In this document: positions 1 through 64,000 of the stretch, piece by piece
Layout: every line of letters starts with the position of its first letter
Position numbering within the stretch: the first letter of the stretch is position 1
Source: Kiloniellales bacterium
GTDB lineage: Bacteria > Pseudomonadota > Alphaproteobacteria > Kiloniellales > JAKSBE01
NCBI GenBank assembly: GCA_030066685.1
Contig: JASJBF010000002.1
Span: 1 to 64,000 of the forward strand
Direction of reading: 5' to 3'
DNA: 64,000 nucleotides
Program-made: the position numbers and the translations under genes
The notes under the pieces: generated by a model
What the model saw: only the letters and a program-made list of their open reading frames with translations
Databases searched by the model: none
What the model was told of the DNA's origin: nothing

Positions 1-55
1 CCCGCGTGGGCTGAAACATTCGGCTCGCTATGCGATTTCGGTGGCGGCAACAGCC

Positions 56-107
56 TAGCGCACTTCCCGATCAGACGCGTTCGCGTCTGGCCGGGAGTAG
101 TGCGCTA
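56..107. repeat. Imperfect inverted repeat (hairpin)
   Basis: The outer arms TAGCGCAC and GTGCGCTA and the inner arms AGACGCG and CGTCT around a TTCG loop form a long imperfect hairpin. It lies in the non-coding stretch before the hydrogenase regulator. It belongs with three other palindromes of similar size in the window (122-177, 18871-18920, 18933-18984), which resemble dispersed intergenic palindromes common in alphaproteobacteria. No gene is seen in 1-313. Confidence 0.6.
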
Positions 108-121
108 ATACCTTGAAGTTC

Positions 122-177
122 GGGCATTATCCGACCAGATGGATCGCAGAGCGATTCCATCTGATCGGATAATGCCC
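122..177. repeat. Inverted repeat (hairpin)
   Basis: GGGCATTATCCGA on the left is matched by TCGGATAATGCCC on the right, with CAGATGGA/TCCATCTG and TCGC/GCGA inside, so nearly the whole 56 bp pairs. It starts 15 bp after the preceding hairpin. It could end a transcript arriving from the left, but no T-tract follows, so a dispersed palindromic repeat is the safer reading. Confidence 0.65.
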
Positions 178-267
178 TAGATCGCCGGATCCCCACGTGA
201 CGACTTGAGAGCCATGCCCGATTTGCGCCAGCTGGCGGACCGGATCCCCCACCCGGGTTGGGGTCAC

Positions 268-295
268 TTGACCAAATGCGCTTTCACGCTAGACT
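268..295 (+). promoter_or_regulatory. Possible sigma-70 promoter of the hoxA-like gene
   Basis: TTGACC (268-273), a 16-bp spacer and TAGACT (290-295) resemble a housekeeping promoter. The predicted transcription start near 302 lies about 30 bp before the GTG start. The palindrome at 316-330 would then lie just downstream of the transcription start, where a bound protein could repress. This is pattern matching only. Confidence 0.35.
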
Positions 296-315
296 GCATT
301 CTATCTTTTCATATT

Positions 316-330
316 GATAAGAAACTTATC
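316..330. promoter_or_regulatory. Hydrogenase-locus palindrome, copy 1 (putative operator)
   Basis: GATAAGAAACTTATC is a perfect inverted repeat (7-bp arms at 315-321 and 325-331 with the adjoining bases). It ends one base before the GTG start of the activator gene. It aligns with 15-mers at 2033-2047, 2058-2072, 6451-6465 and 6494-6508 under the pattern GNWARSWDRSTTWDC. Its position over the start region suggests autoregulation. Confidence 0.5.
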
Positions 331-331
331 A

Positions 332-1774
332 GTGCCTACGGAACACACAGTTCTGCTCATATCGACGGACGAGGATCTGCAGGCCCGGACCGCGGAGGCC
401 TTGGGCGTCGACCCGGACTATCGGCTGATCATTTGTCGCGGCGAGCAGGAGGCGATGGCACGTCTCAACGAGTTGCAAGCGCATCTTGTCTTTTGCGATG
501 CCGACTTGATTTCGGACGAGACGTCGAATGTGCTGGTCAATGCCCGTATTTCGCATCCTCACGTGGCCCGCGTGCTGCTGGGTTCGCCGGAAGCGGCCGG
601 GAAATGCGCCGAGATTGCCCGGCGAGCCGCAACCTACCTTTACGTGTTGAATCCGGTGTCCCAGGACCAGATTCGGCTCCTGGCCAAGCGCGCTCTCGAG
701 CTCAGCGAGCTTTCTCGACGCCACCGCGTCTTGTCGCGCGAGCTGAAGATCTCGATGGACGATGACATCTTCGTCGAGAGCGAGGAGTTCTCCGTCAAGG
801 GCGGCTGGTCGCAGTTCGAGAAGCTGGTCTATGTCAGCGCCAAGATGGCGGAGCTTTGTGCGGAGGCAAAGCAGGCCGCCCAGACCGAGTTGCCGGTGCT
901 GATCCAGGGCGAGACCGGTACGGGCAAGGAGCTGCTGGCGCGTGCGATCCACTTCAATTCGACCCGCCTGAACTCGCCGATGCACGTGCAGAACTGCGGT
1001 GGCATGTCCGACGACACCCTGCACTCGGAGCTCTTCGGCCATGTTCGCGGCGCCTTTACCGGCGCGGTCGCCGACCGCCTCGGCCTGTTCCGCGCGGCGG
1101 ACGGCGGCACGGTGTTTCTCGACGAGATCTCTGAGATCTCGCCCAGCTTCCAGGTCAGCCTGTTGCGCTTCCTTCAAGAAGGCGAGGTCAAGCCCCTCGG
1201 TTCGGACCGGCTGTACCACGCCGATGTCCGTGTGATCGTCGCCAGCAACCGGCCCCTATATCAATTGGTCGAGCGCGGTGAGTTCCGCCGCGATCTCTAC
1301 TATCGTCTGAAGGGCTTCGAGCTGCACATTCCGGCGTTGCGCGAGCGGCCCGAGGACGTGCCGCCGCTGACCCAGTTCTTCATCGAAAAGTACGCAGGCG
1401 TCGTGGGCCGGCGAGTCGTCGGCATCACCAAGGAGGCCTTGGAGAAGCTCGAGGCCTACGACTATCCGGGCAACGTGCGTGAGCTGGAGACCGAGATCCG
1501 CCGCATGGTGGCGATCGCAGAGCAGGGTGGCTACATCGCCGCGCGCCACCTTTCGCCGGTCTTCGAGAGGGTCGACACCCGCAAGGACGCCCAGCCGGGC
1601 TTCGTGACCGAGGGCGCCAGCCTGAAGGCGATGGTCGAGAACCTCGAAAAACAGGTCGTCGCCTCCTCACTGCAGCGCAACCACTGGAACCAGAGCAAGG
1701 CGGCGGACGAGCTGGGGCTGTCCCGGGTCGGCCTGGCCAACAAGATCAAGCGCTATGGCCTTCAGGACGCTTGA
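332..1774 (+). CDS. hoxA: HoxA/HupR-type sigma-54 activator of hydrogenase genes
   Basis: NtrC-family enhancer-binding protein of about 480 residues. Residues 1-125 form a receiver-like domain, the centre is an AAA+ domain with Walker A GETGTGKE and the sigma-54 contact loop GAFTGA, and the C-terminus is a Fis-type HTH (SKAADELGLSRVGLANKI). The receiver looks degenerate: the conserved Lys-Pro near its end reads LNP. Known HupR/HoxA proteins can activate without phosphorylation, and no HupT-type kinase or HupUV sensor is nearby. The GTG at 332 was chosen because it follows the palindrome and gives a normal receiver N-terminus; TTG at 314 is possible. The perfect sigma-54 promoter before hupS is its obvious target. 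Confidence 0.9.
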   Translation: MPTEHTVLLISTDEDLQARTAEALGVDPDYRLIICRGEQEAMARLNELQAHLVFCDADLISDETSNVLVNARISHPHVARVLLGSPEAAGKCAEIARRAATYLYVLNPVSQDQIRLLAKRALELSELSRRHRVLSRELKISMDDDIFVESEEFSVKGGWSQFEKLVYVSAKMAELCAEAKQAAQTELPVLIQGETGTGKELLARAIHFNSTRLNSPMHVQNCGGMSDDTLHSELFGHVRGAFTGAVADRLGLFRAADGGTVFLDEISEISPSFQVSLLRFLQEGEVKPLGSDRLYHADVRVIVASNRPLYQLVERGEFRRDLYYRLKGFELHIPALRERPEDVPPLTQFFIEKYAGVVGRRVVGITKEALEKLEAYDYPGNVRELETEIRRMVAIAEQGGYIAARHLSPVFERVDTRKDAQPGFVTEGASLKAMVENLEKQVVASSLQRNHWNQSKAADELGLSRVGLANKIKRYGLQDA

Positions 1775-1798
1775 GCCGCCCCGCACCGGAGCGCCGGG

Positions 1799-2020
1799 GT
1801 GAGCGACGACTCCGGCCGCGTGATGCGCTTCCCGCAGTCCCGGGTGCCGGGCAGCGGCAAGCGACGTTCGGTCAAGGACCTGGGCCTGACCAAGCTCGCC
1901 CGCCTGATCGATCCGACCGGACGCGGGGCCAGCGGGCACTGGTGCAGCCGCTGCGAAGGCGTCTGGTACGGCTACGTCTCGGAGGCCGAATGCCCGGTCT
2001 GCGGCAATCGCCAAGGGTGA
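1799..2020 (+). CDS. Small zinc-ribbon protein
   Basis: Protein of 73 residues from a GTG start, 24 bp after hoxA and so probably co-transcribed. The N-terminal half is basic (GKRRSVKDLGL). The C-terminal half holds two CxxC pairs, WCSRC and CPVC, 14 residues apart, typical of a zinc ribbon or rubredoxin-like knuckle. I do not recognise a family. The position between activator and structural genes suggests a regulatory or accessory role, but this is inference only. Confidence 0.65.
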   Translation: MSDDSGRVMRFPQSRVPGSGKRRSVKDLGLTKLARLIDPTGRGASGHWCSRCEGVWYGYVSEAECPVCGNRQG

Positions 2021-2032
2021 CCGCCGGTAGCC

Positions 2033-2072
2033 GCAAAGTAGGTTTACAGGGCTGCAAGCAAACTTACTTTAC
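2033..2072. promoter_or_regulatory. Hydrogenase-locus palindromes, copies 2 and 3 (putative enhancer sites)
   Basis: GCAAAGTAGGTTTAC (2033-2047) and GCAAACTTACTTTAC (2058-2072) share the pattern GCAAASTWRSTTTAC and lie 25 bp apart. They sit about 110-150 bp upstream of the start predicted from the sigma-54 promoter at 2157-2172, the usual place for enhancer sites of an NtrC-family activator. HoxA is the natural candidate to bind them. Confidence 0.6.
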
Positions 2073-2156
2073 AGATGACCTGCGCCGGCCGCGTTCTCTC
2101 CAGGTGGCCGCACCGTAATCGACTGTTCCGATTGCGAAGTTTTTTTCCAGAGTGAT

Positions 2157-2172
2157 TGGCACACCGCTTGCT
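2157..2172 (+). promoter_or_regulatory. Sigma-54 promoter of the hydrogenase operon
   Basis: TGGCAC (2157-2162), five bases, then TTGCT (2168-2172): an exact match to the -24/-12 consensus TGGCAC-N5-TTGCW. Transcription should start near 2183, leaving a leader of about 75 bases before the hupS ATG. With a sigma-54 activator encoded just upstream, this is the best supported promoter in the window. Confidence 0.9.
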
Positions 2173-2257
2173 TAAGAGGCGCGGAAGGACCCGCGACGGT
2201 CTCGGGGCCGCGATCCGCGCGCTGGTGCCGGAGGCGGCGAAGCAAGGGAGGTAACGA

Positions 2258-3220
2258 ATGGCCAATCTGTTATGGCTCCAGGGCGGCGCCTGTTCCGGCA
2301 ACACCATGTCATTCCTCAACGCCGAGGAACCCAGCGCCTGCGACCTGGTGACCGACTTCGGCATCAACGTCCTGTGGCAGCCCTCGCTTGGGCTCGAGCT
2401 TGGCGACAACGTCAAGGCGATCCTGGAGAAGTGCATCTCGGGGGAGATCCAGCTCGACATCTTCGTCTTCGAGGGCACGGTGGTGAACGCGCCGGACGGC
2501 ACCGGCGAATGGAACCGCTTCTGCGGCCGGCCGATGAAGGAGTGGGTCAAGGAGCTTTCCACGGCGGCGCAGTTCGTCGTGGCGATCGGCGACTGCGCGA
2601 CCTGGGGCGGCATCCCGGCGACCGCGCCGAACCCCTCGGAAAGCCAGGGCCTGCAGTTCCTCAAGCGCAACCACGGTGGCGCGCTGGGTGCCGGCTTCAC
2701 CTCCAAGGCCGGGCTGCCGGTGATCAACATCCCGGGCTGCCCGGCGCATCCGGACTGGGTCACCCAGATTCTCGTGGCGGTGGCCACGGGCCGCGCCGGC
2801 GACTTGGAGCTCGACGATTTCCAGCGGCCCAAGACCTTCTTCTCCAGCTTCACCCAGACCGGCTGCACCCGGAACATGCACTTCGCCTACAAGGTCTCGG
2901 CGACCGCCTTCGGCCAGCGCAAGGGCTGCCTGTTCTACGACCTGGGCTGCCGCGGTCCCATGACCCATAGCCCCTGCAACCGCATCCTCTGGAACCGGGT
3001 GTCGTCCAAGACGCGGGCCGGCATGCCCTGCCTCGGCTGCACCGAACCGGAGTTTCCCTTCTTCGACCTCGCGCCCGGCACGGTCTTCAAGACCCAGACC
3101 ATGATGGGCGTGCCCAAGGACCTGCCCGAGGGCGTCGACAAGAAGGGCTACGTGAAGCTCACCGCCGCCGCCAAGGGCGCCGCCCCGGCCTGGGCGGAAG
3201 AAGACATCTTCGTCGTCTGA
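2258..3220 (+). CDS. hupS: [NiFe] hydrogenase small subunit, group 2a type
   Basis: Electron-transfer subunit of 320 residues with a strong ribosome site (AGGGAGGT) before ATG. It begins MANLLWLQGGACSGN with no Tat signal, so the enzyme should stay in the cytoplasm. The sequence follows cyanobacterial HupS and mycobacterial Huc-type subunits closely in length and motifs (GDCATWGG, IPGCPAHPDW, TGCTRN, GMPCLGCTEPEFPF). The first cluster motif has Cys12 but Asn15 where standard small subunits have a second Cys. This group shares the trait, and Huc is known to carry [3Fe-4S] rather than [4Fe-4S] clusters. It heads the operon and partners HupL. Confidence 0.96.
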   Translation: MANLLWLQGGACSGNTMSFLNAEEPSACDLVTDFGINVLWQPSLGLELGDNVKAILEKCISGEIQLDIFVFEGTVVNAPDGTGEWNRFCGRPMKEWVKELSTAAQFVVAIGDCATWGGIPATAPNPSESQGLQFLKRNHGGALGAGFTSKAGLPVINIPGCPAHPDWVTQILVAVATGRAGDLELDDFQRPKTFFSSFTQTGCTRNMHFAYKVSATAFGQRKGCLFYDLGCRGPMTHSPCNRILWNRVSSKTRAGMPCLGCTEPEFPFFDLAPGTVFKTQTMMGVPKDLPEGVDKKGYVKLTAAAKGAAPAWAEEDIFVV

Positions 3221-3248
3221 TCACGGCGAAAAAGGGAGGACAACAGCC

Positions 3249-4844
3249 ATGTCAGCCGTTCAAACGCTCGACATCTCGCCGGTTGGCCGCGTCGAGGGCG
3301 ACCTCGACGTTCGCGTCGACATCCAGGACGGCGTGGTCACCAATGCCTGGACCCACGCCGAGCTCTTCCGGGGCTTCGAGGTCATCCTGCGCGACAAGGA
3401 CCCGCAGGCCGGCCTCGTCGTCACGCCGCGCGCGTGCGGCATCTGCGGCGCCTCGCACCTGACCTGTGCGGCCTGGGCGCTGGACACTGCCTGGGGCACG
3501 ACGGTGCCGCGCAACGCGATCCTGGCGCGCAACCTGGGGCAGATCGTCGAATCGATCCAGTCGCTGCCGCGCCACCACTACGGCCTCTTCATGATCGACT
3601 TCACCAACAAGAACTATGCCGCCAGCCAGTTCTTCGAGGACGCCGTCAAGCGCTATGCGCCCTTCACCGGGACCTCCTACGAGGCCGGAGTCACCATCTC
3701 GGGCCGGCCGGTGGAGATCTATGCCTTGCTCGGTGGGCAGTGGCCGCATTCCTCTTACATGGTGCCCGGCGGGGTGATGTGTGCCCCGACGCTGACCGAC
3801 GTGACCCGCGCCTGGTCAATCCTGGAGCACTTCCGGCGCAACTGGGTCGAGCCGCTCTGGCTCGGCTGCGCCATGGAGCGCTACGAGGAGATCCAGTCCT
3901 ACGACGACTTCATGAGCTGGCTCGACGAGCGCCCCGAGCACGCCAACTCGGATCTCGGTCTCTACTGGCGCATGGGCATGGACATCGGCCTTCAGAACTT
4001 CGGCCGCGGCCATGGCAAGTTCATCTCCTGGGGCTACCTGCCACACGAGGACAAGTATCAGAACCCGACCATCGAGGGCCGTCAGGCCGCGGTGATCATG
4101 AAGTCGGGCGTCTATGACGGCGCCAGCGACAGCCACAAGCTGATGGACCAGGCCTTCGCCCGCGAGGACATGACCCACGCCTGGTACGACGAGACCGGCG
4201 AAAGCCATCCCTTCGACCGGGTGACCAACCCGGTCGGCAAGAACCCGGTCGACGTCGACGGCAAGTACTCCTGGTGCACCGCCGTGCGCCACGCCGAGAA
4301 CGGCCGCCTCGAGGCCGGCCCGCTGGCCCGGCAGCTGGTCGCCGGCGGCGCCCACGGCGAGGACTGGCAGCACAGCGATCCGCTGGTCCTCGACATGTAC
4401 CGCAAGATGGGCGGCCCCTCGATCCTGCTCCGTCACTTCGCCCGCATGCACGAGCTCTGCAAGCTCTACCGCCAGGCCGAGCGCATCCTGCGCGAGTTCA
4501 AGCTCGCCGACGAGTGGTACATCAAGCCGACCGAGAAGGACGGCCAGGGCTGGGGCGCCACCGAGGCGATCCGCGGCGCGCTCTGCCACTGGATCGACGT
4601 GCGGGACGGCAAGATCAAGAACTACCAAATCATCGCGCCGACCACCTGGAACGTCGGCCCCCGCGCGTCGGACGGCGAACGCGGGCCGATCGAGGAAGCC
4701 CTGATCGGCACCCCGATCAAGGATTCCAGCGATCCGGTCGAGGTCGGTCACGTCTGCCGCTCTTACGACTCCTGCCTGGTCTGCACGGTCCACGCTCACG
4801 ATGCCAAGTCGGGCAAGGAACTGGCCCGTTTCCGCACGGCGTGA
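3249..4844 (+). CDS. hupL: [NiFe] hydrogenase large subunit, group 2a type
   Basis: Catalytic subunit of 531 residues, 28 bp after hupS with its own GGGAGG site. The active-site motifs are visible: L1 RACGICGASH near residue 62 and L2 DSCLVCTVH near the C-terminus. These supply the four cysteines for the Ni-Fe(CN)2CO centre. L2 has Ser where most enzymes have Pro (DPCxxC). The 16 residues after CTVH (AHDAKSGKELARFRTA) are the expected propeptide removed by the protease at 5654-6145. Role: H2 oxidation feeding the respiratory chain. Relatives in group 2a include enzymes with affinity high enough for atmospheric H2; that property cannot be read from sequence. Confidence 0.97.
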   Translation: MSAVQTLDISPVGRVEGDLDVRVDIQDGVVTNAWTHAELFRGFEVILRDKDPQAGLVVTPRACGICGASHLTCAAWALDTAWGTTVPRNAILARNLGQIVESIQSLPRHHYGLFMIDFTNKNYAASQFFEDAVKRYAPFTGTSYEAGVTISGRPVEIYALLGGQWPHSSYMVPGGVMCAPTLTDVTRAWSILEHFRRNWVEPLWLGCAMERYEEIQSYDDFMSWLDERPEHANSDLGLYWRMGMDIGLQNFGRGHGKFISWGYLPHEDKYQNPTIEGRQAAVIMKSGVYDGASDSHKLMDQAFAREDMTHAWYDETGESHPFDRVTNPVGKNPVDVDGKYSWCTAVRHAENGRLEAGPLARQLVAGGAHGEDWQHSDPLVLDMYRKMGGPSILLRHFARMHELCKLYRQAERILREFKLADEWYIKPTEKDGQGWGATEAIRGALCHWIDVRDGKIKNYQIIAPTTWNVGPRASDGERGPIEEALIGTPIKDSSDPVEVGHVCRSYDSCLVCTVHAHDAKSGKELARFRTA

Positions 4845-4857
4845 TGAAATCGGTTTG

Positions 4858-4883
4858 ACGGGGGGTGGTCCGCCACCCCCCGT
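4858..4883 (+). terminator. GC-rich hairpin after hupL
   Basis: An 11-bp perfect stem (4858-4868 with 4873-4883) around a 4-base loop, followed by only two T residues. It lies between the structural genes and the accessory genes. It probably stabilises the hupSL message or partly terminates transcription, which would explain lower accessory expression. Confidence 0.6.
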
Positions 4884-4927
4884 TTGCCGAAGAAAACGAT
4901 AAGAAGAAACGTCCTGGGGAGAGAGCG

Positions 4928-5314
4928 ATGGCCGAGGTTGCCGACAAGGATCCCGTGGTCGCCGAGCGGGAGGACTACGTCACGCGCTACGGCGTGGCGC
5001 CCTCGGAGGCCGATCACGCGACCTTGCTACGGATGATCGAAGACCTCATGACCGAAGGGCTGAAGACCGAGGTCGAGCCCTTTCCCGAGACCGACAGGGA
5101 ATTCGCCGGAATCCTGGACGAGCTCCGCCACCTCGACGCGGATCAGCTGCGTGCCAAACTTGTGGTCAGCGGCTGGCTGCTCCAGCCCTACGGCGAGGAC
5201 GAGATGCGCTGCCAGGAATGCATGTACTTCCTGGTCCACAAGCGCTGGTGCGACCTGCCCGAGCTGAGCCTGCCGGCCGAGCCGGATTGGTGGTGCCGGC
5301 TCTGGCGGATCTGA
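4928..5314 (+). CDS. Four-cysteine hydrogenase-cluster protein, copy 1
   Basis: Protein of 128 residues; ATG at 4928 follows a GGGGAGAG site, which favours it over an upstream GTG. The N-terminal part is acidic and helical. The C-terminal 35 residues carry Cys95, Cys98, Cys108 and Cys123 within QECMYFLVH, CDLPEL and CRLWRI. The gene 10 bp downstream encodes a paralogue with the same spacing (C-x2-C-x9-C-x14-C). The four Cys could hold Zn or an Fe-S or rubredoxin-like iron. I cannot name the family. Its place directly after hupL suggests an electron carrier or a subunit or assembly factor special to this hydrogenase type. Confidence 0.8.
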   Translation: MAEVADKDPVVAEREDYVTRYGVAPSEADHATLLRMIEDLMTEGLKTEVEPFPETDREFAGILDELRHLDADQLRAKLVVSGWLLQPYGEDEMRCQECMYFLVHKRWCDLPELSLPAEPDWWCRLWRI

Positions 5315-5324
5315 GGACGCCGAG

Positions 5325-5657
5325 ATGACCGAGGCCGGCACCACTGCCGAAGACGAGGCCCTGCGGGACGAGATCGCGGCCAAGCTGAAATCCGGGCTCG
5401 AGACGGAAGTCTGGCCGCGGGCCGAGACCTCAGAGATGGTCAATGAGGTCGTGGCGCGCCTGCGCAGGGAGGCCGGCGAGGACCTGACCGCCAAGCTTGT
5501 GATCGCCGGCGTCACCGGCCACCCAATCGAGGCGGACGACATCGAGCAGCCCTGTGAGACCTGCATGTACTACCTGGTGCACCGCGGTTTCTGCGAGCTG
5601 CCGGAGCTGATGATCCCGGTGGCGCCGGAGTGGTCCTGCCGGCTCTGGCGGATATGA
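5325..5657 (+). CDS. Four-cysteine hydrogenase-cluster protein, copy 2
   Basis: Protein of 110 residues, paralogue of the preceding gene. Cys77, Cys80, Cys90 and Cys105 have identical spacing, and the C-terminus has ETCMYYLVH, CELPEL and again CRLWRI. The N-terminal halves differ more but both contain a helical acidic stretch and an AKLVxxG segment. Tandem retention of two divergent copies suggests a heterodimer or two partners. The stop overlaps the start of the protease gene (ATGA). Confidence 0.8.
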   Translation: MTEAGTTAEDEALRDEIAAKLKSGLETEVWPRAETSEMVNEVVARLRREAGEDLTAKLVIAGVTGHPIEADDIEQPCETCMYYLVHRGFCELPELMIPVAPEWSCRLWRI

Positions 5658-6145
5658 CCCTGGCGGTCATCGGCTGCGGCAATCCCAACCGCCGGGACGA
5701 CGGGGTCGGTCCGGAGGTCATCGCCCGGCTGCGGCGCCAGGCCTTGCCGGAGGGCGTCGCGCTCTACGACGCCGGAACCGACGGCATGGGGGTGATGTAC
5801 CGGGCCCGCGGCGCCTCGCATCTGATCATCGTCGACGCCCGGTCTCCCGAGAGCGCGCCCGGGGCGATCTACGACGTTCCGGGCGAGATCCTCGAGGCCC
5901 CGCCGCCCCGGAGCCTGAACCTCCACGACTTCCGCTGGGACCACGCGCTCTTCGCCGGGCGCAAGATCTACGGCGAGGCTTTCCCGGCGCAGGTGAAGGT
6001 CTTCCTGGTCGAGGCCGGCTCCCTGGACCTCGGACTGGGGTTGACCGAGGCCGTCGAGGCCGCTGCCGAGGCGGTCGCCGCCCGGATCGCGGCCTTGTCG
6101 AAGGCCTACGCCGCGGGAGACTGGACCGGAGGTCCTTCGGCATGA
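5654..6145 (+). CDS. hupD: Hydrogenase maturation endopeptidase
   Basis: Protein of 163 residues of the HyaD/HupD/HoxW family. It starts at the ATG overlapping the previous stop (ATGA). The family signature GCGNPNRRDDGVGPEV is at residues 7-22 and a second acidic site is in LIIVDARS; both families of acidic residues normally probe nickel in the large subunit. It should clip the HupL propeptide after CTVH once nickel is in place. Confidence 0.93.
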   Translation: MTLAVIGCGNPNRRDDGVGPEVIARLRRQALPEGVALYDAGTDGMGVMYRARGASHLIIVDARSPESAPGAIYDVPGEILEAPPPRSLNLHDFRWDHALFAGRKIYGEAFPAQVKVFLVEAGSLDLGLGLTEAVEAAAEAVAARIAALSKAYAAGDWTGGPSA

Positions 6146-6459
6146 CCGCCCGGGTCGACGTGCGCCAAGGCTCGGTCTACCTCTCGGCCGAGGTCTACGA
6201 GACCTACTTCGCCGGTGTCCGCGCGGTGATCGTTCTGATCCGGGACGGCAGCCTGCAGGTTCTCCCCGTGCGCCAGATGGCGGCCGGCGGCTGCCTGCTG
6301 AAGATCCGCAATGCGGCCGGGGACCGGGTCGCCGCGGCGCCCGATGTCTTCCAGGCCAAGGGTCTCGCCGAATGGTGTGGGGTAGGCCTGAACGCCCGCT
6401 GGTCCTCGGAGCAGAGCGCCCTGGTGATCGATCTGCCAGCCGAAACAACTGCAAACTAA
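6142..6459 (+). CDS. Conserved small protein of the hydrogenase operon
   Basis: Protein of 105 residues whose ATG overlaps the protease stop (ATGA), so it is translationally coupled. It is mostly beta-rich with a central hydrophobic strand (AGVRAVIVLIRDG) and has no signal peptide or metal motif beyond two scattered Cys. I do not recognise the family. Coupling to the protease suggests a role in maturation or assembly. Confidence 0.7.
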   Translation: MTARVDVRQGSVYLSAEVYETYFAGVRAVIVLIRDGSLQVLPVRQMAAGGCLLKIRNAAGDRVAAAPDVFQAKGLAEWCGVGLNARWSSEQSALVIDLPAETTAN

Positions 6460-6527
6460 CTTTGCATCTTGAAAAATTAGTAGACAGGTTTCTGTAAGCA
6501 GGCTTTACTAACTGCAAAGAAACTTGC
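6451..6527. promoter_or_regulatory. Cluster of hydrogenase-locus palindromes before the TPR gene
   Basis: GCAAACTAACTTTGC (6451-6465) and GTAAGCAGGCTTTAC (6494-6508) match the motif seen before hoxA and hupS. GCAAAGAAACTTGC (6514-6527) is a 14-bp variant and GTAGACAGGTTTCTG (6480-6494) a weaker one. The region fills the gap between the 105-residue protein and the TPR gene, so a second regulated promoter probably starts here. I see no good -24/-12 element downstream, so the promoter class is unclear. Confidence 0.5.
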
Positions 6528-6570
6528 GTGGCGTGAATTGACTCGCCCGCGTCTTTGGGAGAGATCACGC

Positions 6571-7569
6571 ATGGCCGCGCGCAGCCGAACCGAGGATCAG
6601 GTCAAGGCCGCCCTCCGGGCCGTCGAGGAGGCCGAGGCCTCGGCCCAGGAAAAGGCGGAGATGCTGATGGAGATCGCCATGGGGCTGCAGACCAGGCCTC
6701 GGGCGGTCGAGGACCTCGAGGCGGCCGTCGGGCTTTACCGGACCGCGCTCGATCTCTGCCCCGCCGATCTCGGCCTGCTCGCCGCCCGAATCCGTGCCCG
6801 CCTGGGCACGGCCTTGATGGCAATCCCCGCCGAGGATCCGGGGACGCTGGAGCAGGCGCGCGACACCTTCCAAGCCGCGCTCGAAGTCCTGGACACCGAG
6901 GGGCTGGGCGAAGAGATCGCCGAGGCCGAGATGAACCTCGGCCTGGCGATCCAGAACCTGGCGGGTCTCGGCCGGGCCCGGATCCAGGACGCGATCTCCG
7001 CCTATCAGCGGGCGCTCAGGACTTTCGACAAAGGGCGCCATCCCAAGGAGTTCGCGATCCTGCAGAACAACCTCGCGACCGCCTTCCTCTCGATCCCCTT
7101 CACCGACGAGGCCTCCAAACTGCGCGAGGCCCTGGCGGTGCAGGCCTTCGAGGAGGGCCTGTCGGTGGTCAATCTGGTCGACCATCCCTCGGAGTACGCG
7201 ATGCTCCAGAACAACCTGGGCAACGCGCTGCAGTACGTCTCTTCCAGCCACCGGATCGAGAACGGCTTTCGCGCGCTCGATGCCTACGACGAGGCGCTCA
7301 AGGTGCGGACCTGCCGCGACACGCCGGGGGCCTACGCCAACACGGTGGCGAACAAGGCCAACTGCCTGGCGAACCTGCCGGACGACCCGGCCCGGCCGGA
7401 GGCCGGAAACCTGGCGAATTCAGCCGCGGCGCTCGCGCTCTATCGCGAGGCCACGGCGATTTTCGAGTCCCTGGGCGAGCGCGACAAGGTCGCCAACGTC
7501 ACGGCCGCCATCGCAGAGATCGAGGCGGCCTTCGGGCCGAAAGCGGGCCAGATCAACGGCTCCGCCTGA
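6571..7569 (+). CDS. TPR-repeat protein of the hydrogenase cluster
   Basis: Protein of 332 residues; the ATG at 6571 follows GGGAGAG. Repeated helical units with N/Q-L-G-x-A-Y/F patterns (LQNNLATAFLSI, LQNNLGNALQYV, ANKANCLANL) indicate about five to six TPR motifs, and there is no signal peptide. TPR proteins act as scaffolds. Its place between hydrogenase genes and the two tiny membrane proteins suggests it helps assemble or dock the enzyme. The operator-like palindromes just upstream suggest regulation together with hupSL. Confidence 0.8.
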   Translation: MAARSRTEDQVKAALRAVEEAEASAQEKAEMLMEIAMGLQTRPRAVEDLEAAVGLYRTALDLCPADLGLLAARIRARLGTALMAIPAEDPGTLEQARDTFQAALEVLDTEGLGEEIAEAEMNLGLAIQNLAGLGRARIQDAISAYQRALRTFDKGRHPKEFAILQNNLATAFLSIPFTDEASKLREALAVQAFEEGLSVVNLVDHPSEYAMLQNNLGNALQYVSSSHRIENGFRALDAYDEALKVRTCRDTPGAYANTVANKANCLANLPDDPARPEAGNLANSAAALALYREATAIFESLGERDKVANVTAAIAEIEAAFGPKAGQINGSA

Positions 7570-7599
7570 ACCCACGGCCAATTCAACAAGAGGGTGAAC

Positions 7600-7794
7600 A
7601 TGGGAATCCTGCTTTTCGTCATCAGTCTCATCGTCGGCATCGCCGCGGCCATGGCGGCGGGCGCCGGCTCCGGCATGCGCATCGGCGGCGAGGCGCTCGG
7701 CAACGAGCTCGCGGCCTACATGGGCTCGCTCTATGGCCTGCTCGCCGGTGGGACCGGGGTTGCGCTGGGTCTCGTCGTACTCCTGCTGATCTGA
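7600..7794 (+). CDS. Small two-helix membrane protein A
   Basis: Protein of 64 residues with ATG at 7600 after AGAGGG. Two hydrophobic helices (residues 2-22 and 43-64) flank a Gly-rich loop. It pairs with the next small membrane protein 10 bp downstream. Possible roles are membrane anchor or quinone-side partner for a hydrogenase that lacks its own membrane subunit. The family is not recognised. Confidence 0.7.
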   Translation: MGILLFVISLIVGIAAAMAAGAGSGMRIGGEALGNELAAYMGSLYGLLAGGTGVALGLVVLLLI

Positions 7795-7804
7795 GGAGGC
7801 TCGC

Positions 7805-8026
7805 ATGCTCAGCACAGCCGTCGACTCCGCGAAGCTCCTCTTCGCCGGAAAGCTCTTCAAGGACAACGTCAAGGCCCTGCGGCAGCTCGCCATCGGCGCC
7901 GGTGCCGGCGCGGTGACGGTGGTCGTTGTCGGACTGTTTGCCCCGATTTGGGTCGCCGCCATCGTCGGGGGCGCGGTCAGCGGCGGTCTGCAGCCGATCC
8001 TGTTCAAAGACCTCAAGTACGCCTGA
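7805..8026 (+). CDS. Small membrane protein B
   Basis: Protein of 73 residues with a GGAGG site before ATG. An amphipathic basic N-terminal stretch (AKLLFAGKLFKDNVKAL) is followed by one or two hydrophobic helices (residues 28-62). It is tightly linked to protein A and to the NifU-Rieske gene 4 bp downstream. It is probably a membrane tether for the hydrogen-oxidising complex; this is inference from context. Confidence 0.7.
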   Translation: MLSTAVDSAKLLFAGKLFKDNVKALRQLAIGAGAGAVTVVVVGLFAPIWVAAIVGGAVSGGLQPILFKDLKYA

Positions 8027-8030
8027 CGCC

Positions 8031-8912
8031 ATGCCGGAGGGGACCCGCAATCCCGGGACCGTTGTCGAAGAGGAGCGCGGTCTCGCGGCGCTCCTGAACG
8101 ACCTCGCGGCCCTGGAAGCCCTGGCGGAGGGCTGGCCAGCGGAGCAGCGCAACGCTGCGGCCGCCCGCGCCGAGGCGGTCGAGGCCCTGAACGCGGCGGC
8201 CTTTCGGCGCCTGATCCGCAGCCTCAAGACGGTGCCCGGCATGGCCGAGGCGCTGCGCGAAGCCGCGGCGGACGAGCTGGTCTATGCCGTGCTGCGTCGG
8301 CATGGAATCCTCAAGCCCTCGCTCTTCGAGCGGGTCGAGGCGGCCCTCAATACGATCCGCCCGATGCTCGCCGGCCACGGCGGCGATGTCGAACTGGTCG
8401 CCGTGGAGCCGCCGGTCGCCGAGGTCCGCTTCCTCGGCGCTTGCGACGGCTGCCCGGCGTCGGCGCTGACTTTTTACGGCGGCGTCAAGCAGGCGATCCA
8501 AGACCAGGTGCCCGAGATCCGAGAGGTCAGGCAGGTCAAGGGGCTCGAGGGCGGCGGCGCGGAGGCCGTCCATTTCTCCTCGCCCTTCGCCGACTACCTC
8601 GCGGGCGACTGGATCCGGGCCGGTGAGCTTGCGGAGCTGCCCGAGGGCGAGACCCGTGTCCTGGAGCTCGGCGGCCATTCGGTCCTGCTGTCGCGCTTCG
8701 GCGACCGGGTGACGTGCTTCGAGAACGCCTGCGCCCACATGGGCATGGCGATGGACGGCGGCGAGATCCAGGCCGGGCTGATCACCTGTCCCTACCACGG
8801 CTTCCAGTACTCCCTGGAAAGCGGCGAATGCCTGACCGCGCCGGAGGTCCAGCTCCAGCCTCACGGCGTGCGCGTCGTCGGTGACCGCATCGACGTGCGA
8901 CTGACGAGGTGA
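8031..8912 (+). CDS. NifU-Rieske fusion protein, HucE-like
   Basis: Protein of 293 residues in three parts. The N-terminal 100 residues are helical. A NifU C-terminal-type domain (about 105-170) carries the cluster motif CDGCP. A Rieske domain (about 190-290) has CAH (residues about 230-232) and CPYHG. The Rieske pair CxH...CxxH binds [2Fe-2S]. Mycobacterial Huc operons encode a similar protein, HucE, proposed to pass electrons from the hydrogenase toward the quinone pool. The same role is inferred here. The ATG at 8031 follows the previous stop by 4 bp. Confidence 0.88.
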   Translation: MPEGTRNPGTVVEEERGLAALLNDLAALEALAEGWPAEQRNAAAARAEAVEALNAAAFRRLIRSLKTVPGMAEALREAAADELVYAVLRRHGILKPSLFERVEAALNTIRPMLAGHGGDVELVAVEPPVAEVRFLGACDGCPASALTFYGGVKQAIQDQVPEIREVRQVKGLEGGGAEAVHFSSPFADYLAGDWIRAGELAELPEGETRVLELGGHSVLLSRFGDRVTCFENACAHMGMAMDGGEIQAGLITCPYHGFQYSLESGECLTAPEVQLQPHGVRVVGDRIDVRLTR

Positions 8913-8916
8913 GGTG

Positions 8917-10101
8917 ATGCGGGTTGCGCTTTCGCCGGCTTTCGAAGCGGTCAAGGCGCCCGGGACCGCGACCCCCGGCGCAGCCTTGCTCGACCCGTCC
9001 GGTCCCGGCGCGATTCTCGGCTGGACGGCGGACGCGCTCGCCGCGCCGATTGCGCCCGCGCAGAGCACGCTCTTCGGCCCGCGCGGCCTCTGCCTGCATC
9101 CCGACGGCTCCTTCTGGGTGGCGGACAGCGGACACCACCGCCTGCTCGGCTGGCGCCGGGTGCCAGAGGCCGACAACGCGCCTGCCGAGATCGTGATCGG
9201 CCAGCCCGACTTCACCCGTGAGGGGCGCAACGCCAAGGGCTCGGCGGGGCCGGCGACCCTCAACGTCCCGACGGGGGTCTGCGCCTGGGGCAGGGGCCTG
9301 GCCCTGGCCGACGCCTGGAACCACCGCGTGCTCCTGTGGCGCGAGACGCCCGCCGAGTCCGGTCAGCCGGCCGACATCGTCCTGGGCCAGGCCGAGCCGA
9401 CGGCCGTCCGGGCGAACCGCGGCGCAGATCGGCCGACCGCGGCCACCTTGCACTGGCCCTACGGTCTCGCCGAGATCGATGGCCGGCTGGTCGTGGCCGA
9501 CACCGGCAACCGCCGCGTCCTGGTCTGGGAGAACCCGGAGCGCAACGCGCAGCCGGCGGACCGCGTCCTGGGCCAGCTTGACTTCGAGACCCGCGACGAG
9601 AACGCCGGCAGCGAGGTCGGGCCGGTCGGCATGCGCTGGCCCCACGGCATCGCATCGTGGCAGGGTCGACTTGCGATCTCGGATGCCGGCAACAACCGGA
9701 TCATGCTGTGGGACGGCCTCCCGTCGCGTCCGGGCGCAGCCTGCGATCAAGTCCTGGGCCAGGCCAACTTCGCCGCCTGCGATCACAACATGGCCGCCTA
9801 CTACCCCTGCGCCGCGGCCCTCAACATGCCCTATGCGGTCGCGGCCGCGGGCGACCTCCTGATCGCCGCCGACACCGCTAACTCGCGGCTTCTCGGCTGG
9901 TCCGAGCTCGCCACGGCGGCGCCGGCCGAGCGGCTGACCGGCCAGCCGGACTTCGCCTCCAAGGGCGACAACGGCTGGGGCCTGCCCGCGCGCGATACCC
10001 TCTGCTGGCCCTACGGACTTTCGGTCAAGGGACGCCGCGTCGCCGTCGCCGACAGCGGCAACAACCGCGTCCTGCTCTGGGATCTGGCGCATGAAGGGTG
10101 A
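8917..10101 (+). CDS. NHL-repeat beta-propeller protein
   Basis: About 394 residues. Six or so repeats of the type VADTGNRRVLVW / ISDAGNNRIMLW / VADSGNNRVLLW define NHL blades, each followed by a VLGQ(A/L)xF strand. There is no signal peptide. ATG 8917 and GTG 8914 both overlap the GAGGTGA ribosome site; ATG is preferred. The end overlaps hypF by 11 bp. NHL proteins occur in other group 2a hydrogenase operons; a scaffold or docking role is likely, with unknown ligand. Confidence 0.88.
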   Translation: MRVALSPAFEAVKAPGTATPGAALLDPSGPGAILGWTADALAAPIAPAQSTLFGPRGLCLHPDGSFWVADSGHHRLLGWRRVPEADNAPAEIVIGQPDFTREGRNAKGSAGPATLNVPTGVCAWGRGLALADAWNHRVLLWRETPAESGQPADIVLGQAEPTAVRANRGADRPTAATLHWPYGLAEIDGRLVVADTGNRRVLVWENPERNAQPADRVLGQLDFETRDENAGSEVGPVGMRWPHGIASWQGRLAISDAGNNRIMLWDGLPSRPGAACDQVLGQANFAACDHNMAAYYPCAAALNMPYAVAAAGDLLIAADTANSRLLGWSELATAAPAERLTGQPDFASKGDNGWGLPARDTLCWPYGLSVKGRRVAVADSGNNRVLLWDLAHEG

Positions 10102-12481
10102 AGCCATCACGGTGCGCGGCCAGGTCCAGGGCGTCGGCTTCCGCCCGACTGTCTGGCGCATCGCGACCGAGCTGGGCCTCGCCGGCGACGTGCGCAACAC
10201 CGGCGACGGGGTCGAGATCCGGCTCTGGGGGGCGGGGCTGGAGCGCTTCGCCGAGCGCCTCAAGTCGGAGGTTCCCGTCCTGGCGCGGATCGACCGGATC
10301 GAACGGGCGCCCCTCGACGATCCGCCGCCGCAGGGCTTCGAGATCGCCGCCTCGGTCGGCGGCCCCATGCGCGCCTCGGTCGCCCCGGACGTGACGGTTT
10401 GTGCCGACTGCCTGGCCGAGGTCCGCGATCCCTTCGCTCGGCGTTATCGCTATCCCTTCGCGAACTGCACCAACTGCGGGCCGCGGTTTTCCATCGTCGA
10501 GGCCGCCCCCTATGACCGCGATCAGACCACGATGCGGGGCTTTGCGCTCTGCCCGGGGTGTCGCGGCGAGTACGAGGACCCGGCCGACCGCCGCTTCCAC
10601 GCCCAACCGATCGCCTGCCACGCCTGCGGGCCGCGCGCCTGGATCGAGCATCTCGGCGGCGGCGTGGTGAACCACGAGGCCTTCTCCATGCTCGACGACG
10701 TCGATGCCGCCGGCGGCATGCTGATGATGGGCCACATCGTCGCGATCAAGGGCATCGGCGGCTTCCACCTGGCCTGCGACGCGACCAGGGCCGAGGTGGT
10801 GGCCCGCCTGCGCGCCCGCAAGCGCCGGCGCGGCAAGGCCTTCGCGCTGATGGCCCGGGATGTCGCGGTGATCCGGCGCTACTGTGCGGTCTCCGAGGAA
10901 GAGGAAGCCTTGCTGCGCAGCCCGGCGGCGCCAATCGTCCTTCTGGAGGCCTCGGGCGCGCCCTTGCCCGGGGCCGTGGCGCCCGGCCTCGATCGCCTCG
11001 GCTTCATGCTGCCCTACACGCCGCTGCATCACCTGATGCTGCGCCGCATGACCCGGCCGGTGGTCATGACCAGCGGCAACATTTCCGGCCGGCCGCAATG
11101 CGTCACCAACGCGCAGGCCCGGGATCAGCTCGGCGAGGTGGCCGACTTCGCCCTGATGCACGACCGCGAGATCGCCAACCGGATCGACGACTCGGTCCTG
11201 CGCTTCGACCTCGGCCGGCCGCGGCTCCTGCGCCGGGCCCGGGGCTATGCGCCGACGCCCATTCCGCTGCCGGAGGGTTTCGACGATGACGCGCAGGTCC
11301 TGGCCCTCGGCGGCGAGCTGAAGAACACCTTTTGCCTGATCAAGGAGGGCCAAGCGGTCCTGAGCCAGCACATGGGCGACCTGGAGGACGCGACGACGGC
11401 CGAAGACGTCGCCCACAACCTCGCGCTCTACCGCCAGGTCTACGAGCATGCGCCGGATCTGATCGCGGTCGATCGACATCCCGACTACCTCTCGACCAAG
11501 CGCGGGCAGGAGATGGCGGCGCAGGCCGGTCTGCCGCTGGTCGAGGTGCAGCATCACCATGCCCACGCCGCGGCCTGCCTGGCCGAGAACGGCCGGCCGC
11601 TGGACGCGGCACCGGTGCTCGGCGTCGTTCTCGACGGCCTCGGCTTCGGTGCCGACGGGACGGTCTGGGGCGGCGAGTTCCTGGCCTGCGACTACCGCGG
11701 TTTTCGGCGCCTGGCCTGCCTCAAGCCGGTGGCGCTTCCGGGCGGGGCCGCCGCTGTCCGCGAGCCCTGGCGCAACGCCTACGCCCACCTCATGGCCGAG
11801 ATGGGCTGGGCCGAGTTTGCGATGAACTTCGGCCACCTCGAAGTTTTTGCCCGGCTCGAAGCGGCGCCGCGCAAGGCCCTCGACGCGATGATCGCCAAGG
11901 GCTTGAACTCGCCACTGTCCTCCTCCTGCGGCCGGCTCTTCGACGCCGCGGCCGCGCTCTGCGGTCTCGCCTGGGAGACCCAGGCCTACGAAGGCGAAGC
12001 CGCGATGCGCCTGGAGGCGGCGCTGGATCCCGACGCCCTCGGCGAGTCGGAGGAGATGGCCTATCCCTTCGCGATCCCGCTGCTCGGCGGCAAAGGTTTG
12101 CCTTACATCGAGCCTCTGGCGGTCTGGCGCGCTTTGCTCGGCGACCTGCACCTCGGGACGCCGCTCGGCGTGATCTCGGCCCGTTTTCACCGCGGCCTGG
12201 CCAAGGCGATCGTGGCCATGGCGCTGCGCGTGGGGGGCGAGGATCGCAGCTTTTCGACCGTTGCCCTCAGCGGCGGCTGCTTCCAGAACGCGACGCTTTT
12301 CGCCCTGGTCCACGAGGGCCTCGTGGCCCAGGGCTTCGAGGTGCTGAGTCACGAGAAGGTGCCGGCGAACGACGGCGGCCTGGCGCTCGGCCAGGCGGTG
12401 GTCGCGCTGGCAACCGAACAAAGAACTTCAGGAGAGAGCCATGTGCCTGGGGATCCCGGGGCGGGTCGTCGAGATCAGTGA
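10091..12481 (+). CDS. hypF: Carbamoyltransferase HypF
   Basis: 796 residues, full length. An acylphosphatase-like domain (GQVQGVGFRP near residue 10) is followed by four CxxC zinc motifs (CADC, CTNC, CPGC, CHAC), a YrdC-like domain and the C-terminal Kae1-like domain with HHHAHAA. HypF makes the thiocarbamate on HypE from carbamoyl phosphate, the first step of cyanide ligand synthesis. It overlaps the NHL gene at the start and hypC by 41 bp at the end, so it is tightly coupled. Confidence 0.97.
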   Translation: MKGEAITVRGQVQGVGFRPTVWRIATELGLAGDVRNTGDGVEIRLWGAGLERFAERLKSEVPVLARIDRIERAPLDDPPPQGFEIAASVGGPMRASVAPDVTVCADCLAEVRDPFARRYRYPFANCTNCGPRFSIVEAAPYDRDQTTMRGFALCPGCRGEYEDPADRRFHAQPIACHACGPRAWIEHLGGGVVNHEAFSMLDDVDAAGGMLMMGHIVAIKGIGGFHLACDATRAEVVARLRARKRRRGKAFALMARDVAVIRRYCAVSEEEEALLRSPAAPIVLLEASGAPLPGAVAPGLDRLGFMLPYTPLHHLMLRRMTRPVVMTSGNISGRPQCVTNAQARDQLGEVADFALMHDREIANRIDDSVLRFDLGRPRLLRRARGYAPTPIPLPEGFDDDAQVLALGGELKNTFCLIKEGQAVLSQHMGDLEDATTAEDVAHNLALYRQVYEHAPDLIAVDRHPDYLSTKRGQEMAAQAGLPLVEVQHHHAHAAACLAENGRPLDAAPVLGVVLDGLGFGADGTVWGGEFLACDYRGFRRLACLKPVALPGGAAAVREPWRNAYAHLMAEMGWAEFAMNFGHLEVFARLEAAPRKALDAMIAKGLNSPLSSSCGRLFDAAAALCGLAWETQAYEGEAAMRLEAALDPDALGESEEMAYPFAIPLLGGKGLPYIEPLAVWRALLGDLHLGTPLGVISARFHRGLAKAIVAMALRVGGEDRSFSTVALSGGCFQNATLFALVHEGLVAQGFEVLSHEKVPANDGGLALGQAVVALATEQRTSGESHVPGDPGAGRRDQ

Positions 12482-12722
12482 CCCCGAAAAGAAGCTCGGC
12501 CTGGTCGAGGTCGGCGGCGTCCGGCGCCAGGTCAACCTGGCCTGCATCGTGACCGAAGACCATCCCGTCGAGGCCTGCGTCGGCGACTGGGTGCTGGTGC
12601 ACGTCGGCTTCGCCATGAGCCGGATCGACGAGGCGCAGGCGGCCGAGACCCTGGAGATCCTGACCCAGCTCGGCGAAGTGCAAGAGGAGCTCGCGGCCAT
12701 GCGGGCCTCCGGAAAGGCATGA
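12441..12722 (+). CDS. hypC: Hydrogenase chaperone HypC
   Basis: 93 residues. It begins MCLGIPGRV; Cys2 is the conserved residue that binds the iron centre and the HupL precursor. A GGAGAG site lies before ATG inside the hypF 3' end. It works with HypD to build Fe(CN)2CO. The C-terminal tail is a longer acidic helix than in minimal family members. Confidence 0.96.
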   Translation: MCLGIPGRVVEISDPEKKLGLVEVGGVRRQVNLACIVTEDHPVEACVGDWVLVHVGFAMSRIDEAQAAETLEILTQLGEVQEELAAMRASGKA

Positions 12723-12726
12723 GACC

Positions 12727-13419
12727 ATGACCGGAACCTTGGAGAGCCTCTATCCCTTCCTGCACGGCCGGAAGCAGGACCAAGCGGCCGTCCGGGCCGG
12801 CCTGCTGGAGTCCCTGCGGCAGAAGGCCGAGCACTCGGTCGAGACCAAGCGCCGCTTTTTCGACGACAACGCCGAATCGCTGGTCGCGGTCGCCCGCGCC
12901 GTCGCCACGGTCTACAGCAAGCAGGGCCGCCTCTTCACCATGGGCAACGGCGGCTCCTCCTGCGACGCCGCACACATCGCGGTCGAGTTCCAGCATCCGG
13001 TGACCGCCGGCCGTCCGGCGCTGCCAGCCGTGAACCTGACCGCCGACGCGGCGGTCATGACGGCGCTCGGCAACGACCTGGGCTTCGAGCACGTCTACCT
13101 GCGCCAGATCGTCGCCCACGGCCGGCCAGGCGACGGCCTGATCGGGGTCTCGACCAGCGGCAACTCCGGCAACCTCATGGCCGCCTTCGACAAGGCCAAG
13201 GAGATCGGTCTGACGACCATCGGCCTGGCCGGCATGGAGGGTGGCGAGATGGCGCGCAGCCCGAGCCTGGACCATTGCCTGGTGGTGCGCACGGACAGCA
13301 TCCACCGCATCCAGGAATGCCACGTCGCGATCTATCACATCCTCTGGGACCTCGTGCACACCCTGCTGGCCGACGATCGCGGCGGCCTCGCGTCAGAGGC
13401 GGAGGAGACGAGCCGATGA
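12727..13419 (+). CDS. SIS-domain protein, GmhA-like, in hyp operon
   Basis: 230 residues with a sugar-isomerase (SIS) fold. MGNGGSSCDAAH and GVSTSGNSGN are the phosphosugar-binding loops of GmhA-like proteins. It sits between hypC and hypD with 4-bp spacing before and an ATGA overlap after, so it belongs to the maturation operon rather than to LPS heptose synthesis; no other heptose gene is near. Similar genes occur inside hyp operons of other bacteria. The true substrate is unknown. Confidence 0.85.
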   Translation: MTGTLESLYPFLHGRKQDQAAVRAGLLESLRQKAEHSVETKRRFFDDNAESLVAVARAVATVYSKQGRLFTMGNGGSSCDAAHIAVEFQHPVTAGRPALPAVNLTADAAVMTALGNDLGFEHVYLRQIVAHGRPGDGLIGVSTSGNSGNLMAAFDKAKEIGLTTIGLAGMEGGEMARSPSLDHCLVVRTDSIHRIQECHVAIYHILWDLVHTLLADDRGGLASEAEETSR

Positions 13420-14570
13420 AGTACGTCGACGAGTTCCGCGATCCGGCCAAGGCCAGGGTTCTGTTCCGCGAGATCGAGGACCTGGTCGGCCGGATCGAGC
13501 TCTGCCAGAGCCGGCCTCTGCGGATCATGGAGGTCTGCGGCGGGCACACCCATTCGATCTTCCGCTACGGCCTCGAGGCCATGCTGCCGAAGCAGATCGA
13601 GCTGATCCACGGACCGGGCTGCCCGGTCTGCGTCCTGCCCATGGGCCGGGTCGACGATTGCGTCGCACTGGCCGAGCAACCGGACGTGATCTTCACCACC
13701 TTCGGTGATGCCATGCGGGTGCCGGGCTCGAAGAAGAGCCTGATGCAGGCCAAGGCCGAAGGGGCCGACGTCCGCATGGTCTACTCGCCCCTCGACGCCC
13801 TGCAGCTCGCCCGCGACAACCCGGATCGCGAAGTGGTCTTTTTCGGCCTGGGCTTCGAGACGACCATGCCAAGCACGGCCCTGACGGTGCTCCAGGCCGA
13901 GGCCGAGGGCATCGCGAACTTCTCGCTTTTCTGCAACCACATCACCATCATCCCGACGATCAAGGCGATCCTCGATTCGCCGGACCTGCGGATCGACGGC
14001 TTCCTCGGGCCCGGACACGTCTCCATGGTGATCGGCAACCGTCCCTACGCCTTCATCGCCGAGCGCTACCGGCGGCCGGTGGTCATCGCCGGCTTCGAGC
14101 CGCTCGACATCCTGCAGTCGATCTGGATGGTGCTGAAGCAGTTCGACGAGGGCCGCTGCGAGATCGAGAACCAGTACGACCGGATCGTGCCCGGCGCGGG
14201 CAACGACCAGGCCCTGGCGGCGGTCGGCGAGGTCTTCGAGCTGCGCGAGTACTTCGAATGGCGCGGCCTGGGCTCGATCGACCATTCCGGCGTGCGCATC
14301 CGCGAGGCCTATGCGCGCTTCGATGCCGAGCGCAGATTCGCGGTGCCGCAGCTCAAGATCGCCGATCCCAAGTCCTGCCAGTGCGGCGAGGTCCTGAAGG
14401 GTGTGATCAAGCCCTGGCAGTGCAAGGTCTTCGGCAAGGCCTGCACGCCGGAAACCCCGATGGGCGCCCTGATGGTCTCGAGCGAGGGCGCCTGCGCCGC
14501 CTACTACAATTACGGCCGCCTCGACCTCGCCGCGCTGGCCGCGCAAAAGGAAGAGGCGCTGCCGCGATGA
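13416..14570 (+). CDS. hypD: Hydrogenase maturation factor HypD
   Basis: 384 residues; ATG overlaps the preceding stop (ATGA). Conserved motifs: EVCGGHTHS (residues about 40-48), GPGCPVC, GFETT, and the C-terminal [4Fe-4S] cysteines in SCQCGEV, CKVFGKAC and EGACAAYYNY. Together with HypC it holds the iron while CN and CO ligands are added. Confidence 0.97.
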   Translation: MKYVDEFRDPAKARVLFREIEDLVGRIELCQSRPLRIMEVCGGHTHSIFRYGLEAMLPKQIELIHGPGCPVCVLPMGRVDDCVALAEQPDVIFTTFGDAMRVPGSKKSLMQAKAEGADVRMVYSPLDALQLARDNPDREVVFFGLGFETTMPSTALTVLQAEAEGIANFSLFCNHITIIPTIKAILDSPDLRIDGFLGPGHVSMVIGNRPYAFIAERYRRPVVIAGFEPLDILQSIWMVLKQFDEGRCEIENQYDRIVPGAGNDQALAAVGEVFELREYFEWRGLGSIDHSGVRIREAYARFDAERRFAVPQLKIADPKSCQCGEVLKGVIKPWQCKVFGKACTPETPMGALMVSSEGACAAYYNYGRLDLAALAAQKEEALPR

Positions 14571-15649
14571 ACATGCCCCTCTCCAAGGGCGACGTGCCCG
14601 GGTCGCCGCGCCGCCGCGCCCGGGTCAGCCTGCCGAAGGTCACCCTGGCCCATGGCAGCGGCGGCAAGGCCATGCGCGATTTGATCGACGACGTCTTCCT
14701 CGGCGCCTTCGACAACCCGGCGCTGGCGCCGCTGGAGGACCAGGCCCGCTTCGACCTGGCATCCCTGCAGGCCCAGGGCGACCGCCTAGCCTTCACGACC
14801 GACGGCTACGTCGTCGATCCCTTGACCTTTCCCGGCGGCGACATCGGCAAGCTGGCGGTCTGCGGCACGGTCAACGACCTGGCGGTCAGCGGCGCCCGAC
14901 CGCTCTACCTCAGCTGCGGCATGATTATCGAAGAGGGCTTTCCGGTCGAGGACCTGCGGCGCATCGCCGCCTCGATGCGCGCCGCCGCCGATGAGGCCGG
15001 CGTCGCCATCGTGACCGGCGATACCAAGGTCGTTCACAAGGGCGCGGCGGACAAGCTCTTCATCAATACGGCCGGGGTCGGCGTGATTCCCGCCGGCTGC
15101 GAGATCGCCGCCGAGCGGGCCCGGCCCGGCGACCTCGTCCTGGTCAACGGCCTGCTGGGGGACCACGGCGCGGCCATCCTCGACGCCCGCGGCGACTTGG
15201 CGCTGGACTCGTCGATCGAGAGCGACTGCGCGCCGCTGAACGGCCTGATCGACGCGATCCTGGCCGCCTGTTCGGAGGTGCACTGCCTGCGTGATGCGAC
15301 CCGCGGCGGCGTGGCGACCGTGCTCAACGAGTTCGCCCAGGCCGCCGCTGTCGCGATCGAGATCGAGGAGGCCGCCCTGCCGTTGCGCGAGGAGGTCAAG
15401 GGCTTCTGCGAGATCCTCGGCCTCGATCCGCTCTATCTGGCGAATGAAGGCAAGCTGGTCATGGTCCTGCCGGAGGACCAGGCGGCGGCGGCACTTGCCG
15501 CGATGCGCGCCCACCCGGCCGGACGGCAGGCGGCCGTGATCGGCCGCGTGCTTTCGGAACCTGAAGGAGCCGTCGTCATGAAGACGCTATTCGGCGGTGC
15601 GCGGGTGGTCGACATGCTGGTCGGCGACCAGCTGCCGCGAATCTGCTGA
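14567..15649 (+). CDS. hypE: Carbamoyl dehydratase HypE
   Basis: 360 residues of the PurM/SelD fold; ATG overlaps the hypD stop. HGSGGKAM near residue 30 binds ATP. The protein ends PRIC, the C-terminal Cys that carries the thiocarbamate made by HypF and is dehydrated to thiocyanate. The N-terminal extension of about 20 residues (rich in Arg and Pro) is slightly long for the family. Confidence 0.97.
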   Translation: MNMPLSKGDVPGSPRRRARVSLPKVTLAHGSGGKAMRDLIDDVFLGAFDNPALAPLEDQARFDLASLQAQGDRLAFTTDGYVVDPLTFPGGDIGKLAVCGTVNDLAVSGARPLYLSCGMIIEEGFPVEDLRRIAASMRAAADEAGVAIVTGDTKVVHKGAADKLFINTAGVGVIPAGCEIAAERARPGDLVLVNGLLGDHGAAILDARGDLALDSSIESDCAPLNGLIDAILAACSEVHCLRDATRGGVATVLNEFAQAAAVAIEIEEAALPLREEVKGFCEILGLDPLYLANEGKLVMVLPEDQAAAALAAMRAHPAGRQAAVIGRVLSEPEGAVVMKTLFGGARVVDMLVGDQLPRIC

Positions 15650-15661
15650 AGGGGTGAGGGT

Positions 15662-16381
15662 GTGGAAGGATTTCTGGCGCTCGGACTTCTGATCGGCATG
15701 CAGCACGCGCTTGAAGCCGACCACCTCGCGGCGGTCGGCACCATGGCGGCCGGCCAAGACGGAAGCAAAGGCCGCCTTGCCTTGCGCGGCGCGGTCTGGG
15801 GGCTGGGCCATACCGTCACGCTCTTCGCAATCTGCACGGCCGTGATCCTCTTGGGGATGAGCCTGACCGAACGGATGGCCGCGACGCTCGAGTTCGGGGT
15901 TGGCGTGATGCTGGTGTTTCTCGGTCTCGATGTCCTGCGCCGGATGCGTTCGCAGCGGATTCATTTTCACGCTCACGAACACGACGGCGGCCGCCCGCAT
16001 ATCCATGCCCACAGCCATCTGGGCGCAACCGCCCCCCACGGCCAGGACCCGCACGAGCACCGCCATCCCGAAGGTTTCCTGCTGCGGGCTCTGGTGATCG
16101 GCCTCGTCCATGGCGCTGCCGGCTCGGCCGGGCTGCTGGCGCTGGCCGTCGCCGCGACCCGGGACCCCTGGTCGGCCCTCGGCTACGTTGCAGTCTTCGG
16201 CCTCGGCTCGATTCTTGGCATGGCGGCGCTCTCTTTCGTCGCCGCCTGGCCCCTTAGGGCTGCGGAGCGCCACGCCAAGTGGCTGCACGGCGGCCTGTCG
16301 CTCGGCGCCGCGATGCTCGCCGTCGGTATCGGCTTCGACGTCATGGCTGAAACGGCGGCCAGGGCCTGGGGAGGCATTTGA
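15662..16381 (+). CDS. Nickel permease (NiCoT/UreH-type)
   Basis: 239 residues from GTG with a GGTGAGGG site. The first helix has HALEADHLAAVG, the HX4DH nickel signature of NiCoT transporters, and a second His motif sits in VHGAAGSAG. A cytoplasmic or periplasmic loop around residues 100-135 is packed with His (HFHAHEHDGG, HIHAHSH). About six membrane helices. It lies 12 bp after hypE and overlaps hypA by one base, so it supplies nickel for this enzyme. Confidence 0.88.
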   Translation: MEGFLALGLLIGMQHALEADHLAAVGTMAAGQDGSKGRLALRGAVWGLGHTVTLFAICTAVILLGMSLTERMAATLEFGVGVMLVFLGLDVLRRMRSQRIHFHAHEHDGGRPHIHAHSHLGATAPHGQDPHEHRHPEGFLLRALVIGLVHGAAGSAGLLALAVAATRDPWSALGYVAVFGLGSILGMAALSFVAAWPLRAAERHAKWLHGGLSLGAAMLAVGIGFDVMAETAARAWGGI

Positions 16382-16623
16382 TGCACGAGCTCGGCCTGAC
16401 TCGGAACGTCGTTGCGATCGTCGCGGAGCACGCCGCTGGGCGAAAGGTGCGACGCGTCCGGCTCGCCATCGGGCCGCTGGCCTGCGTCGAGCGACGGGCC
16501 TTGAGCTTCTGCTTCGACATCGTGGCCGAAGGGACGCCGCTGGCAGGCGCCGCGCTCGAGTTCCTCGATGCCGAGGGCGATACCTTTCTGATCAAGGATT
16601 TCGAACTGGAGGAGGCGGCCTGA
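16381..16623 (+). CDS. hypA: HypA homologue lacking the zinc domain
   Basis: 80 residues against the usual 113-118. The N-terminus MHELGL keeps His2 and Glu3, the nickel ligands, and the alpha/beta domain runs to GAALEFLDAEG. The next residues (DTFLIKDFELEEAA) correspond to the C-terminal strand and tail of normal HypA. The segment that should carry the two CxxC zinc motifs is missing, apparently by a clean in-frame loss; no Cys codons occur there in any frame. It overlaps the permease start-stop (TGATG) and hypB. Nickel delivery to HypB or HupL may still work, but Zn-dependent folding cannot. Confidence 0.88.
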   Translation: MHELGLTRNVVAIVAEHAAGRKVRRVRLAIGPLACVERRALSFCFDIVAEGTPLAGAALEFLDAEGDTFLIKDFELEEAA

Positions 16624-17510
16624 TGTGCGGAACCTGCGGATGCTCCGATCCGTCCAATGTCGTGACGCTGACCGATCCGGAGAGCGGCGCGCAATCCCAG
16701 TTGCGCCAGAACGCAATCGTCGGAAAGGATGGGGGCGACCCTCACCATCATCATGACCATGGTCACGATCATGGTCACGATCATGGCCATGGGCAGGCAC
16801 ACCATGACCACGACAAACCCCACGTGCACGGCCCGAACGGCGAGGTAATCTCGCTGGAACAAGCCGTGCTGGCCAAGAACGACCGGATCGCGGCGCGCAA
16901 CCGGGGTTGGTTCGAAGGCCGCGGCGTGCTGGCGATCAACCTTGTCAGCTCCCCGGGTGCCGGAAAGACGACCCTCCTGGAGCAGACCATCCGCGAACTC
17001 GCCGGTCGGGCCGAGATCGCCGTCATCGAGGGCGATCAGATGACCGCCAACGATGCCGAGCGCATTCGCGCGGCGGGCGCCAAGGCGATCCAAATCAACA
17101 CCGGCGCCGGCTGCCACCTGGAGGCCGATATGGTCGCCGAGGCGGTTCAGAAGCTGGATCCTCGTCCCGGCTCGATCCTGGTGATCGAGAACGTCGGCAA
17201 CCTGGTCTGTCCCGCCATGTTCGACCTTGGCGAGCGCATGAAGGTCGCCGTGGTCTCGACCACCGAGGGCGAGGACAAGCCGCTCAAGTACCCGCACATG
17301 TTCCGCGCCGCGGAGGTCGTGTTGATCAACAAGATCGACTTGGCGCCCTATGTCGACTTCGACGAAGCGCGCTGTGTCGGGAACATCAAGGCGGTGAACC
17401 CGGAGGCGGTCCTCTTTACGCTTTCCGCGCGAACCGGCGCAGGCCTGGCGGAATGGCTGGACTTTCTGATCGGCCGCCAGAGCGAAGCCTCAAACCGTGA
17501 AAGCGGTTAA
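16623..17510 (+). CDS. hypB: Nickel-inserting GTPase HypB
   Basis: 295 residues; ATG overlaps the hypA stop. It starts with the high-affinity Ni motif MCGTCGC, then a His/Asp-rich stretch (residues about 40-65) that can store nickel, then a G domain with Walker A SSPGAGKTT, the metal-site segment around NTGAGCHLEADM and NKID. It is the last gene of the hydrogenase cluster. GTP-driven nickel transfer to HupL is its family role. Confidence 0.97.
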   Translation: MCGTCGCSDPSNVVTLTDPESGAQSQLRQNAIVGKDGGDPHHHHDHGHDHGHDHGHGQAHHDHDKPHVHGPNGEVISLEQAVLAKNDRIAARNRGWFEGRGVLAINLVSSPGAGKTTLLEQTIRELAGRAEIAVIEGDQMTANDAERIRAAGAKAIQINTGAGCHLEADMVAEAVQKLDPRPGSILVIENVGNLVCPAMFDLGERMKVAVVSTTEGEDKPLKYPHMFRAAEVVLINKIDLAPYVDFDEARCVGNIKAVNPEAVLFTLSARTGAGLAEWLDFLIGRQSEASNRESG

Positions 17511-17656
17511 TACCAAGGAGCGCTGATTTCGACCTACATTTGCCTCCGACCGAAATGCTCGAGTTTCCGGGAGGGGCGATCCGGTGGCCATGGGCCGGGT
17601 CTCTCCGGCTGCCTCAGGACGCTTTGGAGGAAAGATCGAGCGCCCGGCGCAAGAGG

Positions 17657-18240
17657 TCAGGCCGTCGCCTGCCCCTGGCCGGCGACATCCAAGCCTTGGC
17701 CTCCGCTCGTGCGGCCCGTCGGAGTCCGCGCCGTCCGCCTCAGATCCTTGCGCAGGTGCTTGACGCTGTAGCCGTTGAAAAGGTGGCCGAGCAGCCCGCG
17801 GTCGAGATCAGAGGTGCCGAAGACCAGTCAGCAATAGGAAATCTCAGGTTCATATTGCGCTCCATCATGATCGATTGATCGTGATGGGCGCGGTGGTGGC
17901 GTCTGATCGTGTTCACCAAGGAGCAGTGACGCACAAAGGCATTCTCTTCGATGTGACAGCAAAAATGCATGAACTCGTAGATCAGGTACATGGCGGTCGT
18001 CGTCGAGATGATCAGCCAGCCGACATTGGCTGAGATTACCCAGCCGGCAAGAATCGCAGGCAGAGCCGACAACAGGATGAAGACCACCAGCGCATAGGGT
18101 GGGAAGAAGGTGACCCGCCAGTCCCTGGACCCCGCAAAGCGCATCTCTTCGGCGGTGAAGAATTGATGGTGTGTCAGCGTATGGCGCGTATAGATCGCCT
18201 TGAGCGCGCGCTGACGAAGCGGCCGGTGCATGACGTGCGA
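17657..18240 (-). pseudogene. Fatty-acid hydroxylase/sterol-desaturase remnant
   Basis: The minus strand encodes a membrane di-iron hydroxylase fragment: LTHHQFF, two hydrophobic spans, YEFMHFCCH and RRHHRAHHD are the His boxes of this superfamily. The upstream end is missing, cut at the hairpin at 18241. Near 17817 the frame shifts by one base: after LRFPIADW, the homologous continuation (TSDLDRGLLGHLFNGYS) lies in another frame and runs to a stop at 17657-17659. The gene is therefore dead at both ends. Confidence 0.75.
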
Positions 18241-18334
18241 GAGACTGTCCGATTAGCTGTGTAAGCGAGTGATGTGCTTCCTCCTTCCAGGATTGAAGCA
18301 CATCACTCGCTTACACAGCTAATCGGACAGTCTC
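18241..18334. repeat. 94-bp perfect hairpin, MITE-like or IS-end junction
   Basis: Two 40-bp arms (18241-18280 and 18295-18334) are perfect reverse complements around a 14-base loop. The tips read GAGACTGTCCGATTAGC. The left arm abuts the broken hydroxylase gene and the right arm the 5'-truncated IS5 remnant. Perfect conservation implies recent origin. It may be two terminal repeats of an IS with the interior deleted, or a non-autonomous element. No target duplication is obvious. Confidence 0.85.
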
Positions 18335-18855
18335 CTTTTCGAGGCCTGCTCGGACGAGCCCGACATGGAATACGCCATGGTCGATGCCACCATCGTCAAG
18401 GTCCACCGCCATGGTCAGGGCGCAAAAGGGGGACTCAGAGCCAGGCCATAGGCCGCTCTAAGGGCGGCATGACGACCAAGATCCTCGCGCTGACCGACGC
18501 GCTCGGCAACCTGGTGCGCTTCGTGCCGCTGCCCGGCCACCGCTTCGATACGGTCCGCGTGCCGCCGCTCATCGACGGCCTCAGCTTTGAGGCGCTGATC
18601 GCCGACCAGGCTTTCGACAGCGACGCCATCCTCGCCGATCTGAACGAGCGTGGCGCCAAGATCGTCATTGCTCAGCATCAGCGCCGAACCAGAAAGCTAC
18701 CGATCGACGCGGAGATGTACAAATGGCGTCACCTGATCGAGAACTTCTTCTGCAAGCTCAAAGAGTTCAAGCGTATCGCCATGCGCGCCGACAAGACCGA
18801 CCAGAGCTTCAACGCCTTCATCTACCTCGCAGCTGCGGTCATAAACTCACGATGA
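18335..18855 (+). pseudogene. IS5-family (IS427-type) transposase, 5' truncated
   Basis: The C-terminal half of an IS5-family DDE transposase: QAIGRSKGGMTTKI, LIADQAFDSDAI and the catalytic-Glu region YKWRHLIENFFCKLKEF. The upstream part (MEYAMVDATIVKVHRH) lies in another frame; the switch occurs around the A4G5 run at 18423-18431, the kind of slippery site IS427 elements use for programmed frameshifting. The first half of the gene is missing at the hairpin. Confidence 0.85.
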
Positions 18856-18870
18856 ATCTCAACAGACCCT

Positions 18871-18920
18871 AGAGCACGATGATATGAGGTTGAACCAACC
18901 TCATATCTGAATCGTGCTCT
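18871..18920. repeat. Palindromic repeat
   Basis: AGAGCACGAT on the left pairs with ATCGTGCTCT on the right, and ATATGAGGTTG with CAACCTCATAT around a short centre. It lies 16 bp after the IS5 remnant and 13 bp before a sister palindrome. Structure and AGAGC tips match dispersed intergenic repeats seen in alphaproteobacterial genomes. Confidence 0.7.
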
Positions 18921-18932
18921 AACCTGCTGAAA

Positions 18933-18984
18933 TAGAGCGGGATTCAGATTTGAAGTCCAATCGACTTCAAATCATCCCGCTCTA
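18933..18984. repeat. Palindromic repeat, sister copy
   Basis: TAGAGCGGGAT pairs with ATCCCGCTCTA, and ATTTGAAGTC with GACTTCAAAT. It shares tip sequence (AGAGC...GCTCT) and size with the palindrome at 18871-18920 but differs inside. The IS481 element begins directly at its right end, so the palindrome may have been the insertion target. Confidence 0.7.
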
Positions 18985-19947
18985 GGTGTTTAGTCCCGGC
19001 ATTTGATGGATCGGGTTGAGCCTGAATCTTTCCGGCTCTTTTGTCCAGACGTTGCAGATGTATTCGTAGGGCGTGAGGCCTTTGAGGGTCTTGAGGCGCC
19101 GGGCGAAGCTGTATGCGGAGATGAAGTCGTCGAGATGGTTTCGAAGCTGGTCGTGGCTGTCGTAGTGGTAGCGCTTGACGGTCGCGTCCTTGATCGTGCG
19201 GTTCATCCGTTCGACCTGACCGTTGGTCCAAGGATGGTTCGGCTTGGTCAGCCGATGCTCGATGCCGTGGCACCGGCAGGCCCGATCGAAGGGATGGCCG
19301 CGCAGCATCGCAGTTGGCCCTTTGCGGTTCTTCGGTAGGTCGGCGAACTGGATGCCCTTATCGGTTAGCACAGTGTGGATGAGGTAGGGCACGGCATCGA
19401 CCAGGGCGTCGAGGAAGGCTGTTGCCGTCTTGGTGTTGGCGCGCTCGACGAGTTGCACGAAGGCGAACTTCGAGGTCCGGTCGATGGCAATGAAGAGGTA
19501 GAGCTTGCCTTCGGCGCTTCGCACTTCGGCGATGTCGATGTGGAAGTAGCCGATCGGATAGCGCTTGAAGGCCTTCTTTGCCGGCTTGTCGCCCTCGACC
19601 TCGGGCAGACGGCTGATGCCATGGCGCAGGAGGCAGCGGTGCAAGGACGAGCGGGTGAGCCCTGGGATCGTCTCCTGTAGGGCATAGAGACAGTCATCGA
19701 GCGGCAGCAGCGTGTGCCGGCCAAAGGCCACGATGACCGCCTCCTCCTCGAGCGACAGGACCGTCGAACGCGGCGCCTTCGGGTCCGTCGGCCGATCCTT
19801 GACCGACTTGCGTTTCTTCCACTTGGAGACGGTCTTCGGGTCGATCCGGTAGCGCCTGGCCAGAACCCTTAGGCTCTCTTAACTATCTTGTATTGCTCGA
19901 CGCACCGTCTCTGTCGTCGTCGCGCTGCCGTGTAGAACTTGTCCCAT
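18982..19947 (-). pseudogene. IS481-family transposase with nonsense codon
   Basis: The reading frame starts at ATG 19947 (MGQVLHGSATTTETV) and has an HTH (VLARRYRIDPKTVSKWKKRK) and an rve-type DDE core (FHIDIAEVRS, TDKGIQF, HPWTNGQVERMNRTIK). A TAA at 19879-19881 interrupts codon 23, where relatives have Gln. The downstream 249 residues remain open. The element is probably not autonomous unless the stop is read through or translation restarts. Confidence 0.85.
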
Positions 19948-20004
19948 AGTGCATCCTTCCAAGCCTGAAATAAGAATGCACCATCAAATGCCGGGACTAA
20001 ACAC
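18986..20004 (-). mobile_element. IS481-family insertion sequence
   Basis: The ends carry perfect 24-bp inverted repeats starting GTGTTTAGTCCCGGC (18986-19009 and 19981-20004). One transposase gene lies inside on the minus strand. Length about 1.02 kb is normal for IS481. Flanks (TCTAG and TTAGG) do not form a clear target duplication. The element still has both ends and could be mobilised in trans. Confidence 0.88.
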
Positions 20005-20122
20005 TTAGGGCAACTTGGGGGCAAGGTCACAGATTAACGGCATGGCTTTTCGGACGCTACATGGCTGCCAAAGGCTGGCTACTTCCCTTCGTCAAACAAT
20101 AGTCCTGTTGAACAGATTGGAA

Positions 20123-20950
20123 TCAGCTGCGCGAAAAAGCCCAACGTACCAACCCAGGCGCCCAATAGGCGAGGTGGCGCGCGATTCTTTGTTTCGCTCC
20201 CAACGTGACGTCAGTGCCGGTTGCGAGCGCCTTGACCACTGCCTCTGCAACCTCTTCGGCCGTGCGTTTTGGCGGTTGTTGGCGCCGGCGCATGGCATCG
20301 CTGTAGCATTCTGGTGCTTTCGTCTGCCCGGAGGCGACAAGCCCCGGCGAAATCAGGGCGATCTCGATATTGGTGGAAGCGGTTTCCGCCTTGAGGCTCT
20401 GCATGATGCGCTCAAGGCCGGCTTTAGCGGCGCTATAAGCGGCGAAACCTGCCAGACCGAGAAGGGCATGGCCGGAGGTAATGGCGACGATCCGTCCCAT
20501 TTCCGACTGGCGCATGGCAGGAAGCAAGGCGCCGCAAAGGGCAATGAAGGCGCTGGTATTAAGCGCAATGGCATTGTGGACGGCTTTTGCCGGCAGGTCG
20601 GCGATGTATCCCCGGGGCGCCGTGCCGGCGCAATGCACAAGAACACCGGGTGTGCCGTCACAAGCCGCGGCAATCTCTTCGGTCAGCGCGGCAATGCCTT
20701 CCGTGTCCGTCAGATCGTAGGCGACGATCTTTCTCACTGCGTCCGAGCATACATTGTTGCATTCTTTCTGGGTCTCGATGAGACGGCCTTCATCTCGACC
20801 CAGCAGGATCAGGCGGTATTTTTCTCGGGCAAGCGCCACCGATACCGCTTTGCCGATGCCTGAGTTCGCGCCCGTTACCAACGCGAGGTCGGGGCGGGCG
20901 GGGAGGGAAACGCGTGTCATTCCATCGGCTGATTCGCCGTTGGCCGGCAT
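20123..20950 (-). CDS. Classical SDR oxidoreductase, possible DprE2-like partner
   Basis: 275 residues, starting at the ATG that overlaps the stop of the upstream FAD-oxidase gene (ATGA). It has the NAD(P) motif TGANSGIG, catalytic Tyr-Lys in YSAAKAG and a substrate Ser in ITSGHALLG. Because it is coupled to a DprE1-like oxidase, it probably reduces the 2-keto polyprenyl-sugar that the oxidase makes, as DprE2 does in mycobacteria. Sequence alone marks it as a generic SDR. Confidence 0.75.
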   Translation of the reverse strand: MPANGESADGMTRVSLPARPDLALVTGANSGIGKAVSVALAREKYRLILLGRDEGRLIETQKECNNVCSDAVRKIVAYDLTDTEGIAALTEEIAAACDGTPGVLVHCAGTAPRGYIADLPAKAVHNAIALNTSAFIALCGALLPAMRQSEMGRIVAITSGHALLGLAGFAAYSAAKAGLERIMQSLKAETASTNIEIALISPGLVASGQTKAPECYSDAMRRRQQPPKRTAEEVAEAVVKALATGTDVTLGAKQRIARHLAYWAPGLVRWAFSRS

Positions 20951-22353
20951 CACTTGACCTCGAAAATGCGGCGCGCCTGATCGGTCATAAAACGAAGCTC
21001 CGGGTCGACCTTTTCCTTCATTTCCCAGAACTTTGTCCACCCCGGATACATGGCCTTGAAATAGCGCGCCGGCAGCCGGTCATCCTTGGCGAGATAAACA
21101 AGCCCGCCGAGATCGAGAACGCGATCGTAAATCGCTTCGAGGCGGCGGTTCAGCTCGTCGTCGCGGAACCGGCGGCGCAGAATGTCGATGGAAAAGGAAT
21201 AGCCGTCCTGGGCGAAGCTGACCGGCCGATCATTGCCGCGTCGCCGCTTCAGGCCGGCCATCATCGAGGCGATGCCCTGCTCCTGACAAAGGCGTAATAC
21301 GCCCTGAAACGCCTCATGTCCGGCCTCGCGTGGAATCAGCGGCTGGCAGGTCACCAGCCCCTCGGGAAGATAGACGTAGTTGACGTTGGGGATCATGTTG
21401 TGGATGTAGATATAACTTGAGAAAAAGCGGTCGAATGTCGAGCCATTACCATACATGGCGCGGCCAAGCAGGTAGTGAGCCAGATTGACCCAGCGTACGA
21501 TGGCCGGGCGGAATATGGGTTTCATCGCCGACCAGAAATAGCTGCTTTCAATGACCCCGAACATCTTGGTGTTTGTGGTGAACATCCGGTCGACGTTGAT
21601 GCCGGTCAGGTCATAAGGCTTGTCGGACCAATGGGCTGTGGTCATGAAGCCGCGGCCCACAGAATTGCCGGGGGCAAAGGTATCCATCCATCCGATGGCG
21701 TAGTCAAATCCCCCTTCCTCCTCGTTATCGAGGATGTTCAGGGAGTCGAGCACCGTATGCGTGGAGGTTTTGGTGACCGTCAGGAAGGAGGACGGTACTT
21801 TCAGCAGTTGCAGCTTCACTTCGACGACGATGCCGAACAATCCCATGCCGCCGATCACCAGGTCGAACAGCGCCTTGTCGCTGTCTTCGTCAACCTCCAG
21901 CACCGTGTCATCGGCGGTCAGCAGCTTGAAGGCGCGGACGTGATCGCCGAAGCTGCCATTGCGCACGCCGTCCTTGCCGTGGATATCAAAGGAAAGCGCC
22001 CCGGCAAGCGTGACATCGAGACCGCCGGGTGCGCAGGGCACAACCCAACCCTTCGGCATGCTAAAGCGCAGCGCATCTGCGAATGTGACTCCCGGCTCGA
22101 CAACGATGAGGCCGGTTTCCTCGTCAAAGTCAAGAATCCGGTTGAACTTCTGAAGATCGATGGTGATCTCACCATTATTGAGGCAGGCATCCGCATGGCT
22201 GCAGGCATGACCACGCGGCGCGATCGTCATGCCCTTGTCGGTCGCGATTTCGAGGACTTTTTGACAATCCTCCAGCGAAGCGGCCTCGGCGGTCAGGCTA
22301 CGCGTACGGCATGTTCCTCCCCAGGCAGTGAGTTCGCGCTCTTCCAGCCTCAT
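20950..22353 (-). CDS. DprE1-like FAD-linked oxidase
   Basis: 467 residues of the VAO/PCMH flavoprotein family. It has a PRGHACSHAD FAD-binding loop, and LSFDIHGKDG, NGSFGDHVRAFKLLTADD and VYLAKDDR parallel mycobacterial DprE1 (DIHGKN, GSFGNHV, YTAKDS). The Lys of AKDDR matches the active-site Lys of DprE1. DprE1 oxidises decaprenylphosphoryl ribose at C2 on the way to the arabinose donor. The overlap with an SDR gene strengthens the assignment. Substrate here is inferred. Confidence 0.8.
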   Translation of the reverse strand: MRLEERELTAWGGTCRTRSLTAEAASLEDCQKVLEIATDKGMTIAPRGHACSHADACLNNGEITIDLQKFNRILDFDEETGLIVVEPGVTFADALRFSMPKGWVVPCAPGGLDVTLAGALSFDIHGKDGVRNGSFGDHVRAFKLLTADDTVLEVDEDSDKALFDLVIGGMGLFGIVVEVKLQLLKVPSSFLTVTKTSTHTVLDSLNILDNEEEGGFDYAIGWMDTFAPGNSVGRGFMTTAHWSDKPYDLTGINVDRMFTTNTKMFGVIESSYFWSAMKPIFRPAIVRWVNLAHYLLGRAMYGNGSTFDRFFSSYIYIHNMIPNVNYVYLPEGLVTCQPLIPREAGHEAFQGVLRLCQEQGIASMMAGLKRRRGNDRPVSFAQDGYSFSIDILRRRFRDDELNRRLEAIYDRVLDLGGLVYLAKDDRLPARYFKAMYPGWTKFWEMKEKVDPELRFMTDQARRIFEVK

Positions 22354-22393
22354 GATCAGGGCTCATCGCTTCAGGGCGGTCCGCCAGTATTCA

Positions 22394-23218
22394 TCAATCG
22401 CTTGAGTGGCTTATTTCAGCCCGGCCGGGCATGGTCCCGATCCACGGCAGGACCTTGTCCTCGACATCCGAGCGGGCCCAGCGGTGGAAGTGGACACCTT
22501 CTACAAACGGCTCGTTTTTCAGTGCGCGATAAAGCCGGAGGAGGTCGACCACGTTTCGGGCGATCTTCTTCAGCATGAAATCCCTGGCGGGGCGCTTTTC
22601 CGAATAGACAACCGGCAATTCGGCGACGCGCAGTCCACAGCGCACCGATCGGATCGTGAGTTCGGAATCGTACTGGCCGCGGGAGATCACACAGCGCTTG
22701 TCTATTGGCAGAATGGCTTCGCGGCGAAGCAGTTTGCAGCCATGGGTATCAGCACCGATATACTCGGTCAAGAGGCTGAGCATGGCGTTCAGTCCCCATG
22801 TCAGAAAGCGCCTATAGGGGCTCTGGCCATTCAAGACAGGATTGAGCCGCTTGGAGCCAATGATGAGATCGTAATGCTCCCGCGCCCGCCAGGCCCATGT
22901 CAGGAAAGGCACATCGTTCTCGTCAATCGGCATGATGAAGACATAAGGCGCTTCGGAGGCTCTGAGGCCGGCACGCATGGCTTTGCCGATATTCGGTTCC
23001 TCCAGCCTGATCGGCTGCGTCAGGGGCCAGCGTTCCTTGATCTCCTGAATGATCTGCGGCGTGCGGTCCGTGCTGCCATTGTCGACCAATATAGCATTCC
23101 AGCGGTCCGGGCCGACTTCTTCGTCCAACACCAAAGCCAGCTCTTCGACCTTTTCATATAAGATTTCCTGTTCATTCTTTAGCGGCACGACAATCGAGAG
23201 CTGAAGTGCTTGCATCAT
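22394..23218 (-). CDS. GT2 glycosyltransferase, dolichyl-phosphate-sugar synthase type
   Basis: About 274 residues. SIVVPLKNEQEIL opens a GT-A fold; DNGSTD and PIDEND are the nucleotide/metal sites; IGSKR follows. This matches DPM1/GtrB-like enzymes that put a sugar on polyprenyl phosphate, but without the C-terminal membrane helices. Start at the ATG pair 23218/23215; the longer frame runs into IS256 DNA, so the native upstream region may be lost. It is the first gene of the minus-strand operon with the DprE1-like and SDR genes. Confidence 0.82.
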   Translation of the reverse strand: MMQALQLSIVVPLKNEQEILYEKVEELALVLDEEVGPDRWNAILVDNGSTDRTPQIIQEIKERWPLTQPIRLEEPNIGKAMRAGLRASEAPYVFIMPIDENDVPFLTWAWRAREHYDLIIGSKRLNPVLNGQSPYRRFLTWGLNAMLSLLTEYIGADTHGCKLLRREAILPIDKRCVISRGQYDSELTIRSVRCGLRVAELPVVYSEKRPARDFMLKKIARNVVDLLRLYRALKNEPFVEGVHFHRWARSDVEDKVLPWIGTMPGRAEISHSSD

Positions 23219-23311
23219 GGAGAGCGGGTCCGTCTCGTCGTTGACTTTGTCGTTGGGCGATGTCCCGGTTTCTGTTGAAAAGTGAAAGGCAGGCATCGTC
23301 GGGACATGAAG

Positions 23312-23950
23312 CTATGCGGCCTCTTTGACGGTGTCGAGGGTGGATTTGGCTTTGGCGTTTTGCATGCTTTCCTCTGGGGCATTTTCGAGCGGCGGGAGCT
23401 GGCGGTAGGCCCTGAAGCGAGGAAAGCTCTTCTGGGCCTCCAGCAAGCCGGTCGGTCCATCTGAGCGCCATCTCGGCGTTGCACCAGTGCTTGACGTTGC
23501 CGCCGACGCTTCGCAGGGTGGTCACCGCGTTCTCGATGGCACTGGTGCAGACAAGGGCCCGCCGGAGCTCGTGCGGCAGGCCGAAGCGGATCACGGTGAG
23601 GATTTCGTCGAGCCCTTCCAGTATCGATCCCGACACGTCGGGCGCGTCGTGCTCGAAACGCCGGGCCAGGTTTTGCAGGAGCCGCTCGGCCTTCTCGGCG
23701 TCCTGCTGGTCCCCAGCCTGGTGCAGCGGCTTCTTGACGCCGGCGTGGAGATGCCCGTCCAGGCGGTCTGTGATGTTGCGGCCCTTGTGCATTTGGCAGC
23801 GCCAGATGGCGGCGGCTATCCCGAAGGTGTGGCGGATTGCCTTGGACTGCGCCCGCGCGCCGTCGACGATGGACAGCCGGGGGACTCCGGGCTCTAGGCC
23901 GCGTTCGATCAGGTTATCGATGAGGCTCAGTCCCCACGAGCGAACAGAGA
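23312..23950 (-). pseudogene. IS256-family transposase fragment
   Basis: Minus-strand frame with RLSIVDGARAQSKAIRHTF, RCQMHKGRN, ENAVTTLRSV and ALRWT, all typical of Mutator/IS256 transposases. The N-terminal half is missing and a frameshift near 23465 moves the C-terminus (GLLEAQKSFPRFRAYRQLP) into another frame, ending at 23312. It lies between the two divergent halves of the glycan locus. Confidence 0.85.
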
Positions 23951-24074
23951 CGACGGCATCCTGCGCCCTGGCCCAGAGGGTTCAAGTCGGCAACCCCCTC
24001 GGATGCCGAAAACTATCAAATCTTTCAGATGCATATGGCCCCAAACCAGCCAAACGGTGGGACACCAGCAATTT

Positions 24075-24103
24075 TTGACAGATGTCCTGCCCAATAATAT
24101 ATA
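24075..24103 (+). promoter_or_regulatory. Sigma-70-type promoter of sqdB
   Basis: TTGACA (24075-24080), a 17-bp spacer and TATATA (24098-24103). This is close to consensus and lies about 45 bp before the sqdB ATG. It sits downstream of the IS256 remnant in AT-rich DNA. Confidence 0.7.
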
Positions 24104-24149
24104 GATCGCTCGATAGGTGCTGATCAGTGTCCAGTCACGGGAAAATCGT

Positions 24150-25382
24150 ATGAGAGTTCTGATCCTTGGGGGTGATGGGTTTTGCGGTTGGCCGACATCG
24201 TTGCACCTGAGCCGGCAAGGACACGACGTCGTCATCGCCGACAACATGTCGAGGCGCAAGATCGATATCGAACTCGAGGTGGATTCCCTTACGCCGATCC
24301 AGCCCATGTCGGTCCGGTTGCAGGCTTGGCGAGAAGTTTCGAATGGGTTGATCGACTTTGTTTCAATCGATCTGGCGGAGAACTACCACCGCTTGTTGAC
24401 ACTCCTAAAAGAGTTTCAACCTGACGCGGTCGTTCATTTTGCCGAACAGCGCGCCGCGCCCTATTCGATGAAGAGCGCCTGGCACAAGCGCTACACCGTC
24501 GACAACAACACAAGTGTCACCAACAACCTGCTGGCGGCCATCGTCGAAGCTGGTGTCGATACCCACGTTGTGCACCTTGGTACGATGGGCGTTTACGGTT
24601 ACGGGACGGTTGGCGTTCCGATCCCTGAAGGCTATCTGGCCGTCAAGCTCACCACACCTAACGGCGAAGATGTGGAGAAAGACATTCTCTACCCCGCCAA
24701 TCCGGGCAGCATTTACCATCTAACCAAGACGATGGATCAGCTGATGTTTGCCTATTACAACAAGAACGACGGCATCCGCGTCACCGATCTGCATCAGGGC
24801 ATCGTCTGGGGCACGCATACACACGAAACTGCGCTCGACGAGCGTTTAATGAACCGCTTCGACTATGACGGCGATTACGGCACGGTACTCAACAGATTTC
24901 TCATGCAGGCCGCGGTCGGCTATCCCCTGACCGTGCACGGAACGGGCGGTCAGACGCGGGCCTTTATCCATATTCGCGATACAGTTCGCTGCATCCAGCT
25001 GGCGATCGAAAACCCGCCGGCGGCGGGCGACAGGGTGCGCATTTTCAATCAGATGACGGAAACGCACCGGGTGCGCGACCTGGCAAAGCTGGTCTCTGAA
25101 ATGACCGGTGCGCCGATCAATTACGTTCCCACTCCGCGCGTGGAAGCGGATGAGAACGAGTTGATGGTCGAAGGGGCCGGGTTGATCGAGCTCGGCCTTC
25201 GTCCAACGCGGCTGGAAACCGGGCTTTTGCACGAAGTCAGCGAGATCGCGACGAAGTACGCACACCGCTGCGACAAGAGCCGCATACCCTGCGTTTCCTA
25301 TTGGAACGAAACCGTCGCCAAGCGTGCGAAAGAAGCGGCAGATGAAGTTCGTGAAGGGCAGGGTCGAGAGTCTTTGCAGTAG
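24150..25382 (+). CDS. sqdB: UDP-sulfoquinovose synthase SqdB
   Basis: 410 residues of the extended SDR family. GGDGFCGWPTSLHL binds NAD, HFAEQRAAPYSM, the GTMGVYGYG loop and SIYHLTK hold the SqdB-specific residues, and FGTALNRF-like FLMQAAVGYPLTVHG follows. It converts UDP-glucose plus sulfite to UDP-sulfoquinovose. No SqdD/SqdX sulfolipid transferase is in the window. The neighbours are flippase-like and GT-C proteins, so the sugar may go to a surface glycan rather than to membrane sulfolipid. Confidence 0.9.
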   Translation: MRVLILGGDGFCGWPTSLHLSRQGHDVVIADNMSRRKIDIELEVDSLTPIQPMSVRLQAWREVSNGLIDFVSIDLAENYHRLLTLLKEFQPDAVVHFAEQRAAPYSMKSAWHKRYTVDNNTSVTNNLLAAIVEAGVDTHVVHLGTMGVYGYGTVGVPIPEGYLAVKLTTPNGEDVEKDILYPANPGSIYHLTKTMDQLMFAYYNKNDGIRVTDLHQGIVWGTHTHETALDERLMNRFDYDGDYGTVLNRFLMQAAVGYPLTVHGTGGQTRAFIHIRDTVRCIQLAIENPPAAGDRVRIFNQMTETHRVRDLAKLVSEMTGAPINYVPTPRVEADENELMVEGAGLIELGLRPTRLETGLLHEVSEIATKYAHRCDKSRIPCVSYWNETVAKRAKEAADEVREGQGRESLQ

Positions 25383-26428
25383 TGCGCCGGGATCACAGCA
25401 TCGATCCTGTTTCGGGCGGCATACGAGGGAAAGAGGTAGTGTCAGCTATTTCCGAACAAACGATAGAATACGATGGTGCTGTCGAAAAAAAACCTCGCAA
25501 AGTCAGTCTGAAACTCGTTCTTTTCAAAATTGCCATAACCGTAGGCCTGCTTCTGTTCCTTTTCAATAAAGTCGGGCTGGAGGGTGTGGCCGTCTACCTG
25601 AAAACCGCCGATCCAGTTGTTATCGGTCTTGCCGGTATTCTTCTTCTCACCCAGGTCGTCAGTTCAACGTTGGCGTGGTCGGTTTGCCTCCGGTTCTGCT
25701 GGGGGCCGGTAAGCCGGCTGAAACTGCTGCGCATCACCGCCATCGGCCTGCTCTTCAACCAGGTCCTGCCGGCATCAATTGGCGGCATCGCGAGCCGCAC
25801 CATCATGCTGACGCGTGACGGCGTGAAGCTGAATGCGTCCCTGGCCTCGATCTTTCTTGAGCGGTTTACCAACCTTCTGTCGCTGGCCGTTCTGGGCGCG
25901 CTCGGCTTTTTGTTGGCCTTTCATGCGTTGTCGAAAGACGCGGCCTTCAACACCATGGTCAATGGCGGTATCGCAGTCGTTTTGCTGACGATGGTTTTCG
26001 GCTTCCTGCGCATGAGCAAGATCATCAACTCGCTTCCCGATGCGGGCATCCTGTCAAAGGTGAAGCGGGCCTTGCGAAAAATCCGGGATTTCACTCAGGA
26101 CAGAAGGTCGTTCATCGCCGCCATGGCGTTCGGCTTCTGGTGGAACCTGGCGTCCGTCGTGGCGATGTATTTTTTCGCCGCGGCCGCCATTGTCGATGTC
26201 GCCTTTGTGCCCTTTGTTTCGATCGCGGCCATTTGCGTGATGTTCGCGGCCATCCCCATTTCGGTTTCCGGCTGGGGGGTTCGCGAGAGCGTCATGGTCG
26301 CCCTTATGCCGTTTGCCGGGATCACGCAGGAGCAGGCGTTTGCCATCTCCATCGTCTTTGGTGGCGTGCTCGTGCTCACCCGGCTTCCGGCCCTCATATT
26401 GCTTTGGCTTCCCAAAGATAAGAAATGA
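25382..26428 (+). CDS. Flippase-like membrane protein (LPG synthase TM/AglD family)
   Basis: 348 residues with about eight hydrophobic helices. LPASIGGIASRTIMLTRDG and PISVSGWGVRESVM are hallmark loops of the UPF0104 / lysylphosphatidylglycerol-synthase transmembrane family. Members without the soluble synthase domain often sit in glycan loci and are proposed to move lipid-linked sugars. The GTG at 25382 overlaps the sqdB stop; GTG 25439 is an alternative start. Confidence 0.8.
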   Translation: MRRDHSIDPVSGGIRGKEVVSAISEQTIEYDGAVEKKPRKVSLKLVLFKIAITVGLLLFLFNKVGLEGVAVYLKTADPVVIGLAGILLLTQVVSSTLAWSVCLRFCWGPVSRLKLLRITAIGLLFNQVLPASIGGIASRTIMLTRDGVKLNASLASIFLERFTNLLSLAVLGALGFLLAFHALSKDAAFNTMVNGGIAVVLLTMVFGFLRMSKIINSLPDAGILSKVKRALRKIRDFTQDRRSFIAAMAFGFWWNLASVVAMYFFAAAAIVDVAFVPFVSIAAICVMFAAIPISVSGWGVRESVMVALMPFAGITQEQAFAISIVFGGVLVLTRLPALILLWLPKDKK

Positions 26429-26522
26429 GGCTCCTCGAGGTTCCAAATGGAATCGGTTGAGTTCGTGAGGATCCGGTCGCATACCTCTGCGGTGGCGGGA
26501 ACCGGCGCTGGAGGGATGGACG

Positions 26523-27008
26523 ATGGAGGCCGGCGACGTGCTTGCTGCGCTTGGGTTGGGGATTGCGCCGCCGTGGCGGCTGATCGGCCGGCGTCTCGAA
26601 GCCGGTACGCGGCCGAACGAACTGCAGATGGAGGTTGCCGCCGATCGCGGCGCGCGGTTTGCCTGCCCGGAGCGCGACAGGCTGTGCGCGGCCCATGATT
26701 CCGCCCGGTTCACCTGGCGGCACCTGAATTCCTTCCAACATCATTGCTACATGACCGCCTTCATCCGCCGTGCCCATAACTGCCTCGCCGGCGAAGCCGT
26801 CTTGACGCCCGTCGCAAAGGCGCTCGAAACCTTCGAAAAGAATCTCCCACGCTGGACATCAACCCATAACATCGCTCGCATCGAGGGCCTCAACGGCCTG
26901 TTCCAGGCCGCCCGCGCCAGGGCCCGCGGATACCGAAACACCCACATCTTCACCACCATGATCTACCTCGTCGGCGCGCCACTCGGCGACACCTTCAAAT
27001 CCACCTGA
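26523..27008 (+). pseudogene. ISL3-family transposase with internal deletion
   Basis: The first 78 residues (MEAGDVLAALGLGIAPPW; the usual first zinc finger is degraded to CPERDRLC) and the last 80 (NIARIEGLNGLFQAARARARGYRN) belong to ISL3 transposases. The DDE core between them is missing, yet the frame stays open over the deletion. It separates the flippase-like gene from the YfhO-like gene. Confidence 0.85.
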
Positions 27009-27026
27009 GACGTCGAAGATCCAAGA

Positions 27027-30000
27027 ATGATCCACTCAGCTAACTGGATGCGAGGTTTTCGGCGCTTAAGCGAACGGCCCGGAGACTGGTGGCGTGAAAA
27101 CGCGGACATGGCCGCGGTATGCCTTCACCTGCTGTTCGCGCTCTTCCTGTTTTCGCCCTTTTTTCTGGCGGGCGGCATATTGGTCGGCAGCACCGACAGC
27201 CTGACCGTGAAGCTGCCCATGCTGTTTGCCGGACGGGATGACTTCTGGTCGGGCAGCATTTCTTTTTGGGACCGCTTTACGAACGCTGGCTCGAGCGTTG
27301 CCCTGTGCAGCACCTGTCCAGGCATTTACGCGCCCGAGAACTGGATTTACTACCTGCTTCCCCCCGCCTGGGGGCCCTCGGCAATGACGCTGATCTATAC
27401 GCTGAAATATGCGTTGGTCGGCATCGCCAGCTATTTCCTGTTGATCGAAGAAGTCAGGTCGCGCCGTTGGGCGCTCTTCGGTTCGGTGATGCTGGTCCTG
27501 AGCGGACGGGCGATCTGGGCGGTGACGACCCATGAAAATCTGACGGCTCTGCTTGCCGTGCTGATCGCGCTCTATCTGTTCTGGACGGCACATCGCCGGT
27601 CGTTGGGGATGACGGCCCTCCTATTGACCGTTGATCTGATTATTCTTGCCATGTCGCCGACGGCCAATGCGGCAGCCTACTGGTTCCTGGTGATCACGGT
27701 CTTCTTCCTCTATCGGATTGCAACCCAGAAGACACGGATTCCAAGCGCTACCTTGTTTTTGTTGGCGGCGAGCCTGTCGCTGCCGGTCGTTGCGTTCTTT
27801 CTGGCCCGCCTACTTCCCTTGCTCATGGACCTCCAGCATCTTTCGCAAACCGGATTTCAGAAGATTCGGTGGATCGATGAAACGCGGCTGGCGCTGCGCC
27901 TCTTTGTTCCAGAGGCTTTGGGCGTTCATTATTCGGCGTCGCGAACAATCACTACTCTTTTTCAACAAGGAGACATGAGTATCGATGGCGATTCACGGGA
28001 TTATTACGGATGGACCGTTCTTTTGTTGATATTTTTTCTTTTGGTCCTGCGCACAAATACCATCACAAAAAGACTTGTTTTTCTCGTGATTTTCGTAGCT
28101 ATCGCAGTAGCACTTAACTATTATCTGGAACCTTTTGAAACCTTGGCGCGGTTTGTTCTGGGGCCGCTTTTTCACCCCTCGTCCATCGATCATTTCATGA
28201 CGCTCGGGGTGGTTTTTCTGGCCGCCCATGCCGGAGTCATCGTGACCCGCCAAATCCGCTCCAGAGTGTCCCCCTTTTGGAATTTTTCACTCCTTCTGGT
28301 CGCTCTGTTCGTCATTCTTTATGTGTTCTGCATCTGGGTTATGGTCTGGTACCTCCAGCATGGTCTTGGCGAAGCCGTCATCATAACCCTGCCTTCTCTT
28401 GCAGCCTCTGCAGTGCTGATCACATTGGCCTATCGCTTCCGGACATTTGTTTTTCGGTGGTGGTGGATTTTCCCATTCATCCTGGCCGGCATAACCCTGC
28501 CGATTGCCTGGATCTTGAACGGGCTATCGAATCAAGGATATCACTTTCCAGATCATACGGTCGTTCTCGGCACCAGCTGGCTGGGGCTCGCGGCGATTAT
28601 CCTGTGGCTGTTCAGCATGTCGGAGAAAGAGCATCCGATCAGGGCCAAGAAACGGTCCAACACTGCCCTGGGACTGGCCGCCATCGCCGTTGTTTTCCTG
28701 ATCATTCCCTGGCGCCAGGATATCGGCGTTTCTTACGACCTATGGACGGCGGGCCGGATTGCCCTTGTTGGTGTGGCCAAGTTTGTTTCTGTCCTCATCG
28801 TCGGGGTTGCGGTCACGGTCTTTTACATCAAGCGGCGGATCTCGGCTCGCTCGTTCTGGATGCTCTTGCTGGCTTTGCTTGTCACGGAACAGCTGGTCGC
28901 CCTGAAGGTCCACAGCTTTCGCGTGATGAACCCGTTCAGCTTCGCCGACGCCAGACTCTATACGCCGCGGCCTCCTGTCAAAGGCATCGGGGGGGAACTG
29001 CTCCAAATGGATCTGGCGCGCTATCGAGTTGACGGGGTTGCCCAGCTAACGGGCATGCCGATCGTTGCGCAGCTCTATGGCACGGCGGAGCCGCTGACCA
29101 ATTTCGCCCGCCTCTACAAGCTGCCCTCAACCAGCGGAATCAAGCAGACCATTTCGAATCGCTTCCTGAAATTGGCGGACACGCTCGAGCCGGGTCTCAC
29201 CCGGCACGGGGCCCGCTGGTACGTGGGGACGCGGCCCAAGGGCCAGCGCTTTCTCGATCTGACCGGCGTAAAGTATGTTCAGGATCCTGAGTCCGGAGCG
29301 GTCATTGAGCGGCCGACGGCTCTCGCCCGTTTCATGTCTTTCGAAAATTGGGAGACGTTGTCGGTTGAAGAGGCGTTGAGACTGATCAGCAGTCCCGAGT
29401 TTGCGCCCCAAAATTTGGCGATCGTCAGCCGCATGCCAGCCGAATTGGAGAGCATCAATCTATCGTCCAGGCTCAATGCGTCTTTCGGCATTGAAGCTCT
29501 TGAGGATCCGGTGCGCGCTTGGTACTCCGATCCCGAGGTGGCATTGCCTCAATGGATCGCACTCACCTATTCCCGACCCATCAGAATGAACAGGATCACG
29601 CTGGCCGCCCAGGCTGTCGGCGCCTCCGGGGACGAACATCTGCGCGCGCCCAAGGATTTCGTGCTCCAGGGCAGTCTCGACGGGGAGCAATGGCGCGATA
29701 TCGTTACGGCGGAGGGGTGGCAATTTGGCAAGAACCGGGAACCGCGTTCTTTGAGCTTCAACAATGAAATGGAGTATCGGCATTACCGCCTTATGATCCT
29801 TAACAATGGGAATGGAGGCGGGCTGGTGACTGTCAATAGGTTTACCCTCGACTATCAGCCCGCGCCGCTCAACCCGTCTGAATCCTCAGCATCTGTCCTC
29901 GACTATCAGGAGGAACTGGGGGACAGGATTACCGTGGAAGTCAACGCAGAGAAGCCTCGCCTCGTTCTGTTCAACGATACCTATCACCCGGGTTGGAAGG

Positions 30001-30332
30001 CGTGGGTGGACGGTGTTCCCGCTCGGCTCGAAAACGTGAACTACGCCTTTATGGGCGTACAGGTGCCAAAGGGCGCAAAGCGGCTCACGCTTTCGTTCGA
30101 GCCCGTCTGGCGCGGCTGGATCGGCTGGTTGTTTTCATTGGCCACGGTGCTGGCCGTAACCGTCGTTGCGCTGTGGACATTTGCCCTCCCGCGTCTTGCG
30201 TCATTGAGCGTGGGGAAAATAACACCCATGACATTCAAATCGACAGCGCATAGCCGCAAAATTGCCGGTGTATTGGTGGCCGTCATGTTGGCGGTCGGTC
30301 TGCTGCGTATTCTGGTCGTCCCCCTGGGATGA
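27027..30332 (+). CDS. YfhO/GT-C membrane glycosyltransferase-like protein with discoidin-like region
   Basis: 1101 residues. The N-terminal 600 or so residues hold about a dozen membrane helices of the YfhO/GT-C type (loops such as STDSLTVKLPMLFAGRDDF and APENWIYYLLPP). A large extracytoplasmic part follows, including a stretch around residues 845-950 (RPIRMNRITLAAQAVG, KDFVLQGSLDGEQWRDI, HYRLMILNNG) like an F5/8 type C carbohydrate-binding domain. The end (DTYHPGWKAWVDG) is the YfhO C-terminal motif, then a final helix. GT-C enzymes use polyprenyl-phosphate sugars, matching the donor-making genes nearby. Confidence 0.8.
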   Translation: MIHSANWMRGFRRLSERPGDWWRENADMAAVCLHLLFALFLFSPFFLAGGILVGSTDSLTVKLPMLFAGRDDFWSGSISFWDRFTNAGSSVALCSTCPGIYAPENWIYYLLPPAWGPSAMTLIYTLKYALVGIASYFLLIEEVRSRRWALFGSVMLVLSGRAIWAVTTHENLTALLAVLIALYLFWTAHRRSLGMTALLLTVDLIILAMSPTANAAAYWFLVITVFFLYRIATQKTRIPSATLFLLAASLSLPVVAFFLARLLPLLMDLQHLSQTGFQKIRWIDETRLALRLFVPEALGVHYSASRTITTLFQQGDMSIDGDSRDYYGWTVLLLIFFLLVLRTNTITKRLVFLVIFVAIAVALNYYLEPFETLARFVLGPLFHPSSIDHFMTLGVVFLAAHAGVIVTRQIRSRVSPFWNFSLLLVALFVILYVFCIWVMVWYLQHGLGEAVIITLPSLAASAVLITLAYRFRTFVFRWWWIFPFILAGITLPIAWILNGLSNQGYHFPDHTVVLGTSWLGLAAIILWLFSMSEKEHPIRAKKRSNTALGLAAIAVVFLIIPWRQDIGVSYDLWTAGRIALVGVAKFVSVLIVGVAVTVFYIKRRISARSFWMLLLALLVTEQLVALKVHSFRVMNPFSFADARLYTPRPPVKGIGGELLQMDLARYRVDGVAQLTGMPIVAQLYGTAEPLTNFARLYKLPSTSGIKQTISNRFLKLADTLEPGLTRHGARWYVGTRPKGQRFLDLTGVKYVQDPESGAVIERPTALARFMSFENWETLSVEEALRLISSPEFAPQNLAIVSRMPAELESINLSSRLNASFGIEALEDPVRAWYSDPEVALPQWIALTYSRPIRMNRITLAAQAVGASGDEHLRAPKDFVLQGSLDGEQWRDIVTAEGWQFGKNREPRSLSFNNEMEYRHYRLMILNNGNGGGLVTVNRFTLDYQPAPLNPSESSASVLDYQEELGDRITVEVNAEKPRLVLFNDTYHPGWKAWVDGVPARLENVNYAFMGVQVPKGAKRLTLSFEPVWRGWIGWLFSLATVLAVTVVALWTFALPRLASLSVGKITPMTFKSTAHSRKIAGVLVAVMLAVGLLRILVVPLG

Positions 30333-30371
30333 GCGGAGCTCGTGAAATAAACAGTTGGATCAGGAACCGGT

Positions 30372-31187
30372 ATGCTGGACAGGTTGAAAACGAGACTCAA
30401 AGTGTGGGTCAAACGCGATATTCGGATATATGCGTTCGTTCGTCACAAGCTGATGCGGCTACCTTTTTTCCTGCCGCAGGATATCGACTACTACGCGCTG
30501 ACGGTGTTGTCCCTGGGCGATGGTCCGATCCTCGACATCGGCGCTAATGACGGGATCTCGGCCCGCTCGATCAACAAGCTGGTGCCAGGTCATCCCATCG
30601 TATCGATCGAGCCCAATTCCGTCTACCGGCCGGTCTTCGAAGAGCTGCAGCGAAAGCTTCCCGCTTTTCGCTTCGAAATGATCGCAGCAGGCGATGAGGA
30701 GGGGGAGATCGAACTGTACACGCCGATCTACCGCGGGGTTCCGATCACAGCCTATGCCAGTCATGACCCCGATGTCGCGACCGCCAATCTCAAACATGCC
30801 ATGGTCCATATCACCGATTTCGACAAGCATCTGACCTTCCGCTGCGTCAAGGTTCCCGTTCGCACGATTGACTCGCTCGCCCTAAATCCGTCATTCGTCA
30901 AGATCGATATCGAAGGCTTCGAGCATCTGGTGTTGCGCGGCATGAAGGAGACGTTGGCGCGGGCCCTGCCGGTCGTCATGATCGAGCATAATCCGCACAA
31001 TTTCGAAAAAAATCAGGAGATTTTGAGCCAGTTCGACTACCGCCCTTCGGTATTCGATTATGAGCGGCGCTCCTTCAAGTGCTATGACGGCGGCTCTCCG
31101 CTGAATATTTTCTTCCTGCCGCCGAGTGTGGCCTCCTCGAAAAGCTGGACCGAATCGAGTGAGAAAAGCCCGAAGGGATTGGTTTGA
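30372..31187 (+). CDS. FkbM-family methyltransferase
   Basis: 271 residues. ILDIGANDGISARSI is the SAM site, followed by VSIEPNSVYRPVFEEL and the FVKIDIEGFEHLVLRG motif of FkbM enzymes, which often methylate sugars in surface polysaccharides. It follows the YfhO-like gene by 40 bp and closes the glycan locus. The last 20 residues (Ser/Lys-rich) look like a run-on tail reaching the IS3 fragment. Confidence 0.85.
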   Translation: MLDRLKTRLKVWVKRDIRIYAFVRHKLMRLPFFLPQDIDYYALTVLSLGDGPILDIGANDGISARSINKLVPGHPIVSIEPNSVYRPVFEELQRKLPAFRFEMIAAGDEEGEIELYTPIYRGVPITAYASHDPDVATANLKHAMVHITDFDKHLTFRCVKVPVRTIDSLALNPSFVKIDIEGFEHLVLRGMKETLARALPVVMIEHNPHNFEKNQEILSQFDYRPSVFDYERRSFKCYDGGSPLNIFFLPPSVASSKSWTESSEKSPKGLV

Positions 31188-31207
31188 GATGAGGAGGGTT
31201 TTTCCAG

Positions 31208-31275
31208 ATGAAGAAGTCGACGTTTTCGGAGCAGCAGATCACGTTCATTCTGCGGCGTGTCAACGGCGGAGAAAT
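31208..31275 (+). pseudogene. IS3-family OrfA N-terminal scrap
   Basis: MKKSTFSEQQITFILRRV matches the start of IS3/IS407-type OrfA proteins, which begin with a helix like MKKSRFxExQI. The similarity ends after about 22 residues. It is a leftover end of an element. Confidence 0.6.
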
Positions 31276-32063
31276 AGGGGGCGACAGCATCGACAACCGG
31301 AACGAAGTGGAATGGGAGAGCTGTCCTTCCGGGGGCTCTGTGTCATCCAGTAGGATCAATTATGCCGCAGCCTGGAATAGTGTCTGCCGATAAGGGTGCT
31401 TGCGGGCCAAGGACTTGGTTACTCATGCGGCGGCATCGAAAGGCCGAACACCTCCTTGGCGGAACAAAGAAAGAACTTTGACCGGTAGGTTCCGGTAGTT
31501 GCGAGCGCCAGATTTGAACCTGTTCTTTTTGAGCGAATGTGACGGCGAGTTGCGGTCGGTTGAGGATGCAGACTGGAATTGCGGTCGCGAATCTCGATCG
31601 ATGGCCAAGCCATGCCAAGGGTCAGAAGGCCTTCAGGACAAAGCGCTCTCTACGTCCCGGTTGGACCTCTGAGCTTGCTGCAAAGACCGGAAAAGGATCA
31701 GTCCGGGACCGTCTTCCGTTGGCTCGCCATCTGTGGGCTCTCGGTTGGCGATCAGAGATTCGGAAGGCAAGCGTCTCGTATTCCATCTTCGATAGCGCTA
31801 GCTCGGAAGCGCATGGACACCCTCATTCGACGACCGTGAACCGTCAGTCGGTGATCTTGGCACTTCAAAGACCTTGGGGCCGGCCGGGCCGGTAGCAGTG
31901 GCCTTAGCCGTTGAGACTCCTCGGCCTTTTCTGAACTTTTCCCGGCGAAGTTGGGGCAGATGCGGCAACACGGTCGATATCCTTGCCCTTTGCTTTCGAC
32001 ATGTCAGCCGTCATGATCCGCTTGGCGCAAGAAGCCATGCCATCGAATCTATAGGATCCGAAC
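31276..32063. other. Non-coding or degenerate stretch
   Basis: About 790 bp between the IS3 scrap and the RpiR gene. Short open frames occur on both strands but none has a convincing start, ribosome site or family motif, and codon use is unlike the neighbours. I see no tRNA, terminator or clear promoter. It is probably relic DNA from earlier insertions. Confidence 0.5.
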
Positions 32064-32900
32064 TTGGTCGAAAGCAGTGATAAGTCGGCGCTGACCGGGA
32101 TCGGGCGCGCATCGGCCGCGGGCTCAGCACTCTTGAGCCGGCTCGATCAGGCTGTGGATCGCTATCCCGGCGCCCTGGCGCGCGCCGCGCAATACATTGT
32201 CGAGAATCCGGAGAAGGTGGTCTTTCAATCCTTGGCAGAGCTGAGCGATTACTCCGAAGTTGGTCAGGCAAGTGTCATGCGACTCTGTCAGAAACTTGGA
32301 TTCGACGGCTTCACGGACTTCAAGCTCGCCTTGTCCGCCGATCTTGCTCTGCGGGACACCCGAAGCCCGGGATCCGAGGGCAAACTCGACCCCTTAAGCC
32401 GGATCGCCGGGCTGCTTTGTGGGTCCATTAACGAGACCCGTGCGCTCTTGGAGGAACCTCGGCTTCGGAGAGTTGCAAATCGCCTGACCGCCTCCATTCG
32501 CATCGACCTTTTTGGTGCAGGCGTCTCGGGCATTATCGGTGAGTTGATCAGCTATCGCCTGCTTCGCCTCGGTTATCATGCGACCGCGATGCGTGACCCT
32601 GTGCTGGCCCACGAGGTCTCCAGCGGACTTGGCCCCGAGGCCGCGGTGATCGCCGTGTCGCAGTCAGGCACGACACCGGACACGGTGAAGTTTCTGAAGC
32701 ACGCCCGAGATGCCGGCGCCTTCACGGTCGCCTTGACCTGCCACCCCAAGAGCGCGCTCGCCAGGGCCGCCAGTGAAACCTTGGTCATGGCGCGCCTCCA
32801 CGAACCGACCTACGGTAGCCCCATAACCGATGTTCCACGGTCGGTGCTCGTCGCCGAGGCCCTTGCTTTGGCCCTCTCCAAACGGCCCGACGGTGAGTGA
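32064..32900 (+). CDS. RpiR/MurR-family transcriptional regulator
   Basis: 278 residues. The N-terminal HTH_6 domain has VVFQSLAELSDYSEVGQASVMRLCQKLG, listed here in two parts: SLAELSDYSEVG and ASVMRLCQKLGF. The C-terminal SIS domain has LFGAGVSGI and VSQSGTTPDT for phosphosugar binding. It starts at TTG 32064; no ATG or GTG fits better. It most likely controlled the sugar ABC transporter now decayed just downstream, responding to a sugar phosphate. Confidence 0.88.
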   Translation: MVESSDKSALTGIGRASAAGSALLSRLDQAVDRYPGALARAAQYIVENPEKVVFQSLAELSDYSEVGQASVMRLCQKLGFDGFTDFKLALSADLALRDTRSPGSEGKLDPLSRIAGLLCGSINETRALLEEPRLRRVANRLTASIRIDLFGAGVSGIIGELISYRLLRLGYHATAMRDPVLAHEVSSGLGPEAAVIAVSQSGTTPDTVKFLKHARDAGAFTVALTCHPKSALARAASETLVMARLHEPTYGSPITDVPRSVLVAEALALALSKRPDGE

Positions 32901-32999
32901 AATCGTTCGGATCGACCGGAGAAATACTCCAAATACATTGCCATATATATGAAACGATGCTCCACTATCCTCTCGACCGAACGGCGGGGAAGTTGGTCC

Positions 33000-34198
33000 A
33001 TGCACGGCGCAGCGGTTTCGCTCCGGGGTCTTCACAAGCATTACGACTCGACCCGGGTTCTAGCGGCAATCGATCTGGATTTCCAACCAGGTGAATTCCT
33101 GACCCTGCTCGGGCTGTCCGGCTGCGGAAAATCGACGCTCTTGCGATTGATCGCCGGCTTCGAAGCGCAGTTGGCGGGCAGCATCGAGATCGCGGGACGC
33201 CCCGTAGATGACCTGAGGCCCAAGGACCGCGGACTGTCGATGGTTTTCAGAACTATGCGCTCTACCCGCATATGACCGTATTCGACAATATCGCAATGCC
33301 TCTGATCATGCGGCAGCTCTCTTTTACGCGGCGCTTTCCCGGGCTCGGCCGAGCGGTGTCCGGTGCAAGGGCAAAGCGCTCCGAGGTCGAACGCAAGGTC
33401 CGCGCTGTCGCGGAGCTCCTGGAGATCGATGACCTCCTGTCACGCCGCCCGAGGCAGCTCTCCGGCGGCCAGCGCCAGCGAGTTGCGCTGGCCCGCGCGA
33501 TCGTGCCCGAGCCATCCGTGTTCCTGATGGATGAGCCTCTCTCGAACCTCGATGCTCGTTTGCGCCTTCAGATGCGCCAAGGACTGACGGATCTGCATAG
33601 AAAGCTGTGCATCACCTTTGTCTACGTCACCCATGACCAGGTCGAGGCGATGACTATGTCCGCGCGGGTGGCGGTGATGATGGATGGCGTCTTGCTGCAG
33701 GTCGGAACGCCCTTGGAGATCTAAGCCCGTCCTCTCGATCTTCGGGTCGCGCGCTTCACCGGCAGCCATCCGATCAACGTCTTTGAGGTAGGGGCCGGCT
33801 CGCGTGGTGTGCGGACGCTGTTTGGAAAGACCTTGCCGAAGGAGGTGAGTCCCTCCGCCACAGCGCCAACCACCGTAGCAATCCGGCCTGGGGATCTGCT
33901 GCTGCAGCGCTTGCAGACTGCCGGCTGCAAGGAACCCGTCTTCGAGGCCCGCATCGCCAAGGTGGAGGACCATGGGGCCGACCTTGTGATCCCTCTTCGC
34001 TTAGAGGCCGACCCGCATACCCCCGTCGCGCTCCGCATTGGGGCGTCCCATCGTGATGAGATTGCGAGCCTGGCCGGCGGTCTTTGTCGGATCGTCGCAC
34101 CGATCGAGCGGATGCATTTCTTCGATGGAAGCGGCCGGCGAATTGAGTGCGACACGGGCTCGGTACTGCCGCTGCCGGCAATCGGGCTCAGCGCATGA
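33000..34198 (+). pseudogene. Sugar ABC transporter ATPase (UgpC/MalK type), two lesions
   Basis: Walker A LSGCGKSTLLR, signature [14 protein letters not shown], Walker [16 protein letters not shown] and the switch His in THDQ show a complete CUT1-type ATPase with TOBE region. Two defects break it. Near 33249 one base is missing in the Q-loop (VFRTM instead of [11 protein letters not shown] in the next frame). At 33722-33724 a TAA replaces the Tyr codon in the usual GTPLEIYARP. The tail stays open to 34198. No functional protein is expected. Confidence 0.9.
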
Positions 34199-34983
34199 CG
34201 GCGCTCGGCGCAGACTCTTCTGACACGCCCGCGTCCCGGGCTTTGCGCCCGGCTGGACGGCCCCATGCGAGGACGTTCTCGCTCTTCGCTTACGCCTTCG
34301 TCGCGCCGGCCGGTCTGCTCCTTCTCGCGCTGATTCTGCTCCCTTTGATCAGCGTGCTGATCCTCAGCGCTACCGATTACATTCTAGCAGAGATCCGCCT
34401 CTCGTTTGTCGGGCTGAAAAACTATCAGAAGCTCTTGGCAGATGCCGGGGCGCGGCGCGCCCTCGGGAACACGCTCGTCTACGTCGGCATCGTCATGCCG
34501 GTCTCGGTCGCGCTCGGCCTCCTGTTGGCCCTGCTGTTGCATCGGCGAGGCCGCAGCCGTCGCTTCTACGAGGTCGTCTTCTTTCTACCCGTGACCAGCA
34601 CCATGGTCGCGATGGCGGTGGTCTGGCAGTACCTATTGCATGGACGTATTGGTCCGATCAATGCGGTCCTTGCCGGAATTGGCTTCCCGCGCCTGGATTT
34701 TCTTACCGATCCCGAGATCGCCCTCTACGCTCTGGCCGCTATCGGTGTCTGGCAGTTGACCGGCTTCACTATGGTTTTGTTCCTCGCCGGTCTGACCGCA
34801 ATTCCTAATGAGGTCTATGAGGCGGCGGCGCTCGACGGCGCCGACCGCGGCTTCGAACGCTTCTGGCGTATCTCCTGGCCGCTTCTGGCGCCGACGACCT
34901 TGTTCGTTGTCGTCATCACCTCGATCACGGCCTTCCAGGTCTTCGACACCGTCGCCGTGCTGACCCAAGGCGGCCTGATCTAA
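34195..34983 (+). pseudogene. Sugar ABC permease (UgpA/MalF type), truncated by IS3
   Basis: 262 residues with five or so membrane helices and the EAA loop EAAALDGADRGFERFWRIS, which docks the ATPase. ATG overlaps the ATPase stop. The frame ends in VLTQGGLI at the left edge of the IS3 element; family members continue about 35-40 residues with the last helix. The partner permease and binding protein are not found beyond the insertion. Confidence 0.85.
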
Positions 34984-35012
34984 GCGAGGATCTGGCTCAT
35001 CTGGGTTGATCT

Positions 35013-35992
35013 TTATGCAGCCGAGTGAGCGTGCTGCAAACGCCTAAGTTTCATGGTTCTCCCTTTAGTGTTTTCCCGCTCGAGCAGGATGGTCTGGCCG
35101 CGTCCGAAGTAGACGTCGGCGGGGGTGAGATTGCCGAGGCTTTCGTGATAGCGACGGTGGTTGTGGTGGGCGACAAGGGCATCGATCTGGGCTTCGAGGC
35201 CTCCGGGCAGGAAGTAGTTTTCCAGGAGGATCCTGTTCTTCAGCGTCTGATGCCAACGCTCGATCTTGCCTTGCGTCTGGGGATGGTTCGGGGCACCGCG
35301 AATGTGGCCGATGCCGTGGTCGCTGAGCCAGTCTGCTAGCTCGCCCGCAATGTAACTCGAACCGTTATCCGACAGAAGCCGCGGCCGATGCGCAATAGTC
35401 GCGTTGCTGAGCCCAGAGCCTCCAGTGCCAGCTCCAGCGTGTCGGTCACGTCGTCCGTCTTCATGGTGGTACAGAGCTCCCAGGCGATGACGTATCGTGA
35501 GAAGTCGTCGAGGATGGTCGAGAGGTAGAACCAGCCCCAGCCGATGACCTTCAGATAACTGAAGTCGGTCTGCCAGAGCTGGTTCGGCGCGGTCGTCTTG
35601 TCTGTGAACTCATCGCTTGCCTTGATCACCGCGAAGGCCGGACTGGTGATGAGATCATGGGCCTTGAGCAGCCTGTAGACACTGGCCTCTGAGACGAAGT
35701 AGCCCTGCTCGTCGGTAAAGGTGATGGCGAGCTCCCGCGGGCTGAGTCCGGGCTGCTCGAGCGCAAGCTCGATCACCTGCTTGCGCACGTCGTCCGGAAC
35801 CCGGTTCCAGACGCGGCCCGATCCACCTCTTCTGTCTTTCAGGCCCTTCTCGCCGAAGCGCTGGTAGAGATCATACCAACGGTAAAAGGTTGGGCGTGAT
35901 ACGCCGATCTTCTCCAGCGTGCGTTTCACGGGCAGGTGGGATTACTCGACCAGCCGGATGATCTCGAGCGTCTCGGATGCGGCATATCTCAT
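35013..35992 (-). pseudogene. IS3-family OrfB transposase, nonsense and frameshift
   Basis: The rve-type DDE core is visible (LWQTDFSYLKVIGWGW, DDFSRYVIAW, then DNGSSYIAGELADW and NHPQTQGKIERWHQTLK). A TAA at 35942-35944 interrupts the N-terminus (IIRLVE-stop-SHLPVKRTLEKIG). Near 35400 the frame shifts so the second and third catalytic regions lie in another frame, ending at 35013. The element cannot move itself. Confidence 0.85.
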
Positions 35993-36014
35993 TCTTGGTC
36001 GTCCCCATCCGCGA

Positions 36015-36359
36015 TTACGCTTTTTTGAGGAGGCGGTTTTCCAGGGTGAGGTCGGCCACGACTTCCTTGGGGTCACGCATCTCCCGGCGCAGGTTCGTGA
36101 CCTCACCGGAAGTGGCCTGACGCTCGGTATCGCCGGTGAGCCGGCGCCTGCCGGCTTCAAGGAGCTCCTTCGACCAGCTGTAGTAGAGGCCCTGCGCGAT
36201 CCCCTTACGCCGGCACAGCGCCGCAATGGAATACTCCCCGCGGAGGCCCTCCAGAACGATCCTGATCTTCTCTTCAGCGGAGTACTTGCGCCGAGTCCTG
36301 CGGCGAATGTCTTTGACGTGCTTCTCGGCCGTCTCCTGCGGCCCGGATTTCTGTCTCAT
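36015..36359 (-). CDS. IS3-family OrfA
   Basis: 114 residues: basic N-terminus, HTH (RKYSAEEKIRIVLEGL, CRRKGIAQGLYYSW) and a leucine-zipper-like C-terminus (EVTNLRREMRDPKEV, LTLENRLLKKA). It is intact while its orfB partner is broken. OrfA alone binds IS ends and represses transposition. Confidence 0.85.
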   Translation of the reverse strand: MRQKSGPQETAEKHVKDIRRRTRRKYSAEEKIRIVLEGLRGEYSIAALCRRKGIAQGLYYSWSKELLEAGRRRLTGDTERQATSGEVTNLRREMRDPKEVVADLTLENRLLKKA

Positions 36360-36398
36360 CTTGGCTACCTCGATGGGCTACGATGAGCCAGAAACCCT

Positions 36399-36882
36399 CC
36401 CTTAGCAAAACACCTCAATCTGTCTCATGGTCGCTGACGGTGGACATATGGCTCCTGTGCCTAGCTGCCGATATATTCATGTTGTGATCATCTTGTGCTA
36501 AACGTCAAAGTGGGGGCGCCACATGAAGAAATCCGAACACGCGACTGGCGAGCCGCAGGTTTTTGCCTTCATAATTTTGTTGTCTTAACTCTTTTGTTTG
36601 GGGATGGTCCTTCTACATTGAGTCCTGCTTGTTTCGCGGCCGGTTTTGCAGAATTCTCCTGCCAAAGACTTGACTCTGTCTTGCGCGTCCCAAACAGGCT
36701 GGGCCGCCGATGCCAGGCCGTGAAAAACCCCTTCCTGAGTGCTTTCCTAACGGGGAGTCCGGCCGGGTCGGCCGAGGCTCGATTGGCCGTCGGGGCGCCG
36801 ATCACGCCGGCGTGTGGGCCGGTAGCGCCGTGGCTCGCTTTGGGCCGCTCGAACGATCCGCCGGTTCCGGCGTCCTCAGCCC
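36399..36882. other. Non-coding or degenerate stretch
   Basis: About 480 bp between the IS3 element and the integrase remnant. The left 200 bp are AT-rich and the rest GC-rich. Open frames here lack start signals and family motifs. The lost end of the sugar permease is not recognisable. Probably rearranged relic DNA. Confidence 0.45.
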
Positions 36883-37278
36883 TTATCCGCCCGGGATCGC
36901 GAGAAGGAGAACGGCGAAGCTTGCCGATAGACTTCGCCGGGCCGCAGCCTGGCGATCGTTGACCAGGGACGGTTCGGCGCAACCGGCCAGACTGGCCTGC
37001 CACTTGGAACCGCGGGGCGCTTTCCCAACCTCGATCATGTCGTTGACGTAGATGACGATCAGGTCGCCGAATGTCCGGGCCACGGCTGCCCGCTTCGTGA
37101 CGAGCTCTTCGCCACGGTCGAAGCGCCGTTCGACCTCGAGGGCCCAGGACTCGGCATCCTTCTTGCGACGGAAGGTGTCCACGGCATACCTTCCCTTGCG
37201 CCGCACTTGGCCGCGCCACTTACCGGAGAGGGCTTTGTAAAGGTCGCCATGTCGTGTGCGCCATGTATGCACAGGCAC
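36883..37278 (-). pseudogene. Tyrosine-recombinase (integrase) N-terminal remnant
   Basis: The first 90 residues match the arm-binding and core-binding start of phage/island integrases: KWRGQVRRKGRYAVDTFRRK, KDAESWALEVE, and ARTFGDLIVIYVNDM. The catalytic R-H-R-Y domain is missing; after SKWQASLAG the frame continues into unrelated sequence. It marks the right side of the mobile zone and suggests the decayed tract arrived, at least in part, as an integrative element. Confidence 0.75.
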
Positions 37279-37383
37279 GACGTGGCGGTGTGAATCCTCG
37301 AGAGGTGGAATGGGGAATCAGCGGCCCTGGCAAGGGATTTGCGGTATGAGCCCGGTTGGCGCAAGCCTCGTTCCCAAAGGGGA

Positions 37384-37806
37384 TTATCCAATGCCTTCCC
37401 ACGGATTGAGAAGCGGGATACCCGTTTGCTCGAAGTGCCCGACGTTGCGCGTCGCAAGAGCGGCGCCCCGTGCCCTCGCGATCGCCGCGATCTGGCCGTC
37501 GAGGATCGGAAGACCGACGCCGGCGGACCTGGCGGTCGCCATGAGGCGGCCGTACTCGACGGCGGCCGTCAGGTCGAAAGGAACGACGCGCCCTTCGAAT
37601 TGACTTACGACCCGCCCGATCAGGTCACCGCTCACCCGTTTGCGCCGGCCTTCCGGCAAGATCGACCAGCCGTAGTAGAGCTCGGCTGCCACGATCGCTG
37701 GGAGATAGAGGTCTTCAGCCGCCTGGGTGTTAAGCCATTGCACGACCGCGGGATCGGGGTTGGGCTTCAGCGGTTCCGAAACGACATTGGTGTCGAGCAG
37801 AATCAC
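37384..37806 (-). CDS. PIN-domain toxin, FitB/VapC family
   Basis: 140 residues. ILLDTNVVSE opens the PIN fold; Asp5, the Glu in AAELYYG and the Asp in LPILDGQIAA are the metal-binding acidic residues of the RNase site. ATG overlaps the stop of the antitoxin gene upstream (ATGA). Typical toxin of a type II module. Confidence 0.92.
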   Translation of the reverse strand: MILLDTNVVSEPLKPNPDPAVVQWLNTQAAEDLYLPAIVAAELYYGWSILPEGRRKRVSGDLIGRVVSQFEGRVVPFDLTAAVEYGRLMATARSAGVGLPILDGQIAAIARARGAALATRNVGHFEQTGIPLLNPWEGIG

Positions 37807-38039
37807 AGCGCGATCGGTTCATGCGGCCTGCGGTCACGGACGTCCGGCAGCTCAAGCCCGGGACGCGAAAGCTCGACCAGCAGATCGCCCAGCGGCTTGC
37901 CCCCCGCCGGATGTGGCGCCACGGCCGATCGGAGGATCTGCCGGACTTCCTCCTCCATCGAGCGCTCGTGGCGGGCCGCCCGCTGCCGCAGCAGGCGTTT
38001 GGTCTCGTCGTCGATGTTCCGGATCGTTAGCGTGGCCAC
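37803..38039 (-). CDS. Antitoxin, FitA/VapB ribbon-helix-helix type
   Basis: 78 residues. LTIRNIDDETKRLLRQRA begins a ribbon-helix-helix DNA-binding domain with the FitA-like helix RSMEEEVRQILRSA; the C-terminal tail (LGDLLVELSRPG) should wrap the toxin. Normally autoregulates its operon. Located beside the integrase remnant, as expected for a stabilising module. Confidence 0.9.
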   Translation of the reverse strand: MATLTIRNIDDETKRLLRQRAARHERSMEEEVRQILRSAVAPHPAGGKPLGDLLVELSRPGLELPDVRDRRPHEPIAL

Positions 38040-38178
38040 GATATCGCCTCTTGTGACAGCATTGAATGGGCTGACAGCAACGCTGTCGTTCTATTCCGTT
38101 GAAGTTGCTTTTGCAAGATCGGCCGCCTGCCGGTCGAGTTTGCCGTGGCACGACACGAAATGCGATGTCGTTGCTCCG

Positions 38179-38850
38179 CTATGGGGCGTCTGTGTGCTCG
38201 TCTTCGGGCAGGGGGAGGTCGGCGGCACGGGCAAGCCGGCCGCTGGAGCTGTCGAACAAACGGACCACGCGGTCTTCGGCCAAGGATTCCGGTCGCCATT
38301 GGAAATCCTCGTGTTGCTGAAGGAACTCGGCCGCGCCGCAGCCGGGTACCAGGCACTCCCGCTTTCCCTTGGGACAGCGATTGAACTGGCAGAGCCGACC
38401 GCGATAGCGGTTCGTGCCGGGATCGAGGATGAAGGCGTCGAGCTGATGGGATGCGACTCCGATCCCGGTCTCCTCCAAGAGCTGCCGCAGGGCCCGGTCC
38501 TTGGCACGGCGGAAGCCATTGAGATCGCTTAGATCCGTGAGCCAGACAGCCAGGTCCACGTCCTTGCAATCGTGCCACAGCGCGATCCTCTCCCGGCGGT
38601 AGGGAGAGAAGCGAGGAATCTCCTTCCATGGCATCACCGCCAGCGAGCCGATCAGCGCCAAGGCCGCGACCTCCGGGCGGTCCCGCCAGGCCATGGTCAC
38701 GGTGTCGGCCGCCCGGCGAAAGTGCCCGTACTGACGAAGCAGCAGACTATTCTGCTCCGCAATGCCGGCTGGCGAGAGGGCCCGTTCGTCCTCCCGCCGC
38801 TCCCATTCCTCGATATCGGTCTCGTCCCAGTCGTCCTCGGCGTCGCCCAT
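38179..38850 (-). CDS. Hypothetical protein, nucleotidyltransferase-like
   Basis: About 223 residues from ATG 38850 (TTG 38907 is possible). The acidic N-terminus (DDWDETDIEEWERRED) is followed by VAALALIGSLAV and ALWHDCKDVDLAVWLTDLSDLNG, which looks like the GS...DxD region of minimal nucleotidyltransferases. A Cys cluster follows (LCQFNRCPKGKRECLVPGC). It overlaps the 3' end of the SWIM gene by about 150 bp in another frame. The family assignment is tentative. Confidence 0.65.
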   Translation of the reverse strand: MGDAEDDWDETDIEEWERREDERALSPAGIAEQNSLLLRQYGHFRRAADTVTMAWRDRPEVAALALIGSLAVMPWKEIPRFSPYRRERIALWHDCKDVDLAVWLTDLSDLNGFRRAKDRALRQLLEETGIGVASHQLDAFILDPGTNRYRGRLCQFNRCPKGKRECLVPGCGAAEFLQQHEDFQWRPESLAEDRVVRLFDSSSGRLARAADLPLPEDEHTDAP

Positions 38851-40820
38851 GCCGTGTGTCCCGCAATAAGTGTTTCGCTCGAGCCGGCCCAACCCCCTGT
38901 TCCCCAACCCTTCCGATCGAGCATCTTCATCAGGTTGCGCTTGCGCCTGTGCGTCGCCCGCACCTCGGTCAGGTAGGGCCGGAAGCCGGCTGCCGCGCCG
39001 GACCGGTCCAGGAGTGTCTTGATCCGTTCCAGGAAGCCGACGGCCTCCTGGTACACCCTGTCGCCCGTGTCGCGGAGTAGGGCGGCGACGCGGGTCTTGT
39101 AGATCCGCACGGCGTCCTCCGGGTGGCTCCGCTCCCGGGTCTTTGCCAGCTTAAGCCAGAGGCCTTCGGCGCAGCCGCCGGCCTGGGCCTCGCGCCAGGC
39201 GGTGGCCGGATCGCCCTCGGCCAGAAAGATCTCGACAAGCAGAGAATGATCCCGTGATGGCGCACGCGCCCAGAGCTGCGGACCCGGCGGCTCCGCCTCC
39301 CCGTCGGCGATACGCTCACGGATCAGGGCCAGGGCCTTGTTGCGCCAGCCGGGCCACATCCCGGCGCGTCCGCCGTGCCGTTTCAGCTGAAGGTAGGTCT
39401 CCAGACAGGGATACTCCGCAAACGCCTCCCAGATAAGCGCCATGGCCTCGTCGTGGCGTCCCCGTGCCTGGTAGGCGTCGGCGATGAACGTGCGGATCCG
39501 TTCGTCCCGCTGCCTGCCCGGGAAGGCCCGCCAGCCTCGTTCCGCCCAGTCGAGGGCTCCGTCCGCGTCTCCCCGGTCCCGATAGAGCTCGGCGATCTGA
39601 AGGAAGGCGTAAGGCGACGAGAGGTCGCGGGACTTAACGGCGATCAAGCCGTCGAAATCCTCCGACGCCCGTGCTAGGGCTTCCATGATCGAGGTGATCC
39701 GGAACCGTCGGCCGTACCGATTCAGATCCTCATCGCCTGGAGCCAGGGCCGGAATTGTCGCCCAGTCCGCCTCGGCCAGCCGGCGATAGGCCGCGAGCCC
39801 AGTCTCGCCCAGCAGGTCGGCGTAGACGAGAGCCGCTCCGTGGAAGATGTCGTAGTCCGAGTCCATCTCCGCGTCGAACAGCCGCTCCGCCAGATCCACG
39901 GGGTCGGGCCGCGCGACCCGACAGGCTTCCAGATGCAGCTCCTGCAGCCGCTGGAGCAGGCCGCCCATATAGCCGTCGGAGTCATCGACGTGTTCGAGGC
40001 TCTCCTCAATCGCGTCCAGCCCGTATTCGGCCAGCCCGATGACGCTCTCCGCCTGTCCGCCTTGCAGCAGGTCCTCCAGGGATTCGATGACCTCCTCGAT
40101 GCCGCCAGCATAGTCGTAGGCCCCATGGTAGTGAACGTAGTCGTCTACCTCGAGGGCGGCGTCGAGCGTCTCCTTCCAAACCGATGGGTCCGCGCCTCCC
40201 GGCCGCGCCTGGGCGGCCCGAAGCGTGAGCTTGCGGTAGAGGCGCTCGTCCTCGTCCGCCTGCTCGAGGAGCAGTGACACGAGCGTCTCCTTGTCCAGCT
40301 CCAGCAGGTAGCCCCGCACACCCCCGTCGGATGGGATCGATGGGTCCTGGATGCCCGCGCTGGTCTCGCCGCTGGCATACCACGCGAGACCGGCGGCTAC
40401 GCAATGCTTGCAGAATCCGCCCTCATATCCGATCGGGCAGGTGCAGTGGTGGCCGAGTTCTCCGTCCTCTACCCAGAGATGCACCCGATAGCGGCGTGTG
40501 CCCTGGACCGTCGCCTTGATGCCGCTGTCGTCGGGGCGGAGCGACGTCACCGCGCCATCGGCAAAATAGGCCTCGCCGCGGTCGAAGTAACGCTCCCCGG
40601 CCAGCCGGCGCAGCAGCCTCGGCGTGACGACGCCGATCCAGGTGTCCGCGTTCGTGGCCAACGTGCGTTCCGCTCCTCCGTCTTCTGTGGCTCTTGTCTT
40701 TCCCGCCGCTCTCCGCGTGGCCGGCGGCGAGGGCCTGGCTGACGCCTCGTTGGGCCGCTCGACCGTCACGGTGCACTCTGCGCGCGGTGGAAACGCCGCC
40801 TTCAGCGGTACCACCTCCAT
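38697..40820 (-). CDS. SWIM zinc-finger protein
   Basis: 707 residues. The SWIM motif CxC...CxH appears as CTCPIGYEGGFCKHC near residue 145. A long helical repeat region follows with TPR-like units (LQIAELYRDRGDADGALDWAERGW). The conserved end is RKRNLMKMLDRKGW; the last 75 residues beyond it are low-complexity, overlap the next gene, and may reflect a frameshift or loss of the native stop. Function of this family is unknown; SWIM domains bind DNA or protein. Confidence 0.8.
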   Translation of the reverse strand: MEVVPLKAAFPPRAECTVTVERPNEASARPSPPATRRAAGKTRATEDGGAERTLATNADTWIGVVTPRLLRRLAGERYFDRGEAYFADGAVTSLRPDDSGIKATVQGTRRYRVHLWVEDGELGHHCTCPIGYEGGFCKHCVAAGLAWYASGETSAGIQDPSIPSDGGVRGYLLELDKETLVSLLLEQADEDERLYRKLTLRAAQARPGGADPSVWKETLDAALEVDDYVHYHGAYDYAGGIEEVIESLEDLLQGGQAESVIGLAEYGLDAIEESLEHVDDSDGYMGGLLQRLQELHLEACRVARPDPVDLAERLFDAEMDSDYDIFHGAALVYADLLGETGLAAYRRLAEADWATIPALAPGDEDLNRYGRRFRITSIMEALARASEDFDGLIAVKSRDLSSPYAFLQIAELYRDRGDADGALDWAERGWRAFPGRQRDERIRTFIADAYQARGRHDEAMALIWEAFAEYPCLETYLQLKRHGGRAGMWPGWRNKALALIRERIADGEAEPPGPQLWARAPSRDHSLLVEIFLAEGDPATAWREAQAGGCAEGLWLKLAKTRERSHPEDAVRIYKTRVAALLRDTGDRVYQEAVGFLERIKTLLDRSGAAAGFRPYLTEVRATHRRKRNLMKMLDRKGWGTGGWAGSSETLIAGHTAWATPRTTGTRPISRNGSGGRTNGPSRQPALRSRIVCCFVSTGTFAGRPTP

Positions 40821-40911
40821 GAGGTCTTTTGAAGTGTCTTCGCGACCGGTTTCCGCGCGACCGGAAAAGCGTCTATAACCTGCGCCAACCGATTATTTTC
40901 AGGGCCGTATC

Positions 40912-41910
<999 letters not shown>

Positions 41911-42034
41911 TCGGAAATCTCAGGAATTTTAGACAAATAAAATGAAAATATAAACCGATATAAAAGACAGTCTTGTTATAATATTGGCAATAATTATTCT
42001 ATATCGCTTGTTCTATGGATTATGGGGGAGTGAT

Positions 42035-42439
42035 ATGAGAGCTTGTGTCCTTGGGATTTGCGCCCTTCTGCTGGCCACGCCGGTCCTCGCACAGCGGTCC
42101 AGCCAAGCCCTCGGGCCCGAGCTCTCCGGAGAAGACTGGGCGGAGTGCTTCGCCGTCTTCACGGGCATGGCGACCATCCTGCTGGCCCACGCCGGCCCGG
42201 TGCCGGCCCGGGGCGTTGGGGAGGGTGCTGCGAGCCCGGCCGATCACTTCCTCGCCCTGAGCGAGGCGGCCGCGCAGCGCTGGCTGGACAGCCAGGCAGC
42301 CGGCCAGGACCAGGATCGCCTCATGGACGGCCTCGAGCGTGCCGTCAACCGGGCGATCAGGTCCGCGGCGGCCCGGAGCGACTTCACGGCCTACCTGCAG
42401 AGGACCTCCGACCGCTGCATCGCCGCCGTCGGCAGCTGA
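42035..42439 (+). CDS. Small secreted hypothetical protein
   Basis: 134 residues with ATG 42035 after TGGGGGAG. The first 20 residues (MRACVLGICALLLATPVLA) are a signal peptide with an AxA-like cut. Two Cys in the mature part (AECF and DRC) could form a disulfide. The preceding 120 bp are markedly AT-rich and probably hold the promoter. Family not recognised. Confidence 0.75.
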   Translation: MRACVLGICALLLATPVLAQRSSQALGPELSGEDWAECFAVFTGMATILLAHAGPVPARGVGEGAASPADHFLALSEAAAQRWLDSQAAGQDQDRLMDGLERAVNRAIRSAAARSDFTAYLQRTSDRCIAAVGS

Positions 42440-42533
42440 AGCCGCTGGCCGAAAGAAGGTAGGGCGTGAGGCGGCCCGTGCCACAACCACCCCACGCCCC
42501 GTGACCGCCCGAAGGCGGATCCTGTCGTCCCGG

Positions 42534-43547
42534 TCACTTCAGATGCCAAGTCCCTTCCGGCTGAAAGGCGTGAAACACGAAGGCGAAGGTCACGTCGTAA
42601 GGGACGTCGGCCAGGCCCGACTCGCTTTTACGCTGCACCACCACGTTGCCGACGTCGCGGCCTTCGGCGATGTTCGCGCTGTCCAGGGCCGAGCTCTGCC
42701 CGGGCTCCCAGGTCAGCACGAGGTCGCCGCTTTCGATCCGGCCCTTGTCGCGCAGCAGCGGCAGGCTCCAGGCCTGGGCGCCGACCGCGACCACGCGGGT
42801 CATGGGCGCAATGTCCTTGGGATAGTCGCCGCGGTAGAGGAAGGGCGTCTGCGACCGGTCGTAGCCGCGATAGGGATTGACCCCGTAGGCCCGGCGGACG
42901 TCGCCGCTGGGCACCAGGACCTTGCCGTCGGCGTGACGCGCCGCGAACTTCTCCCAGGCCTCCAGGCGCGCCGGAATCGCCTTTAGCCGGCTGCCGGTCA
43001 GCTCGCCGACGATGGCCTCGCCGAGGAACTGCTGCCACCAGCTCTCGGTGTTGCGGTCGTACATCACCATGTCGGATTTGCGCAGCTTGCCGGTTACCCC
43101 GAACTCCAGGACCCGGTCGTCGAGGCGGCGGTCGAAGACCACCGCCGAGTTGCATAGCGGGCAATAGGTGACGGCAACCGGCAGGCCGCCGACCTCGTCG
43201 TTGACGATCTCGTGCCAGGTCAGGACCCGCAGCGGATAGGCGCGGGCGTCGCCCTCGACGGCGAAGCCGATCACCGGTTCCTGGGGCGCGAGCTCCCCGC
43301 GCGCCTGCATCTCGGCGACCGAGACGAAGCGCGGCTCGTCGATCGAGGGAATGCCGTCCTTGCCCGGGCCGCCTGAGATGATCTCCTCCAGCGGCACGCT
43401 GTGCAGCGAGAAATCGGTCCGCGGCCAGGCCGCCTGCCAGGGATTCGCCGGCGCTGCGACCGGCAGTGCCAGGACCAAAAGGATCGCAGCCGGCAAAACC
43501 GGCCCGAAAGACCGCAGTCCGGCAATGAGGCGCTTGCGCAGGTTCAT
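42534..43547 (-). CDS. DUF3179-domain exported protein
   Basis: About 337 residues from ATG 43547 with an N-terminal hydrophobic helix (FGPVLPAAILLVLALPVAA). The DUF3179 signature is VIGFAVEGDARAYPLRVLTWHEIVND followed by VTYCPLCNSAVVFDR, given here as RAYPLRVLTWHEIVND and TYCPLCNSAVVF. The CPLC pair is conserved in the family. Function is unknown. A predicted 43650 gene lies upstream on the same strand. Confidence 0.88.
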   Translation of the reverse strand: MNLRKRLIAGLRSFGPVLPAAILLVLALPVAAPANPWQAAWPRTDFSLHSVPLEEIISGGPGKDGIPSIDEPRFVSVAEMQARGELAPQEPVIGFAVEGDARAYPLRVLTWHEIVNDEVGGLPVAVTYCPLCNSAVVFDRRLDDRVLEFGVTGKLRKSDMVMYDRNTESWWQQFLGEAIVGELTGSRLKAIPARLEAWEKFAARHADGKVLVPSGDVRRAYGVNPYRGYDRSQTPFLYRGDYPKDIAPMTRVVAVGAQAWSLPLLRDKGRIESGDLVLTWEPGQSSALDSANIAEGRDVGNVVVQRKSESGLADVPYDVTFAFVFHAFQPEGTWHLK

Positions 43548-43649
43548 GTTGGCCCAGCTTGGCGCGGCCAGGGCGTCACGGGCCAATCACAAGGCCTTGA
43601 GTCTCTTCACAACCGCTTGATCGGCCGAGGCCCTTATGGGTTAGGCGTC

Positions 43650-44723
43650 TCAGGCGTTCTCGCCCTGGAGGGCACGGCGGACCCGCTCCGTGACCTCTTC
43701 GGTGGTCGCATCGCCGCCCAGGTCCGGGGTCAGGACGCCCGCCGCCAGGGTCTGCTCGACCGCGGTCATCAGGGCGCGGGCGGGGCCGGACTGGCCGAGG
43801 TGCTCAAGCAGGAGGGCCGCCGACCAGAAGGCGCCGACCGGGTTGGCGACCCCCTTGCCGGCAATGTCGAAGCCGGCGCCGTGGATCGGCTCGAACATCG
43901 AGGGAAAGGCACCCTCGGGGTTGAGGTTGGCGGTCGGCGCGATGCCAAGGCTGCCGGACAGCGCCGCCGCGAGATCGCTCAGGATGTCGGCGTGGAGGTT
44001 CGAGGCGACCACCACGTCAAGGCTCGCCGGCTTGAGGACCATTCTCGTGGTCATGGCGTCGACCAGGACCTTTTCGGTCGTGACCTCGGGGTAGTCGGCG
44101 GCCAGCTCGGCGAAGACCTCGTCCCAGAGCACCATGCCGTGGCGCTGGGCATTGGACTTGGTGACCAGGGTCAGGTGCCTGCGCCGGCGGCTGCGGGCCA
44201 GCTCGAAGGCGACTTTCTGGACCCGCCGTATGCCGCCGCGGGTGAAGACCGCGGTCTCGACCGCCAGCTCCTCGGGCAGGCCGCGATGGACCCGGCCGCC
44301 GGCCCCGGCGTACTCGCCCTCGGTGTTCTCGCGGACGATGATCCAGTCGATGTCGCCGCCGGCGACTCCGGCCAGCGGGCTCTTGACGCCGGGCAGGATC
44401 CGGGCCGGCCGCAGGTTGGCGTACTGATCGAAGCCCTGGCAGATGGCGAGGCGCAGGCCCCAGAGGGTGACGTCGTCAGGGACCTCGGGATCGCCGACGG
44501 CGCCGAAGTAGATTGCGTCGAAGCCCTTGAGGGTCTCCAGCGCGTCCTCGGGCATCATCCGGCCATGCTCGCGGTAGTAGTCGGAGCCCCAGGGGAAGCT
44601 CTCGACCTGCAGCTCGAGCTCCGGCTCGCGGGCCGCCAGGGCCTCGAGGATGCGCAGGCCGGCACCCAGCACTTCGGCGCCGATCCCGTCGCCCGGGATG
44701 GCTGCGATACGGTATTCGGGCAA
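43650..44723 (-). CDS. Tartrate dehydrogenase/decarboxylase-type enzyme (TtuC family)
   Basis: 357 residues of the isocitrate/isopropylmalate dehydrogenase family. The TTG at 44723 is chosen because GGGAGAGG lies 5 bp before it and PEYRIAAIPGDGIGAEV then starts as in relatives. VRENTEGEYAG, the Lys of TKSNAQRHG and FEPIHGAGFDIAGKG are the substrate and NAD sites. Members act on D-malate or tartrate; leucine synthesis is less likely because no leu genes are near. Confidence 0.85.
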   Translation of the reverse strand: MPEYRIAAIPGDGIGAEVLGAGLRILEALAAREPELELQVESFPWGSDYYREHGRMMPEDALETLKGFDAIYFGAVGDPEVPDDVTLWGLRLAICQGFDQYANLRPARILPGVKSPLAGVAGGDIDWIIVRENTEGEYAGAGGRVHRGLPEELAVETAVFTRGGIRRVQKVAFELARSRRRRHLTLVTKSNAQRHGMVLWDEVFAELAADYPEVTTEKVLVDAMTTRMVLKPASLDVVVASNLHADILSDLAAALSGSLGIAPTANLNPEGAFPSMFEPIHGAGFDIAGKGVANPVGAFWSAALLLEHLGQSGPARALMTAVEQTLAAGVLTPDLGGDATTEEVTERVRRALQGENA

Positions 44724-45006
44724 GAGAACCTCTCCCTCTTGGACCGGCCGAGCCGCCGGCCCGGGCATCTGTCCCCCGCGGTGGACCCGCCAGCGCCTAA
44801 CATGGGGCGAGCGCCCCGGAGTCGTCAACGGCGCTGCGCGCTGCGGCTCCGGTTCCTGCGGGCAGGTCTGACAAACCTTTGAATTTACGACAAAAAAGAA
44901 GAAAAGACTCCAAGATACAAAGGCTTAAGAAATGGCGCGTTAGCCTTAGCGAGGCCTGCGGAAACGCGGGCGAGGTGGGAGTTCGGTTAAGGCCTGGATC
45001 GGGCAG

Positions 45007-46086
45007 ATGACGGAAGAGAACCGCAAGGCGGCAGTTCTGGTCACCGGGGCCGGCGGCTTCGTCGGCCACCATGTCTGCCGCTTCCTGGCGCGCCGGGGCT
45101 ATGCCGTCCGCGGTGCCCTGCGGGCCCGCCCGCCCTACGCCGAGGAGGGGGTGGACTACGTTGCCATCGGCGATATCGACGACCACACCGACTGGGGGAG
45201 CGCTCTCGACGGCGTCGACATCGTGGTCCATGCCGCCGGGACCACCGAGGACTTCACCGAACCTTCGGGCCGCTGGCTGGTGGCCCACAACCAGATCAAC
45301 GTGGCCGGCACGGCCTCTCTCGCCCAGGCGGCGGTGGACCGCGGCGTCAAGCGCCTGATCTTCCTCAGCTCGGTCGGCGTGCGCGCCGCCGAGCGCGACG
45401 AGGATCCAACCGGCTTCGAGACCAGCAAGTACGAGGCCGAGCAGATTCTGCGCAAGACCGTGGCCACGGCCCCGATCGAGCTCGTGGTCCTGCGCCTGCC
45501 GCCGCTTTATGGCCCAGAGAAGCAGGGCGCCCTGCGCGCTATGGCCGAGGCGATCCTGCGCGACCGGCCGCTGCCGCTTGCCAGCGTGCAGAACCAGATG
45601 AGCCTGCTCTTCGTCGGTAACCTGGTCAGCGCGATCGAGGCCTGTCTCGAAAACCCGGCGGCTGGCGACCACACCTTCTCGATCAGTGACGGCGAGGCGG
45701 TCTCGACCCCGGAATTGGTCGAGCGACTGGCCGAGGCCATGCAGCGCGAGCTCGACCTCTGGCCCTGCCCGACCTCGCTTCTGGGCCTGCTCGCCGGCTT
45801 CGCCGGCTGCGGCAAGATCGTCCGGGCCCTGACCAGGGACGTGGTCTTTGACGACCAGGAGATCGTCCGAGACCTGGGCTGGCAGCCGCCGATCGAGGTC
45901 GACACCGCGCTCCTGGCCACGGTCCGCTCCTGGGATCTCGAGGCGGCGGCGCAGCAGGCGCCGGCGCGCCGGCCGGGCCTGCGCGGCCGGCTGACCGATG
46001 CCGTCTTTGACCTCGGGGAGCGGATCGTCCGTATGCTTCGCAGCCGTCGGGACTCCCGCGACACGCGGGAAGCTCATTCCACCTGA
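45007..46086 (+). CDS. NAD-dependent epimerase/dehydratase
   Basis: 359 residues of the extended SDR family. VTGAGGFVGHHV binds NAD. The catalytic site is SSVG plus a Ser-Lys pair in TSKYEAE, where the usual YxxxK is shifted to TSKYE; Tyr position is unusual. LLFVGNLVSAIEACLEN is the typical substrate loop. The C-terminal 50 residues are basic. It is divergent from the TtuC-type gene. Confidence 0.8.
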   Translation: MTEENRKAAVLVTGAGGFVGHHVCRFLARRGYAVRGALRARPPYAEEGVDYVAIGDIDDHTDWGSALDGVDIVVHAAGTTEDFTEPSGRWLVAHNQINVAGTASLAQAAVDRGVKRLIFLSSVGVRAAERDEDPTGFETSKYEAEQILRKTVATAPIELVVLRLPPLYGPEKQGALRAMAEAILRDRPLPLASVQNQMSLLFVGNLVSAIEACLENPAAGDHTFSISDGEAVSTPELVERLAEAMQRELDLWPCPTSLLGLLAGFAGCGKIVRALTRDVVFDDQEIVRDLGWQPPIEVDTALLATVRSWDLEAAAQQAPARRPGLRGRLTDAVFDLGERIVRMLRSRRDSRDTREAHST

Positions 46087-46249
46087 CGGCCAGCGTCCCT
46101 GTTGAAGTGCCGCCGTTGGGCCTTTCCAGTTCCGGCGTTTCATTTGACAACCAGCCTAGGCCGAAGGCTCAATACCTGAGGCTCGGCGCGCAATGCCGCT
46201 GCGCCGCCCCAAAACGAGAAGAAAAAGACCTGTAGGCTGGGAGATGACC

Positions 46250-47329
46250 ATGAAACGCCACAATATTCGGCCCTTTTCGCGTCGTGCCTTCCTGGCGGGC
46301 AGCGGTGCGGTCGCGGCCGGCCTGACCTTTGCGCCCCGCTTCGGCTTGAGCGCTGAGGAGCCGAAGCTCAACTTCTATAACTGGGACACTTACATCGGCG
46401 AGGACACGCTGGACGATTTCAAGGACGCCAGCGGCATCGAGGTCAAGATGGACCTCTTCGCCGACAACGACGAGCTCTTCGCCAAGCTCAAGGAAGGCAA
46501 TCCCGGCTACGACGTCATCGTGCCCACCAACGACTACGTCGAGCGGATGATCACGGCCGACATGCTGGTGCCCCTGGACCATGGCAAGATCCCCAATTTC
46601 AAGACCAACGTGGATCCAGCCTTCCAGGACGCCCAGTTCGATCCGGGCCGCAAGTATTCCATGCCCTACATGTGGGGCACCCAGGGCATCGGCTATCGCA
46701 AGTCCAAGGTCTCGGCCGTGCCGGACAGCTGGAAAGTGCTGCTGGATTCCGACGAATACTCCGGCCGGATCGCGCTTCTGAGCGAAGCCCGGGTGGTGTT
46801 CGGCGTGGCGCTGAAGTACCTGGGCTTTCCCTACAACTCGACCAGCGCGCAAGAGATCGCCAAGGCCGAGGCCGTGCTGATCAAGCAGAAGCCGCACATC
46901 AAGACCTTCGCCGAGGACAACGGCCAGGACCTGCTGTTGTCCGGCGAGGTCGACCTGACCATGGAATGGAACGGCGACATCCTGCAGGTCATGGAGGAGG
47001 ACGACGACATTTCCTATGTCGTGCCGAAGGAAGGCAGCTTGGTCTGGGAGGACACCCTTTGCGTGCCCAAGGGTGCACCGCATCCCGGGAACGCTCACGC
47101 CTTCATCAACTACCTTCTGGATGCCGAGGCCGGGGCGGCGATCGCCGACTTCATCCAATACGCCACGCCGAACAAGGCCGCCAAGGCCCTGCTGCCGGCC
47201 GAGTACACGGAGAACCCGGCGATCTTCCCGAGCGACGAGACCCTCGCCAATTGCGAGGCCTCGCTCTATCTCGGCGAAGAAGCGCAGCGGATCTACGACG
47301 AGGCCTGGACCCGGGTCCTGGCCGCCTGA
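46250..47329 (+). CDS. Spermidine/putrescine-type substrate-binding protein
   Basis: 359 residues; ATG 46250 gives better spacing to GGCTGGGAG than ATG 46244. The twin-arginine signal is SRRAFLAG. The mature start LNFYNWDTYIGEDTLDDF is the PotD/PotF signature; YDVIVPTNDYVERM and PYMWGTQGIGY line the polyamine site. First gene of a four-gene import operon. Confidence 0.93.
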   Translation: MKRHNIRPFSRRAFLAGSGAVAAGLTFAPRFGLSAEEPKLNFYNWDTYIGEDTLDDFKDASGIEVKMDLFADNDELFAKLKEGNPGYDVIVPTNDYVERMITADMLVPLDHGKIPNFKTNVDPAFQDAQFDPGRKYSMPYMWGTQGIGYRKSKVSAVPDSWKVLLDSDEYSGRIALLSEARVVFGVALKYLGFPYNSTSAQEIAKAEAVLIKQKPHIKTFAEDNGQDLLLSGEVDLTMEWNGDILQVMEEDDDISYVVPKEGSLVWEDTLCVPKGAPHPGNAHAFINYLLDAEAGAAIADFIQYATPNKAAKALLPAEYTENPAIFPSDETLANCEASLYLGEEAQRIYDEAWTRVLAA

Positions 47330-47344
47330 CGTCGGCAAGGTGAC

Positions 47345-47368
47345 GCGGCCCCGCCCCGGCGGGGCCGC
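47345..47368 (+). terminator. GC hairpin after the binding-protein gene
   Basis: A perfect 10-bp stem (47345-47354 with 47359-47368) around a 4-base loop, then only two T. It lies between the binding protein and permease genes. In ABC operons such hairpins protect the upstream message, giving more binding protein than permease. Confidence 0.6.
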
Positions 47369-47413
47369 TTCCGGATCCGGGGCGCGGGGCAGAGGGCGAA
47401 AGACGGGGCGGGC

Positions 47414-48334
47414 ATGGAAAGCTGGCGGCGAAATCCCCTGGTCTTCTGGGTGATCAACCTGCCGCCGAGCCTGTGGCTGCTGCTGTTCTTCCTCATCCCC
47501 CTGGGCCTGATCTGGGTCTTCTCCTTCGGTGAGAAGCGCGGCGTCGTCGATATCGAGATCACTTGGACCCTGGCCAACTACCTGCGGGCGCTGGACCCGC
47601 TCTACCTGCAGATCTTTGCCAAGTCCCTCTGGTTCACGGCGATCACCACCTTGCTCTGCCTGGCGATCGGCTTTCCTATCGCCTTCGGTATTTCCTTCGC
47701 GCCGGCGAAGTGGAAGCCCTGGCTGCTGCTGGCGATCATCCTGCCCTTCTGGACCAACCTGCTGATCCGAACCTATGCCCTCATTGCCGTGCTTCGCACC
47801 CGCGGCTACGTCAACTTCACCCTGGAGTGGTTCTGGGAGCAGGGCAATTGGCTGCTCGCGCTGCTCGGCCTCGGCCAGTATCAGCTCCTGGGCGCCGACT
47901 TCGAGGCCCTGCCTCTGCTCTACAACAACTTCGCGGTGGTCTTCGGGCTGGTCTATGTCCACCTGCCCTTCACCGTGCTGCCGCTCTACGCGGCCCTGGA
48001 GCGCATGGACCCCTCCTACATCGAGGCGAGCCTGGACCTCGGCGCCGGCCAGTTTCGGACCTTCTTCACCGTCGTTGTGCCCCTGGCCAAGGCCGGGATC
48101 ATCTCGGCGGTCATCATCACCTTCATCCCGGCGCTGGGCTCCTTCCTCACTCCAGACTTGCTGGGCGGCACCGACAGCCAGATGATCGCCAACGTGATCG
48201 AGCGCCAGTTCAAGTCGGCCAACGACTGGCCCTTTGGCGCGGCGCTGTCCTTCATCCTGATGTACGCGACCTTCTTCGCGCTGGCTCTGCGCGCCGTGCT
48301 GGCCAAGGGCCGCTCGTCGATGGAGGCGGCCTGA
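47414..48334 (+). CDS. potB: Polyamine ABC permease PotB/PotH type
   Basis: 306 residues with six membrane helices. The EAA loop is EASLDLGAGQFRTFFTVVVP. LPFWTNLLIRTYALIAVL is typical of PotB. It overlaps the next permease by one base (TGATG). Confidence 0.92.
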   Translation: MESWRRNPLVFWVINLPPSLWLLLFFLIPLGLIWVFSFGEKRGVVDIEITWTLANYLRALDPLYLQIFAKSLWFTAITTLLCLAIGFPIAFGISFAPAKWKPWLLLAIILPFWTNLLIRTYALIAVLRTRGYVNFTLEWFWEQGNWLLALLGLGQYQLLGADFEALPLLYNNFAVVFGLVYVHLPFTVLPLYAALERMDPSYIEASLDLGAGQFRTFFTVVVPLAKAGIISAVIITFIPALGSFLTPDLLGGTDSQMIANVIERQFKSANDWPFGAALSFILMYATFFALALRAVLAKGRSSMEAA

Positions 48335-49224
48335 TGACCGCGACCGCGGCCTCTCCGCCCGCCGCCGCCCGGCCGCGCCGGCGCTGGCGCCGCGAGGCCA
48401 TCGGGCCGCTGGACTACAGCCGGCGGCTCTGGCTGCGCCTGACCTTCCTCGCCGCCCTGGTCTTCCTCTACGCGCCGATCATCACGCTGATCGTTTTCAG
48501 CTTCAACAACAGCCGGCGGAACATCGTCTGGCGCGGCTTCACCCTGAAGTACTACGAGAGGGCGCTGGGCAACGACGGGCTGATCGAGGCCTTCGTCAAC
48601 TCGCTGACCATCGCCCTGCTGTCCACGGCGGCCAGCGTGATCCTCGGCGCCATGGTGGCGGTGCTGCTCTGGCGCTTCCGCTTTCCCGGCAAGGCGCCGC
48701 TGGAGGGCGCCATGGCCCTGCCGATCGTGATCCCGGAGATCTGCATGGGCGTCGCCATGCTGGCCTTCTTCGCGCGCATCGGCTGGCCGAGCGACCTGGT
48801 CTGGCCCTTCAACCTGGGCAGCATCATCATCGCCCACATCTCCTTCAGCTTCCCCTTCGTTGCCATGGTCGTGCGCGCGCGTCTGGCCAACTTCAACCGG
48901 GAGCTGGAAGAGGCGGCCAAGGACCTGGGCGCGAGCGAGTGGGAGACCTTCCGCGACGTCCTGATTCCCTTCATGCGGCCGGGCCTGGTCGCAGGGGGCC
49001 TGCTGGCCTTTACCCTCTCGCTCGACGACTTCGTCATCACTTTCTTCACCTCGGGGCCGGACACCGTAACCTTCCCGGTCAAGGTCTATTCCATGGTGCG
49101 CTTCTCGGTGACGCCGGAGGTCAACGCGGCCTCGACCGTGCTGATCGTGATCACCCTGTTCCTGACTGCCCTGGCAATGTGGCTGCAGAACCGCAGCGGG
49201 CAGAAGGCGGCGGAACTCGGATAA
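48334..49224 (+). CDS. potC: Polyamine ABC permease PotC/PotI type
   Basis: 296 residues, six helices after a basic N-terminus (AARPRRRWRRE). The EAA loop is EEAAKDLGASEWETFRDVLIP and LSLDDFVITFFTSGP is the PotC signature. ATG overlaps the potB stop. Confidence 0.92.
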   Translation: MTATAASPPAAARPRRRWRREAIGPLDYSRRLWLRLTFLAALVFLYAPIITLIVFSFNNSRRNIVWRGFTLKYYERALGNDGLIEAFVNSLTIALLSTAASVILGAMVAVLLWRFRFPGKAPLEGAMALPIVIPEICMGVAMLAFFARIGWPSDLVWPFNLGSIIIAHISFSFPFVAMVVRARLANFNRELEEAAKDLGASEWETFRDVLIPFMRPGLVAGGLLAFTLSLDDFVITFFTSGPDTVTFPVKVYSMVRFSVTPEVNAASTVLIVITLFLTALAMWLQNRSGQKAAELG

Positions 49225-49237
49225 GCGAGGACAAGAC

Positions 49238-50338
49238 ATGACAGAGGCCGGGGGCGGAAAGCCGATCATCTCGATCCGCGAGGTCAGCAAGATCTTCGGC
49301 GGCCAGGTGACCGCGGTCGACGACGTCAGCCTGGACATCTACGAAGGCGAGTTCTTCGCCCTGCTCGGGCCCTCGGGCTGCGGCAAGACGACCCTGCTGC
49401 GGATGCTGGCCGGGTTCGAAATCCCGAGCCTTGGCCAAGTTCTGCTCGACGATCGGGACCTTACCGGCGTGCCGCCCAACAAGCGGCCGATCAACATGGT
49501 TTTCCAGTCCTACGCGGTCTTTCCGCACATGAGTGTCTTCGACAACGTCGCCTACGGCCTCAAGATCACCGGTGTCGACAAGGCCGAGATCGCCACCCGG
49601 GTCGACGAGGCCCTGGAGCTTGTCAAGCTGGGCGGCTTCGGCGGGCGCCGGCCGGACCAGCTCTCCGGCGGCCAGCGTCAGCGGGTCGCCTTGGCGCGCG
49701 CCCTGGTCAAGCGGCCGCGGGTCCTGCTGCTCGACGAGCCGCTATCGGCGCTGGACGCCAAGCTGCGCGAGGCCATGCAGCTGGAGCTGGTGCGGTTGCG
49801 CGAGACCGTCGGCATCACCTTCGTGATCGTGACACATGACCAGAGCGAGGCGCTATCGATGGCCAACCGCATTGCCGTGATGGAGTCCGGCAAGGTGCGT
49901 CAGATCGCCAGCCCGGCGGAGCTCTACGAGTATCCGAACTGCCGTTTCGTCGCCGATTTCATAGGCAAGATGAACCTCTTCGAGGGCCGGGTCTCGGGTC
50001 TTGCGGGCAATCAGATCACGGTCCAGGTCGAGGGTCTGGGCGAGGTCACCCTGCCTGCGGTCGACGGCGCCGAAGGTGAGGTTGGGATCGCCGTGCGGCC
50101 CGAGAAGCTGCGCCTGGACGTGGATGACCCGGGCCCGGGCCGCATCGCCTTCCGCGGCCGGGTGACCGAAGTCGCCTATTATGGCGACGCCAGCAATGTC
50201 TTCATCACCGACGCCGGGGGACGAGCGGTCTCCGCCAACATCCAGAACGAGGCGAGGCGCACCGCGCCACAGGTGGTAGTCGGTGACGACCTATGGTGCT
50301 CCTGGGATCCGCGGGACACGCTGATCCTGACCGGCTAA
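49238..50338 (+). CDS. potA: Polyamine ABC ATPase PotA type
   Basis: 366 residues. Walker [16 protein letters not shown]-loop [12 protein letters not shown], signature [15 protein letters not shown], Walker [15 protein letters not shown], and a TOBE domain from about residue 280. It lies 13 bp after potC and completes the transporter. Confidence 0.94.
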
Positions 50339-50352
50339 TCCCGCGGCGACGC

Positions 50353-51006
50353 TCAGCGCTGGAACAGTGGGCTCAGCAAGCGCACGATGGGGCCGGTGAA
50401 GCGCAGTGGCGCATCGGTCACCGCCAGGCAGACGCAATCCTCGCCCGGATCGGCGATCGGCCTGTGCTGAACGGCCGGATCGGCGATGGCGACGTCGCCG
50501 CGCAGGAAGTGCCCGGTATGGTCGCTGAAGCCCCCGGTGAGCACGAGGGTATATTCGGAGCCGTGGTGGCTGTGCTCGGGGATCGCCGTCTTCGGCCTGA
50601 TTCGCATCAGGCGCGTCTTGAAATCGGTGCTTTCTGGCAGCAGGCTTGCTTCCGCAATCCCGCCCCTCTGGTGCCAATCGATACTCTCCAAAGACCCGGC
50701 CACGTAATCACGCAGCGGACGCGGCAGCCGCAGGTCCTCATTTGTGGCCGGCAGAGGGGGCGGTGTCGACGGCGGCGCTTCGGGCGTATCCAGTCTGTCG
50801 AGAACCTGAACGAGGCTATCGCTGTTCAGCATCGCTAGCGCTTGGCCGTCCAGTTCGTCACCGCCCAGCATCTCGTAGGCGGCCACTTCCTGACGGCACT
50901 GTGGGCAGAGCGCCAAGTGTGTGGCCACGAGCAGCGCCAGGGGTTCGTTCATGCTGCCGGCCGCATAGCTGAGCAGCATCTCTTCCGAGGGATGATGGTG
51001 CGGCAT
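50353..51006 (-). CDS. chrR: ChrR-type anti-sigma factor
   Basis: 217 residues; ATG 51006 overlaps the rpoE stop (TGATG). The N-terminal zinc anti-sigma domain has His5/His6 and HLALCPQC. The C-terminal cupin (HSHHGSEYTLVLTGGF, HFLRGDVAIADPAVQH) is the domain needed for singlet-oxygen response in R. sphaeroides ChrR. It holds RpoE until 1O2 or peroxide triggers its breakdown. Confidence 0.93.
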   Translation of the reverse strand: MPHHHPSEEMLLSYAAGSMNEPLALLVATHLALCPQCRQEVAAYEMLGGDELDGQALAMLNSDSLVQVLDRLDTPEAPPSTPPPLPATNEDLRLPRPLRDYVAGSLESIDWHQRGGIAEASLLPESTDFKTRLMRIRPKTAIPEHSHHGSEYTLVLTGGFSDHTGHFLRGDVAIADPAVQHRPIADPGEDCVCLAVTDAPLRFTGPIVRLLSPLFQR

Positions 51007-51665
51007 CACCGCAGGTCCTCCAAGCTACGACGCAGTTTCGCGACCGCCAGCCGGATCCGCGACTTGACTGTGCCAAGCGGCAAACCCAGTTCGGTGGCAA
51101 TCGCGTCGTGTGTTTTATCTTCGAAAAATGACATTCGCAGCAGGCTCGCTTGCTCCTCGGGCACCTCGCTGATCGCTTTTTGGATCGCCGTGCGCCATTC
51201 ACTCGCCGACAGCGCCTCAGACGGATCCTCGTCACGATCCGGCACGAGGGCCGGGTCGTTGGGATCGAGTTCCGGACGCCGTTCCCGTCGGATAGCGTCA
51301 ATACGCTTGTTGCGGGTGATCGTGAAAATCCAAGTGCTGGCCCGCGCCTTTCGATAATCGAACTGCTCGGCGCGACGCCACACGGTCAACATGACCTCCT
51401 GCATCAAATCATCGGCCTCGCTATCACCGACGCCAAGACGTCGCAAATAGCTTTTGACCCGAGGGCCGAAATGCTCGAACAAGCGCACAAACGCCTTGCG
51501 ATCGCGATGGACCGCGACGTCTATCAGAAGTCCGCTCAGCTCATCCGGGACGGCGCGCGAAGCAACTGTGGCATTTGAACCCATCCCATTATCTAAGGTC
51601 ATCATGGCCACGCCGACAAGCGGCGTGCGAGCTAATGACCGAACAGAATCGACCCCTGTCACCAT
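51006..51665 (-). CDS. rpoE: ECF sigma factor RpoE (ECF11-type)
   Basis: 219 residues. Sigma2 (DLMQEVMLTVWRRAEQFD, STWIFTITRNKRIDAIRRE) and sigma4 (ISEVPEEQASLLRMSFFED, GLPLGTVKSRIRLAVAKLR). ATG 51665 is preceded by GGAGG at ideal spacing. The first 50 residues exceed the usual family start, so a later Met cannot be excluded. Coupled to chrR and transcribed from the promoter at 51683-51712. Confidence 0.93.
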   Translation of the reverse strand: MVTGVDSVRSLARTPLVGVAMMTLDNGMGSNATVASRAVPDELSGLLIDVAVHRDRKAFVRLFEHFGPRVKSYLRRLGVGDSEADDLMQEVMLTVWRRAEQFDYRKARASTWIFTITRNKRIDAIRRERRPELDPNDPALVPDRDEDPSEALSASEWRTAIQKAISEVPEEQASLLRMSFFEDKTHDAIATELGLPLGTVKSRIRLAVAKLRRSLEDLR

Positions 51666-51682
51666 AAAGCCTCCATTTGGTA

Positions 51683-51712
51683 GCTGTACGGGCCTGCCGG
51701 CAGGCCGGATCA
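51683..51712 (-). promoter_or_regulatory. RpoE-type promoter of rpoE-chrR
   Basis: On the minus strand TGATCC (51712-51707), 18 bp, then TACAGC (51688-51683). R. sphaeroides RpoE recognises TGATCC-N18-TAAGA. It lies about 18 bp before the rpoE ATG, so the leader is very short; it implies autoregulation. Confidence 0.7.
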
Positions 51713-51740
51713 CCTCAATTTCACCCCGTCCAGGACCCTG

Positions 51741-51770
51741 TGATCCGCCGCCAAGTACCTGACGTAACGA
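51741..51770 (+). promoter_or_regulatory. RpoE-type promoter of the divergent stress operon
   Basis: TGATCC (51741-51746), 18 bp, TAACGA (51765-51770), close to TGATCC-N18-TAAGA. The leader to the ATG at 51880 is about 100 bases. With the facing site at 51683-51712 it makes one divergent control region for the whole regulon. Confidence 0.75.
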
Positions 51771-51879
51771 CCTTCAATGCGCTCAACGAGGGCTCTTCAC
51801 GCCTTCACACCAGCATTTAACCATGCGGCCGAAGCCTCTCGGTCGCTGTCTGGGGACCCCGGCAGGAGATAGTTAACGC

Positions 51880-53211
51880 ATGAAGATCGCCATCGTCGGC
51901 AGCGGCATCGCCGGTCTCGGCGCTGCCTGGGCCCTGAACAGGCAGCATGAGATCACCCTCTTCGAAGCGGAGGGCAGCCTCGGAGGCCATGCCAACACGG
52001 TTGAAGTCCCCGACGGCAACCGTCGGGTTGCGGTCGATACGGGGTTCATCGTCTACAACGAGCAGACCTACCCGAAACTGACCCGTCTGTTCCGAGAGCT
52101 CGACGTTCCCACTGAGGCGAGCGAAATGTCCTTCTCGGTGTCTCTCGGCCGGGGCCGCTTCGAATACAAAGGCGATCTGCCCGGCCTGCTCGCCCAGCCC
52201 AGCAACCTGGGCCGTCCGCGGTTCTGGCGCATGCTCCGCGACGTCGCCCGCTTCTACCGCGAGGCGCCGGCGCTGCTAAAGGGAGAGCCCGACAACACCT
52301 TGAGCTTGGAGACCTACCTCGAGGCCGAGCGCTATTCCGACGATTTCATCAACGACCACCTGCTGCCGATGGGCGCCGCGATCTGGTCGACCTCCCTGTC
52401 CGACATGCGCGCCTTCCCGGTGCGGACCTTCGTCCAATTCTGCCAGAACCACGGCCTGCTGCTCTACACCGGTCGGCCACAGTGGATGACGGTAACGGGC
52501 GGCAGCCGCGAGTACGTGCGCCGCCTGAGCCGGAGCTTTCGGGACCGGATCCGCCTGAACCAAGCCGTGATTTCCTGCCGGCGCACGCCGGTCGGCGTCT
52601 TCGTGACCACGGAAGCCGGCGGCGAGGAGCGCTTTGATCAACTGGTGCTGGCTTGCCACAGCGATCAGGCCCTGCGAATCCTGGGCCCAGACGCGACATG
52701 GCAGGAGGCCGAGACGCTTGCCGCGCTCGGATATGAGGACAACTTGGCGGTGCTGCACCAGGATCCCGATCTCATGCCGCGCCGCCGCGCTGCCTGGGCC
52801 AGCTGGAACTACATGGGCGGCGAGGTCGAGGCGCAGGGGCGCAAGGTTTCGGTCACCTACTGGATGAACCGTCTGCAGAACCTTGAGACGAGCGAGCCGC
52901 TGCTGCTCAGCCTCAACCCGATCCACCGGCCCCAGTCTGACAAGATTTTGGCCAGCTTCAGCTACGCTCATCCCCAGTTCGACCAGGCCGCTCTGGAGGC
53001 CCAGTCGGGTCTCTACCGGATCCAGGGTCAGCGGCAGACCTGGTTCTGCGGCGCCTACTGCGGCTACGGGTTTCACGAGGACGGCCTGGAGGCTGGATTC
53101 AAGGTCGCCGCCGAGCTGGGCGCAGCCGTGCCCTGGGCGGAGGAGGTCGGCGCTTCGAGCCCCGCCTGGCGCGCCGTGCAGCCCGTGCTGGCTCTTGAGG
53201 CGGCGGAGTAG
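51880..53211 (+). CDS. FAD-dependent amine-oxidase-like protein
   Basis: 443 residues. AIVGSGIAGLGAAWAL binds FAD; GHANTV and DTGFIVYNEQTYP are typical of the amine-oxidase-like enzymes encoded beside cfa and DUF1365 genes. In R. sphaeroides the RpoE regulon has a similar set (RSP1087-1091 region), linked to singlet-oxygen response and furan fatty acid formation. SD is AGGAG. First gene of the operon. Confidence 0.9.
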   Translation: MKIAIVGSGIAGLGAAWALNRQHEITLFEAEGSLGGHANTVEVPDGNRRVAVDTGFIVYNEQTYPKLTRLFRELDVPTEASEMSFSVSLGRGRFEYKGDLPGLLAQPSNLGRPRFWRMLRDVARFYREAPALLKGEPDNTLSLETYLEAERYSDDFINDHLLPMGAAIWSTSLSDMRAFPVRTFVQFCQNHGLLLYTGRPQWMTVTGGSREYVRRLSRSFRDRIRLNQAVISCRRTPVGVFVTTEAGGEERFDQLVLACHSDQALRILGPDATWQEAETLAALGYEDNLAVLHQDPDLMPRRRAAWASWNYMGGEVEAQGRKVSVTYWMNRLQNLETSEPLLLSLNPIHRPQSDKILASFSYAHPQFDQAALEAQSGLYRIQGQRQTWFCGAYCGYGFHEDGLEAGFKVAAELGAAVPWAEEVGASSPAWRAVQPVLALEAAE

Positions 53212-53220
53212 GCGGCGGCC

Positions 53221-54030
53221 ATGCCCGTTCCGGCCCTAAGGTCCCGGATCTACTTCGGTCGGGTCATGCACAAGCGGCTGCGGCCGTTCACGCATCGCTT
53301 CGACTACCGGGTTTATGCCTTTCTCTTCGACCTCGACGAGCTCGAGCGGCTCGACCGGGACCTGCCGTTGTTCTCCCACAACCGTCCGAACGTCTTCAGC
53401 CTGCGCGACCGAGACCACGGTCCACGGGACGGCAGTCCGCTGCGGCCCTGGGCCGAGCGGCTCTGCGCCGAGGCCGGGATCGAGCTGTGCGGCGGCCGGG
53501 TCCAGCTGCTCTGCCTGCCGCGTCTCTTCGGCTATGCCTTCAACCCGCTGTCCCTCTGGTTCTGCCACGGCGAAGAGGGAGAACTGCGCGCGGTGATCTA
53601 CGAAGTGCGGAACACCTTCGGCGAGCAACACAGCTACGTCATCCCCCTGGCCGCGCCCGCGGTCGCGGACGAGGGCTTCGACCAGGCCTGCGAGAAGGGC
53701 TTCTATGTCTCGCCCTTCATTCCCATGGCCGCCGCCTACCGCTTTCGCCTGCGCCCTCCCGGACGGCGTCTCGCCGTGCTGATCCGTCAGGCCGTCAAGG
53801 AGGGCGAGATTCTGCTCGCGACCTGGACCGGCCGCAGCGCCCGCCTGGGCCCGAGCGCCCTGTCGCGCGCCCTGTTGCTCTATCCTCTCCTCACCTTCAA
53901 GATTACGCTCGCTATCCATTGGCAGGCGCTGTGGCTGTGGGGGAAGGGCGCGCGCTATCACCGGCGTCCCCAGCCACCGGAGGAACCGGTCTCCCTCGAA
54001 ATGCCCGCTCCGCAGCTGCCGGCCGAGTAG
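53221..54030 (+). CDS. DUF1365 protein
   Basis: 269 residues. RIYFGRVMHKRLRPFTHRF at the start and LFGYAFNPLSLWFCH, EVRNTFGEQHSY and KGFYVSPFIPM are family hallmarks. It sits 9 bp after the FAD enzyme and 15 bp before the methyltransferase. The trio is widely conserved; its role is in modifying membrane fatty acids, with no defined reaction for this member. Confidence 0.9.
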   Translation: MPVPALRSRIYFGRVMHKRLRPFTHRFDYRVYAFLFDLDELERLDRDLPLFSHNRPNVFSLRDRDHGPRDGSPLRPWAERLCAEAGIELCGGRVQLLCLPRLFGYAFNPLSLWFCHGEEGELRAVIYEVRNTFGEQHSYVIPLAAPAVADEGFDQACEKGFYVSPFIPMAAAYRFRLRPPGRRLAVLIRQAVKEGEILLATWTGRSARLGPSALSRALLLYPLLTFKITLAIHWQALWLWGKGARYHRRPQPPEEPVSLEMPAPQLPAE

Positions 54031-54045
54031 AGGGGAACAGGGGAG

Positions 54046-55251
54046 ATGGAGATACCAGCCAAACCGACCGTGCGCGTCGGCGCGGCCCACTTTGGTTTGA
54101 TGTTCAGGGTCCTCGACCGGACCCGCTTCGGACACATCAGGGTGGTCCTGCCGGACGGCAGCGAGCACGACTTCGTGGGCGAGGAGCCGGGGCCGCGCGC
54201 CGAGATCGAATTCCGCAACCACAGGGTCCTCCGGCGCATGTTGACCAACGGCAGCAACGGCTTTGCCGAAGGCTACCTGGCCGGCGAGTTTGAGACACCC
54301 GACCTGGCGGCGCTCTTGGAGCTTGGGGCCCGCAACGAGACTGCCTGGGGCAACTTCCTCACCAGAACCTCGATGCTCGCCGGCCTGCACCGCCTGGTGC
54401 ATGTCTTGCGGCCGAATTCCAGGCGCGGCGCGCGGCGGAACATTTCGCAGCACTACGACCTGGGCAACAGCTTCTATTCCGCCTGGCTGGACCGCAGCTT
54501 GACCTACTCTTCAGCGGTGTTCGACAAGGCCGACCAGCCGCTGGAGGCGGCGCAACGCAACAAGTACGCTAACCTCGCCGCGCTAGGCGGGCTGAAGCCC
54601 GGCGATCATGTCCTGGAGATCGGCTGCGGCTGGGGCGGCTTTGCGCTCCACGCCGCCAAGAGCTTGGGGTGCCGGGTCACCGGGCTGACCATTTCGCGAG
54701 AGCAGTACGAGCATGCCAGGGCGCGGGTCGCCAGCGAGGGCCTGCAGGATCGGGTCGAGATCCGCCTCCAGGACTATCGCGATACCCAGGGCGTCTTCGA
54801 CCGCGTGGTGTCGATCGAGATGTTCGAGGCGGTGGGCGAGCGCTATTGGGATCCCTTCTTTCGAAAGCTGAACGAGGTGCTCAGGCCCGGCGGCACCGCC
54901 GCATTACAGGTGATCACCATCGCCGAGGACGTCTGGCCGAACTATAGGCGCAGCGCCGACTTCATCCAGCGCTACATCTTTCCCGGCGGCGTCCTGCCGC
55001 CGCGCCGGGCCCTGATCGAACGGGCCCAGAGCGCCGGGCTCGCCTGGCTAACCGACAGCGGCTACGGCACGCACTACGCGCGCACCCTGGCCCTGTGGCA
55101 TCAGCGCTTTTGCGAGGCCTGGCCGGAGATCGGCCGGCTCGGTTTCGACGAGCGCTTCCGGCGGATGTGGCGTTACTACCTGGCCTACTGCGAGGCCGGT
55201 TTCCGCAGCGGCCGGATCGACGTCCTGCAGATGGCCCTGCGCCGGCCCTGA
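54046..55251 (+). CDS. Cyclopropane-fatty-acid-synthase-like methyltransferase
   Basis: 401 residues. LEIGCGWGGFALHAA binds SAM; SQHYDLGNSFYSAWLD and TYSSAVF are CFA synthase sites, and SIEMFEAVGERYW follows. It should methylate double bonds of phospholipid acyl chains. Under the RpoE promoter it may make cyclopropane or methyl-branched/furan precursor fatty acids that quench singlet oxygen. Confidence 0.93.
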   Translation: MEIPAKPTVRVGAAHFGLMFRVLDRTRFGHIRVVLPDGSEHDFVGEEPGPRAEIEFRNHRVLRRMLTNGSNGFAEGYLAGEFETPDLAALLELGARNETAWGNFLTRTSMLAGLHRLVHVLRPNSRRGARRNISQHYDLGNSFYSAWLDRSLTYSSAVFDKADQPLEAAQRNKYANLAALGGLKPGDHVLEIGCGWGGFALHAAKSLGCRVTGLTISREQYEHARARVASEGLQDRVEIRLQDYRDTQGVFDRVVSIEMFEAVGERYWDPFFRKLNEVLRPGGTAALQVITIAEDVWPNYRRSADFIQRYIFPGGVLPPRRALIERAQSAGLAWLTDSGYGTHYARTLALWHQRFCEAWPEIGRLGFDERFRRMWRYYLAYCEAGFRSGRIDVLQMALRRP

Positions 55252-55287
55252 AGATGCCGGTGGCGAAGACGATGAAGGAGACGGCAC

Positions 55288-56628
55288 ATGGAGCGTGGGG
55301 CGGCGTCCTCGCTGCTACGGCTGACGGCCTACGGCCTGCCAGGCCTGCCGATGGCTGCGCTGCTGCTGCCGCTCTACGTCTACCTGCCGACCTTCTACGC
55401 GGCTGACCTTGGGCTCGGCTTCGCGGCCGTCGCCGCGGTCCTGACGACCACGCGGATCTGGGACGTCCTCACGGATCCGCTGATCGGGTCCCTGTCGGAC
55501 CGCACCCGGAGCCGTTTCGGCCGGCGCCGGCCCTGGATGCTGGCCGGCGCGCCCCTGCTGCTGATCAGCGCTTATTTCCTCTTCCTGCCCGCCCCGGGCG
55601 CAGGTTGGCCCTACCTGTTGCTCTGGGTCGCCGTGCTGACCCTGGGCGGCACGATGGTGCTGCTGCCCTACAGCGCCTGGGGCGCTGAGCTCACCAAGGA
55701 CTATCACGGACGCAGCCGGGTCTCGGCCGCGCGCGAGGTCTTCGTCGTGGTCGGCACGATCCTGGCTGCCGCCTTGCCGGCGGCCTTCGGCGAGGACCGG
55801 GGCCGAGCCCTGGAGATGCTGTTCTGGATCCTGCTGGTGTCCCTGCCGATTGCCCTGGCGCTGGCATTGACGCTGGTGCCGGAGCCTGCCCCGAAGTCCG
55901 CCGAGGCCCTGCCGTGGCGCCGCAGCCTGGGCTTGCTGCGTTCCAACGGGCCCTTCCGGCGCCTGATCCTGGCCTATTTCCTCAACGGGATCGCCAACGG
56001 CCTTCCGGCGACGCTGTTCCTGCTCTTCGCCGAGTTCGGCCTGGACGCCAAGGCGAGCAGCGGCGCCTTCCTGCTGACCTACTTCCTCTGCGGCATCCTC
56101 TCGGTCCCGCTATGGCTCAGGCTGACCCGGCCCTTCGACAAGCACCGGGTCTGGATCGGCGCCATGCTCATGGCCTGCGCGGTCTTCGTCTGCGTACCGC
56201 TGCTCGGGCCCGGCGACGGGTCCTGGTTCTTCCTGGTCTGCGTGCTCACCGGCCTGGCCCTGGGGGCGGACCTCGTGCTGCCGCCCTCGATGCAGGCCGA
56301 CGTCATCGACCTCGACCGCCTGCGCAGCGGGCGGGAGCGGGCCGGGCTCTATTTCGCGATCTGGGGCATGGGCACCAAGCTGGCCCTGGCGCTGGCAGTC
56401 GGGATCGCCTTCCCGCTGCTTGAGTTCTTCGGCTTCCAGGCGGTGGCCGGCGGCGGCGGCGAACTGCCCCTCTTCGCCTTGGCGGCGCTCTACAGCCTGG
56501 CTCCTGTGGCCTTCAAGCTGGCCAGCATTTCCCTGATGCGTGGCTATCCCATTACCGCCGTGCGGCACGACCGCCTTCGCCGACGGATCGAGGCCCGGCA
56601 GGCATCCAAACCCGGTTCCCTCGCGTAA
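55288..56628 (+). CDS. MFS transporter, GPH/MelB-like
   Basis: 446 residues with twelve helices. The DPLIGSLSDRTRSRFGRRRP loop is the GPH signature (Asp plus RxxGRRRP). GPH members carry sugars or other solutes with cations; inside CFA-type stress operons the substrate is unknown and might be a lipid-related compound. ATG 55288 follows a GGAGACGG site. Confidence 0.88.
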   Translation: MERGAASSLLRLTAYGLPGLPMAALLLPLYVYLPTFYAADLGLGFAAVAAVLTTTRIWDVLTDPLIGSLSDRTRSRFGRRRPWMLAGAPLLLISAYFLFLPAPGAGWPYLLLWVAVLTLGGTMVLLPYSAWGAELTKDYHGRSRVSAAREVFVVVGTILAAALPAAFGEDRGRALEMLFWILLVSLPIALALALTLVPEPAPKSAEALPWRRSLGLLRSNGPFRRLILAYFLNGIANGLPATLFLLFAEFGLDAKASSGAFLLTYFLCGILSVPLWLRLTRPFDKHRVWIGAMLMACAVFVCVPLLGPGDGSWFFLVCVLTGLALGADLVLPPSMQADVIDLDRLRSGRERAGLYFAIWGMGTKLALALAVGIAFPLLEFFGFQAVAGGGGELPLFALAALYSLAPVAFKLASISLMRGYPITAVRHDRLRRRIEARQASKPGSLA

Positions 56629-56636
56629 AAGAGCCA

Positions 56637-57215
56637 ATGACGAAGAGCACGTTGATTTGCTTGGCCTTAACCCTGATCTTGACCGGATGCGGTAGTATGA
56701 AACCTGAGGACTTTGCGGGACGTGAGCCGAAGCTCCTGCTGGAGGAATATTTCCCCGGCAAGACCCGGGCCCATGGCCTCTTTGTCGATCGCTTCGGTGA
56801 TCTGCGCCGGCAGTTCGTTGTCGATATCGACGGCACCTGGGACGGCGAGACTCTTATCTTGAAAGAGGATTTCCTCTACGACGATGGCGAGACCCAGCAA
56901 CGAATCTGGATGATCCGCAAGACAGGTCCGCACAGCTACGAGGGCCAAGCCGAGGACGTGATCGGGCCCGCGGAGGGTAGAGCCTACGGCAATGCGCTAA
57001 ACTGGCGCTACCAGCTCGCGCTCAAGGTCGGAGAGTCGACCTGGAACGTCACTTTCGACGACTGGATGTTCCTGCAGGACGACGACGTGATCATCAATCG
57101 GGCCGAGATCACCAAGTTCGGTTTTAAGCTCGGCGAGGTGACGATCGTCTTCACCAAGCCTCTGGCCCGTCAGTCTCACGCCCCGGCAGAGCTCGCCGTC
57201 GCCGCGGCAGAGTAA
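56637..57215 (+). CDS. DUF3833 lipoprotein
   Basis: 192 residues. MTKSTLICLALTLILTGCGS is a lipoprotein signal with lipobox LTGC. DFAGREPKLLLEEYFPG and WMIRKTGPHSYEGQAEDVIG are conserved DUF3833 stretches of a lipocalin-like barrel. It is the last gene of the operon, 8 bp after the MFS gene. A periplasmic lipid-binding role is plausible. Confidence 0.88.
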   Translation: MTKSTLICLALTLILTGCGSMKPEDFAGREPKLLLEEYFPGKTRAHGLFVDRFGDLRRQFVVDIDGTWDGETLILKEDFLYDDGETQQRIWMIRKTGPHSYEGQAEDVIGPAEGRAYGNALNWRYQLALKVGESTWNVTFDDWMFLQDDDVIINRAEITKFGFKLGEVTIVFTKPLARQSHAPAELAVAAAE

Positions 57216-57219
57216 TACG

Positions 57220-57654
57220 TCAGGTCTCCGCGGCGCCGAGCCGGCGCCGCAGGCGTTCAAGAAGCCAGCCTAGAACCGGCATCCTGGCGTAGAGCTGGCT
57301 CGCCGCGTCCCAATGGTCGATATGGGCGGTGACACGACCTTCGCCATCGAAGCGAAGCTCCGTCACGCCTTCGAACTGCATCGGCCGGCGGCTTCGCTGC
57401 AGTCGGCAATGCAACGTCCAGGCGAAAAAACAAGCCTCGCCGCCGCAAGCCAGGTCCCGGGCCGCGAAGCGAACGTCGGTCACGTCTTCGAAAATCTTGG
57501 CGAAGACGCGGATCACCGACGCGCGGCCGGAAGCATCGTTGAAAGGATCCTTAAACCGGACCTCGGGTGCCAGGTAGCCGACAAGCTCGGGCAGGCGCTC
57601 CGGCGTCAGCGACTCCAGGAAGGCGACGTAGGCCGCCGCAGCGTGTTGCGTCAT
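57220..57654 (-). CDS. NTF2/SnoaL-like protein
   Basis: 144 residues with a cone-fold barrel. YLAPEVRFKDPFND and VTAHIDHWDAASQLY are typical. ATG overlaps the stop of the SDR gene (ATGA). The enzyme or binding role is not defined. It meets the DUF3833 gene tail to tail with 4 bp between stops. Confidence 0.85.
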   Translation of the reverse strand: MTQHAAAAYVAFLESLTPERLPELVGYLAPEVRFKDPFNDASGRASVIRVFAKIFEDVTDVRFAARDLACGGEACFFAWTLHCRLQRSRRPMQFEGVTELRFDGEGRVTAHIDHWDAASQLYARMPVLGWLLERLRRRLGAAET

Positions 57655-58424
57655 TGCTTCGGCAGCAAGCGGCGGGTCATCGCCAGGGCCAGAGGGTAAG
57701 GGAGAATTCGCAACAGCTTCAGAAGATAGGCGAAGCGCCGCGGAAAGATGATTTCGAAGGAACTGGATTGAAGGCCCCGGTAGAAGGCCTCCGCCGCCGC
57801 TTCGACCTCCATCAGAAAGGGCATGTGGAAAGGATTGCGGTCGGTCAGCGGCGTCTTGACGAAGCCCGGGTTGACGACCTGCAAAGTGATCCCCTCGGCC
57901 CGTAGCTCGGGCTCCAAGGCCTCGGCAAGGTTAATCAGGCCGGCCTTGCTCATTCCATAGGCGCCGGCCAGCGGCAGGCCGACATAACCGGCCAGGGACG
58001 CGACCACGGCGACCCGACCGGCCCGGCGCTGGCGCAGCGGCGGCAGGATCGCCTCCAGGCAATGCACCGTGCCCATGAGATTGAGCTCGATCAGCTTGCG
58101 GAAGTCCGCGGCGGCCAGCTTGGCGACCGGCGTCGGCTTATGGGTCCCGGCGTTCAGGACAACCACGTCGGGCAGCCCGAAGTCGTCGATAATCCTGGCA
58201 ACCGTTGCCTGGACAGCGGCCCGATCCGTCACATCGAGCGGAAAGGCCTCGATGCTGCCTGGAAAAGCGGAGGCCAGGGCCGCCACCGCTTGCAGCTGGT
58301 CCTCGCTGCGGGCAGACGCGGCAACACGCCAGCCCTGGGACGCCATCTTCAGGGCCAGGGCGCGGCCCAGGCCACTGCTGGCGCCGGTGATCCAGACGCG
58401 ATCCTGCGGTTCGGCTGCGTTCAA
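57651..58424 (-). CDS. Classical SDR oxidoreductase
   Basis: 257 residues. TGASSGLGRAL and YGMSKAG give cofactor and catalytic sites; C-terminus is hydrophobic (FAYLLKLLRILPYPLALAM). Start TTG 58424 overlaps the stop of the upstream gene (TTTGA) and gives the normal family length. Middle gene of the minus-strand RpoE operon. Confidence 0.88.
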   Translation of the reverse strand: MNAAEPQDRVWITGASSGLGRALALKMASQGWRVAASARSEDQLQAVAALASAFPGSIEAFPLDVTDRAAVQATVARIIDDFGLPDVVVLNAGTHKPTPVAKLAAADFRKLIELNLMGTVHCLEAILPPLRQRRAGRVAVVASLAGYVGLPLAGAYGMSKAGLINLAEALEPELRAEGITLQVVNPGFVKTPLTDRNPFHMPFLMEVEAAAEAFYRGLQSSSFEIIFPRRFAYLLKLLRILPYPLALAMTRRLLPKQ

Positions 58425-59107
58425 AGACGGCTCGGATTGGCCGTTTCGACGGGCGTGTACTCGATCTCGGCGCCCTTGGCCTCGAAGGCCATCTTCAACC
58501 ACTCGCCCCTGGGGCCATACCAGAGGTCCAGCTCAAGGTCGCCGGCCATACGGTACTGCCTTGCGCTCTTCAGGCCCAGAGGCAGCAGCAGGTCATCCTC
58601 GCCCTGCGGCCGGACCTCGATCGACAGCAGCCGGCCGTGCTGGCTGTCCAGCAGCTGCCGTTGCTCAACGGTGCGCGGGTTCCAATAGCTGGTCGGGATC
58701 GTGTCGGCCGGCGCGGTGAAGGTGCCTTCGCTGTTGTCGACCCTCAGGCCGTCGGCGGTCGCTTCGGCACGGACCCAATGCGGGGTACCATCGTCGTCGG
58801 TTTGGCTGTTCAGGCTGATCAGCCGGCCGTCGCGCCAACGCTCGCGGGTCCGATTGCTGTAGCGATAAAGAGTGAGGAAGGCGAAGTCGACCTGCAGGGC
58901 TATGTCGACGTCGACCAGCAGGTCGCCACCCTCTCGTCGGAACGAGATGACGTGCCGGCCGATCGAAGAATCCTCGCGAAGCACGTCGAAAGCGATCCGA
59001 TCATCGCTTGCCAACGCCGCACCTAGGCCGGAAGACGGGGCCAGGGCGGCACCGGCCGCCAGCATGGCCAGCAGGTCTCTGCGCGGGATCTGGAGTTTTT
59101 GCGACAT
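58421..59107 (-). CDS. DUF6134-type exported protein
   Basis: 228 residues; ATG 59107. Twin-arginine-like signal PRRDLLAMLAAGAALAP. The mature part is a beta-rich lipid-carrier-like domain (SIGRHVISFRREGG, TIPTSYWNPRTVEQRQLLDS, LWYGPRGEWLKMAFEAKG). Function is unknown. It lies 33 bp downstream of an RpoE-type promoter, so it belongs to the stress regulon. Confidence 0.83.
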   Translation of the reverse strand: MSQKLQIPRRDLLAMLAAGAALAPSSGLGAALASDDRIAFDVLREDSSIGRHVISFRREGGDLLVDVDIALQVDFAFLTLYRYSNRTRERWRDGRLISLNSQTDDDGTPHWVRAEATADGLRVDNSEGTFTAPADTIPTSYWNPRTVEQRQLLDSQHGRLLSIEVRPQGEDDLLLPLGLKSARQYRMAGDLELDLWYGPRGEWLKMAFEAKGAEIEYTPVETANPSRL

Positions 59108-59139
59108 GACCGCCCTCGATCCAGACAAGACTAATGGAA

Positions 59140-59169
59140 TATCTACGCCTTGGGAACCGTCGCAGATCA
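59140..59169 (-). promoter_or_regulatory. RpoE-type promoter of the DUF6134-SDR-NTF2 operon
   Basis: Minus strand TGATCT (59169-59164), 18 bp, TAGATA (59145-59140): the same spacing and near-identical -35 as the two sites beside rpoE. It extends the regulon to the convergent operon. Confidence 0.65.
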
Positions 59170-59252
59170 GCCCGCCGCCCCCAGCAACAGGGTTAACGGG
59201 CGGTTCCGGCATCGGAGCCGCAGGCCCTCGGGGGCCTCGTGACAATCGAGGC

Positions 59253-61052
59253 TTAGCGGCCGGCCGCGTAGCCCTGCATGAAGCGGGGGTTCGCCGCGGC
59301 GCGCAGAAGGCCGTCGTCGCCGCGCTGGGCGGCGGAAAGCCGGCCCAGGGACCAGTCGCTGTCGATCGTGACCTTGTGGCCGCGCCGCTTTAGCTCGGCG
59401 ACCGTCCCATCAGGCATGCGGCCCTCCACCTTCAGCGAGCCCAGATCCGCCGAGCGTGGCCAGAAGGACCCGGGGAAGTGGTCGGTCTGGAACATCGGTG
59501 CGTCGATGGTCTCCTGCAGGTTGAGACCGTGATGCAAGTGGCGCAGCAGGAAGGTCAGGCTCCACTGGTCCTGGTAGTCGCCGCCCGGTGTGCCATGGAC
59601 CATCCAGGGCTCGCCGTCCTTCAGGGTCATGTTGACCGAGAGGGTTGTGCGCGGCCGCTTGCCGGGGGCCAGGGCCGAGGGGTTGTCTTCGTCGAGCCAG
59701 AACATCTGGGCCCGGCTGTTTAGGCAGAAGCCGAGCTCGGGGATCACCGGCGAGGCGTGCAACCAGCCGCCGGAGGGGGTGGCGCCGACCATGTTGCCGT
59801 CGCGGTCGATGATGTCGATGTGGCAGGTGTCGCCGCCGACCTGGGCGGGGGTCTCGGCGGTCTGCACGGTCGGCTCGCCGCCGCCCAGCGCGGTGAAGCC
59901 ACTCTCGAGCTGCCGCCTGGAGCTCGCCTCCAGGTCGATGGGGCCGCCGTAGCCGGGAACCTCGCCCGGCCGCAGCTCCAGCGACGCCTGCGCGCCGACC
60001 AGGGCACGGCGCCGGTCGTTGTAGGCCTCGGACAGCAGGGTCTCGACCGGAACCTCGACGAAGTTGGGATCGCCGTAAAAGGCCTCGCGGTCGGCAAAGG
60101 CCAGCTTGGCGCATTCCGTGACGGTGTGGACGAAGTCGGGCCCGGTAGGGTCCATGGCGGCCAGATCGAAGCCCTTCAGCAGGGCGAGCTGCTGCAGGAG
60201 CACCGGGCCCTGGCTCCAGGGTCCGCCCTTGCAGACGGTCGCGCCGTGGTAGTCCAGGGTCAAGGGCGCCTCGACCGTCGATTCCCAGTTCGCCATGTCC
60301 TCAGCCGTCAGGACGCCGCGATGGCGCTGACCCGAAGTGTCCATGACCTCCTGGGTCCGGCAGTAGGTCTCGATCGCCTCGGCGACGAAGCCGCGATACC
60401 AGGCGCTGCGGGCCGCCTCGATCTGGGACTCGCGGTCGCCGCCCGCGGCCTCGGCTTCTTCGAGGATCCGCTTGTAGGTCCCGGCAAGCATGACGTTCGT
60501 AAAGCGCGTGCCCGGCGCCGGGACCTCGCCGCCGGTCAGGTAGAGCGCGGCCGAACTCTGCCATTCCTCGCGGAACAGCGCCTCGACCCGGCCGATCGTC
60601 TCGCAGATCATCGGCACCAATGGGTAGCCGCCCTCGGCGTAGCCGATGGCGTAGTCCAGGACCTCGCGCGGCCGCATCGTCCCATAGTCGCGCAGCAGCC
60701 GCATCCAGGCGTCGAAGGCGCCCGGCACCACCGTGGCCAGCAGGCCCGTGCCGGGCACCAGGTCGAGGCCCTCGGCCCTGTAGTGCGCGATGGTCGCGCC
60801 CGCCGGCGCGACGCCCTGGCCGCAGATGACCTCCGGCCGGCCCCGCCTGCGGTCGTAGAGGATGATCGGCACCTCGCCGCCCGGCCCGTTGAGATGCGGC
60901 TCCACGACCTGGAGCACGAAGCCTGCGGCCACCGCCGCGTCGAAGGCGTTGCCGCCCTTTTCGAGAACCGCCATACCGCTCGCGGACGCAAGCCAGTGGG
61001 TGGACGCGACGACCCCGAAGGTGCCGCGGATTTCGGGTCGGGTTGTAAACAT
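59253..61052 (-). CDS. ggt: Gamma-glutamyltransferase family protein
   Basis: 599 residues from ATG 61052, no signal peptide. NAFDAAVAAGFVLQVVEPH and the autoproteolysis site GGDTCHIDIIDRDGNMV are seen; the nucleophile would be the Thr of GGDTCH. PSGGWLHASP and GTPGGDYQDQ follow in the small subunit. Cytoplasmic members of this family cleave gamma-glutamyl amides. The gene is divergent from the D-glutamate genes, giving a possible common supply of glutamate. Confidence 0.9.
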   Translation of the reverse strand: MFTTRPEIRGTFGVVASTHWLASASGMAVLEKGGNAFDAAVAAGFVLQVVEPHLNGPGGEVPIILYDRRRGRPEVICGQGVAPAGATIAHYRAEGLDLVPGTGLLATVVPGAFDAWMRLLRDYGTMRPREVLDYAIGYAEGGYPLVPMICETIGRVEALFREEWQSSAALYLTGGEVPAPGTRFTNVMLAGTYKRILEEAEAAGGDRESQIEAARSAWYRGFVAEAIETYCRTQEVMDTSGQRHRGVLTAEDMANWESTVEAPLTLDYHGATVCKGGPWSQGPVLLQQLALLKGFDLAAMDPTGPDFVHTVTECAKLAFADREAFYGDPNFVEVPVETLLSEAYNDRRRALVGAQASLELRPGEVPGYGGPIDLEASSRRQLESGFTALGGGEPTVQTAETPAQVGGDTCHIDIIDRDGNMVGATPSGGWLHASPVIPELGFCLNSRAQMFWLDEDNPSALAPGKRPRTTLSVNMTLKDGEPWMVHGTPGGDYQDQWSLTFLLRHLHHGLNLQETIDAPMFQTDHFPGSFWPRSADLGSLKVEGRMPDGTVAELKRRGHKVTIDSDWSLGRLSAAQRGDDGLLRAAANPRFMQGYAAGR

Positions 61053-61176
61053 GATGGCGAGGACTATAACGATGGCCGTCGGCGCGGTGCAACGCACGAG
61101 GCTGCAGGACAGGTCTGCACCTATCGGCTAACATGACCGCCGCCCGGCATAGGGATGTCAAAGGGGGGACAAGCGC

Positions 61177-62202
61177 ATGGCGATCGAGCATCCCTATCTG
61201 CTGTTCATCGGCGATGCCCCGGACCAGCTTGCGGCCAAGACCGCCCAGGGCGTCCTGCAGTGGCGGCCCGACTGGTGCCTGGGGCAGTTGCGCCTGCCGG
61301 GCTGCCAGGCCGATCTCGGCCTGCCCGACCTCAGCCTCGAGGAGGCGGCGGCCCAGGGTGCCAAGACCCTGGTGGTCGGCGTCGCCAACCGCGGCGGGGT
61401 GATCTCGGACGGCTGGACCGACGTGCTGGAAAGGGCCATCGAGCGCGGCTTCGATCTGGCCGCCGGCCTGCACGGTCGCCTGGTCGACGTGCCGCGGCTG
61501 CGCGGCGCCGCCGAGGCCCATTCCAGGAGCCTCTACGACGTGCGCCATCCCAGCCGCGGCTTCGACGTGGGCGACGGCAAGCGGCGCAGCGGCAAACGGC
61601 TGCTGACCGTCGGTACCGATTGCTCGGTCGGCAAGATGTATACCTCGCTCGCGCTCGAACGGGAGATGCAGAGCCGCGGCATGAAGGCCCACTTCCGGGC
61701 GACCGGCCAGACCGGCATTCTGATCGCCGGCGAGGGTGTCTCGGTCGATGCCGTGGTGGCAGACTTCATCTCCGGCGCGGTCGAATGGCTGAGCCCGGCC
61801 AACGATGACGACCATTGGGACCTGATCGAGGGCCAGGGATCGCTGTTCCATGCCTCCTTTGCCGGCGTGTCGCTGGGCCTGCTGCACGGTGCCCAGGCCG
61901 ATGCGCTTGTTCTCTGCCACGAGCCGACCCGGCCGCATATGCGCGGCCTGCCCGACTATGCCCTGCCGCCGCTGCAAGACTGCATCCGGCGCAACGAGGA
62001 AGCCGCGCGCCTGACCAACCCGGCGGCGGCCTGCATCGGCGTGGCGGTCAACACCTCGGCTCTGGATCCGGAGGCGGCCCGCCGGCTCCTTGAGGAGACC
62101 GCGCAATACCTGGGCCTGCCCACCGTCGATCCGGTCCGCGACGGCGTGGCACCGATCGTCGACCGGATCCAAGGCGAGTTGCCGGAACCACGCCTCGGCT
62201 AG
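61177..62202 (+). CDS. dgcN: D-glutamate N-acetyltransferase DgcN (DUF1611)
   Basis: 341 residues. The N-terminal Rossmann part has LVVGVANRGGVIS; the C-terminal part has a P-loop-like VGTDCSVGKMYTSLAL and LIEGQGSLFHASFAGV. Marine proteobacterial DgcN acetylates D-glutamate to N-acetyl-D-Glu, which DgcA then inverts. The dgcA gene follows, supporting the assignment. Confidence 0.88.
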   Translation: MAIEHPYLLFIGDAPDQLAAKTAQGVLQWRPDWCLGQLRLPGCQADLGLPDLSLEEAAAQGAKTLVVGVANRGGVISDGWTDVLERAIERGFDLAAGLHGRLVDVPRLRGAAEAHSRSLYDVRHPSRGFDVGDGKRRSGKRLLTVGTDCSVGKMYTSLALEREMQSRGMKAHFRATGQTGILIAGEGVSVDAVVADFISGAVEWLSPANDDDHWDLIEGQGSLFHASFAGVSLGLLHGAQADALVLCHEPTRPHMRGLPDYALPPLQDCIRRNEEAARLTNPAAACIGVAVNTSALDPEAARRLLEETAQYLGLPTVDPVRDGVAPIVDRIQGELPEPRLG

Positions 62203-62296
62203 AGGGGACGGCCGGGGGCTGGCAAGGGCAGGAGGTTTGATTGGCGGCGACTCTCGACGGGGTTCCTGGCTTCTCGGCGCCACGGGGGCGGACGGC

Positions 62297-63277
62297 ATGC
62301 CCAGCTTGACCGTCCGGGCGGAAACCTGGCCGCTCGCCAGCACCTTCACCATCTCGCACGGCAGCCGGACCGAGGCCAGGGTCGTGGTGGTCGAGCTGTC
62401 AGAGGGCGGCGTTCTCGGCCGCGGCGAAGGCGTGCCGGTGCCGCGCTACGGTCTGGACGCGGACGCGGTCGTCACCCAGATCGAAGCCCAGCGCTCGGCG
62501 CTCGAGAGCGGCCTCTCCCGGGAGGAGCTGCAGGAGCGGCTGGCGCCCGGGCCGGCACGCTGCGCGCTCGACTGCGCCTTCTGGGACCTGGAAGCGAAAA
62601 GAAACGCGCGCCCGGCGTGGGACCTGGCGGGCCTGGACGCGCCCTTGCCCGTCGTCACCGCCCTGACCCTGTCGATCGATACGCCGGAGCGCATGGGCCA
62701 GGCGGCGGCCGCGGCCGCGGGCTATCCGCTGCTCAAGGTCAAGCTCGACGGCGATGCGGTGCTGGAGCGGGTCTCGGCTGTGCGCGCGGCAGCGCCCGAG
62801 GCCCGTCTCGTGGTGGACGCCAACGAAGCCTGGACGCCCGAGTTGCTGCCCGAAATCCTGGCCGGACTGGCCGAGCTGGGAGTCGAGATGATCGAGCAAC
62901 CCCTGCCGGCCGATGCCGACCGGGCCCTGGCCAAGCTGCATCGCAGCGTGCCGATCTGCGCCGACGAGTCCTGCCACGACAGCGCCTCCATCGAAGGCCT
63001 TGAGGAATGCTACGACATGGTCAACATCAAACTGGACAAGACCGGCGGCCTGACGGAGGCCCTGAAGCTCAAGGCGGCGGCCGAGGCACGCGGCCTCGGA
63101 ATCATGGTCGGCTGCATGGTCGGGACCTCGCTGTCGATGGCGCCGGCGGCCCTGGTCGCCCAAGGCGCGGCGGTGGTCGACCTGGACGGGCCGCTCTGGC
63201 TGGCGCAGGATCGCGGCGAAGGGTTGGTGATCGAGAACGGCCTTGTCCATCCGCCCACCGCGGCCTTGTGGGGCTGA
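62297..63277 (+). CDS. dgcA: N-acetyl-glutamate/dipeptide epimerase DgcA
   Basis: 326 residues of the enolase superfamily, MLE/dipeptide-epimerase branch. Acid-base Lys in LLKVKLDG, metal ligands in VVDANEAW, MIEQPLP and ICADESC, second Lys in VNIKLDKTGG. It would convert N-acetyl-D-Glu to the L form with DgcN upstream, opening D-glutamate to central metabolism. Confidence 0.88.
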   Translation: MPSLTVRAETWPLASTFTISHGSRTEARVVVVELSEGGVLGRGEGVPVPRYGLDADAVVTQIEAQRSALESGLSREELQERLAPGPARCALDCAFWDLEAKRNARPAWDLAGLDAPLPVVTALTLSIDTPERMGQAAAAAAGYPLLKVKLDGDAVLERVSAVRAAAPEARLVVDANEAWTPELLPEILAGLAELGVEMIEQPLPADADRALAKLHRSVPICADESCHDSASIEGLEECYDMVNIKLDKTGGLTEALKLKAAAEARGLGIMVGCMVGTSLSMAPAALVAQGAAVVDLDGPLWLAQDRGEGLVIENGLVHPPTAALWG

Positions 63278-63407
63278 CATGGCTCGACACTTGATCTTCT
63301 CCCAGGCATACCAGGCGTCTTGCGGTTGCGCCTTTCCGCGCGGCCGGCGATCTCTTTGATTCTTCTACCTTGTAAGCCCACAATTTCGAGGCCAGGTTAA
63401 ACGCCCA

Positions 63408-64000
63408 TGGACTATTTGCTGGTCGCCGCAGGAGTCCTGTTCCTGTTCCTGGGGGGTGAGGCCCTGCTGCGGGGCGCCGTGAGCCTGGCGCGGCACCTCC
63501 GCGTCTCGCCCATGATCATCGGACTCACCGTGGTCGGCTTCGGCACCGGCGCGCCTGAACTGGTGGTTTCGCTGGAGGCGGCCCTGACCGGCCAGCCCGC
63601 GATTGCCGTCGGCAACGTCATCGGCTCCAACATCGCGAACATTTTCCTGATCCTGGGCCTCTCGGCGATGATCCGCAGCCTGCCGGTCCCGCGGGAAGCG
63701 CTCTGGCGCGACGGCATGGTGATGCTGGGCGCCTCGGTCCTGGTGGTCGGCTTCGCCATGCTCGGCACCATGGAGCGCTGGCAGGGCATCCTGCTCTTTG
63801 CCGGGCTGATCCTGTTCTGGGGCTACATCTACCGTTCGGAACGGAAGAACCGCAGCGACGAGCTGGCCGCCGCCAGCGCCGAGCTCGACGAGGATCCGGT
63901 GGGCGTGCCCCGGCGGGTCGGGATCGCGTCGCTGCTCTCCCTGGTCGGCTTGGTGGCGCTGGCCTTCGGCTCCAACGTCTTCCTCGAGGGCGCGGTCGGC
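63408..64000 (+). CDS. Calcium/sodium exchanger (CaCA family), 5' part
   Basis: The frame from ATG 63408 stays open to the window edge, about 197 residues seen. Five helices; the alpha-1 repeat has GFGTGAPELVVSLEAAL and AVGNVIGSNIANIFLILG, the ion-binding region of YrbG-type exchangers. The start of the second half (LVALAFGSNVFLEGAVG) is in view. The gene is incomplete here only because the window ends. Confidence 0.92.

Follow-up and report, generated by a model that had tools for sequence, protein, structure and literature searches.

Group 2a hydrogenases and their accessory proteins

Many aerobes use group 2a hydrogenases to consume H2 from the atmosphere. In the mycobacterial enzyme Huc, menaquinone is reduced by the small subunit HucS, to which it is delivered by the HucM stalk (PMC10017518). 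HucM is known from this mycobacterial enzyme and is not part of every group 2a operon. Another protein of the huc operon, the NifU-Rieske fusion HucE, is an Fe-S protein and has been proposed as an electron acceptor (PMC6883350). The electron route of the mycobacterial enzyme is known and involves HucM and menaquinone, but no description of it was found for the many Proteobacteria, which use ubiquinone.

In Acidithiobacillus ferrooxidans, the product of DN052_04130, a small Fe-S protein encoded near the group 2a hupLS genes, was described as a putative HiPIP and as a possible link to ubiquinone, and was detected as protein; the function of the adjoining gene DN052_04125 was given as unknown (Kucera et al., 2020; PMC7735108). 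In the accessible part of the paper, a single protein is named, on the basis of annotation; a pair, a family, its distribution, a fold test and a replacement of HucM are not described there. Small cytoplasmic HiPIP-fold [4Fe-4S] proteins are also found in benzylsuccinate synthase (BSS), which has two per enzyme, the beta and gamma subunits. These are accessory to a glycyl radical enzyme, have a structural or regulatory role and are not established as electron carriers (PMC12590467).

The huc operon in the window

The window, i.e., the whole analyzed stretch of 64,000 nucleotides from a Kiloniellales bacterium (contig JASJBF010000002.1), contains a huc operon with the following gene order:

2258..3220, + strand: HupS, group 2a (Huc-type) small subunit without Tat signal
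3249..4844, + strand: HupL, group 2a large subunit
4928..5314, + strand: FCp1, four-cysteine protein of 128 aa with a helical N-terminal part and a C-terminal HiPIP-fold Cys domain (predicted)
5325..5657, + strand: FCp2, tandem paralogue of FCp1 with 110 aa and the same predicted fold
5654..6145, + strand: HupD, hydrogenase maturation protease, start overlapping the FCp2 stop
6142..6459, + strand: conserved hypothetical protein of 105 aa
6586..7569, + strand: TPR-like protein
7600..7794, + strand: hydrophobic (membrane) protein of 64 aa
7805..8026, + strand: hydrophobic (membrane) protein of 73 aa
8031..8912, + strand: NifU-Rieske fusion, HucE type
8914..10101, + strand: NHL-repeat protein
10091..12481, + strand: HypF maturation protein, named from its gene position and from similarity among the loci

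Over its full length, HupS matches HucS of Mycobacterium smegmatis, whose structure is solved (E = 5e-156), and the enzyme was therefore assigned to the group 2a (Huc-type) [NiFe]-hydrogenases. HupL is ~54% to HucL of M. intracellulare. Both subunits are of the HucS/HucL type and have neither a Tat signal nor a membrane helix. The genes for FCp1 and FCp2 are separated by 10 bases, and the FCp2 stop shares the sequence ATGA with the hupD start (4-bp overlap).

Upstream of hupS (positions 314-1774), a sigma-54-type response regulator is encoded, which is conserved in nearly all loci with FCp1/FCp2 relatives (FC proteins) and probably regulates the huc operon.

Sequence and conservation of FCp1 and FCp2

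The four cysteines (Cys95, 98, 108 and 123 in FCp1; Cys77, 80, 90 and 105 in FCp2) have the spacing C-x2-C-x9-C-x14-C. The motifs CMY[FY]LVH and C[DE]LPEL and the terminal CRLWRI are likewise common to both proteins. A preliminary description of the locus had reported these tandem four-cysteine paralogues directly after hupL, and alignment and gene order confirmed this. Its statement that the N-termini diverge was overstated. With FCp1 as query, FCp2 was found with an E-value of 1.4e-20, as the sole relative in the own genome. The two proteins are 42% identical across residues 29-128 (~100 residues), and their likeness is far beyond chance. The N-terminal part is also homologous (I37, G44, L45, T47, P51, L66, L78 and G82 are invariant in the alignment) and the first ~25 residues alone are dissimilar. 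The reading of the tandem pair as a recent DNA repeat was rejected.

The exact cysteine spacing was kept in 153 out of 156 homologues, with an unread residue in two of the three exceptions. Across 66 diverse members, the four cysteines, Gly82, Tyr100, Pro111, Trp121, Leu125 and Trp126 did not vary. In a tree, the sequences of the FC1 and FC2 types formed two clean groups (support 0.999), and the pair thus goes back to one old duplication that is kept in nearly all operons. An FCp2 from a metagenome-assembled genome (locus L052, 10397-10705) has an Arg at the second Cys, due to either a sequencing error or decay.

No family was found for FCp1 and FCp2 in sequence searches of Pfam, NCBIfam and the PDB, and plasmid records annotate FC proteins as hypothetical proteins. 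The searched literature did not yield a description of the FC pair as a family or of a replacement of HucM. DN052_04130 of A. ferrooxidans is probably a member of the same family, as suggested by the gene order given in PMC7735108.

Relation to the HiPIP fold

AlphaFold models of FCp1 and FCp2 reached pLDDT values of 95.3 and 94.6, respectively. Foldseek alone gave no significant match for either model. When the Foldseek candidates were aligned with VIA-align, every row was a HiPIP, for FCp1 (7 rows, Z 3.7-4.0, ~60 residues) as well as for FCp2 (11 rows, Z 4.4-5.6). These Z values are middling, and the weight given to the predicted fold rests on the uniform list and on the agreement of the two models.

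In an independent hhalign comparison with a profile of 14 Tat-type HiPIPs, each of the four cysteines fell in line with its HiPIP counterpart (P = 6.5e-4 and 6.8e-4). In controls with permuted columns and fixed cysteines, the score was reached in 0 of 150 cases for either paralogue (control maxima 24.2 and 23.3; real scores 26.6 and 26.3). The FC profile was also searched against 369 genomes, where it matched two true, Tat-bearing HiPIPs with E-values of 0.004 and 0.009, which are not significant alone; both are also among the 14 profile members.

The FC proteins share with the HiPIPs (PF01355) the fold match of both models, the register C-x2-C ... C ... C-x2-W and aromatic residues at Cys2+2 and Cys4+3. 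In contrast to the HiPIPs, the FC proteins are cytoplasmic, as they start at an additional helical N-terminal part in place of a Tat signal, whereas the RR motif is common to the 14 HiPIPs compared. Moreover, the third Cys follows the second by just 9 residues, and the genes form a tandem pair tied to a hydrogenase. FCp1 and FCp2 did not reach the PF01355 cut-off, and PF01355 was absent among 25 of the 33 families listed for 66 FC members at E-values up to 10. Since the Tat signal and a HiPIP Pfam match are lacking, the FC proteins are best described as HiPIP-fold relatives and not as HiPIP members; the fold is well supported. The predicted fold supports an Fe-S cluster, presumably of the [4Fe-4S] type.

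Four cysteines alone cannot separate Fe-S from Zn binding, and the sole PDB sequence matches of FCp1 were weak ones to zinc-finger domains of UHRF1 (E = 1.5 or worse). However, the structural matches are HiPIPs only, the HiPIP profile is in register, and the Cys spacing is unlike that of common zinc ribbons. A function of FCp1 and FCp2 in zinc binding, be it regulatory or structural, is therefore highly improbable.

Distribution of the FC genes

In 84,980 scanned species genomes, 159 FC relatives were detected, and the best 80 of these were examined. All 80 are located in a huc operon. In 79 cases, hupL immediately precedes them; in the remaining one (L085), the contig begins at FCp1. FC pairs in Gammaproteobacteria also adjoin hupL. 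FC and huc-type hupL (counted at >= 80% identity, i.e., at least 80%) were found in the same 4 of 398 Pseudomonadota genomes. They also coincided in the same 2 of 279 Alphaproteobacteria genomes and in the same 12 of 72,556 plasmid records. In everything searched, FC in Proteobacteria is exclusively tied to the group 2a hydrogenase. Thus, the idea that the family might be common without hydrogenases did not hold. Because of the linkage to the huc operon, it is strongly supported that FCp1 and FCp2 are dedicated hydrogenase subunits.

The matches G288, which covers the N-terminal part only, and G841, which contains in-frame stops, are noise. The match G653 is a decayed locus in which both hupL and FCp1 are broken.

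Five group 2a operons, found in Bacteroidota, Thermus, Mycobacterium and Sulfobacillus, lack the FC genes; in these, HupD directly follows HupL, whose identity is about 55%. This bears on a possible function as assembly factors, in which FCp1 and FCp2 would mature the HupS clusters, or shield them in air, and stay outside the working enzyme, comparable to the factor of the rubredoxin type that serves the group 1d enzyme. The FC genes are flanked by hupL and by the gene for the maturation protease, which FCp2 overlaps by 4 bp. This position would fit such a function, and a rubredoxin-related protein helps a group 1d hydrogenase to mature under aerobic conditions (cited by PMC6883350). Nevertheless, the five operons above manage without FCp1 and FCp2, and among proteins with the HiPIP fold, electron carriers and accessory subunits are known, but no maturases. 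A role in assembly is accordingly considered improbable.

HucM, the small membrane proteins and the quinone site

In M. intracellulare, the hucM position is taken by a gene annotated as DUF1641 (PF07849). This domain was found in none of 17 FC genomes, including that of the window, but in 3 of 4 group 2a records without FC, where it is encoded beside hucS or within the adjoining hypAB group (the latter in Thermus and Sulfobacillus); it is also absent from the Runella record. Lineages with FC are generally known to use ubiquinone, and those with DUF1641 menaquinone.

HucM and the FC proteins are both accessory proteins encoded beside the hupSL/hucSL genes of a group 2a hydrogenase, but HucM is a coiled-coil stalk without a Cys cluster, has no sequence relation to FC and occurs where FC is absent. 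A relationship of FC to HucM was rejected after hhalign comparison with three HucM-type proteins (0.8% probability). HucE likewise has another fold than the FC proteins and is encoded in addition to them in most FC operons.

Between the TPR and NifU-Rieske genes, two small hydrophobic proteins are encoded in 71 out of 71 FC loci in which this slot was visible. In the operons without FC, the slot has no gene in Mycobacterium and Sulfobacillus and a non-hydrophobic one in Thermus. In the records seen, no function is given for the proteins at 7600-7794 and 7805-8026, which are candidate membrane anchors.

The HucS menaquinone-site residues K212, Y229 and Y301 are conserved in 76/76, 76/76 and 75/76 FC-bearing HupS sequences, respectively (K212, Y227 and Y298 in the window), and likewise in HupS without FC. 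Direct reduction of quinone at HupS is consequently possible, which counts against an electron relay through FCp1 and FCp2.

Proposed role of FCp1 and FCp2

We propose that FCp1 and FCp2 are cytoplasmic HiPIP-fold subunits of a Huc-type hydrogenase that relay electrons from HupS to quinone in the place of HucM, and assign a probability of roughly 50% to this reading. Each protein would bind one [4Fe-4S] cluster via its four conserved cysteines, within an aromatic shell (Y100, W121 and W126 in FCp1), and the helical N-terminal part would dock it onto HupSL. Together with the two small membrane proteins, they may form a module that stands in for HucM and links HupSL with the membrane and with the ubiquinone pool. 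In this module, FCp1 and FCp2 most likely would receive electrons from the distal HupS cluster and hand them on towards quinone. The cluster type, the relay towards ubiquinone, the binding to HupSL, the direction of electron flow and the acceptor are all inferred here. More tentatively, and with some doubt, this set of two HiPIP-fold and two membrane proteins could be a coupling device particular to proteobacterial group 2a enzymes that replaces HucM and directs electrons from trace H2 to ubiquinone, not to menaquinone.

The preliminary description had suggested that the two proteins could act as electron carriers or belong to the hydrogenase complex as subunits. The HiPIP-type fold and the strict dependence on group 2a agree with this, while electron transfer as such is presumed. 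The frame of a missing cytochrome b does not suit group 2a, in which the mycobacterial HucS reduces menaquinone directly with HucM. The operon also encodes HucE, and with the menaquinone-site residues kept in HupS, quinone reduction there may need no relay.

Several points count against the relay. The classic high-potential couple could lie above that of ubiquinone, the huc operon also encodes a Rieske protein, and the HiPIP-fold subunits of BSS, taken as an analogy, are accessory and not established carriers (PMC12590467). The operons of two Rhodocyclaceae that have FCp1 only also speak against the proposed role.

Some of these observations would suit structural or docking subunits, in which the cluster only holds the fold, as in the BSS beta/gamma subunits, and FC plus the membrane proteins form a scaffold replacing HucM. 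No electron would pass via FC, and the scaffold would let quinone reach the conserved HupS site. The quinone-site residues are conserved in all group 2a enzymes compared, the FC genomes are without HucM, and the HiPIP-fold accessory subunits of glycyl radical enzymes (PMC12590467) would be a parallel. On the other hand, FC has no sequence relation to HucM, and two cluster proteins with strict Cys and aromatic conservation would seem to be more than a scaffold needs. A purely structural role is therefore regarded as rather unlikely.

If the relay by FCp1 and FCp2 holds true, a cytoplasmic HiPIP-fold electron carrier would be unusual. The four small conserved genes are a defined set, open to deletion and to purification of their products in bacteria that are in culture, for example Sphingopyxis alaskensis RB2256, which makes the proposal directly testable. 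This strain oxidises H2 below the atmospheric level (PMC10305171), and its plasmid-borne huc operon carries the FC pair.

Incomplete, rearranged and decayed huc loci

The Rhodocyclaceae huc operons with FCp1 and without FCp2 are at L085 (7-318) and L091 (7407-7748). In L028 and L033, the sequence ends ahead of FCp2. Rearranged huc loci were found in L077, L080, L081 and L096 (Burkholderiales-type and Rhodanobacter). In these, the TPR, NifU-Rieske and NHL genes have moved away, with NifU-Rieske elsewhere in the genome, and the FC pair still follows hupL. L185 (7486-8040) has a decayed huc remnant with hupL and FCp1 in broken pieces. Transposase-like genes are close by, and the remnant adjoins a likely nickel transporter gene.

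Follow-up and report, generated by a model that had tools for sequence, protein, structure and literature searches.

Organization of the locus

The window, the whole 64,000-nucleotide stretch that was analysed, carries an island of seven genes arranged as two operons on opposite strands (Table 1). All genes named in the initial annotation were recovered as intact open frames at the same positions, and internal stops were found in none of the seven (0/7).

Table 1. Genes and transposase remnants of the island, with the matches obtained for each
Feature	Coordinates	Strand	Evidence
SDR reductase, proposed oxidase partner	20123..20950	-	adh_short 2e-39
DprE1-family FAD oxidase, GT2-linked type	20950..22353	-	FAD_binding_4 6e-26; DprE1 structures 7.5e-44
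GT2 glycosyltransferase, proposed polyprenyl-phosphate sugar synthase	22394..23215	-	PF00535 Glycos_transf_2 6.7e-14
IS256 transposase remnant	23172..23792	-	NF033543 8e-14, C-terminal part only
SqdB-type UDP-sulfoquinovose synthase	24117..25382	+	SQD1 structure 1.1e-97
Flippase-like membrane protein	25382..26428	+	LPG_synthase_TM 5.5e-37; TIGR00374 60.8 bits (cut-off 43.2)
ISL3 transposase remnant	26523..27008	+	DDE_Tnp_ISL3 2.6e-07, C-terminal part
1101-aa YfhO-like protein, proposed extracytoplasmic GT-C transferase	27027..30332	+	YfhO 34.6 bits (cut-off 28.5)
FkbM-family methyltransferase	30372..31187	+	Methyltransf_21 2.5e-17; TIGR01444 above cut-off

The minus-strand operon is tightly packed in the order GT2, oxidase and SDR, with a gap of 40 bp between the GT2 and oxidase genes. 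The oxidase and SDR genes are translationally coupled: the ATG of the SDR shares its A with the oxidase stop codon (TGATG). Although the SDR open reading frame opens at 21040, the true start is most likely 20950 because of this overlap, which gives a protein of 275 aa. For the GT2, whose frame opens at 23296, the start is either 23215 or 23218. On the plus strand, the SqdB and flippase genes share one base (TAGTG), and the FkbM gene begins about 40 bp after the 1101-aa gene. Transposase genes or remnants flank the operons as well as separate them. The two operons are separated by the IS256 remnant, whose frame overlaps that of the GT2 in another reading frame, and the ISL3 remnant sits between the flippase and the 1101-aa gene.

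The oxidase belongs to the DprE1 family

DprE1, a tuberculosis drug target, forms with DprE2 the epimerase that converts carrier-lipid ribose to arabinose. Ordinary DprE1 genes lie beside UbiA, the ribose-loading synthase. The best PDB match of the window oxidase was DprE1. Its NCBIfam DprE1 score (266.7 bits) lies under the equivalog cut-off of 500, as does that of a UbiA-linked relative, L071 (375.4 bits). In quick trees that included two VAO proteins from the window's own genome, the oxidase fell with the DprE1 family and apart from them at a support of 100, and a careful tree with three such proteins also placed it in this family (83/83). The initial annotation had described a DprE1-like oxidase coupled to an SDR and had named clustering with other VAO enzymes as the contrary outcome; the oxidase groups with the DprE1 family instead. 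Thus, judged by its sequence, it is a DprE1-family member and not another VAO enzyme.

Searches gave no close relative of the oxidase. Matches were detected in 10 of 142 others of the relatives set at E 1e-40, with a best identity of 34%, and in 12 of 397 others of the phylum sample at 1e-45. No close relative was found in the viral contigs searched, and a single-protein search of genome contigs returned 22 pattern matches with no oxidase relative among them. Both genus mates are without the oxidase and without SqdB.

A GT2-linked branch with an altered pocket

We compared the oxidase at 55 places, namely the window and 54 loci. Residues were read in frames chosen by profile. Same-place duplicates (L197, L198-L206, L208, L202, L222-L229, L236, L239, L242-L244) were merged by contig coordinates, and L247 was dropped because its residues were unreadable in one frame. 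One search gave 42 matching genomes, with G417, G669, G577, G599, G640, G551 and G535 left out; plasmid records were covered for 7 of 62.

H132, K134, W230, Q336, K367 and K418 (M. tuberculosis numbering), which we take to be the catalytic core of DprE1, are kept in the window oxidase and at 55/55 places. In the window oxidase, the positions of Y60, D318, W323, R325, Q334 and V365 are altered. Five of these, which we presume to line the DprE1 pocket (Y60, D318, W323, Q334 and V365), read H, N, V, T and G, respectively. D318, W323, Q334 and V365 are altered in all six GT2-linked oxidases, whereas they are invariant in 49/49 of the ordinary type.

The neighbours differ in the same way. UbiA was found within 3 kb of none of the six altered-pocket oxidases, versus 44 of the 49 ordinary ones (Fisher 1.6e-5, relatedness ignored). 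A match to a GT2 profile, which was built including the window's own GT2, was found near 5/6 and 2/49, respectively (Fisher 3.5e-5, relatedness ignored). The sixth altered-pocket locus, L182, has a Pfam GT2, so that a GT2 is near all six; the two canonical-type oxidases that adjoin a GT2-profile match are at L214 and L249. At about 14 ordinary-type places the flank extends for no more than about 1.5 kb, and at a few it is shorter, so that nearby genes may escape detection there. L211 carries GT2, oxidase and SDR in the order and strand of the window, L182, L212, L213 and L246 also pair an altered-type oxidase with a GT2, and the oxidase-SDR pair recurs in all five. In the tree, the six altered oxidases form one side of a branch, all on long branches. 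The pairing of the window and L182 oxidases is unstable if either is omitted, and a stable group required the addition of L211-L213 and L246. Literature on DprE1 with GT2 or GtrB, and on sulfoquinovose on a carrier lipid, was searched, and the gene set was not found. The oxidase branch in the window and five other genomes looks undescribed.

The initial annotation had drawn a parallel with mycobacterial arabinan synthesis. For a pentofuranose of this kind, a UbiA encoded at another place in the genome would supply polyprenyl-phosphate ribose, which would be turned to arabinose here; the family of the oxidase and five UbiA-family matches on other contigs of the genome agree with such a route. 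However, the island has no UbiA-type synthase, a GT2 occupies its place, and the SDR is not of the DprE2 type (see below). Since UbiA is absent near the six oxidases, a GT2 is near each of them, the pocket is altered and all six fall on one side of a branch, the parallel is unsupported. An arabinan pathway was set aside on neighbours and pocket, and we regard ribose-to-arabinose conversion at this locus as very unlikely.

The proposed SDR partner

Against the DprE2 profile, the SDR scored 82.2 bits and ranked 46th of 57 hits, amid generic SDRs among the matches listed. By profile, therefore, it is not a DprE2. This result and the altered oxidase pocket would fit a pair that leaves the lipid-linked sugar oxidised, for example in a 2-keto form, or that acts on another hydroxyl. 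Against this stand the translational coupling of oxidase and SDR and the recurrence of the pair at all five other loci, as in DprE1/DprE2, and we consider these alternatives improbable.

The GT2 and its link to SqdB

Among the 14 best PDB matches to the structure model of the GT2 (pLDDT 90.9), 13 belong to ArnC, DPM synthase or GtrB, with identities near 20%. The earlier assignment as a polyprenyl-phosphate-type GT2 agrees with this predicted fold. A plain DXD motif is absent, and the sequence reads PIDEND.

SqdB scored 337.5 bits against NCBIfam UDP-sulfoquinovose synthase, under the equivalog cut-off of 575. It retains the T, Y and K residues that are named for SqdB in the part of PMC4388408 consulted, and it is 60-62% identical to SqdB of four sqdB-sqdD-sqdC type operons, in which, according to the portion of PMC11346425 consulted, SqdB of this type functions. 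Relatives at 60-73% identity were found in 18/384 others; a separate non-sulfolipid clade was ruled out, since sqdB-sqdD-sqdC type operons fall within this range. SqdB of this type adjoins a PAPS reductase, a sulfite source, in two plasmid loci of glycan genes. A search for sqdD run without a positive control gave no match in the window genome at 1e-5.

The two closest GT2 relatives among the matches listed (52% and 45% identity) both have a SqdB gene 2.7-3.6 kb away, and these SqdB proteins are 66-68% identical to that of the window. The oxidase was not found within 10 kb on each side at one of these loci, L096, nor at E 1e-15 in G260, a 92% complete genome whose contig matches the other, L095. 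Nor was it found in any of 20 SqdB neighbourhoods. Of the gene set, the GT2-SqdB pairing recurs in relatives, and the full set was found at no other locus.

The initial annotation had SqdB add a sulfonated sugar. The product of SqdB is more likely the sugar loaded by the GT2 than a second sugar. Two other explanations bear on this point. In the first, the GT2 loads an ordinary hexose (e.g., glucose), which is C2-epimerised on the lipid by oxidase and SDR, and SqdB makes a separate sulfosugar for another part of that glycan. At the five other GT2-linked oxidase loci, SqdB was not found within the sequence fetched (nor in the L182 genome at 1e-15), and the GT2s are of other types; therefore, the oxidase type as such needs no sulfosugar. 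SqdB and the GT2-oxidase-SDR trio are also on opposite strands with an insertion sequence remnant between them. However, both close relatives of the window GT2 among the matches listed have SqdB nearby, and an ordinary hexose seems rather unlikely. In the second, two unrelated transferred modules, GT2-oxidase-SDR and SqdB-flippase-YfhO-FkbM, were joined by insertion sequences and have no common product. The transposase genes and remnants around and between the operons, the genus mates that lack oxidase and SqdB, and the lack of any other locus found with the full set all point this way. The same GT2-SqdB pairing argues against it. Moreover, the plus-strand operon has a flippase and a transferase without a loading enzyme, which the minus-strand operon supplies. 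We judge such a chance union unlikely.

Flippase-like, YfhO-like and FkbM proteins

The flippase-like protein matches LPG_synthase_TM, and it matches TIGR00374 above its cut-off; it is of the TIGR00374 family and not GtrA. For the 1101-residue protein, proposed earlier as GT-C, a YfhO match above cut-off covers about 60 residues (966-1026 only). An F5/8 type C domain is below cut-off, the structure model failed (pLDDT 39), and a scan of 288 other genomes at E 1e-20 gave no homologue. In CsbB/GtcA/YfhO systems, according to the parts of PMC7389260 and PMC5836110 consulted, YfhO is proposed to act as the transferase outside the cell.

Proposed pathway and comparison with known systems

The island probably loads a sugar on a carrier lipid, alters it by means of a DprE1 relative and attaches it outside the cell. 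The core of this reading is a polyprenyl-phosphate hexose that a GT2 loads and a DprE1-family oxidase modifies, and we estimate its probability at about 0.65. We infer the following route, in which the loaded sugar is most likely sulfoquinovose. SqdB would form UDP-sulfoquinovose from UDP-glucose and sulfite, and the GT2 would transfer sulfoquinovose to polyprenyl phosphate. The oxidase would then act on the lipid-linked sugar, oxidising its C2 hydroxyl, and the SDR would reduce C2 from the opposite face; the product would be polyprenyl-phosphate 6-deoxy-6-sulfo-mannose. The lipid-linked sugar may be O-methylated by FkbM, the TIGR00374 protein would aid its membrane crossing, and the YfhO-like protein would hand it to an acceptor outside. 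That the whole chain is a Gtr/CsbB-type extracytoplasmic glycosylation system, loaded with sulfoquinovose and with a lipid-linked epimerase added, falls somewhat short of even odds. Several findings weigh against it: the oxidase was not found with either GT2-SqdB relative, nor SqdB in the sequence fetched at the five other GT2-linked oxidase loci; the SDR lies outside the DprE2 family; UbiA-family matches occur on other contigs of the genome; L214 and L249 pair canonical-type oxidases with a GT2-profile match; the GT2 has no plain DXD motif; and the YfhO match of the 1101-aa protein is short. Only tentatively do we propose the full combination, which is on balance doubtful: a sulfohexose on polyprenyl phosphate that is C2-epimerised to 6-deoxy-6-sulfo-mannose for an extracytoplasmic glycan, together with a second DprE1 branch acting on GT2-loaded hexoses and not on UbiA-loaded ribose.

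The island resembles M. tuberculosis DprE1/DprE2 and the UbiA-linked proteobacterial relatives in the core positions, the SDR partner and the lipid-linked substrate logic. It differs from them in having a GT2 in place of UbiA, a changed pocket and an SDR outside the DprE2 family. With the three-component pentofuranose systems, as described in the sections consulted of PMC11127046, it would share carrier-lipid loading, a lipid-linked epimerase, a putative flippase and putative GT-C transfer; those systems use ribose via a UbiA-type synthase and MATE or SMR-type flippases, whereas the island has a GT2 and a TIGR00374 protein. In those same sections, the authors state that, for side chains of the O antigen, they were aware of no further epimerases. 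A GT2 polyprenyl-phosphate sugar synthase, a flippase and a YfhO-type transferase, each with a putative counterpart in the island, are combined in Gtr and CsbB/GtcA/YfhO systems (PMC11127046 and PMC7389260, in the parts consulted), but in those parts they have no oxidase/SDR epimerase and use another flippase family. The sulfolipid operon sqdBDC has a closely similar SqdB with the same T/Y/K residues (PMC11346425, as far as consulted); the island SqdB has neither sqdD nor sqdC alongside. The Agl3 sulfoquinovose N-glycan pathway of Sulfolobus also uses UDP-sulfoquinovose for a surface glycan. It belongs to another organism group with other transferases, and no DprE1-type step was found in the portion of PMC4388408 consulted.

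If the GT2-linked, altered-pocket branch acts as proposed, carrier-linked hexoses would also be epimerisable, and the range of sugars displayed by Gtr-type systems would be wider. Such sugars would then be predictable from a GT2 or UbiA neighbour and from Q or not-Q at position 334. The sulfosugar branch, if true, would extend bacterial sulfoquinovose use beyond sulfolipid.

Organization of the Island

The island at positions 20123-31187 consists of two operons, one on each strand, and their genes are intact. Transposase remnants of IS256 and ISL3 were found between the operons and within the plus-strand operon; on the far side of the SDR gene is a transposase gene of the integrase-core type. 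Two genus mates lacked both the oxidase and SqdB in searches at E 1e-15. Thus, the distribution of the island is patchy.

Genes of the island
Gene product	Positions	Strand	Remarks
SDR	20123-20950	minus	start overlaps oxidase stop as TGATG
DprE1-family oxidase	20950-22353	minus	middle gene of the GT2-oxidase-SDR operon
GT2	22394-23215	minus	tightly packed with oxidase and SDR
SqdB	24117-25382	plus	
TIGR00374 flippase-like protein	25382-26428	plus	
YfhO-like protein (1101 aa)	27027-30332	plus	
FkbM methyltransferase	30372-31187	plus	

Elsewhere in the window, an ORF of 163 aa that matched no Pfam family adjoins a partial DDE transposase ORF (17740-18855) and may be a gene fragment. At 32949-36359, two overlapping ORFs share an ABC transporter ATPase, each carrying part of ABC_tran, and transposase pieces start shortly after the end of the permease ORF. 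A putative hydrogenase and Hyp maturation cluster was recognized by eye at about 2258-17510.

A Branch of DprE1-family Oxidases Accompanied by a GT2

The top PDB match of the window oxidase was DprE1 (7.5e-44), and a profile built from 29 relatives gave 306.7 bits. The oxidase grouped with the DprE1-family rows in a tree with three VAO outgroup rows from the same genome (support 83/83) and in trees with two such rows (support 100). No close relative was found in the collections searched, where the best identity was 34%.

UbiA, the ribose-loading synthase, was present in 26 of 30 DprE1-family neighbourhoods. The remaining four were the loci L180, L182, L191 and L193, the last of which stops at a contig edge. 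In L182, a GT2 gene (PF00535), whose product has two hydrophobic stretches at its C-terminal end, adjoins a DprE2-type SDR and the oxidase. When the L182 oxidase was used as the query, L211, with GT2, oxidase and SDR in the order and strand of the window, was found together with L212 and L213, which carry a GT2, two more genes, the oxidase and an SDR. A profile of five GT2-linked oxidases detected L246, in which a divergent GT2 lies 350 bp from the oxidase and SDR. Near the oxidase, L182, L212, L213 and L246 each encode a large protein that belongs to no Pfam family and has multiple helices by a rough hydropathy count; none was seen in L211. A B12-binding radical SAM gene is located directly upstream of the GT2 in L182 (3174-4637), and L212 and L213 seem, by eye, to carry a comparable ORF.

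With relatedness ignored, UbiA occurred within 3 kb of the oxidase in none of the six GT2-linked places versus 44 of the 49 others (Fisher 1.6e-5), and a GT2-profile match in 5/6 versus 2/49 (Fisher 3.5e-5). The sixth is L182, whose GT2 was recognized by Pfam rather than by the profile. The six oxidases form one side of a branch in the tree (100/99 for five; SH-aLRT 98 for six, and likewise 98 for the five that remain when L182 is left out), and their long branches were flagged by the tree program. L214 and L249 have canonical-type oxidases, a neighbouring protein with a GT2-profile match and no UbiA within 3 kb.

Changes in the Oxidase Pocket

Among the first 29 oxidase relatives, 46 alignment columns were invariant; 16 of these are changed in the window and 15 in L182. 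Eleven changed columns are common to both, while 5.2 would be expected if the changes were independent (hypergeometric 2.5e-4). Residues were numbered as in M. tuberculosis DprE1 from the alignment of the window oxidase with its PDB match. The positions D318, W323, Q334 and V365 were changed in all six GT2-linked oxidases and invariant in all 49 others, and H132, K134, W230, Q336, K367 and K418 were kept in all 55 places. The Y60 position was less clean, being changed in four of the six and also in the canonical-type L214 and L249, where it is Q. At the position of Cys387, whose role is given in PMC6015584, the window oxidase has Ser.

Pairing of the GT2 with SqdB

ArnC, DPM synthase and GtrB all put sugars onto polyprenyl phosphate. 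Among the 14 top-ranked PDB matches of the GT2 structure model (47 sequences, pLDDT 90.9), 13 are to these enzymes (TM 0.61-0.68, about 20% identity). A plain DXD motif is absent from the window GT2, which reads PIDEND. The GT2 was found in one of 384 other genomes of the class sample. Among the matches listed from named genomes, it has at least two close relatives (52% and 45% identity; the next, 32%). Both have an SqdB gene nearby, at distances of 3.6 and 2.7 kb, and multi-helix proteins are also encoded there; the oxidase was found in neither. Since SqdB of at least 60% identity occurs in 18 of 384 other class genomes, a chance pairing seems unlikely.

The Proposed Reaction

In the proposed pathway, the GT2 would load sulfoquinovose onto polyprenyl phosphate, and the oxidase and SDR would invert C2 or, alternatively, give a keto sugar as the end product. 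By profile, the window SDR is not a DprE2; of the five further GT2-linked loci, all but L182 likewise have SDRs that reached no more than 58-100 bits against references for ordinary DprE2. Assignment of the 1101-aa protein as the transferase is the weakest family call of the island: its YfhO match spans about 60 residues, no relative was found at E 1e-20 among 288 other genomes, and its structure model failed. According to PMC7389260 and PMC5836110, YfhO is the proposed extracellular transferase of CsbB/GtcA/YfhO systems.

Gtr/CsbB systems are already described, and PMC11127046 describes the three-component pentofuranose pathway, which uses UbiA and DprE1/E2. In the literature searched, which included few subscription papers, no description was found of a GT2 with a DprE1-type epimerase or of carrier-linked sulfoquinovose.

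SqdB in Other Loci

The window SqdB is 60-62% identical to, and keeps the same residues as, SqdB of four plasmid-borne operons that also encode a GT8 and an NAD-dependent oxidoreductase and are of the sqdB-sqdD-sqdC type. PMC11346425 names the sqdBDC operon and states that SqdB adds sulfite to UDP-glucose. SqdD was next to SqdB in 6 of 30 SqdB loci compared, the window included, and a search without a positive control gave no SqdD match in the window's genome. SqdB adjoins a PAPS reductase in two further plasmid loci that contain glycan genes. In one of them, L250 (Pelagovum pacificum plasmid NZ_CP065916.1, 8016-15787), this pair is followed by a GT2, a LAB_N protein and a 525-aa protein in a row, possibly a second sulfoquinovose three-component set and thus a candidate for glycosylation. 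An SqdB motif reads GTMGVYGYG in five glycan loci (L095, L096, L250, L251 and the window) and GTMGVYGYS in four sqdBDC-type operons.
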